Below are positions 1 to 34,252 of a stretch of DNA of 34,252 nucleotides, in pieces (within the stretch, counting starts at the first letter, position 1; the number at the start of each line of letters is the position of its first letter). Where the stretch lies: the NCBI GenBank assembly GCA_938010785.1, contig CALLVC010000196.1:1-34252 (forward strand), given 5' to 3'. The stretch comes from an uncultured Saprospiraceae bacterium. GTDB taxonomy: Bacteria; Bacteroidota; Bacteroidia; Chitinophagales; Saprospiraceae. The position numbers and the translations under genes were made by a program. A model generated the notes under the pieces. That model did no database searches and was not told the DNA's origin. It saw only the letters and a list, made by a program, of their open reading frames with translations.

Positions 1-168
1 CCTATGAAAGGAAAGATTTGGATGGCACTAAAAACGCATCATTTAAAGCACCATTTTAAGGACCCTGACGCTGGGTATGGGGTGAGTTCTCCGCTTTGGG
101 ATGTGATTGTAGGGTCAGATTTTAAAAGTGGGAAAGAACAAAAAGCAGGACAAAAACAAACTGTTTAA
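1..168 (+). CDS. Fatty acid hydroxylase / sterol desaturase family protein, C-terminal fragment (5' end outside window)
   Basis: Frame 1 reads PMKGKIWMALKTHHLKHHFKDPDAGYGVSSPLWDVIVGSDFKSGKEQKAGQKQTV*; HHxxHHF plus YGVSSPLWD is typical of the C-terminus of this family. Confidence 0.8.
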   Translation, partial: PMKGKIWMALKTHHLKHHFKDPDAGYGVSSPLWDVIVGSDFKSGKEQKAGQKQTV

Positions 169-182
169 TCCAACTATCCTTT

Positions 183-206
183 TAGACATACGCTTAGACA
201 TACGCT
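183..206. repeat. 12-bp tandem duplication (tagacatacgct x2)
   Basis: Direct reading: tagacatacgct|tagacatacgct. Confidence 0.8.
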
Positions 207-288
207 TACTTTAACTTAGGAAGCAAACTAAATTCTAGCGGCTTTTCTTCCGTTGGGAAATAAAAGCTGCTCTCAAATATTTATACCT

Positions 289-1191
289 ATGCTATTAAAA
301 AAAATGCCAGCTATTAAGTTTTTTATTCTTGGAATAATTATTTTCATTAATGCCTGCACTCCAAGCAATGAAGTCATCATAACACCTCCTGAAGTTAACC
401 TTCCAGAGGAAATAGAACCTACGATTGTAGAAACTCCCGTGGATACTCCTCAGGCAATAACTTGGGAGAATTGGTATCTATCGGTACCTCTAAATGCAGG
501 AAATGGTAAAGCAACCTCCATAAACTATCAAGATATTATCAATGATAAGCTGACAGCAGAAGAATCTAAATTCTTTTATAAAAACGACGATGGCACTTAC
601 ACCATGTGGACCCAATTCACAGGATACACCACCTCTGGTTTATCTGAGCTTGGCAACAAATATTGTCGGACGGAACTTAGAGAATATTGGAGAGGCAACC
701 AAGATGTCACAGATAATTGGTCGATGTCTACAGGAGTGCATATTCTTGAATCCACCATGCAAGTTGATTTTGTAGAAGGTAACGGTCGAACAATTGTAGC
801 CCAAATTCATGGAAAAGAATCTCCCGGTATTTCTGGCAACCCAGCAACCGTTAAAATTCGGTGGAATAGTGGAATGATACAAGTTGACCACTATACAAAG
901 CCAAATGATGGCGACCCATGGACTAGTAAGTATGATAAAAAAGTCGACTTTGGTCGGGTAGATAATGAACTATTCACTTTCAAGATGAAAATAGAAGATG
1001 GTAAATTGTTTTGTGCATTAGTCTGCGAAGCAAAAGGTTTAGATATTGAATATACCGAATTCTTTGACTATGTTGGAAACGGATATATCCATGAAAATTA
1101 CTTCAAAACAGGAAATTATTTTGGCTGGCATGATGACTATGAAAAAGCTGCGCAAGTCACACTACATAAAGTCGTAACAGAACATAGATAA
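289..1191 (+). CDS. Polysaccharide lyase family 7-type alginate lyase, lipoprotein (track ORF starts at TTG 253; ATG 289 or 304 more likely)
   Basis: RTELRE, QIHG and YFKTGNYFGW correspond to the conserved PL7 (R)TELR, QIH and YFKxGxY motifs; N-terminus FFILGIIIFINAC looks like a lipobox. Confidence 0.88.
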   Translation: MLLKKMPAIKFFILGIIIFINACTPSNEVIITPPEVNLPEEIEPTIVETPVDTPQAITWENWYLSVPLNAGNGKATSINYQDIINDKLTAEESKFFYKNDDGTYTMWTQFTGYTTSGLSELGNKYCRTELREYWRGNQDVTDNWSMSTGVHILESTMQVDFVEGNGRTIVAQIHGKESPGISGNPATVKIRWNSGMIQVDHYTKPNDGDPWTSKYDKKVDFGRVDNELFTFKMKIEDGKLFCALVCEAKGLDIEYTEFFDYVGNGYIHENYFKTGNYFGWHDDYEKAAQVTLHKVVTEHR

Positions 1192-1357
1192 CTATAGGCA
1201 ATTTTTTCCTTAAATAAGGAATGAACCTGGGGTGAACCACGAAGTAGATGGGAAGCCAACAATCAGAAGAATGTATATGATTGATGGTAATACTCAGCAA
1301 AAACAGGTCAGGCAGCATAAAAAAGACCATTTTTCGGTCATTAGAAAAAATAGTCAT

Positions 1358-1885
1358 ATGTTCAAAGCTAAATTGATTGAAAACGAAAATTACTACAAGT
1401 TAAGAAGCAAACAGCTATTGTTAATGCTTATACCATCTATTCCAATTGGGCTACTTGTAAATTTTCATCAAATTCCGATTTGGTTAACAATATTGATGAT
1501 AGGACTGTACATTGGTGCTATTTTTTTTACGATAAGAAATCAAAAACAGATTAATTCAGTTCTTGGAAATAAATTGATTGAAATAGACATTGAAGAAATA
1601 AGAATAAAATCAAAAAAAGGAACAGATAATGAAACAATCAAATTGAATAGCGTCGAAAAGATTATATTAAAAGATGAATATTCAATGCCTCAAGAAACCA
1701 TGAAGGAAATTGGTCAAGAATTAACAGGAAAGACAAAACAAAACTATGTAATTCTTCAACAAGAGAATCAAAAAAGACAGTTGGATTTTGAAGTTGATTC
1801 CTATTATAAGATAAATCAGTTAAACAAATTGATTGAATCTTGGAAAATGAAAGGATACAATGTTGAGAGAATGACTGGAAATTAA
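1358..1885 (+). CDS. Hypothetical membrane protein (two predicted TM segments, then a soluble beta-rich C-terminal region); ORF opens at GTG 1232
   Basis: Open frame with hydrophobic LLLMLIPSIPIGLLV and IWLTILMIGLYIGAIFF; family not recognised. The N-terminal 42 codons of the track ORF look non-coding. Confidence 0.6.
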   Translation: MFKAKLIENENYYKLRSKQLLLMLIPSIPIGLLVNFHQIPIWLTILMIGLYIGAIFFTIRNQKQINSVLGNKLIEIDIEEIRIKSKKGTDNETIKLNSVEKIILKDEYSMPQETMKEIGQELTGKTKQNYVILQQENQKRQLDFEVDSYYKINQLNKLIESWKMKGYNVERMTGN

Positions 1886-2042
1886 AAACAAATATGGATT
1901 GAAAATGAATTAAAATTGGGATTTAAAAATACAGAACCAATGGAGCGTCATCAAAAAACAGCTAATTTCCCATAAAACAGGGGGTAACCACTCCAAAAAG
2001 CATCTATTTACAAGAAACACAGACAAACAGAAAAAGGCATAA

Positions 2043-2984
2043 TTGACAACAGACATTCGACATAAAAATTCATTTCAGCGATTTACGACTAAAAATGTAC
2101 TAGTAGCTTCTATAGTAAGCATAGCTTATCTAAGTTTAGCCTACTTTTTTATAGGCTGGCGACCAGACCATTTACACTTGTGCTTGGCATCCCTAATTGC
2201 CTATTTTGCACTCCCCATCTCCCGTAAAATATTTTGGGCATTCCTATTCTTTATTATCTATTGGTTGATTTATGACTCCTTGAGAGTCTACCCAAATTAT
2301 ATGGTTAATCCTGTGAATATAGAGAGTTTATATAATTTGGAAAAGTCCATATTTGGCTTTCAAAGTCCAGAAGGCTTATTAACACCTAACGAGTATGCCA
2401 AGGCCAACTCAACTCAATTTTTAGATGTCTTAGCGCCATCTTTTTATTTAACTTGGGTGCCGCTGCCAATGTTATTTGTGATGTATTTATTTTTTACAGA
2501 CAAAACAACAATGGCTAAATTTACCTCCGCATTTTTATTAATCAATATAGTCGGCTTAATCATTTATTACCTTTACCCAGCAGCACCGCCTTGGTATGTA
2601 GAAAAACACGGGTTTGAATTTATAGAAGGTACTCCCGGCAGCGCAGCGAGACTTTTGCGGTTTGATGAATTCTGGGGCGTAGATATTTTTAAAAATATGT
2701 ATGAAAAGAATGGAAACGTTTTTGCAGCAATTCCTTCTTTACATTCTGCCTTTCCTGTGTTGTTAGTATATTATGGCATACAAAAACATCTAGTGGCAGC
2801 CTCCATTTTCTTTTTATTTATCATGCTAGGCATATGGTTTGCAGCAGTATATACCAACCATCACTATATCATTGATGTCTTTTTAGGCGGATTAACCGCA
2901 TTATTTTCCATCTTATTATTAGAAAAGGTATTGTTAAAAACAAAAATAAAAGATTGGTTAGCTAATTATATAGCCTTATTATAG
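2043..2984 (+). CDS. PAP2 superfamily / Aur1-like membrane enzyme, candidate inositol phosphorylceramide synthase (start uncertain, TTG in track)
   Basis: Multi-TM protein with YPAAPPWY, FAAIPSLHSAFP and YTNHHYIIDVFLGG (PAP2_3/Aur1-type catalytic motifs); located next to SPT and near MIPS. Confidence 0.75.
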   Translation: MTTDIRHKNSFQRFTTKNVLVASIVSIAYLSLAYFFIGWRPDHLHLCLASLIAYFALPISRKIFWAFLFFIIYWLIYDSLRVYPNYMVNPVNIESLYNLEKSIFGFQSPEGLLTPNEYAKANSTQFLDVLAPSFYLTWVPLPMLFVMYLFFTDKTTMAKFTSAFLLINIVGLIIYYLYPAAPPWYVEKHGFEFIEGTPGSAARLLRFDEFWGVDIFKNMYEKNGNVFAAIPSLHSAFPVLLVYYGIQKHLVAASIFFLFIMLGIWFAAVYTNHHYIIDVFLGGLTALFSILLLEKVLLKTKIKDWLANYIALL

Positions 2985-3123
2985 ATTTGAAAATGAAGAA
3001 ATTGATATTTTTAGGCGAAAATCAACGAATAAAACGTATTTTTGTAAATCTTTTTAAAAAAGATAGGGGAAAGCAAAATTAAAGTTGTCTTGAATTAATA
3101 ATCTATTTTCAATAAAAAAGAAC

Positions 3124-3145
3124 TAACCACTTGCATAAGTGGTTA
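3124..3145. other. Short hairpin: taaccactt-gcat-aagtggtta
   Basis: 9-bp perfect stem with 4-nt loop, in the 2985-3434 intergenic region. Confidence 0.65.
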
Positions 3146-3434
3146 TATGCAATATAGAACTATACAGAATTTATAATATAAACACATTTAGTCACCCAAA
3201 AGGTATTTGTGAAATTAGATTTATTTAAAAATAAAGTTGATTTTCAGATATTTCCTTTTAAATGCAGACCAAGCTAAAATGATAGCTGTTAGCTAATCTC
3301 TGATTGGTGAAACTCAAAAATAACTTGAATCAATTCAAATGATAAGTTGCTGTAATGATAGCAATTTTAGATTTTGAACCAGCCCGACTAGTCGTTAGGC
3401 TGGCGGGTTTTAAATTTTAGATTTCACTAGTAGC

Positions 3435-4670
3435 TTGTTTTTGGAGAACTTAACAAAAAAGAAAATGAATTTACTTCGAAACCAACTAGCGAAGTACACT
3501 CGTCCGTCTGAGGTCAAGGCAGCAGGGGTATATCCCTATTTCCGCGAAATCAGTTCAGACCAAGATACCGTTGTGAAAATGAACGGTAAAGATGTACTAA
3601 TGTTTGGTTCTAATTCCTATTTAGGATTAACCAATCACCCCAAATTAAAAGAGGCCTCCAAAGCAGCTATTGATAAATATGGATTAGGATGTGCAGGCTC
3701 TCGTTTTTTGAATGGTTCATTAGATATTCATACCGAATTAGAAGAAAAATTAGCCAAGTTTGTTGGAAAAGACGAAGCTATTGTTTTCAGTAGTGGATAC
3801 AAAGCCAACTTAGGAGCTATCTCCTCCATATTAACTCGCCACGATTATGTCATTCTAGATGATTTAAACCACGCTTGTATCATTGACGGCGCAAGATTGT
3901 CCTTTGGTAGAACGATGAAATATCGGCACAAAGACATGGCATCTTTAGAGAAAGTTTTACAAAGATGTAATGCGGACCGAGTGAAATTAATCGTCACAGA
4001 TGGTGTTTTCAGCATGGAAGGCGATATCGCACCTTTACCAGCAATGGTAGAATTGGCAAAAAAATACAATGCCAATATCATGGTCGATGATGCTCACTCC
4101 TTAGGAGTCTTGGGCAAAGGAGGTCGAGGAACCTCAGACCATTTTGGCTTAGTTGATAATGTAGATATTATTATGGGGACTTTTAGTAAGTCCTTAGCCT
4201 CTATCGGTGGTTTTATCGCAGCAGATAAAGATACCATTAACTTCATGAAGCATACCGCTCGGTCGTTCATTTTTAGTGCAAGTATAGCTCCAGCCAATGC
4301 AGCAAGTGTAATAGCAGCCTTAGATGTGATGGAAGAAGAGCCAGAAAGAATCGAAAACCTTTGGGAAAACACTCGCTATACGATGGATGCGCTTCGGAGT
4401 GTTGGCTTAGAAACAGGCCCAACAGAAACACCAATTATTCCAATTTACGTAAGAGATGATGAAAAGACTTTCATCTTAACGACAATGTTGCAGCAAGCTG
4501 GTGTTTTTGTAAATCCAGTTATTTCGCCAGCCGTAGCCAGTGAAGACTCTTTAATTAGATTTTCATTAATGGCAACGCATACCAAAGAGCAAATTGATTA
4601 CGCAGTTGACCAATTAGATAAAGTAGGGAAGCAATTAAATATTCCACGAGTCATCGCGTCACAGGTATAA
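3435..4670 (+). CDS. spt: Serine palmitoyltransferase (alpha-oxoamine synthase family, PLP-dependent)
   Basis: FGSNSYLGLTNHP, GSRFLNGSLDIHTELE, DDAHSLGVLGKGGRGTSDHFG and GTFSKSLASIGGFIA are characteristic of bacterial SPT. Start may be the in-frame ATG at 3465 (MNLLRNQL). Confidence 0.92.
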   Translation: MFLENLTKKKMNLLRNQLAKYTRPSEVKAAGVYPYFREISSDQDTVVKMNGKDVLMFGSNSYLGLTNHPKLKEASKAAIDKYGLGCAGSRFLNGSLDIHTELEEKLAKFVGKDEAIVFSSGYKANLGAISSILTRHDYVILDDLNHACIIDGARLSFGRTMKYRHKDMASLEKVLQRCNADRVKLIVTDGVFSMEGDIAPLPAMVELAKKYNANIMVDDAHSLGVLGKGGRGTSDHFGLVDNVDIIMGTFSKSLASIGGFIAADKDTINFMKHTARSFIFSASIAPANAASVIAALDVMEEEPERIENLWENTRYTMDALRSVGLETGPTETPIIPIYVRDDEKTFILTTMLQQAGVFVNPVISPAVASEDSLIRFSLMATHTKEQIDYAVDQLDKVGKQLNIPRVIASQV

Positions 4671-4681
4671 ACGAAAATAGA

Positions 4682-4839
4682 GAGGCTGTCTCATAAGTCC
4701 TTTTTTGAAAATCAGTATCAAATAAAGTACTGATTTCTTTTCTTGCACGATGCATTTCCCCCTTTGGAGGGGGTTAGGGGGAGGAAATCCACATTTTATT
4801 CGGTTTTCAAATTTTAATTTTTACTTATGAGACAGTCCC
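4682..4839. repeat. MITE-like element with ~17-bp terminal inverted repeats
   Basis: gaggctgtctcataagt (4682-4698) versus acttatgagacagtccc (4823-4839), 13 contiguous complementary bases; no ORF inside; inner hairpins atcagta/tactgat and ccccctttggaggggg. Confidence 0.65.
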
Positions 4840-4858
4840 ATTACAAAAAATATAGAAA

Positions 4859-4895
4859 ACAAATGGTAATCGAAAAATTTTCGATTACCATTTGT
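4859..4895. other. Perfect 18-bp-arm palindrome (hairpin)
   Basis: acaaatggtaatcgaaaa-a-ttttcgattaccatttgt. Confidence 0.85.
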
Positions 4896-4905
4896 GTTAT
4901 AAGTA

Positions 4906-4939
4906 CAAATTGGTAGCACTCTCGATAGCTACCAATTTG
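4906..4939. other. Second tandem hairpin, 12-bp arms
   Basis: caaattggtagc-actctcgata-gctaccaatttg. Confidence 0.85.
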
Positions 4940-4993
4940 ATTAGTAAACTGTAAAGAACGAACGAACAACCTATAAACAAGCAGCACCAACCA

Positions 4994-6112
4994 ATGCAAA
5001 TCGTAAAAGTCTCCACTAAAAAACAAAAAAAGCAATTCATTGATTTCCCGCATGACCTTTATAAAGGGGACCCCAACTATGTTCCAGAGATATATTTAGG
5101 GATGCAAGAATTGATGAATCCTAAAAAGAATCCTTTCTTTGAGCACTCCAACGCAGATTTATTTTTAGCCTTTAGAGATAAAAAAATCGTTGGTCGAATC
5201 GCGGCTATTCAGAATAATAATTACAACGAATTTGCCAATACCAATGTCGGTTATTTTGGTTTTTTTGATGTCATTAACGATTATAGTGTAGCAGAAAAAT
5301 TACTCCAAACCGTAGTCGATTGGGTAAAAGCCAAAGGACATGATGGACTATATGGTCCGACCAATTTTTCGACGAATGAAACGGCGGGGATTCTCATCAA
5401 AGGCTATGATAGACCTCCTGTCATTAACATGACTTACAATAAACCCTATTATGTTGATTTTGTAGAACGTTTTGGTTTCGAGAAACAAATGGATTTATTT
5501 GCTTATAGAATTCCGACCCAAACGGTTTCAGAAAAATCTCTACGAATTACAGAACGATTAGAAGAAAGATTGAAGGGACGAGGGATTACGATAAGAAGCG
5601 TAGTATTAAAAAATTGGGCAGAAGAGGTCAAGGTTATCCATAAGATGTATAAAAAGGCATGGGATAAAAACTGGGGGTTTGTGCCACCTACGGATAAGGA
5701 GTTTGACCATTTAGCAGATAGTTTAAAAATGATATTGGTACCAGAAATGGTCTTTGTCGCTGAAAAGGACGGAAAAGGAATAGGCTTTTTCTTAGCGGTG
5801 CCGAACATTAACGAAATCATGATAAAGCAGAAGCGAGGAAGAATTTTACCTTTCGGGGCTATCCGCTTATTAATGGGTAAACGAAAAACAAAAATCCTAA
5901 GAATCATACTTCTAGGCGTAGAAGATGAATACCGAAGACTTGGTATAGAAGCTATTTTTTACTCCAAAATAATTCGCTATGCCCAAAATAATGGCATCGA
6001 ATTCGGAGAAGGCTCTTGGATTTTGGAAAATAATGAAATGATGAATAAGGGCTTGCAAAATCTGAATGGCGAGGTTTATAAAACTTATCGGATTTATCAG
6101 AAAGATGTTTGA
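4994..6112 (+). CDS. GNAT-fold acyltransferase-like protein, candidate bacterial ceramide synthase (bCerS-like)
   Basis: 372-aa protein with GNAT-like features (FVAEKDGKGIGFFLAVPNINE, LGVEDEYRRLGIEAIFYSKIIRYAQNNG) between spt and a CerR-like gene. Confidence 0.65.
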   Translation: MQIVKVSTKKQKKQFIDFPHDLYKGDPNYVPEIYLGMQELMNPKKNPFFEHSNADLFLAFRDKKIVGRIAAIQNNNYNEFANTNVGYFGFFDVINDYSVAEKLLQTVVDWVKAKGHDGLYGPTNFSTNETAGILIKGYDRPPVINMTYNKPYYVDFVERFGFEKQMDLFAYRIPTQTVSEKSLRITERLEERLKGRGITIRSVVLKNWAEEVKVIHKMYKKAWDKNWGFVPPTDKEFDHLADSLKMILVPEMVFVAEKDGKGIGFFLAVPNINEIMIKQKRGRILPFGAIRLLMGKRKTKILRIILLGVEDEYRRLGIEAIFYSKIIRYAQNNGIEFGEGSWILENNEMMNKGLQNLNGEVYKTYRIYQKDV

Positions 6113-6116
6113 TTTT

Positions 6117-6158
6117 TTAGTGGTGAGTGATGAGTGATGAATTATGAGTGATGCGTAC
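6117..6158. repeat. Degenerate 7-nt-period array (TGAGTGA-type)
   Basis: TTAGTGG TGAGTGA TGAGTGA TGAATTA TGAGTGA TGCGTAC read in consecutive heptads. Confidence 0.8.
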
Positions 6159-6228
6159 TGCCTCAAGTCAATTCTAAATAAAAAAGAAACGCCACCTGCC
6201 ACAACCCAATATCTAAAACACACCATAA

Positions 6229-6322
6229 GAAACATTGGTAACAGAGGACATCAAATAAAATGGTCCCATAGGGACCTAACATCGGTAACAAAGATGGTCC
6301 CGTAGGGACAAAACATTGGTAA
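6229..6322 (+). repeat. Hairpin + AACATYGGTAA repeat cluster
   Basis: aaACATTGGTAAc (about 6230-6241); GGTCCCATAGGGACC (6262-6276) + taACATCGGTAAc; GGTCCCGTAGGGAC (6296-6309) + aaAACATTGGTAAt. Confidence 0.75.
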
Positions 6323-6331
6323 TCATAGGTA

Positions 6332-6919
6332 ATGAATCAAGAAAGTAGAGGAATATGGGAATGGGACATCGTAAAATATGTAACCATCTTTTCCATAGGA
6401 CTATATACAGCGTTTTTTGTACTAGGTGGTTTCACAGAAGAAAGCACTCGAATGGCTATAGCGTGGTCCGCTAAGATTAGCTTTTTATTATTCTGTATGG
6501 CATTTGCCGCTTCGGCAGCACATAAACGCATTAAAAATTCGCTTTCTTTTTGGTGGTTGATGAATCGCAAATACTTTGGAATTTCCTTTGCGATTAGTCA
6601 TCTTATCCATTTAGGCTTTTTAGTGGTATTGCAACAGGTTTTCCATCCAGTTTTTAATATTGCGGCATCGATTTCACTAATTGCAGGAGGAGGAGTTTAT
6701 TTTTTTGTCGTCCTGATGTTGTTGACATCTTTTGAGACTTTTTCCAACTATTTATCTCGGAAAAACTGGAAGTTATTACATACGATTGGAGGCTATTGGA
6801 TTTGGGTTATTTTTCTAAGTACTTATGTTAAAAAAGTAATGAATGTAGGGGCGGAGTTCATACCATTTGTCTTGCTATTGATAATCGTATTAATCATCCG
6901 TTTACTGCCAAAAAAATGA
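6332..6919 (+). CDS. Ferric reductase-like / MsrQ-like heme transmembrane protein
   Basis: Polytopic protein with NRKYFGISFAISHLIHLGFL and SRKNWKLLHTIGGYWIWVIFLSTY, resembling the heme-ligand helices of YedZ/MsrQ-type proteins. Confidence 0.6.
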   Translation: MNQESRGIWEWDIVKYVTIFSIGLYTAFFVLGGFTEESTRMAIAWSAKISFLLFCMAFAASAAHKRIKNSLSFWWLMNRKYFGISFAISHLIHLGFLVVLQQVFHPVFNIAASISLIAGGGVYFFVVLMLLTSFETFSNYLSRKNWKLLHTIGGYWIWVIFLSTYVKKVMNVGAEFIPFVLLLIIVLIIRLLPKK

Positions 6920-6937
6920 ATATCGATACGCAATCAC

Positions 6938-7954
6938 TTGATTTTAAAGATAAAACTAAATATGCAAAAAATACTCATTACAGGCGCAAGTGGATTTGTT
7001 GGAAGTTTTTTGGTAGAAGAAGCCTTAAAGCGAGGTTTAGAAGTATATGCTGGTGTGAGAAAAACGAGCAGTCGTAAATATCTACAAGATGACCGCATTC
7101 AGTTTTTGGAATTGGATTTTAATAAGCTAGACCAAGTCCATGCCCAATTAGCAGCTGTAAAATTTGACTATGTGATTCACAATGCGGGGGTCGTAAAAGT
7201 TGATAAAAAGAAAGATTTTTTCACTTATAATACAAAATTAACGACAGATTTTGCCTCCGTATTAATGGATTTACAGCCTGATTTAAAAAAATTCACTTAC
7301 ATCAGTAGTGCTGCTGCTTATGGACCAGCAGATAATTTATCGAAAGGGTATGTGGAAGAATCAGACAATCCGACACCGATAGATACCTATGGAGAAAGTA
7401 AGTTAGCTGCAGAAAAATGGTTAAAAGGGCAATCAAATTTTCCCTATTTAATCTTCCGTCCAACAGGGGTTTATGGTCCTAGAGAAACCGAAATTTTCAC
7501 TTTTTTCAAAGCATTTAATCAAGGATTGGAAGGACACATAGGGAGAACTCCACAGAAAATGGCATTCATTTATGTGAAAGATTTAGCAAAGGTTGTTTTA
7601 GATGGCACACTTTCAAAAAAAACGCAGAAAAGTTATTTCGTTTCGGATGGTAATGCCTATCCAACCCAAGATTTAGGAAAATATGCAGCAAAATATTTAG
7701 AAAAAAAACCATTTTTAAAAATCAATATTCCAATCGGTGTTGTTGCTGTCATAGCTAGTATTGGCGAGGGTGTTGGCCGCTTAACCGGCAAAATGCCCGT
7801 GCTCAATAAAGAGAAGGTAAAAATATTAAAATCAAAAAATTGGCAGGTAGACATTGTACCTTTGCAAAATGATTTTAACTTTGCCCCCGCTTATGACCTA
7901 GAATCAGGTCTTTTAGAAACTATACAATGGTATAAGGAGAACAAATGGCTTTAA
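6938..7954 (+). CDS. NAD(P)-dependent epimerase/dehydratase (extended SDR), candidate ceramide reductase (CerR-like); ATG at 6962 (MQKILITG) is the more likely start
   Basis: ITGASGFVGSFLVEEALKRG Rossmann motif; YGESKLAAE catalytic YxxxK; FRPTGVYGPRE. Genomic context with spt. Confidence 0.8.
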   Translation: MILKIKLNMQKILITGASGFVGSFLVEEALKRGLEVYAGVRKTSSRKYLQDDRIQFLELDFNKLDQVHAQLAAVKFDYVIHNAGVVKVDKKKDFFTYNTKLTTDFASVLMDLQPDLKKFTYISSAAAYGPADNLSKGYVEESDNPTPIDTYGESKLAAEKWLKGQSNFPYLIFRPTGVYGPRETEIFTFFKAFNQGLEGHIGRTPQKMAFIYVKDLAKVVLDGTLSKKTQKSYFVSDGNAYPTQDLGKYAAKYLEKKPFLKINIPIGVVAVIASIGEGVGRLTGKMPVLNKEKVKILKSKNWQVDIVPLQNDFNFAPAYDLESGLLETIQWYKENKWL

Positions 7955-7956
7955 TT

Positions 7957-7991
7957 TAGTGATGAGTTGTGAGTGATAAGTGCTGAGTATT
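7957..7991. repeat. 7-nt-period array, left arm of an inverted pair
   Basis: TAGTGAT GAGTTGT GAGTGAT AAGTGCT GAGTATT. Confidence 0.75.
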
Positions 7992-8097
7992 TAATATGCT
8001 TAAACTTTAGCTTTAATCTCATCATTATTTATCCGACAGAATTTGGGAATTTTATTTTGTGTGAAGTTTTGCGTGATTAGTTAGTAGTGCTTTTTTA

Positions 8098-8132
8098 CAC
8101 TCATAACTCATCACTCACCGCTCATCACTATT
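8098..8132. repeat. 7-nt-period array, right arm of an inverted pair
   Basis: CACTCAT AACTCAT CACTCAC CGCTCAT CACTATT, imperfectly complementary to 7957-7991. Confidence 0.75.
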
Positions 8133-8164
8133 TTATTCCACTTTTTTAAAAATTAAACAAAAGA

Positions 8165-9484
8165 ATGGCAGAGAAGACAAAACTCAAATCCGCTAAAGGT
8201 AAATTGGGCGTTTTAACTCCTGGAATGGGGGCTGTAGCAACGACTTTTATTGCTGGTGTTATCGCCGTGAGAAAAGGATTAGCTCAACCTTTTGGTTCTT
8301 ACACTCAAATGGGAAGAATCAGACTAGGAAAAAGAACAGAGAAGCGTTACCCCAAAATCAAAGAATTTGTTCCTTTATCCTCATTGGACGATATGGTTTT
8401 CGGAGGATGGGATGTTTACAAAGACAATGTTTACAAAGCATCTGTAAAAGCAGAGGTTTTAGATAAGCGTCTTTTGGACGAAATCAAAGATGAATTGAAA
8501 GCTATCAAGCCAATGAAGGCTGTTTTTGACAAAAACTATGTCAAAAGATTAGATGGCAAGCATGTCAAAAAAGGCAAAACCAAAATGGATTTGGCTAAAG
8601 CATTGATGAAAGACATGGAAAATTTCAAAAAAGAACATGGCTGTGACCGTTTAGTTATGGTTTGGTGTGGTTCTACTGAAATTTATATGGAAGAATCAGC
8701 TTGTCATAAAAACATCAAGGCGCTAGAAAAGGGCTTAAGAGAAAATGATGAGAACATTCCGCCAAGTATGATTTATGCCTATGCGGCTATCAAAATGGGC
8801 GTACCTTATGCAAATGGAGCACCGAACTTATCGGCTGATATTCCAGCATTAGTAGACTTAGCAAAGAAGAATGGTGTGCCAGTCGGTGGAAAAGACTTCA
8901 AGACAGGTCAAACCTTAATGAAGACTATCTTAACACCAGGTTTTAAAGCTCGTTCTTTAGGTGTAGATGGATGGTTCTCTACGAACATTTTAGGAAATAG
9001 AGATGGTGCAGTATTAGATGACCCTGATAACTTCAAAACTAAGGAAGTTTCTAAACTAGGGGTAATCGAGCATATCTTACAACCTGATTTAAATCCTGAA
9101 CTATACGGTAATATCTACCACAAGGTAAGAATCAACTATTACCCACCACGTGGTGATAATAAGGAAGGTTGGGATAATATTGATATTTCTGGTTGGTTAG
9201 GCTATCCAATGCAAATTAAAGTAGATTTCTTGTGTAGAGATTCTATTTTAGCAGCACCAATCGTGTTGGACTTAGCTTTATTATTGGATTTAGCGAGTCG
9301 TTCTTCTATTATGAAAGGAGGTATTCAAGAATACCTTGGCTTCTTCTTTAAGTCGCCTCAGACTAAGAAAGGATTGCCACCACAGCATGATTTATTCAAG
9401 CAATTGATGAAAATTAATAACACACTTCGTCATATTAAGGGTGAGGATTTAATCACTCACTTGGGACTAGATTATTATTACTAG
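8165..9484 (+). CDS. Myo-inositol-1(3)-phosphate synthase
   Basis: MIPS-like core: TPGMGAVATTFIAGV, NGAPNLSADIPALVDLAKKNGVPVGGKDFKTGQTLMKTILTPGFKARSLGVDGWFSTNILGNRDG. Confidence 0.92.
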   Translation: MAEKTKLKSAKGKLGVLTPGMGAVATTFIAGVIAVRKGLAQPFGSYTQMGRIRLGKRTEKRYPKIKEFVPLSSLDDMVFGGWDVYKDNVYKASVKAEVLDKRLLDEIKDELKAIKPMKAVFDKNYVKRLDGKHVKKGKTKMDLAKALMKDMENFKKEHGCDRLVMVWCGSTEIYMEESACHKNIKALEKGLRENDENIPPSMIYAYAAIKMGVPYANGAPNLSADIPALVDLAKKNGVPVGGKDFKTGQTLMKTILTPGFKARSLGVDGWFSTNILGNRDGAVLDDPDNFKTKEVSKLGVIEHILQPDLNPELYGNIYHKVRINYYPPRGDNKEGWDNIDISGWLGYPMQIKVDFLCRDSILAAPIVLDLALLLDLASRSSIMKGGIQEYLGFFFKSPQTKKGLPPQHDLFKQLMKINNTLRHIKGEDLITHLGLDYYY

Positions 9485-9488
9485 TCAA

Positions 9489-9546
9489 CGGTCATTGGTC
9501 ATTAGTCATTAACTCGAAGCATATTTGAATTATTGACTGATGACCA
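9489..9546. repeat. 7-nt-period array with inverted arm
   Basis: CGGTCAT TGGTCAT TAGTCAT TAACTCG, then attgactgatgaccaa. Confidence 0.65.
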
Positions 9547-9568
9547 ACTACCTAGTTTGAAAAAGGAG

Positions 9569-9652
9569 TACCGACGAACCTGCCCGCTACGCATTCAGGC
9601 GGGTTCATTCGTCGTTTTTCAAATAACATCGACGAGTGTTTCGTCGGTACAT
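9569..9652. other. Nested palindromic element
   Basis: Outer arms gtaccgacgaa ... ttcgtcggtac; inner GC hairpin cccgc-tacgcattcag-gcggg and tcgtcg...cgacga. Confidence 0.75.
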
Positions 9653-9662
9653 TTAATGACCA

Positions 9663-10511
9663 ATGAATATTGATTACCTATGCATTGGACATGTTTGCCA
9701 AGATATTATCAAAAAAGGCTATGCACTTGGCGGTTCCGCTTCTTATTGTAGTATTGCAGCTACTTTTTTAGGCAAAAAAGCTGGAATTCTTACTAGCCAC
9801 AGTGATAACTTTCAATTTCTTCCTGCTTTCCAAGATATTGCTATTCATAATATAAAGGCTGAACAGACCACTATTTTTGAAAACGTCTACCATTCTACTC
9901 ACCGTACTCAATATCTTTTCGAGCGAGCGGAAACTATCCTTTTAAAAGATTTACCACCTACTTTAAATAATGTTGGACTCGTTCATTTAGCACCAATCGC
10001 TGATGAAGTGGATTTTGCCTTTAAAAATGCCTTCCATTCAGATACCATTATTGCTGCGACTCCACAAGGTTGGATGCGGCAATGGGATGAAAAAACTAGA
10101 GAAGTGAGTCCCAAAGTGATGGATTGGAGTTTATTAAATGGTATTGATATTTTAATTTTAAGTGATGAGGATATTGCGGGTTATGAACACTTATTTCCAA
10201 AAATTATTGAGCAAACTAAAATAGTTGTAATGACAAGAGGCGGGCAACCTGCCACAGTTTACTTTGACAAAAAACAATTAGATTTTCCTGTGTATCCTGC
10301 TGAGATTGTTGACCCAACAGGTGCGGGAGATACCTTTGCCACAGGTTTTTTAGTAAAATATTTAGCAACCAAAGATATAGGCCAAGCGATGGCTTATGGT
10401 CATGTGGTCGCTTCTTTTTGCATTGAAGAAAAAGGCCTAGAGGGATTGAAAAATTTGGAAAAAGTAGAAGAACGATTCAAAGAATATTTAGAGAAAGTAG
10501 GCCGCAAGTAA
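9663..10511 (+). CDS. PfkB-family carbohydrate/inositol kinase
   Basis: LGGSASYCSIAATFLG and VDPTGAGDTFATGFLVKYL (PfkB signature 2). Confidence 0.85.
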   Translation: MNIDYLCIGHVCQDIIKKGYALGGSASYCSIAATFLGKKAGILTSHSDNFQFLPAFQDIAIHNIKAEQTTIFENVYHSTHRTQYLFERAETILLKDLPPTLNNVGLVHLAPIADEVDFAFKNAFHSDTIIAATPQGWMRQWDEKTREVSPKVMDWSLLNGIDILILSDEDIAGYEHLFPKIIEQTKIVVMTRGGQPATVYFDKKQLDFPVYPAEIVDPTGAGDTFATGFLVKYLATKDIGQAMAYGHVVASFCIEEKGLEGLKNLEKVEERFKEYLEKVGRK

Positions 10512-11387
10512 CACCATCAAAAACTGCAAAATCATCGTCCCATCCATCAATCCAGTAAAAAAATAATCGGCATCTGTTTTATCACTATAATTAATAAAAA
10601 GTAAGGTCGAGCTACAAGAAAGTATTATCCCTACTAAATGCGATATTTGGTAAGTACCAAGATAAAGATTCGCACCTGCCAGTACAACTACTAAAATAAG
10701 GCTTATCAAGGAAAGTTTTTTCGTTTTATCAATCCCAATCATACTTGGAATCGTCTTCACATCAATATGCGCATCTATCTTCAAATCTCTAATATCAAAA
10801 GGTAGGGTGATAGCAAAAATAAAAAACATGCGTTCTGATAAAATCAATAAATGAGCAAGGGTCAATTCCGTGGTTCGCTCTAAAATAGGCATCAACACCG
10901 TAATAACACCCCAGACTATCGCTATTAAAAAAATCTTGATATAATCAAAATCTCTGAGTCTTTTGTCTCCTTTGACAAAAGGTAAAACATATCCTAAAGA
11001 CAAAATAGCAGGAATTACTAATAATAATTGATTGGCAAAAGACAAGTAAAAAAAACAGTAGAGCGCCCCTACTCCACCTAAAAAAGCATAGACTTTGATG
11101 TGATTTCTAAAATGGTAAATCACGGAATAGCGGTATTTCTCTAAAAAAGGTTTGACTTTAACAAGGCCTACTATCCGATGAATGGCATATAAAAATAAAG
11201 TGGCAAAAAAAACAAAATAGGTAAGTGTATTGATTTCAATCTGGTTAAAAAGCAATAGCTCCGTTTGCCAAGTCATGGCAACTGCACAGGCAGCAATCCA
11301 GAAATTTCCGAAAAGAATTAGGTTTATAAATTTTTCTATAAGTCCTTTCAACCTGATTTGGGTTATAAACAAAAAAGAATCAAGCAT
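10488..11387 (-). CDS. UbiA-family-like polytopic membrane protein
   Basis: About 9 hydrophobic segments; FDIRDLKIDAHIDVKTIPSMIG matches the second Asp-rich UbiA motif; the first NDxxDxxxD motif is not evident. Confidence 0.65.
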   Translation of the reverse strand: MLDSFLFITQIRLKGLIEKFINLILFGNFWIAACAVAMTWQTELLLFNQIEINTLTYFVFFATLFLYAIHRIVGLVKVKPFLEKYRYSVIYHFRNHIKVYAFLGGVGALYCFFYLSFANQLLLVIPAILSLGYVLPFVKGDKRLRDFDYIKIFLIAIVWGVITVLMPILERTTELTLAHLLILSERMFFIFAITLPFDIRDLKIDAHIDVKTIPSMIGIDKTKKLSLISLILVVVLAGANLYLGTYQISHLVGIILSCSSTLLFINYSDKTDADYFFTGLMDGTMILQFLMVLLAAYFL

Positions 11388-11662
11388 AAAGGTACGCTTG
11401 ATTCTGCGTTTTGGGATCTATTTTTGATAATAATATCTTCAGCTAGCTAAAGATTTTATTGTGGGTATGTTTTAACAGTCATAATTGTCGGATATCGCCC
11501 ATCCCTGCTAACGATTAATAAGGTCAAAGACCAAGTCACTCCATTCAGATGCTTTCATAAATAAAAATTTAGTCGGGTGATTAGGGAACAGGAAAAATAT
11601 AACCTACCCATTCTGCGGCTTTATTTTGTCCTTTAAGGCATCCCGTCCGCTTAGGCGGTTCA

Positions 11663-11696
11663 CTAAGCAAAAGATTCCCCGAATCTTTTTTCTTAG
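11663..11696. terminator. Terminator-like hairpin with nested outer stem
   Basis: ctaag-c-aaaagattc-ccc-gaatctttt-tt-cttag. Confidence 0.45.
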
Positions 11697-12001
11697 CTCA
11701 TGTTGGAAAAATACTCATTACCCGTACGGGTAACTCCGTTTTTTCCGCCTTGCATAGAAACAAACTAAAATCACATCTTTGGCTACCTTATTTATTTCCT
11801 GCTCCCTTAAAAGTTTTCATTCTGATTATACTAACCAAGCCGTTTTAAGGGAAGTTCCTATAACCATTTTTTTTTCAAAATTTCAATATAATTGGATGAT
11901 TTCTATTTAAAAGACACCATCTTTTACAAAAGGATGCATGAGGTAGGAAAAAAGTTGTATAAAAATTTAGGATTTTATTGTAAATACAGTTTCTTTTAAT
12001 A

Positions 12002-12025
12002 CGCCGAGCACGTACGGGCTCGGCG
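12002..12025. other. GC-rich hairpin
   Basis: cgccgagc-acgtacgg-gctcggcg, 8-bp perfect stem downstream of the coxIII-like gene. Confidence 0.65.
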
Positions 12026-12088
12026 GAGGGATTTTTAAGGGGGACTAGTTAAAAATGCAAATAAATTTTTGTTACAGGGTAATAAAAC

Positions 12089-12724
12089 TTAGCTAAGCAG
12101 ATAATTAAGCGTAAAAAAGACGACAAGATAAATCCAAAGTGCGTCTAAATAATGCCAGTATCTAGTTAATAATTTAAGTTTTAATTGTTTTTCAGGGTCA
12201 GAAAAATAGACGAGTACACTGACGGGTTCCTTCATTCTTTTGTGAGCCGTCCAAAGGAAAAGACCCAAAAAAGGTAATCCTGCCAGAACATGGGCAAAAT
12301 GAAGTCCACTAATCACATAAACATAAGAAGCAGTAGTACTATAATTAACGAAAATCTGTTGACCAAATAGCTGTTGCCAAGCAATTAATTGAGCAAATAC
12401 GAAAATGACAGACATGGCTATGGTGATAGCCAACATCCGCTTATAAAGGTCTGTATTATCATTCAAATAAGCTTTTTTTGCCAAAACCATAGTGTAACTT
12501 GTTCCCAACAAAAGTGCCGTATTGACAAAAAACAAACTTGGTAATTTAATAGGCGGAATTCCCATCGTTACTCTTGTGTATAAATAGGCCGCCGAAAAAG
12601 CAAAAAATAAAGCCGTTATACCAGCTAAAGTAAAAGTGAGTAGAATATTATATGGATGAAAAGTAAGGGATACACTATCCTCTTCGTAGCTAATATTATG
12701 TGGGTCTAACTCTTTTCTAGGCAT
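12089..12724 (-). CDS. Heme-copper (cytochrome c/quinol) oxidase subunit III
   Basis: HPYNILLTFTLAGITALFFAFSAAYLYTR; GLHFAHVLAGLPFL; RYWHYLDALWIYLVVFFTLNYL. Confidence 0.85.
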   Translation of the reverse strand: MPRKELDPHNISYEEDSVSLTFHPYNILLTFTLAGITALFFAFSAAYLYTRVTMGIPPIKLPSLFFVNTALLLGTSYTMVLAKKAYLNDNTDLYKRMLAITIAMSVIFVFAQLIAWQQLFGQQIFVNYSTTASYVYVISGLHFAHVLAGLPFLGLFLWTAHKRMKEPVSVLVYFSDPEKQLKLKLLTRYWHYLDALWIYLVVFFTLNYLLS

Positions 12725-12834
12725 TCGAATACTTTTTTATCGTTTCAAATTTTGAAATAATAAGAAGTAAACAAAAAAGGGAAGGACATGTTTTGGATTC
12801 TTTTATTCTTAAAGAAAATTTATTTGCATTTAAA

Positions 12835-12974
12835 GGGCTTTCTTATAAAAATGAAACATCCGAGTAAATGTTGATTTCTTGGGACATTCCCGAAATAAAT
12901 TCGGGACAGGCAGAGTCCCAAGAAATCAAAAAAGGGATTTAAAGGGTGAGCTAAGCATTTTTATAAGAAAACCC
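12835..12974. repeat. Three-level nested palindrome
   Basis: Outer gggctttcttataaaaatg (12835-12853) / catttttataagaaaaccc (12956-12974); middle ttgatttcttgggac (12871-12885) / gtcccaagaaatcaa (12915-12929); inner tcccgaa (12888-12894) / ttcggga (12900-12906). Confidence 0.85.
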
Positions 12975-13345
12975 TATTTGCATTTATTAAACAGACAAAA
13001 TTTAGATTACGCTACCAAATAATGGATGAACATATCCTTTAAGGCATTTTTATTATTCTCCTTTTGAAAATATTTTCTTATAAAGTTTATCTTTTTCGCT
13101 TTTTTAAATCTTTCTTACTTTTTCATTTGATAAAAAGTAAGCAAAAATCTAGTCAGATTAAACTGGCATCCCATCCCTTCGGGTTCAGAATAGTCATTCT
13201 TCATGGTCAAACAGTAAATCAAAGAACGTTGTATAAAGTTTTCACTATTAAAAATAGTGAAAAATTGGTTGCCCCTTGTCAACTTGAACTTTTTAATAAT
13301 AAGTCATTTGTTAACCAAAAAGGTCAACCAAATCCAGTGTAAGAC

Positions 13346-13380
13346 AACTCATCACTCATCACTCATCACTCATAATCACT
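13346..13380. repeat. 7-nt-period array (CACTCAT)n
   Basis: AACTCAT CACTCAT CACTCAT CACTCAT AATCACT, at the 3' end of sppA. Confidence 0.8.
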
Positions 13381-15160
13381 GTATATCAATCAAAAAAGGC
13401 ATTCTAGCTTGTGGTCCTTTCATCTCAGACATTTCCTTAAAATGCTTATAGTAAGGATACATTTCCCCCATTTCTTCTTTTAGCAGTGCTTGTTTAGTTT
13501 GTGCCTGCGCATTCATAGGGTCCAATAGTTTCTCCATAAATTGTTGGAAAGGGTCTTTCACTTTCGGATATTCAGAAACTCTAAAGGATTCTAAACCTGC
13601 TAATTCTTTCGCTTCTGCAATGGCAGCATCTAAATCGCCTATTTCATCGACTAAACCTAATTCTTTTGCTTTAGTCCCTGTCCAGACTCGTCCTTGTGCA
13701 ACCGCATGCACTTCATCTCTAGTCATTTCTCGTCCATCTGCTACCCGCTTTAAAAACATTTCATAGGTATTCTCTGTAGATTGTTGAAAAATAGCCGCTT
13801 CGTGCGGTGCGTGGTCATGGAACAAATTAAAGCTAGATGCATATCTACCCAAATTCAAGGTATCTAAACTAATCCCAATTTTGTCATTTAGCAACTCGCT
13901 GGCATTTGGCACCATCGCAAATACGCCAATAGACCCTGTAATGGTACTCGGTTCAGCAAAGATTTTATCAGCCATACAAGCGATATAGTAACCACCAGAT
14001 GCTGCATAATCTCCCATAGAAACCACCACAGGTTTACCTTCATCCATTGCCAAACTCAATTCTCTCCAAATACTTTCTGAAGTCAAAGCACTTCCACCCG
14101 GAGAGTTCACTCTTAGCACAATAGCTTTGATTTTATCATCTTTTCTAATTTTTCTAATCATTGGACCATAATCATCATCCGCTACTGAACCCGGTGCATC
14201 CTCCCCCATGACAATGGTACCTTCCGCATAAATGACTGCCACTTTGTCGTTTACACTAAAATCTGTTTTGTTTCCTGTTTTAGAGGCGTAATCTTGGATA
14301 TTAATTTTATAAACATCCTCATCATCATCTAAACCAATCCTTTTTCTTAATTCATCTAATACTTCATCTTTGTAGCCTACTCTATCTGCTAATTTGTAGG
14401 TTACTGCATCGTCAGCCTTTCGAATAAGCCATTCATTGGCAATTCGTCTAACCTCTTTTGGGTCAATATCTCTAGATTCTCCAATATCATTTAAGAATGC
14501 TTGGTATAGCGGTTCTAAATATTCTCGCGTTTGACGACGATTTTGCTCACTCATTTCCGTCAAGCGATAAGGTTCCGTTGCACTTTTAAACTGGCCAGCA
14601 TAATACACCTCCATTTTCACACCTAGTTTATCTAGTGCATTTTTGAAAAATGGAATTTGTGCACCAAAGCCACGAAAATCAATACCTCCAACCGGGTGAA
14701 CAGAAATATCATCTGCTACGGAAGCTAAATAATAAGCATTCTGAGTATAGTATTTGGAATAAGCCACGATAAATTTACCGCTATCTTTAAAATCTAAAAG
14801 GGCATCTCGTAAGGTAGAACGAGTCACCATACCACCAGGCACACCATTTAAGTCTAAGTAAATACCTTTAATATCATCATCCGTTTTAGCATATTCTATG
14901 GCGTCTACCATATCAAATAGACCAACTACATCTTTGGCTTCAAAAGTGAAACCATCTTGAGCGACATTATTAGTTTTTTCAGGAAGAGCTGTATTAAAAT
15001 TTAGTTCTAAAACAGAGTTAGGCTTAACGGTAACGGCATCCTTACTACCCAAACTAGCAGCAGCACCTCCCGCAAAAGCAATTAATAAAAATCCAAGAAC
15101 CAACATGGATAATAAGACGCCCAAACAAGAGGCAAAAACAAATTTAAAGAATTGTTGCAT
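13376..15160 (-). CDS. sppA: Signal peptide peptidase SppA, 67K type
   Basis: Duplicated S49 domains; IKAIVLRVNSPGGSALTSESIWRE, SMGDYAASGGYYIACMADKIFAEPSTITGSIGVF; N-terminal TM anchor. Confidence 0.93.
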   Translation of the reverse strand: MQQFFKFVFASCLGVLLSMLVLGFLLIAFAGGAAASLGSKDAVTVKPNSVLELNFNTALPEKTNNVAQDGFTFEAKDVVGLFDMVDAIEYAKTDDDIKGIYLDLNGVPGGMVTRSTLRDALLDFKDSGKFIVAYSKYYTQNAYYLASVADDISVHPVGGIDFRGFGAQIPFFKNALDKLGVKMEVYYAGQFKSATEPYRLTEMSEQNRRQTREYLEPLYQAFLNDIGESRDIDPKEVRRIANEWLIRKADDAVTYKLADRVGYKDEVLDELRKRIGLDDDEDVYKINIQDYASKTGNKTDFSVNDKVAVIYAEGTIVMGEDAPGSVADDDYGPMIRKIRKDDKIKAIVLRVNSPGGSALTSESIWRELSLAMDEGKPVVVSMGDYAASGGYYIACMADKIFAEPSTITGSIGVFAMVPNASELLNDKIGISLDTLNLGRYASSFNLFHDHAPHEAAIFQQSTENTYEMFLKRVADGREMTRDEVHAVAQGRVWTGTKAKELGLVDEIGDLDAAIAEAKELAGLESFRVSEYPKVKDPFQQFMEKLLDPMNAQAQTKQALLKEEMGEMYPYYKHFKEMSEMKGPQARMPFLIDIQ

Positions 15161-15622
15161 TGACTATTTTTTTCTAATTTTCGTGTTATTTTTCTCAGCT
15201 ATTACAGCTTCTAAAAGTATTATATTTAAACTATAGAATTGTCTATTTTTAATAAAGAAACAAAAGTAAAAGTATTTTGTTAATCATTTAAGTATCAAAA
15301 AGGTAAAATTCTAGCTCAAATGTACCTTATACCAGACTTATTCCCTATTTTTTTCGATAAACCTTGACTGTAAGCAGAAGTTTAGATAATTTTGGTTATT
15401 ATTCCCTCCACTTCAATTCCACTTTGCCATCGTTTATAACTGAGTAATTTTTGATTTTCTTAATTCAACTTAACTAATTTTATGTTTAAATTAGGTTGTT
15501 CGAATTAGTATTTCATCTATTTCAAGTTATGTAGTATCCTACCCAAACATTAAATATATTTATTATATTATAAATTCACAAATAAGATTCGTATGATTGA
15601 TTCTTATTTTAAAACGAACACC

Positions 15623-15658
15623 TTGTACCCAATAAATCTCAGGATTTATTAAGTACAA
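15623..15658. promoter_or_regulatory. 36-nt hairpin in the leader region of the 15802 gene
   Basis: ttgtac-cc-aataaatc-tcag-gatttatt-aa-gtacaa; 14 paired bases with a symmetric internal loop. Confidence 0.55.
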
Positions 15659-15801
15659 AACCGATTAGTTAGGTCCCCCAATGACGCACAATTCCATCAT
15701 ACTTAATAACCGTCAACCTGACTTTTGAAGTCAAGTAGTCCTAAAAGTAATCTGCTTTTAAAAACAACTACGACTGACTTTGAAGATTGAAACGTATCAC
15801 T

Positions 15802-18800
15802 ATGACAAACAACTTTCCCAAGTACTGGAAAATCCCTCTTGCTATTCTGTTCGCTTTTACTATAAAGGCTACACCCCTCTATGCCCAAATAGAAATAGAA
15901 CCTGCCGTAACCTATCCTTTTACCCCGAAAAATTTGATAGAGAATGTCTTTTTAGGCGATGGTGTCAAAATTACAAACATTCAATTTAATGGAGAACCAA
16001 GAGCTTTAGGGTATTTCTCACATGGTATGAACGAGATTGGTTTTGAAGAAGGGCTTTTGTTAACGACAGGCGAAGCTTTTCAAGCAGATAGACCAAACGT
16101 TAATGAAGGATTGGGAGCAGAAAATCAAAGTACCGCTGTAAGTCCAGAATTAGAAGCTTTATCATCTTTTGAAGTAAAAGATGTCTTAGAATATGTGATA
16201 ACTTTTATACCAACCACAGATTCAGTAGAATTTAAATATAGATTTGCCTCAGAAGAATATCCCGAATTTAGTATTGACTGCTTCCATGATGTGTTCGGAT
16301 TCTTTATTTATGGTCCCGGCATTGCTCCAGAAGGTCAAAATATGGCAATTGTGCCAGGCACAAATTTACCTGTTTCTGTAAATACTATCCATCCTATGGA
16401 TACGGACTTAACAAATGGAGCAAACTGTCCAACACTTCCACCAAATGAAGCTAAAAATGAACATTTGTATAATGACAATGCTGGTAGTCAGTTTTTAGAA
16501 TATGATGGATTTACAAACACCCTATATGCCAAATCAAAAGTAACCCCTTGTCAAGAATATACCTTAAAGTTAGTTATAGCAGATGTACGAGATGGGTTAT
16601 ATGATTCCGCCGTGTTTTTAGAATCAAGAAGTTTTAGTTCGAGTAATTTTGAAACCAATTTAGCTGGAATCGGATTAGATGGAAGTATTGTAGAAGGCTG
16701 TTCTGGTGCAGATTTAGTATTTAGTATTCCTGCTCCAAGAACGGAAGATTATGAAATAAATTTTGTTAAAATTGGAACTGCAACAGTTGACGAAGATTTT
16801 AACGATTTTCCCAATTCAGTAGTCATACCCGCAGGAGAACTTAGCGCATCATTTTCCATAGAAGCCTTAAAAGATGACGAAGTAGAAGCCAATGATTCAA
16901 TTGGTATCGAAATTCAAATTGCCCAGTGTTTATCTGATACTATTTGGATTCCTATAAAAGATGCTCAACTAGAACTTCCTGATTTAGGAGATGATTTACA
17001 AATTTGCGCAGGCGATAGTGTTCAATTATTAGGCATCTCAACAAATGGTGCCATAGACAGTATTATCCCTTTTAATATACAACCAACTGATATCGGAACA
17101 CAAATTAAAGAAGTCCAAGAAGACCGAACGGAACTAGCCAATGATGAACCCTCTCTTTTTACGATAGAAGTCAAAGATATAAAACCAGCAGAAGTGGTCC
17201 CTGGACTCATTCATTCCGTATGCATTAACATCAACCACGCACGGGTTAATCAATTGGATGTCTTCTTACAATCACCAAGTGGTCGTTTTATCGAATTAAC
17301 TACAGATAATGGAACATTAGGGAATAACCACTACGAAGAAACCTGCTTCAAACCTGTTGCATCTACTAAGATTACAGATGGAGAAGCTCCTTTTACGGGA
17401 GACTTTTTACCAGAAGGAAACTTTGCAGATTTTTATGGAAATAAAGTAAATGGCACATGGACACTTATCGTGCGAGATGACACGGGTATTGGTGGCTCTG
17501 ACCCCAAAGGAACTATGCTACACTGGTCCATTAATTTCAACAACGATTATAGAGTAAATTATGAGTGGGAACAAGCTGACAGTATGTCTTGTATAGATTG
17601 TCCAAACCCAAGTGTTTTTCCAGCTGAAACGACAAAATACGTCATAAAAGCTACAGATAGCTACGGCTGTTCTGCCAGTAATGACATTACCGTAAATGTC
17701 CAGCAACCTTTAGGTAAGCCTGAGCCTACCTGTGGTAATGTATCTAAAAATGCCATAACAGTTGAATGGAGACCAGTAGTCGGCGCACTTAGTTATGACG
17801 TAAATGTCGATAAAAAAGGCTGGGAACCTGCCAATTCAGGAAATCTTCAACATAAAATTACAGGGCTAGATGAAGGCCAAGAAGTATCCGTAGATGTACG
17901 TGCTAATTCAAGTGGAACTTGTTCTGAATCTGCCAATTTTGTAAGTTGTAGAACCGCGGCTTGCGTTGTTCCTTCACCAGAAGAAGATAGCCTCACCAAC
18001 GTTAGTTGCAATGGCGGGTCTGATGGTCAAATTACGATTTCTACACCTATCGATGCCTATTTTATTTTAGGAAATGACACCAGTCAATTAGGACAAACCG
18101 CTACTTTTGACGCCTTACCTCAAGGCACTTATAAAATTCACGTTTTTGAGTCTACTATGACCTGTAGCGATTCTTTAAAATTTACCATAAACGAACCAAC
18201 TAAAGTTAATTTACAAATATTAGATAGCCAACCGCTTACTTGTTTTGGTGTAAATGATGGATTGATTTCCGTGGAAGGAAGTGGTGGTGAAGGTGCTTAT
18301 ACATACAGTTGGACTAACTTAGCGGACTCAACCTTCACCGCAACTGATTTAACTAGTATAAACACCTTAACCAAAGGAGAATATGATATAATTGTAAGAG
18401 ATACCAATGATTGTACCGACCAAAAATTTGTTACGATTTCGGAACCACCAGCTATGATTCTTGATTCTATCAGTAATGATGAATCTTGTTTTAATAATCA
18501 AGATGGCAGTATATCTGTTAATGCAAATCCAATCTATAATAATCTTACGTTCAATTGGGATAATGGAGAAAAAACAGCGGCTATAAATAATTTATCTAGT
18601 GGAAATTATACGGTCACGGTTAGAAACGATGCAGCAGGATGTGAAGAAAAAAGAAGTTTTACCATCAATACCCCACCAGCAATTAATCTGACTGAAGTAA
18701 GCACAAAACCAGAAAGCTGTACAAACAAAGGTGACGGTTCCATCACCGTATTAGCAGAGGGTGGCATGGGTGGTTTCAACTATGCATGGAATGATGACCA

Positions 18801-20604
18801 AAATCAAACCGCCGCCACAGCAACCAATCTCCACGCAGAAAACTATGTCGTGATTGCCATGGACGAAACAGGATGCACTAAAAATTTGGTAGTGATGTTA
18901 GACGCCTTAACCGATATTTCAATAGATACGGCGTTACAAGGGGTGAGTTGTTTTGGGCGAACAGACGGTCAAGTAGCATTAAGGATTGCAGGAGGAACGC
19001 CAAACTACGCTATAGAATGGAGTGATAATGAGGGGCAAGATGCAGAGGAGCGTACCAATTTAGCAGCAGGAGATTATCAAGTAATCGTCTCAGACCTAAA
19101 TAATTGTTCTACCACTTTAGATTTTACAATTACTGATAAAGCAGAAATAAATTTAAGGACTACACCAACTTTAGCTAGTTGTAATGGCTCAGATGGAAGC
19201 ATTACTGTAGCTGTCGTTGATGGCATTGGAAATTACAGCTACCAATGGGTAGATGATGCAACTAGAACAAGCTCCACAGCAGAAAATTTACCTAAAGGAG
19301 ACTACACTATAACCGTGCTTGATGAAGCGGGATGTTCCTCTACCGCAACCATTACATTAGAAGAAAAAGAAGGCGTTCAATTAGTCACATCTGCAACGCC
19401 AATTCTTTGTGCAGGGGAAACGAATGGAACAGCACGTGTTGAAGCAAGGGGGGGAATTGGCGCTTATCAATATCAATGGAATGACTTGGCCAAAACAAAT
19501 CAATCAACCGCTCAAAATTTAGCGGCAGGAGATTATACAGTTGTAGTAATAGACGACTTAGGATGTGAAGCATCAGAGACTGTGACTATTGTGGATAACT
19601 CTATTGCAGTAAATCTAAGATTAGAAAAAAGCGATATTAGCTGTTTTGGTATGGTAGATGGTCAAATCACCAGTAAAATTGCGGATGGCATTTCAAATTT
19701 AAATTATCAATGGTCTAATGGTCAAACCAGCCCTAACCTTAGTAATCTTCCAGCAGCCGACTATGAATTAGTGCTTACAGATGCTAATAATTGTGAACAT
19801 ACCGAAAGCATTAGTATTTCAGAACCTGAGGAATTATTTGTTGAAACCATGTTGGACTCGATAAGTTGTCCGGGTGATAGAGATGGTGTCTTTAGAATGC
19901 TCCCTACAGGTGGAACAGCTCCATATTCCTATAGTGTAGATGGCAATCGCTATTCTCCTTCGAGTGAATTCAGTAATCTACGACCAGGCAAATATGAACC
20001 CGCTTTTAGAGACGCCAATAACTGTGTAGTTCCTATTGAACCTTTTGAATTAGCAGAAGCACTGCCATTAAGTATTACTTTAGATAATTTGAAATTGGAA
20101 GAAAATGAGCCTACAGAAATTAATCCAATCATAAATAATGGTAAAGGAGAAATTACTTACATTTGGTCAGGACATAATCTAACAGATTTAAGTTGTACCG
20201 ATTGTCCCAATCCATTAATCACTCCTACCAATGCACAATTATATACCCTACAAGTCATTGATGAGGTAGGATGTGAAGCGGATGCTCGCTTCAGAGTATT
20301 GGTAGAAAAAAACAGAAAAATATACGTCCCCACAGGTTTTTCACCTAATCTAGATGGAATAAATGACAAATTAACTGTTCATGGAGTAGAAGGTACGGAA
20401 ATCTTATCTTTTAAAATTTTTGACCGTTGGGGAGAACTAGTTTTCAGCGGGCAACCTTTTATGGCCAATGATGAATCAGCAGGATGGGATGGCAATTTCA
20501 GAGGAAAACCGATGACGACCAATGTTTTTGCATGGATTGTAGAAGCTCGTTTTACAGATGGAACCGTTAAGATGGTTAAGGGGAATTCGACCTTAATACG
20601 GTGA
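15802..20604 (+). CDS. Giant T9SS-secreted adhesin-like protein: signal peptide, choice-of-anchor L, Calx-beta-like, P/proprotein convertase domain, FN3-like, ~9 SprB-type repeats, gliding-motility-associated C-terminal (type B) domain
   Basis: FRFASEEYPEF...DVFGFFIYGPG (choice-of-anchor L); LDVFLQSPSGRFIELTTDNG...GTWTLIVRDDTG (P domain); repeats of xSCxGxxDGxIxVxxxGGxxxYxYxW...DYxVxVxDxxGC; C-terminus YVPTGFSPNLDGINDKL...FKIFDRWGELVFSG...GWDGNFRGKPM. Track start is TTG 15787; ATG 15802 precedes the signal peptide. Confidence 0.9.
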   Translation: MTNNFPKYWKIPLAILFAFTIKATPLYAQIEIEPAVTYPFTPKNLIENVFLGDGVKITNIQFNGEPRALGYFSHGMNEIGFEEGLLLTTGEAFQADRPNVNEGLGAENQSTAVSPELEALSSFEVKDVLEYVITFIPTTDSVEFKYRFASEEYPEFSIDCFHDVFGFFIYGPGIAPEGQNMAIVPGTNLPVSVNTIHPMDTDLTNGANCPTLPPNEAKNEHLYNDNAGSQFLEYDGFTNTLYAKSKVTPCQEYTLKLVIADVRDGLYDSAVFLESRSFSSSNFETNLAGIGLDGSIVEGCSGADLVFSIPAPRTEDYEINFVKIGTATVDEDFNDFPNSVVIPAGELSASFSIEALKDDEVEANDSIGIEIQIAQCLSDTIWIPIKDAQLELPDLGDDLQICAGDSVQLLGISTNGAIDSIIPFNIQPTDIGTQIKEVQEDRTELANDEPSLFTIEVKDIKPAEVVPGLIHSVCININHARVNQLDVFLQSPSGRFIELTTDNGTLGNNHYEETCFKPVASTKITDGEAPFTGDFLPEGNFADFYGNKVNGTWTLIVRDDTGIGGSDPKGTMLHWSINFNNDYRVNYEWEQADSMSCIDCPNPSVFPAETTKYVIKATDSYGCSASNDITVNVQQPLGKPEPTCGNVSKNAITVEWRPVVGALSYDVNVDKKGWEPANSGNLQHKITGLDEGQEVSVDVRANSSGTCSESANFVSCRTAACVVPSPEEDSLTNVSCNGGSDGQITISTPIDAYFILGNDTSQLGQTATFDALPQGTYKIHVFESTMTCSDSLKFTINEPTKVNLQILDSQPLTCFGVNDGLISVEGSGGEGAYTYSWTNLADSTFTATDLTSINTLTKGEYDIIVRDTNDCTDQKFVTISEPPAMILDSISNDESCFNNQDGSISVNANPIYNNLTFNWDNGEKTAAINNLSSGNYTVTVRNDAAGCEEKRSFTINTPPAINLTEVSTKPESCTNKGDGSITVLAEGGMGGFNYAWNDDQNQTAATATNLHAENYVVIAMDETGCTKNLVVMLDALTDISIDTALQGVSCFGRTDGQVALRIAGGTPNYAIEWSDNEGQDAEERTNLAAGDYQVIVSDLNNCSTTLDFTITDKAEINLRTTPTLASCNGSDGSITVAVVDGIGNYSYQWVDDATRTSSTAENLPKGDYTITVLDEAGCSSTATITLEEKEGVQLVTSATPILCAGETNGTARVEARGGIGAYQYQWNDLAKTNQSTAQNLAAGDYTVVVIDDLGCEASETVTIVDNSIAVNLRLEKSDISCFGMVDGQITSKIADGISNLNYQWSNGQTSPNLSNLPAADYELVLTDANNCEHTESISISEPEELFVETMLDSISCPGDRDGVFRMLPTGGTAPYSYSVDGNRYSPSSEFSNLRPGKYEPAFRDANNCVVPIEPFELAEALPLSITLDNLKLEENEPTEINPIINNGKGEITYIWSGHNLTDLSCTDCPNPLITPTNAQLYTLQVIDEVGCEADARFRVLVEKNRKIYVPTGFSPNLDGINDKLTVHGVEGTEILSFKIFDRWGELVFSGQPFMANDESAGWDGNFRGKPMTTNVFAWIVEARFTDGTVKMVKGNSTLIR

Positions 20605-20606
20605 AA

Positions 20607-20662
20607 TAGTGGTTAGTGGTTAGTGGTCAGTAATTAACAACTCACAACTAACCACTAAACAT
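20607..20662. repeat. 7-nt-period inverted repeat between convergent genes (terminator-like)
   Basis: TAGTGGT x3 CAGTAAT TAACAAC TCACAAC TAACCAC TAAACAT; ttagtgg pairs with ccactaa. Confidence 0.75.
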
Positions 20663-23600
20663 TAGCCTCCAAATGGTCGGACATTTCCTTTTTTGACGAT
20701 TCCTTTATCTAATAAATATTTTCGCCATGCGGTTACCCGTTTGTAGCTATTGAAAGTATAAAAGGTCTGATTTTCATTCAATTTTGGATGAAAATCTAAG
20801 GTGGTTTTAAAATGTAATTCTAGTAACTTGACCAAACCGTAGGTATAATAATCTCGATATTTCCCACCTTCTCCAAGAAAAGGAACAACTAAATCATAAC
20901 TTAAAAGTTGATAAACTTTTTCAAAGTCCAATTTACCAGATTCCTTGACAATCGGTAGACCAAATTCCAATAATGTTTGCTCATAAAATTCGTATTCGTT
21001 ATTATTCTTGAGTCGATTCATAATTCTGAGAGCATCTTTTTCTGAGGGAACCTCAAAAATTGGTAAGCCAAAATCTCTATTCAAAAACAGAAATAGGTTT
21101 TTATCAGCAATCTGTAAATCCTTTAAAACAGAAAAAGCCACTAAAATTTCAGGAAATTCTATTTTGGATAAAGTAGCATTCAAGTATTCGTACCGAATGG
21201 CTTCATTCAAAGAATCCTTAGAAATACGAATCAATTTTTCTTTAAAACTCAAAAAAGCGTTTTCTAGATGCACAATATTCAACTGAGTCGTTTGTTCTTC
21301 ATATTCCGTTAAAAAAGTGCTTTGAGAAAGATATTGGTAAAAGGTAAGTTTAATAGCATTACATATATCAGGAGGAATTTCTCCCTTCGTAACATTATCA
21401 AGAAACCAAGCTTGTCGAAAAAGAGAGTTGTATAAAGCACTCTTAGCCGCAATGTCTGATTTTCCCGCTTTTTTGTAAATAAAAACTAGTAAATCACTTG
21501 GATTATTTTTCGAAAACATTTTCGGTATATTAGCCAATTCCTTCGAAGAGAAATCAATATTTTGAAGGTACTTCAACTCTGTTTCTGCTGACAATAAAGG
21601 TTTGATTTCTAATCGATAAATCGTTCTACTTTTCTTTATTTTATGAAGGTTTTCTAAACACAATTTACGATGACTCTCCTTGTAATAGGAAGATTTTGTT
21701 ATTCTATTAATGTCATTAATAGTCACTTCTTCCGCAGTTCTCAATTGAGCAAGTTGCTGTTGAAATAGAAATTCACTCCATTCAATATAATTTTCTGGCA
21801 TGGTGTTCCACAATTTCCACCATCTATTGATAGCTTCATTCTGCTTAGTATCAAAAGAAAATTGATAAACTTTTTCTAAGATTTTTACCAATGCTTTCCC
21901 CGCATATTTATTAGCACTCCATTGTTTTTGAGGAATAGTAAATAATTGAGGAACCATATCAATAGAAGCGTACAATTCCAAGTAAGTACCGATATTTCGA
22001 GTAGCTTTTTTATCTTCTTGTAAAAATAAGCCTTGTACAATTTCAGGTAATTCTTTTTCCGAATAGGGCGGCAATTTTTCTAATTCCAATCGGTCGATTT
22101 CTTTTGGAGCGGACAAAAAATTGGCAATTTTAGTAGCAGAAGAAGGTTCAATCTCTCTATCCAAAAAGTACAAAACACTTTTTCTAATATAAGGGTTTGT
22201 TTCTAAATCTCTCAGGCTGTGCAGCAAATCCAGCGTTTTAGCATCTTCAATATCTAATTTGTTAGCATATTTCTTACTATTCCCAAAGCCGCCAAAATTT
22301 CGAAATAATTCTACCTTCAACAAGAATAAACGAAACTGCCGTTCATCCGCTAGAATTTCCTTCCAATGTTCAGAGTATAAATAATCTAAAATACGTCCAA
22401 AGGAATAATTAGCCCGTAAGTTTTGAGCATACAAGGCGGCAAAATATTCTAAACCTGTTAAATCTTCTATGCCCAAGCTATTAATCAAATTTTGTTCTAT
22501 CCCTACTCTTTCATAAGCGGCTAAATTTTCAAGCAATTTGATTAAGTTCCTTTGCAAATCAAGGCTAGGTCTATAATTAATATCATTTTGATGGCAAAAA
22601 TGCCCAAGAATTGAAATTTGCTCTAAAATTTTATATTTAAATGGAGGTAGAGAAGCATTATAATTACGAAGTAGGGGTTTAAATTTTTTGATTAATTGTT
22701 GAATTTCATTGGGTTTACCCATACTCAAAGCCACAAAAGACCTAAAAGCCACTGTATCATTTGTAGAATTTAACCGACGAAAATATCGGTCATAATCAGC
22801 CAATTCATTAGAAAATAATTGTTGGTTAACAAATCGTTTTTCAAATGCATCCCACTCATAATCCTGGTAATGTACGGACCAATAATGAATCAATGCTTCC
22901 TGCCCGATGGTATTTAAAGGTTCATTCGTCCAAGCTTCGCCAGTGGGAACTTTAACCGTTACATCAATATTTTGAAAGATATTTGCCAATAGGCTTGGGT
23001 TATTCTGACCAGTAGATTTCCAATAGCTAAAATTTAATCCAGCTATATAAAAAAGTGCTTTAGGCTGTTCAGTTTTCAATAGGTCAGAAATAGCCGTCCG
23101 CTTAATCCAAAATAAAGAATCTGGAGTAGTAGCAGCAAGCCATCCAAAATAATCTACCTTTTCTTCAAAAAATAAAGCATCAGTCAAGTTGACCTTTTGA
23201 TAACCATAAGTTTTGATGAGGTCCAAATCATTATCAAATTGCTGTTTAAGTTTTTTATATTCATTAACCAATTCCTTAGTGGAAGAAACAGCAAAAAAAT
23301 TATTGGTAACTAAGGCCAATTGCTTTTGACTATAAGCAAGGGGTAATTCCCCTTTTTCCGTTAGCCATAATAATTTTTCAAAAACAATAGAATCAGGTAA
23401 ATAAGGGATGATTCTAGAAATAATGACCTCTCTGTCCTTTTTTTTCAATGACAACAGGCGTTTATGCGCTAATAACGATTCTAAAATCAAATAAACCGTA
23501 GGATTTTTAAAAATACCAATACGGTCAATCTCTTTTAATAAGGGGATATAATCTTTTTGTTTGATAGAAGTCTCAATTTTTTGTACCGACTTCCGAATCA

Positions 23601-24051
23601 AAAAAGGGTCAATTTGGGGATTCTTTTTCGAAGTTATTTCAACCTTTCCTGCCCTATCCTCAATAGGCGTCAAATAAAAAACTTTTAGCAATTCAGAAAA
23701 ATGAAAGGCAGTCGATTTTTCATAAAATATAGTGGTCAAGTCCTTATTGACAGGGTCTTTTTCCCAATTCCATTCGTCTGCTGTAAACAAGGTATAACTT
23801 TTCAACAAGTCACTAACTACTTGATTTTCAGGATATTTATCATATAATTTTATTAAATCTCTCAAAGCAATCAAATCGCCTTGGGCTAAGTTATCGGCTA
23901 AAATTATCAGTAATTTTTCGCTAGGTTGGGAAGGAGATTGTGCCACTAAAAGCATAGGAAAGCAGAGTCCTACTAGGACAACAACCCATCTTAGAAGATA
24001 AGTAGTTTTAGAAAAAAATAATTTAAGTACTATGTTAAGTAGTTGCTTCAA
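20662..24051 (-). CDS. Large exported protein of unknown family, 1129 aa
   Basis: Single long ORF; N-terminal hydrophobic signal/anchor (WVVVLVGLCFPMLLVAQS); rest reads as Leu/Lys/Glu-rich alpha-helical protein with no motif I recognise. Confidence 0.8.
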   Translation of the reverse strand: MKQLLNIVLKLFFSKTTYLLRWVVVLVGLCFPMLLVAQSPSQPSEKLLIILADNLAQGDLIALRDLIKLYDKYPENQVVSDLLKSYTLFTADEWNWEKDPVNKDLTTIFYEKSTAFHFSELLKVFYLTPIEDRAGKVEITSKKNPQIDPFLIRKSVQKIETSIKQKDYIPLLKEIDRIGIFKNPTVYLILESLLAHKRLLSLKKKDREVIISRIIPYLPDSIVFEKLLWLTEKGELPLAYSQKQLALVTNNFFAVSSTKELVNEYKKLKQQFDNDLDLIKTYGYQKVNLTDALFFEEKVDYFGWLAATTPDSLFWIKRTAISDLLKTEQPKALFYIAGLNFSYWKSTGQNNPSLLANIFQNIDVTVKVPTGEAWTNEPLNTIGQEALIHYWSVHYQDYEWDAFEKRFVNQQLFSNELADYDRYFRRLNSTNDTVAFRSFVALSMGKPNEIQQLIKKFKPLLRNYNASLPPFKYKILEQISILGHFCHQNDINYRPSLDLQRNLIKLLENLAAYERVGIEQNLINSLGIEDLTGLEYFAALYAQNLRANYSFGRILDYLYSEHWKEILADERQFRLFLLKVELFRNFGGFGNSKKYANKLDIEDAKTLDLLHSLRDLETNPYIRKSVLYFLDREIEPSSATKIANFLSAPKEIDRLELEKLPPYSEKELPEIVQGLFLQEDKKATRNIGTYLELYASIDMVPQLFTIPQKQWSANKYAGKALVKILEKVYQFSFDTKQNEAINRWWKLWNTMPENYIEWSEFLFQQQLAQLRTAEEVTINDINRITKSSYYKESHRKLCLENLHKIKKSRTIYRLEIKPLLSAETELKYLQNIDFSSKELANIPKMFSKNNPSDLLVFIYKKAGKSDIAAKSALYNSLFRQAWFLDNVTKGEIPPDICNAIKLTFYQYLSQSTFLTEYEEQTTQLNIVHLENAFLSFKEKLIRISKDSLNEAIRYEYLNATLSKIEFPEILVAFSVLKDLQIADKNLFLFLNRDFGLPIFEVPSEKDALRIMNRLKNNNEYEFYEQTLLEFGLPIVKESGKLDFEKVYQLLSYDLVVPFLGEGGKYRDYYTYGLVKLLELHFKTTLDFHPKLNENQTFYTFNSYKRVTAWRKYLLDKGIVKKGNVRPFGG

Positions 24052-24107
24052 TAGTGTAACGCTAGACCATGTAGAATTGAAAAAATAGCTAGAAAGGAAA
24101 TAGGATG

Positions 24108-24124
24108 TAGCGTTTTGAACGCTA
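24108..24124. other. Small hairpin upstream of the 1129-aa gene
   Basis: tagcgtt-ttg-aacgcta. Confidence 0.5.
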
Positions 24125-24605
24125 TAAAAATCAGCCTTGTTTCTCTCTACAAACTATTAATTCAATAATCGGGCTAAAGAGTTTGAAAAAACTGTTAAAA
24201 ATTAATAATATTTATAATCTTTATATTATTTTTGTCAAAATGAGAATTTTACCTTCAATAAGACCTCCTTTTTTGAAACCACCACCTATCGATTAAAGTA
24301 TTTAAATAAAGAAGTAGAAAAAACTACTCCAAAAAATCCTTCGTATTACTATCTAAATTGGCAAATAGTTGACTTAAAGCTATTTATTGCCCGATACACA
24401 AAAAACAAATAGCAAACTTTTTTATTTTTAACCTTTTAATATAAGACCTGCAAATTAATCGAGCAGTTTAATCGTTTAATCGACATGTCTTATCTTGTGA
24501 ACAATTTTGTTAGTCAAAAAAAAATGCTTAATAATTGAATAAAATTCTTTTATCTGCGTTCTCTCTGACACACGGAATTTTTATCAACAAATTATAATCC
24601 TTCGA

Positions 24606-27600
24606 ATGCGACATTTAGCATGCCTACTTTTGTTATTCTTTTGCTTGCTTTCAACTACTTTTTCTCAAAATAGTGAGGATTGCGTGGATGCTCGTCCGCT
24701 TGCTCCGACTACACCAATATTACTTTCTGATTTACCTGATATTACCATTGATTCCGTAATTGGAGCGGGAACAGAACCCGCTGAGTGGTTTATGGATACT
24801 GAAATGAACTGTGGTACAGATAGAGCTTTTTTTGCTACTCCAAATGATAAATCTTTTTGGTTTGTTTTTTCAGCAGAAACGAGTGGAAGCTTAGAGTTAC
24901 TAATCACACCCGAAAATCGTGGAACATCGTATGATTTTGCAATATGGAGAGGCGGTTGTCCCAATGATAACTTTTGTGGAGAACTATTCTACTGTAATTT
25001 TACAGGTATTGAGGTATGTGATGGTAATTTTGCACCTGTAGGAGCAAGTACAGACCCTGTAAATAAATTTGGTTATGACCCAATAGCGGACCTTAATCTT
25101 TTTGTATATCCAGAATCAATTTCTTTAGAAGCTGGAGAAAATTATTACCTTTTAGTACAAAATACCGACAAAGCAGGTAACTCAATTTGTTCTCCCCCTT
25201 TAGAAAACGATAGTTTAGGTTTCACCATTCAATTTGACGGGACAGCGACCATCGGTCCAGAAATATTGCATCAAGACCCTTTACCAATATTACCAACCCC
25301 AGTAACGGATACGCTTTTTAATTGTGAAGGAGATGTTCAAACTTTTGCTGTTTCACAAGTACAGTTTGCCACTACTTACGATTGGATTTCTAAATCAACA
25401 ATGCCAGGGTCAACTATTATACCAAATGCATTAGGAGATAGTGTTACCGTTCAATTCGGAGCAACTTCAGGGCAAATTTGTATGGAAATGATTTGTCCCA
25501 TACAAAGTTTGATTTGTTGGAATATCGATATAGAAATAAAACCAAGTTTATCGGCAATACCTAATCCAATTCCATCCTGCGACCCTGTAGATTTGAATAC
25601 CCGATTTCAAGATATAAATAACGTTTCTGACGCAAGGGTCGATTTTTTTACTACACAACAAGACGCAGTAAATGACATCAATTCGATGGCTTCAAGTATA
25701 GTTTCGGTATCGGACAGGTATTGGGTAAGAAAGACCACACCAAATGGTTGTTGGCACCTTGCGGAAATGAATGTTTTAGTAGATCTAATTGATTTTTCAA
25801 CAGCAGACACTTTAAGATACTGTACCCAAACTCAAAATTTTGCTAATCTGCAAGACGAATTACTTTTTATCAATCTAAATCAAGACGGTGGTGACCTTAT
25901 TTATTCATATTACGAAGACAGCTTAGAGGCAGTCAATAGAACCAATCCGTTTTGGCCTCCAATAGCTGATGCAAATGCTACTTATTGGGTAAGAGCTGAA
26001 AAACAAGCAGGAGGTCCATGTTTTCAAGTTGAGAAAGTAGTTTTTGTAATTGAAGATTCTCCAGAAATTGCCCCTATCCCTGACCAAGATATTTGTGGAG
26101 GAACTTGTTTTGAATTATCAGATTTAAATTTAGAAAATACGGATGGTCAACCATTAACAGGATTTGATTTATCCTTTTATTTATCAGAAGCAGAGGCAGA
26201 AGCAGGAAATGTTGCCGATGCGCTTGGTAATGAGGTGTGTCTTAGTGATACCTATTGGATAAGAGCCGCAAGTTCACAATCTTGTTTTGCGGTTGCTCCT
26301 TTTACCATTAATTTATTTACTGCTCCTGATATTGACGATTTAACTATAGATTTAGATTGTGCAGTTGGAGCTATCGACCTTGCAGCCCAACAATTCGTAG
26401 AGAAAAATGGAATAGCTGCAAGCAGTTTATCCTTCGATTATTTTGCAACTTTAGCTGAGGCCGAAGATTTAACAGCTACGCCCCTGACAGATTTAAATAT
26501 TTCTACCCCAACGGATGTTTGGGTAAGAGTGACCAACACAGATAACAATTGTACCGATGTAGCCCAAGTGTCTATTCAAGGCATGTCTTTGGGAACAGCG
26601 ACCATCTCTGGCGACGCCCTTATTTGTGCAGGAGACCCAACTAATCTACAAATTGATTTAACCGGAGCTGCTCCTTTTAATATAAGCTATACGGATGGGG
26701 TCAATGTTTATGACACCATCTCTCCAACTACTAATTTACTTATTCCAATAACAGCTGATACTACTATCACATACACCTTGGTTTCCGTTCAAGATGGCAA
26801 TGGTTGTGCAAATATGGTAGATGGTGCAGCGGTAATTACAGTGAATGGCAGGCCAGTGATTACTACTCCTTCTCAGGACTGTAATACAACCGCAACAGAA
26901 TATACCTTAACTTTTGATATTATAGGAACAGACAATTATCAGGTGTTAAGCCTAGATGGAACCCGAACTGGAAATACGTTTGTCAGTGAAGAGATTGCCA
27001 GTGGAGCTGTCTTTGATTTTCAAGTAATTGGAGACAACAGTTGTGCCCCGCTCGTCGTATCGGTTAACTTCAGCTGTGAATGTAATTCCGTAGTTGGTGG
27101 TATGGATTTTCTGCCCATCAATGTTTGTGATACAGAACTTGCTACTGGTAATTACCTTGGAGAAAATGGACAAAATTTAGACAAAGAAGATATTCTGTAC
27201 TATGTATTGCATGATAGTCCAACGGATGAATTAGGCAATGTAGTAGATTTCAAAGAAGACGCCAATTTCACCTTTGACCCAAACACCATGACACATGGTA
27301 CCACCTACTATATATCCGCTGTAATCACCAAAGCAGATATGCTAGGAAATCCAATTTTAAGTGCCGCAAACAATCCTTGTATGGCAGTTTCGGTAGGACA
27401 ACCCGTCACTTTCTACTCTATCCCCGAAGTTTCCCTAAGCCTCTCTAATTCAACTGTTTGCAAAGGAGATATGAGCTTTTTAACCTTTAATATCACAGGA
27501 GTTGGTCCAACCTACGACATTACCTTTTTCAATGGAGAATCTTCTCAAACATTAATGGGAATAAGCGATGGAGAAACTGTTCCAATTGCCACCGATGCAA

Positions 27601-28955
27601 GTACTAGCTTATTTGTACAATCCATTAATCAAAGTGGCGTATTGACTTGTTCGGATATGCCACTACGCATGGACCATGAAATTGAATTAACGGTTATTGA
27701 TGTACCTACAATTTTTAATTCTGAGGTTCATTGTAATGAGGAAGGGTCTATGCTAGTCCTTACTTTTGAATTAACAGGTGGGCTCGTTGATTCCTATGCC
27801 TTATCCAGTTCAAGTACCATTACTGGTAGTTTTAAAGGCACCGTCTTTACTTCAGATTCTATTCCTCATAATACCCCTTATACGGTAAGTTTTGTAGACG
27901 CCAATCAATGTGGTGAAACCGAAGTAGTAGGTATAGCTGAATGTCTATGTACTTCAGATATCACTGTTGCCATTGAAACGCTCAAGGGCGTTTCCTGTCG
28001 GGGTGAAAAAGATGCCGTGCTATTGGCAACACCTATTAATGGAGCCGCTCCCCTCACCCTTTTTTGGAGTACTGGCGCATCCTCTGAAAGAGTCAACAAC
28101 ATTGCGGCGGGAGTAACGAGTGTTACCATGACAGATGGAAACGGATGTGTTCGAGTAGATTCAATTGATTTAATAGAGCCAGAAAGTCTTACTGCCTCGC
28201 TTAATGGTTTATCCCCAAGTTGTAATGGCGAACAGGATGGTTCCATAGTAATCGTCCAAGCAGAAGGTGGCACAGAACCATATACCTATTCTTTTAGAGG
28301 AGGCCCCTTTGAAGAATTTAGCATCCGAAATGACCTATCTATAGGCGTTTACCCTATAATAATTAGAGATAATAATGGCTGTGAATGGTCAGAAGATGTC
28401 GTACTAACAGACCCACCAGTATTTGACGTTTCTTTACCAATGAATACAGATGTCAACTTAGGAGAAAGCATAGATTTAACTCCACAAGCCAACGAAGAAA
28501 TAATTGCCATAACTTGGGAAAGTACAGACACTAGTATCTGTGCGGATTGTCTGAATCCTATTGTAACACCGACTAAATCTACCAGCTACAAGGTCACCGT
28601 GATGAATGAATCAGGCTGTGAAGCAACTGACCAAATAGTCGTTCGAGTTAGTAATAGTAATTTAGTATATATTCCTTCGGCATTCTCTCCTAATGGAGAT
28701 GGTTCCAATGATTTATTAAGGCCTTTCGGTAGTTCAGCAGTACAAGAAATCAATATGTTTCGGGTATTCAACCGTTGGGGTGAACTGATGTATGAAAAGA
28801 AAGACATGGACATGAACTCAAATATTGAAGGTTGGAATGGAAATACCATGTCTGGCAGAAAAGCCCCTCCAGGTGTTTATCTATATTTTGCTGAGGTCGC
28901 TTTCAAGAATGGAACGGCAGAAATGGTATCTGGTGATGTGAGTTTGGTGCGATAG
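24606..28955 (+). CDS. Giant T9SS-secreted protein with two SprB-type repeats and gliding-motility-associated C-terminal domain
   Basis: Signal peptide MRHLACLLLLFFCLLSTTFSQ; VSCRGEKDAV... and PSCNGEQDGSIVIVQAEGGTEPYTY repeats; C-terminus YIPSAFSPNGDGSNDLLRPFG...FRVFNRWGELMYE...GWNGNTMSGRKAPPGVYLY. Confidence 0.9.
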   Translation: MRHLACLLLLFFCLLSTTFSQNSEDCVDARPLAPTTPILLSDLPDITIDSVIGAGTEPAEWFMDTEMNCGTDRAFFATPNDKSFWFVFSAETSGSLELLITPENRGTSYDFAIWRGGCPNDNFCGELFYCNFTGIEVCDGNFAPVGASTDPVNKFGYDPIADLNLFVYPESISLEAGENYYLLVQNTDKAGNSICSPPLENDSLGFTIQFDGTATIGPEILHQDPLPILPTPVTDTLFNCEGDVQTFAVSQVQFATTYDWISKSTMPGSTIIPNALGDSVTVQFGATSGQICMEMICPIQSLICWNIDIEIKPSLSAIPNPIPSCDPVDLNTRFQDINNVSDARVDFFTTQQDAVNDINSMASSIVSVSDRYWVRKTTPNGCWHLAEMNVLVDLIDFSTADTLRYCTQTQNFANLQDELLFINLNQDGGDLIYSYYEDSLEAVNRTNPFWPPIADANATYWVRAEKQAGGPCFQVEKVVFVIEDSPEIAPIPDQDICGGTCFELSDLNLENTDGQPLTGFDLSFYLSEAEAEAGNVADALGNEVCLSDTYWIRAASSQSCFAVAPFTINLFTAPDIDDLTIDLDCAVGAIDLAAQQFVEKNGIAASSLSFDYFATLAEAEDLTATPLTDLNISTPTDVWVRVTNTDNNCTDVAQVSIQGMSLGTATISGDALICAGDPTNLQIDLTGAAPFNISYTDGVNVYDTISPTTNLLIPITADTTITYTLVSVQDGNGCANMVDGAAVITVNGRPVITTPSQDCNTTATEYTLTFDIIGTDNYQVLSLDGTRTGNTFVSEEIASGAVFDFQVIGDNSCAPLVVSVNFSCECNSVVGGMDFLPINVCDTELATGNYLGENGQNLDKEDILYYVLHDSPTDELGNVVDFKEDANFTFDPNTMTHGTTYYISAVITKADMLGNPILSAANNPCMAVSVGQPVTFYSIPEVSLSLSNSTVCKGDMSFLTFNITGVGPTYDITFFNGESSQTLMGISDGETVPIATDASTSLFVQSINQSGVLTCSDMPLRMDHEIELTVIDVPTIFNSEVHCNEEGSMLVLTFELTGGLVDSYALSSSSTITGSFKGTVFTSDSIPHNTPYTVSFVDANQCGETEVVGIAECLCTSDITVAIETLKGVSCRGEKDAVLLATPINGAAPLTLFWSTGASSERVNNIAAGVTSVTMTDGNGCVRVDSIDLIEPESLTASLNGLSPSCNGEQDGSIVIVQAEGGTEPYTYSFRGGPFEEFSIRNDLSIGVYPIIIRDNNGCEWSEDVVLTDPPVFDVSLPMNTDVNLGESIDLTPQANEEIIAITWESTDTSICADCLNPIVTPTKSTSYKVTVMNESGCEATDQIVVRVSNSNLVYIPSAFSPNGDGSNDLLRPFGSSAVQEINMFRVFNRWGELMYEKKDMDMNSNIEGWNGNTMSGRKAPPGVYLYFAEVAFKNGTAEMVSGDVSLVR

Positions 28956-29004
28956 GTTTAGGGATGGCTCCATTGCCATTGTCAGTAAAATTAGCGCCTT
29001 CTTG

Positions 29005-29108
29005 AACCACAAAAGGTGCAAAAGAACACAAAAGAGATGCACAAAATTTTTTATTAAATTAAGCTTTTATGCCTTTTGTCTCCTTTGTGTTCTTTTTGTG
29101 CCTGCCTG
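29005..29108. repeat. Imperfect inverted repeat of CACAAAAGG-type low-complexity sequence
   Basis: aaccacaaaaggtgcaaaagaacacaaaagagatgcacaaaa versus rc of gccttttgtctcctttgtgttctttttgtgcctg. Confidence 0.65.
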
Positions 29109-29122
29109 CCAGCAGAGGCAGG
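29101..29122. other. GC hairpin cctgcct-gccagcag-aggcagg
   Basis: 7-bp perfect stem. Confidence 0.6.
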
Positions 29123-29368
29123 GGTTGGGTTGCTGAATAGTAACAAAAATCCTTTTAATCTCCACAAAGTTTCCCCTCTTTTCTTTCCTATTTATCCGCC
29201 ACTATACAACTCTAGTCATCCACTTCCACTTCATAGTTAATTTTTCCTAAATATTTCATAGATTTACCTTTCCTAAAGTATAATCTTTTGGAAGCATTAC
29301 ATTCGTTCGTACAAGTCGAATAATTAATTATCTATAGCACCTTTCAAAAATTAAAACCAACATCAAAA

Positions 29369-31804
29369 ATGCATTTCCACAACAAGTTATCTGTTTTTCT
29401 ATTCCTTTTTTGTTTCCTAGCGCCAAGTATCACTTTTGCGCAAGACAAAAAAGACGACGACAAAAAAGAGGAGAAAAAGAAAAAATCCGTTAGCAAAATC
29501 AAGCCTTTAGCAGACATCATAACCGAAGAGGCAAAATCAGACACGGGGCTTTTCAACATTCATAAAATGGGCGCAAAGTATTATTTTGAAATGCCCAATG
29601 ATTTATTGAACAAAGAATTATTAGTCGTCAGTCGTATATCTGGACACGTTAAAAATTTAAACTTTGGTGGTGCAGGCATGAAATCTCGGCCACAACAAGT
29701 CGTCCGTTGGCAAAAGCATGATGAAAATATCTTGCTACGGTCTGTTTCCTACAATAGCGTTGCTAGCCATGAAGACCCTATTTATAAATCGCTCAAAAAC
29801 AATAATTTTGAACCGATTATTATGTCCTTCCCAATTGCGGCATTGAATGCAGATTCTTCGGGAGTTGTCTTCGACGTAACCGAATTATTCACCACAGATG
29901 TTGCCATGATTGGCCCTTTACGGGAAAGTGAGCGTAAGCGTTTTGGAGTCAAAGCTTTAGACAAAAAAAGGTCGATGATTGGGCACATGAAAGCTTTTCC
30001 AAAAAATGTAGAAGTTAGACACATTTTAACCTTCAATGGTTCAAAACTACCTGATAACCAAATAACTAAAGCCTTATCTATAGAAATGAATCAATCGTTT
30101 ATCGAGTTACCAGCAATTAAATGGGAACCAAGATATTACGATGAACGTGTTGGTTATTTTTCTATCCAACAAACAGATTATAGTGCCAATGAGCAAAAGG
30201 CATTCAATAAACGATTCATTACCCGCTGGAAATTAGAACCAAAAGATTGGGCTGCCTATAATCGAGGAGAACTGGTCGAACCAGTAAAGCCAATCGTTTA
30301 TTACATCGACCCAGGCACTCCTGATGTTTGGCGACCATACATCAAGCAAGGCGTTAATGACTGGCAAAAAGCTTTTGAAAAAGCAGGTTTTAAAAATGCC
30401 ATTTATGCCAAAGATGCGCCGACCGAAGAAGAAGACCCCAATTGGAGTCCAGAAGATGTGCGGTATTCTGTCATTCGATATATCACCACCGATATACAAA
30501 ATGCTCAAGGACCCCACGTACACGACCCACGAACAGGAGAAATTTTAGAGAGTGATATTTTATGGTATCATAATGTCATGAATCTTTTGAGAAATTGGTT
30601 CATGATGCAAACGGCTGCCATTAATCCAGAAGCAAGAAGCGTCAAATTTAAAGACGAAGTGATGGGAGAATTAATCCGTTTCGTAGCTGCTCACGAAGTA
30701 GGGCACACCTTAGGCTTACCGCATAATATGGGGTCAAGTCCAGCGTATCCTGTAGACTCCTTACGCTCGCCATCCTTTACCCACAGAATGGGTGGAACAG
30801 CTCCTTCCATTATGGATTATGCTCGATTTAACTACATCGCTCAACCAGAAGATGGCGACGTATTATTATATCCGGGTATCGGGCCATACGATGATTGGTC
30901 TATTACTTATGGGTATAAATTATTAAGCAAAGACGCTACGGTAGATTCAGAAAGAAGCACTTTAAATAATTGGATAAAAGAAAGAGCCAGTAATCCTATC
31001 TACCGCTACGGCGCACAAAAAAGAAACAATGCCGACCCATCCGCCCAAACGGAAGATTTAGGAGATGATGCTGTCTACGCCAGTGAATTGGGCATCAAAA
31101 ACCTCCAAAGAATCCTACCTAATTTAATAGAATGGTCTAAGGCAGATGGTAAAAACTATGATGATTTAAACGAATTATATAACAATATTTATAGTCAACT
31201 AGGTCGATATATGGGTCACGTGACGACCAATATTGGTGGCATTTATGACTATAAAAAAACCTACGATGAAGCAGGTGCGGTATTCACCCATGTGCCAAAA
31301 GCCAAGCAAAAGCAGGCGATGAATTTCTTAAATCAGCAGCTCTTTCAAACACCGAATTGGTTATTAGAAAAATCTGTTTTAAATAAGATTCAAAATGCAG
31401 GAGCTTTAGAGCGTTTGCGAAGTTTCCAAGTTCGCTACCTCAATCGATTGTTCGATAAAGACCGTTTGAATAGATTATCAGAAAATGAAGCGCTAAATGG
31501 CAGTACTGCCTATACCTTAACCAATGTCATGGACGATAGTCGCAATGGTATTTTTGCTGAATTAAAAGCGAGCAAACAACCAGATGCTTTCCGTAGAAAT
31601 CTACAAAGAGCCTACATTAGCAAAATGGCAGATTTAATGAAAATAGAAGAAGCCGAATACGACCAAACCGACATTAAAGCAGCAGTAAGAGCTAATTTGA
31701 ATGAGTTGAAAAATGGCCTAAAAGCAGTGAAACGGATGAAAAATAAGGAAGCTAAAGCTCATTTTGAGGATATAAATGCTAGGATTGAGGATATTTTGGA
31801 GTAG
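29369..31804 (+). CDS. Zinc-dependent metalloprotease (DUF5117/DUF5118/DUF4953-type), exported
   Basis: FVAAHEVGHTLGLPHNMGSS (HExGHxxGxxHN); signal peptide FLFLFCFLAPSITFAQ; SIMDYARFNY downstream of the zinc motif. Confidence 0.9.
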   Translation: MHFHNKLSVFLFLFCFLAPSITFAQDKKDDDKKEEKKKKSVSKIKPLADIITEEAKSDTGLFNIHKMGAKYYFEMPNDLLNKELLVVSRISGHVKNLNFGGAGMKSRPQQVVRWQKHDENILLRSVSYNSVASHEDPIYKSLKNNNFEPIIMSFPIAALNADSSGVVFDVTELFTTDVAMIGPLRESERKRFGVKALDKKRSMIGHMKAFPKNVEVRHILTFNGSKLPDNQITKALSIEMNQSFIELPAIKWEPRYYDERVGYFSIQQTDYSANEQKAFNKRFITRWKLEPKDWAAYNRGELVEPVKPIVYYIDPGTPDVWRPYIKQGVNDWQKAFEKAGFKNAIYAKDAPTEEEDPNWSPEDVRYSVIRYITTDIQNAQGPHVHDPRTGEILESDILWYHNVMNLLRNWFMMQTAAINPEARSVKFKDEVMGELIRFVAAHEVGHTLGLPHNMGSSPAYPVDSLRSPSFTHRMGGTAPSIMDYARFNYIAQPEDGDVLLYPGIGPYDDWSITYGYKLLSKDATVDSERSTLNNWIKERASNPIYRYGAQKRNNADPSAQTEDLGDDAVYASELGIKNLQRILPNLIEWSKADGKNYDDLNELYNNIYSQLGRYMGHVTTNIGGIYDYKKTYDEAGAVFTHVPKAKQKQAMNFLNQQLFQTPNWLLEKSVLNKIQNAGALERLRSFQVRYLNRLFDKDRLNRLSENEALNGSTAYTLTNVMDDSRNGIFAELKASKQPDAFRRNLQRAYISKMADLMKIEEAEYDQTDIKAAVRANLNELKNGLKAVKRMKNKEAKAHFEDINARIEDILE

Positions 31805-31902
31805 AGGGATATACTGAGGGCATAGGGCTAAGGGATTACCAAAAATCAGAAACCGTTGGTTGAAGCCCGCCTGACTGCGTGAGGGCAGGTCTCCAGACCT
31901 AC

Positions 31903-32190
31903 CGTATGCACACAAATGGGAAAAAGCCAGAAAAAGATGCCGTAGGTATCCAATATGGGTAAAAGTAAAACTAAGGAAAACTCCTTCCTTCTAACCGTGC
32001 CGTAGGTACGAAACGTGGGTTTGAACGCCATGTTTTGTACCTACGGCACAAATACCAATCGTTCATACCCTTTGACTACCCATTTTCGGTACCTAAAGGC
32101 ACCTTTTTTGTCAATTTTTTCGGGCGTCACCAATTTAATTCACACCTAAAACTAGTCCGTAACCAAAAACCTTTTAATCAATAAATATCA
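31903..32190. repeat. Direct repeat copy 1 (~288 bp), internally palindromic
   Basis: cgtatgcacacaaatgggaaaaagcc...aataaatatcag; contains gtgccgtaggtac (31997-32009) / gtacctacggcac (32037-32049). Confidence 0.9.
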
Positions 32191-32234
32191 GGTATAATAC
32201 ATATAGTTGAGGGTTTACCGCCCCCCTGCCCTCA

Positions 32235-32522
32235 CGTATGCACACAAATGGGAAAAAGCCAGAAAAAGATGCCGTAGGTATCCAATATGGGTAAAAGTAA
32301 AACTAAGGAAAACTCCTTCCTTCTAACCGTGCCGTAGGTACGAAACGTGGGTTTGAACGCCATATTTTGTACCTACGGCACAAATACCAATCGTTCATAC
32401 CCTTTGACTACCCATTTTCGGTACCTAAAGGCACCTTTTTTGTCAATTTTTTCGGGCGTCACCAATTTAATTCACACCTAAAACTAGTCCGTAACCAAAA
32501 ATCCTTTAACCGATAAATATCA
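32235..32522. repeat. Direct repeat copy 2 (~288 bp), offset +332 bp, near-identical to copy 1
   Basis: Same sequence with few substitutions (for example catgtttt/catatttt and ccttttaatcaat/tcctttaaccgat near the 3' end). Confidence 0.9.
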
Positions 32523-32553
32523 GTTAAAACACTTTGTCGAGAGTTTTCCTCCC

Positions 32554-32581
32554 CTCTGCTCTACGCCCTCTGCCCTCTGCC
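32554..32581. repeat. 7-nt-period array (CTCTGCC-type)
   Basis: CTCTGCT CTACGCC CTCTGCC CTCTGCC. Confidence 0.65.
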
Positions 32582-32658
32582 CACACCAATTAAATTTTAA
32601 TATCTCCTCCAATTTACCTACCTTTAGAGGAATAATTAACAATCAAATATTTTACTTT

Positions 32659-33210
32659 ATGGAAAGACGTGCCATTTTAAAATATACTGCATATGCCACA
32701 GGTGCAGCCTTAAGTGCTCCATTGATAAGTTCCCTTTTAGTGGGTTGCCAATCAGAAGTTGCTACAGCTAAAGCAGCGGAAGGATTAGCCTTTTTTAGTG
32801 GTCCACAAATGGAACTAGTCAAACAAGTCGCTAATCTCATTTTACCCAAAACAGATAGTCCTTCTGCTACAGAAGTAGGCGTTCATGACATGATAGACCA
32901 TATGGTAGGCAATGTCTATTCTGAACAAGAAAGAAACAATTATAAAAGTGGGTTTGAAGCATTAGCTACGCTACTCAGCAAAGCAAAAGGGGAAGACCTC
33001 GTAGGAATGGTTACCCAACTCAATAACGGAGAAGCAGCACTCCCAGAAGCAGCTAGAAAAGCTTTCACCAGTCTAAAACAACAAACCATCGCCTATTATT
33101 TGTCTAGCAAAGAAATTGGCATGAATTATCTAAGCTATCTGCCTGTCCCAGGCGATTATGAAGCTTGCATTAGCGTTGAAGAAGCAGGAGGAAAAGCATG
33201 GGCGCTGTAA
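32659..33210 (+). CDS. Gluconate 2-dehydrogenase subunit 3 family protein, Tat-like signal
   Basis: MERRAILKYTAYATGAALSAPLISSLLVGC (RR signal, lipobox-like Cys); NLILPKTDSPSATEVGVHDMIDHMV typical of the family; followed by a GMC oxidoreductase. Confidence 0.8.
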   Translation: MERRAILKYTAYATGAALSAPLISSLLVGCQSEVATAKAAEGLAFFSGPQMELVKQVANLILPKTDSPSATEVGVHDMIDHMVGNVYSEQERNNYKSGFEALATLLSKAKGEDLVGMVTQLNNGEAALPEAARKAFTSLKQQTIAYYLSSKEIGMNYLSYLPVPGDYEACISVEEAGGKAWAL

Positions 33211-33219
33211 TTTTAAGAG

Positions 33220-33299
33220 TAGAGATGAGAGCGCAGAGAATAGAGATTCTATGCACTCCCTCCTTATCACTACTCTCTATTTTCTAATCTCTATTCTAT
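33220..33299. repeat. 7-nt-period inverted pair between the subunit 3-like and GMC genes
   Basis: TAGAGAT GAGAGCG CAGAGAA TAGAGAT ... ACTCTCT ATTTTCT AATCTCT ATTCTAT. Confidence 0.75.
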
Positions 33300-33304
33300 C
33301 AAAA

Positions 33305-34252
33305 ATGAATTATAACACAAAAGAATCTTATACTTACGATGCCATTGTCATTGGTTCAGGCATCAGCGGCGGATATGCGGCAATGGAATTGTGTAAAAAA
33401 GGCTATAAAACCATAGTGCTAGAAAGAGGGCGAATGGTCAAGCATGGGGATTATCCAACTGCGGGTTTTGACCCTTGGGATTTGCCAAACAATAATCGAG
33501 TGGCCGCAGAAGAAGTTGCCAATGATTATTTCCAACAAAACAGATTGAGTTGGTGGGTCCGAGAAGACCACAAACATTTTATCAATAAAGACAGTGATTA
33601 TTCTTACGATGAAGTCAATCGGTTTGATTGGATTCGTGGGCATCACGTCGGTGGACGGTCCATTATGTGGGGACGTCAATGCTACCGATGGAGTGATTTA
33701 GATTTTGAAGCAAATTTAAAGGATGGGATTGCAGTAGATTGGCCGATTCGCTATAAGGACATTGCACCTTGGTACGATTATGTAGAAACATTTGTCGGCG
33801 TAAGTGGGCAAAAAGAAGGGCTAAAGCAAATTCCAGATGGTAAATTTCTGAAACCTTGGCCGTTAAATTGTGCGGAGCAACATCTTAGAAAAACGGTTAG
33901 TGCAGCATATCCAGATAGACTGGTAACGCCTTCTCGTTTGGCGAACTTATCAGAATATAATCCGGATGTGCATTTAGGAACAAGAGGAAAATGTCAAAAC
34001 CGAGCAAGATGTGTGCGAGGTTGTCCTTTTGGTGGCTACTTTAGTAGTTTGTCTGCTACCCTACCCGTTGCGGAGGCTACAGGTAATATGCACCTTCGTC
34101 CAGATAGCATCGTGCACGAAATTATATTTGATAAAAAAACGGGTAAAGCCAGTGGTGTTCGAGTAAAAGACCGTTTGACAGGCGAGGATATAGAGTTCCA
34201 TGCAAGAATTATTTTCTGTAATGCTAGCACGATTGCTTCCACTGCGATTTTA
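33305..34252 (+). CDS. GMC family oxidoreductase, N-terminal part (runs off the window end; missing from the ORF track because no stop is present)
   Basis: MNYNTKESYTYDAIVIGSGISGGYAAMELCKKGYKTIVLERG (FAD-binding GxGxxG); RGHHVGGRSIMWGRQCYRWS; CVRGCPFGGYFSS. 316 codons without stop. Confidence 0.9.
   Translation, partial: MNYNTKESYTYDAIVIGSGISGGYAAMELCKKGYKTIVLERGRMVKHGDYPTAGFDPWDLPNNNRVAAEEVANDYFQQNRLSWWVREDHKHFINKDSDYSYDEVNRFDWIRGHHVGGRSIMWGRQCYRWSDLDFEANLKDGIAVDWPIRYKDIAPWYDYVETFVGVSGQKEGLKQIPDGKFLKPWPLNCAEQHLRKTVSAAYPDRLVTPSRLANLSEYNPDVHLGTRGKCQNRARCVRGCPFGGYFSSLSATLPVAEATGNMHLRPDSIVHEIIFDKKTGKASGVRVKDRLTGEDIEFHARIIFCNASTIASTAIL

Follow-up and report, generated by a model that had tools for sequence, protein, structure and literature searches.

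The window, by which we denote the whole 34,252-nucleotide stretch of Saprospiraceae DNA analyzed, holds what is best explained as the downstream two-thirds of a chromosomal inositol phosphorylceramide locus (probability of roughly 0.85). Judged from its gene content, the end product of this locus would be inositol phosphorylceramide, the acyl chain of which is probably 2-hydroxylated. A sequence-only reading of the same DNA had proposed that five genes between positions 2,043 and 9,484 encode ceramide assembly plus an inositol phosphate head group. All five enzyme ORFs were recovered side by side on the + strand, each with family matches, and the proposed function is well supported on the sequence level. 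For comparison, 80 related loci were collected, 55 of them long, the latter including Pontibacter, Pedobacter, Mucilaginibacter, Chitinophagaceae, Cyclobacteriaceae, and others. The genes for serine palmitoyltransferase (SPT), a GNAT protein, a short-chain reductase (SDR), myo-inositol-phosphate synthase (MIPS), phosphatidylinositol (PI)-phosphate synthase (PIPS), and a PAP2 protein are found together in 40 of the 55 long loci, mostly collinear and often overlapping. Since the same genes occur together, for the most part in collinear fashion, in dozens of other genomes, their grouping is more than chance.

Predicted head-group transfer and the origin of phosphatidylinositol

The first of the five genes (2043..2984, + strand) encodes an AUR1-like PAP2 protein, assigned in the family search to PAP2_3 (E 3e-21). 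The NCBIfam model NF052609 ("phosphoinositol dihydroceramide synthase") was by far the best match (E 2e-90), with 303 bits being below its cut-off of 480. Profile comparison with the PDB returned AUR1 as the sole matches, and the only significant fold matches of the structure model were two inositol phosphorylceramide (IPC) synthase structures, 9vj4 and 9ivc, with the sphingomyelin-synthase-related protein matching far more weakly in both profile and fold. The catalytic motifs PSxH ... HHYxxD (His-His-Asp) are present in all 92 of 92 homologues. In agreement with the sequence-only reading, this makes the protein a well-supported candidate for the head-group transferase, predicted to move phosphoinositol from PI to (dihydro)ceramide and thereby to act as IPC (PI-dihydroceramide) synthase.

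The donor lipid had appeared to lack a source, as no CDP-alcohol phosphatidyltransferase was visible, and a departure from the Bacteroides chemistry had been considered. This absence holds for the window, because the contig edge cuts the locus, but not for the genome. Window bases 1-141 are identical to the end of another contig of the same genome (C322), an overlap that occurs on no other contig. In the same direction as the window, C322 carries genes for a DUF5686 protein, a BT_1523-like PIPS, and an SCS7/FA2H-like hydroxylase. The PIPS gene precedes window base 1 by ~0.6-1.3 kb, and the hydroxylase gene, begun on C322, terminates at window base 168 (1..168, + strand, last 55 codons and stop). 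Within one relative (L038), the genes of both sides are located on one uninterrupted piece. The PIPS reached 347 bits against NF052561 (BT_1523 PIPS; cut-off 350), under threshold, yet by far the best model. Its best PDB matches are PIPS structures, and the CDP-alcohol phosphatidyltransferase motif DxxDGxxAR...GxxxDxxxD was found in 74/74 homologues. As both the PAP2 protein and the PIPS score under the NCBIfam equivalog cut-offs, each is described as working like, rather than being, the curated equivalog. Consequently, the chemistry is most likely that of the Bacteroides route; with the PIPS just upstream, nothing points to a different one, which we therefore rejected.

The last gene of the set (8165..9484, + strand) encodes MIPS, matching PF07994 (E 2e-102) as well as PF01658, with 7nwr as best PDB match (E 1e-160). 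Homologues of PgpA and GtrA, resembling BT_1525 and BT_1524, adjoin each other on a separate contig (C429); the PgpA homologue may be an ordinary PGP phosphatase. A PfkB kinase at 9663 was rejected as inositol kinase of the pathway, having no homologue in the 80 loci and matching PfkB models with its C-terminal part alone. Among the further CDP-alcohol transferases of the genome, the one on C165 was read by eye as phosphatidylserine synthase. Our literature search found no paper tying DUF4833 or DUF5686 to sphingolipid synthesis.

The inositol nature of the head group was weighed against a reading in which the same ceramide backbone receives another phosphate head group from the PAP2 protein, while MIPS and PIPS supply only phosphatidylinositol or other inositol compounds. 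Such an arrangement would suit the PAP2-SPT-GNAT-SDR loci having neither MIPS nor PIPS nearby (L043, L045, L046, L069), the loci with PAP2 alone (L023, L024, L029-L032), and the PAP2 score under the equivalog cut-off. However, PIPS and PAP2 are neighbors or near neighbors in 68/80 loci, with MIPS in 54/80, and the profile and fold of the PAP2 protein are AUR1-specific, rendering this reading improbable.

Gene order and passenger genes

Conservation of the gene arrangement across related genomes, on which the sequence-only reading had made its proposal depend, was borne out by the related loci. The median gap is -4 bp for SPT-GNAT as well as for GNAT-SDR and -9.5 bp for hydroxylase-PAP2, and the SCS7-type hydroxylase is usually part of the same locus. 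Two genes lie between hydroxylase and PAP2 in the window, encoding an alginate-lyase-like lipoprotein (PF08787; 253..1191, + strand) and an orphan membrane protein without family (1232..1885, + strand). Both are missing at that spot in L038 and are regarded as intruders outside the pathway. A sixth + strand ORF, located between GNAT and SDR (6332..6919) and overlooked in the earlier reading, encodes a 195-aa membrane protein without family. We rejected it as a pathway member, since none of the 80 related loci encodes a counterpart and its homologues elsewhere lie away from sphingolipid genes; it is probably a passenger. Promoter-like sites in the region are not commoner than in shuffled sequence.

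These insertions, together with gaps of about 200-450 bp where the genes of relatives overlap, could be taken as signs of a locus decaying in the Saprospiraceae host, its genes split by intruders, co-expression lost, and the pathway perhaps inactive. We consider this quite improbable, as none of the enzyme ORFs is broken and all of them retain their motifs and are well conserved (SPT is 70-91% identical to Saprospiraceae relatives), and separate genes could possess their own promoters.

Predicted ceramide backbone and acyl hydroxylation

SPT (3435..4670, + strand) scored 673 bits against the Bacteroidota model NF047600, above the cut-off of 640, and its similarity to SPT exceeds that to KBL, BioF, or cysteate acyltransferase. 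That this alpha-oxoamine synthase set yields, in place of sphingolipids, sulfonolipids (capnine; known in Bacteroidota with a homologous first enzyme, PMC9304779) or some other amino lipid is highly improbable and was rejected on the PDB comparison (E 4e-150 for the Sphingobacterium-type SPTs 8guh/3a2b vs 7.5e-73 for cysteate acyltransferase), with the score above SPT's own curated cut-off and the linked homologue of the ceramide-acting IPC synthase likewise standing against it. Reading of sequence and alignments placed the likely start codons of SPT and SDR at ATG 3465 and ATG 6962, respectively, rather than at the TTG of the mechanical ORFs.

The GNAT protein (4994..6112, + strand) matched Acetyltransf_1 (E 2e-8), and a PDB search with its sequence gave only weak, generic acetyltransferase matches. 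Its structure model shows a tandem GNAT fold, and from end to end it shares 34-36% identity with the GNATs that Roseomonas, Diaphorobacter, and Rahnella carry in Caulobacter-type sphingolipid clusters, an assignment based on the gene order in PMC11324152 and on the loci of these three genera. In line with the earlier reading, the protein is predicted to be a ceramide synthase of the bCerS type. The SDR (6938..7954, + strand; Pfam Epimerase, E 5e-33) carries the catalytic YxxxK and the cofactor motif. It is of the extended (epimerase) type and adjoins SPT and the bCerS-type GNAT, as expected for a CerR. Its place directly after the GNAT is kept in relatives, and a Rubrobacter plasmid likewise shows the order SPT-GNAT-SDR. 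Identity is 25% both to Rahnella CerR and to a paralogue of the same genome, and the tree, with its long branches, gave no firm grouping with Proteobacterial CerR; the SDR is predicted to be a CerR-type 3-keto-ceramide reductase.

The hydroxylase comprises 217 aa and matches Pfam FA_hydroxylase (E 3e-17), with the SCS7-type His pattern in 53/53 homologues. It probably 2-hydroxylates the amide-linked chain of the lipid.

Proposed pathway and relation to known systems

Detailed work on bacterial inositol sphingolipids has centered on gut Bacteroides, in which the pathway is scattered across several loci. Each step of the B. thetaiotaomicron route has a homologue in the present genome (MIPS, PIPS, PgpA type, PAP2). 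From the observed gene identities, motifs, adjacency, and conservation, we infer activities, order of steps, and end product. SPT would form 3-ketosphinganine by condensing serine with an acyl thioester; the GNAT (bCerS) would N-acylate this product, and the SDR (CerR) would then reduce the ketone to give dihydroceramide. In parallel, MIPS would convert glucose-6-phosphate to myo-inositol phosphate, the BT_1523-like PIPS would join it with CDP-diacylglycerol to PI-phosphate, and a PgpA-type phosphatase encoded elsewhere in the genome would release PI. The AUR1-like PAP2 protein would then transfer phosphoinositol from PI to (dihydro)ceramide, and the SCS7/FA2H-like enzyme would hydroxylate the amide-linked chain. 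A point against this prediction is Flectobacillus major, for which the capacity was predicted, yet which was an exception in a TLC survey (PMC9246714).

The inositol steps in B. thetaiotaomicron were established by knock-outs of BT_1522, 1523, 1525, and 1526, with BT_1522 being the known Aur1-like transferase step (PMC9246714, PMC8791184). Both systems share an AUR1-like PI-dihydroceramide synthase, PIPS, GtrA, a PgpA-type phosphatase, and MIPS, and a CarboxypepD_reg protein is nearby in each (DUF5686 here, BT_1527 there). In contrast, SPT, GNAT, SDR, and the SCS7-like hydroxylase share the locus here, whereas SPT (BT_0870) lies apart in B. thetaiotaomicron. Its 3-ketosphinganine reductase BT_0972, a ~31 kDa SDR picked by similarity to eukaryotic KDSR, is not clustered with SPT (PMC9278070), and a recent paper (PMC11334938) restates that SPT, bCerS, and CerR lie apart from one another in those Bacteroidota that produce sphingolipids. 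Unlike B. thetaiotaomicron, many environmental Bacteroidota hold the whole route in a single locus whose genes mostly run collinear and often overlap. The locus ties a predicted GNAT ceramide synthase and CerR-type reductase to inositol head-group genes, and the entire pathway becomes testable through transfer of one operon.

The Caulobacter crescentus ceramide genes (CC_1152-CC_1168 region; PMC11324152, PMC11087976) also combine SPT, a GNAT ceramide synthase, and an epimerase-type reductase, and the GNAT of Roseomonas loci with Caulobacter gene order is full-length homologous to that of the window. The window cluster differs by having neither acyl carrier protein nor acyl-AMP ligase and by its predicted inositol head group, compared with ceramide phosphoglycerate in Caulobacter. 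The locus further names a candidate 2-hydroxylase of another type, SCS7-like instead of the DesA-type CC_0202.

In respect to fungi, the PAP2 protein aligns with the IPC synthase AUR1 over residues 27-289 (E 9e-29) and shares its fold, providing this drug-target enzyme with simple bacterial relatives. No counterpart of Kei1, the partner subunit of AUR1, was noticed here. The hydroxylase aligns with the ceramide 2-hydroxylase SCS7 (E 4e-34, obtained with the copy of the relative L022) and shares its His clusters, but is too short to include the cytochrome b5 domain that SCS7 has. A speculative and rather unlikely extension is that the bacterial operon for 2-hydroxylated inositol phosphorylceramide is complete and translationally coupled, and that its AUR1-like and SCS7-like enzymes belong to the lineage from which IPC synthase and ceramide hydroxylase passed to fungi. 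The ceramide-making enzymes encoded here are bacterial and unrelated to the fungal ones.

Gene content of the cluster

The reading of the cluster as one for ceramide assembly plus an inositol head group, proposed earlier from the sequence alone, was right in its main lines, as judged by family matches, likeness to AUR1 and inositol phosphorylceramide (IPC) synthases, and a conserved locus. On homology and gene order, a known inositol-lipid route is joined here in one locus to the predicted GNAT/SDR ceramide route, in most loci together with a putative fungal-type hydroxylase. ORF checks with Pfam and NCBIfam searches located all five named genes at the coordinates first assigned and on the + strand: PAP2 (2043-2984; Pfam PAP2_3, sole NCBIfam match “phosphoinositol dihydroceramide synthase”, 303 bits against a cut-off of 480), serine palmitoyltransferase (SPT, 3435-4670; NCBIfam score above cut-off), a GNAT (4994-6112; Pfam GNAT), an epimerase-type SDR (6938-7954), and myo-inositol-phosphate synthase (MIPS, 8165-9484; both domains). 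A sixth ORF between GNAT and SDR (6332-6919), a membrane protein without family, had been overlooked. Close paralogues of SPT, GNAT, and SDR were absent from the organism's own genome.

A PAP2 profile built from 13 relatives matched solely AUR1 in the PDB (E 9e-29), and significant fold matches of the AlphaFold2 model (pLDDT 82) were limited to two IPC synthase structures, 9vj4 and 9ivc. The PSxH and HHYxxD motifs were present in 92/92 homologues. Solved serine palmitoyltransferases were much nearer to SPT than cysteate acyltransferase, and the best PDB match of MIPS was 7nwr (E 1e-160).

The GNAT, modeled as a tandem GNAT (pLDDT 85), shares 34-36% identity over its whole length with GNATs on Proteobacterial plasmids. 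In Roseomonas marmotae, the homologue is flanked by LptF/LptG genes and a nucleotidyltransferase gene; the same cluster also includes SPT, acyl carrier protein, acyl-AMP ligase, CDP-alcohol transferase, lipid kinase, and an epimerase-type SDR. The same layout has been described for Caulobacter CC_1152-CC_1168, with CC_1155/1156 as LptG2/LptF2, CC_1153 as nucleotidyltransferase, and CC_1154 needed for dihydroceramide synthesis (PMC11324152). The SDR bears cofactor and YxxxK motifs and groups with the operon SDRs (35-56% identical).

The GNATs in the ceramide-synthase slot of the operon (those of L043, L046, L069, L044, L102, and L113) fall into two types separated by a deep split, with about 30% identity between them. 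The SDRs of L043, L046, and L069 group with that of the window, yet their GNATs are of the other type, a mismatch which suggests that the ceramide synthase was exchanged within the operon. Among the plasmid matches, E. coli YghO and a Klebsiella N-acetyltransferase are related to the ceramide-synthase GNAT over the full length (about 34%). A 22-base inverted repeat occurs in two intergenic gaps (6119-6140 and 8101-8122), and a perfect-looking long hairpin lies between SPT and GNAT (4853-4901). Large surface proteins with SprB-repeat/CHU_C (type IX secretion signal), typical of Bacteroidota, are encoded at 15787-20604 and 24606-28955.

The predicted donor-lipid enzyme at the contig edge

The sequence-only reading saw no CDP-alcohol phosphatidyltransferase in the window and suspected a departure from the Bacteroides route; this absence turned out to be a contig-end effect. 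The genome (617 contigs, 88.75% complete) encodes five such enzymes. One, on contig C322, scored 347 bits (cut-off 350) against the BT_1523 PI-phosphate synthase (PIPS) model, far above any other model, carries the DxxDGxxAR...GxxxDxxxD motif, and is closest in the PDB to PIP/PI synthases. The window starts with the 141 bases that end C322, a sequence absent from every other contig of the genome searched. Across this junction, which rests on assembly overlap and not on a read-through contig, the order is DUF5686, PIPS (about -1321 to -599 relative to the window), SCS7-like hydroxylase (gene end at base 168), alginate lyase, orphan, PAP2, SPT, GNAT, membrane protein, SDR, and MIPS. Contig C429 carries a PgpA homologue adjoined by a GtrA homologue, the counterparts of BT_1525 and BT_1524; the genome therefore contains every gene of the B. 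thetaiotaomicron route.

The nearest relative found, L038 (PAP2 81%, SPT 91% identical), holds DUF5686-PIPS-hydroxylase-PAP2-SPT unbroken in one piece, with about 245 bp between hydroxylase and PAP2 and without alginate lyase and orphan. In the window, an alginate-lyase-like lipoprotein and an orphan membrane protein fill 169-2042 between these genes. The assembly break falls at the edge of this insertion, and strains with and without it may coexist.

Conservation of the locus

Named genomes were scanned with the PAP2 alignment, yielding 80 loci on which the gene set was mapped. SPT, GNAT, SDR, MIPS, PIPS, and PAP2 were all present in 40 of the 55 loci that span 20 kb or more, counts that are not independent since loci were picked as best PAP2 matches and many are kin. 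The mapped genes form a collinear series on one strand, SPT-GNAT-SDR-MIPS-PgpA-GtrA-DUF5686-PIPS-(DUF4833)-(hydroxylase)-PAP2, in Pontibacter, Rufibacter, Pedobacter, Mucilaginibacter, Chitinophagaceae, Ferruginibacter, Chryseosolibacter, Ohtaekwangia, and Cyclobacteriaceae, with single genes lost in places. The Saprospiraceae loci closest to the window (L041, L042) read DUF5686-PIPS-hydroxylase-PAP2-SPT-GNAT-SDR-MIPS, and MAGs labelled Bacteroidales show a second gene order. Median gaps (-4 bp for SPT-GNAT and GNAT-SDR, 0 for MIPS-PgpA, -9.5 for hydroxylase-PAP2) are as expected for an operon with coupled translation. DUF5686 (63/80 loci) and DUF4833 (29/80) recur inside the operon, possibly with lipid transport or envelope roles. 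Occurrence of the PAP2 gene is scattered: it was present in 12 of 120 genomes from the order and in 14 of the 395 sampled phylum-wide.

A contig labelled Desulfobacterales (L117) carries MIPS, PIPS, and PAP2 together, representing either inter-phylum transfer or a mis-binned contig. The Aureispira anguillae plasmid pAUEa (Saprospiraceae) has another SPT-GNAT pair, separate and more distantly related, with an SDR on the opposite strand.

Proposed route

Most likely, the head group is made by the route shown by B. thetaiotaomicron knock-outs (PMC9246714, PMC8791184), which leads from the MIPS product by way of PIP-DAG and PI-DAG to PI-dihydroceramide. For the ceramide, SPT, the predicted ceramide synthase (bCerS; GNAT), and the putative CerR-type SDR would act in the step order put forward for Caulobacter, with acylation ahead of reduction (PMC11087976). 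The hydroxylase copy of L022 matched SCS7, the fungal ceramide 2-hydroxylase, with E 4e-34, and its His clusters occur in 53/53 homologues, that of the window organism included. From this homology and the overlap with PAP2 in relatives, we infer that the SCS7-like protein would hydroxylate the amide-linked chain. As the same hydroxylation is assigned to a DesA-type enzyme in Caulobacter (PMC11324152), the SCS7-like hydroxylase would be a different solution.
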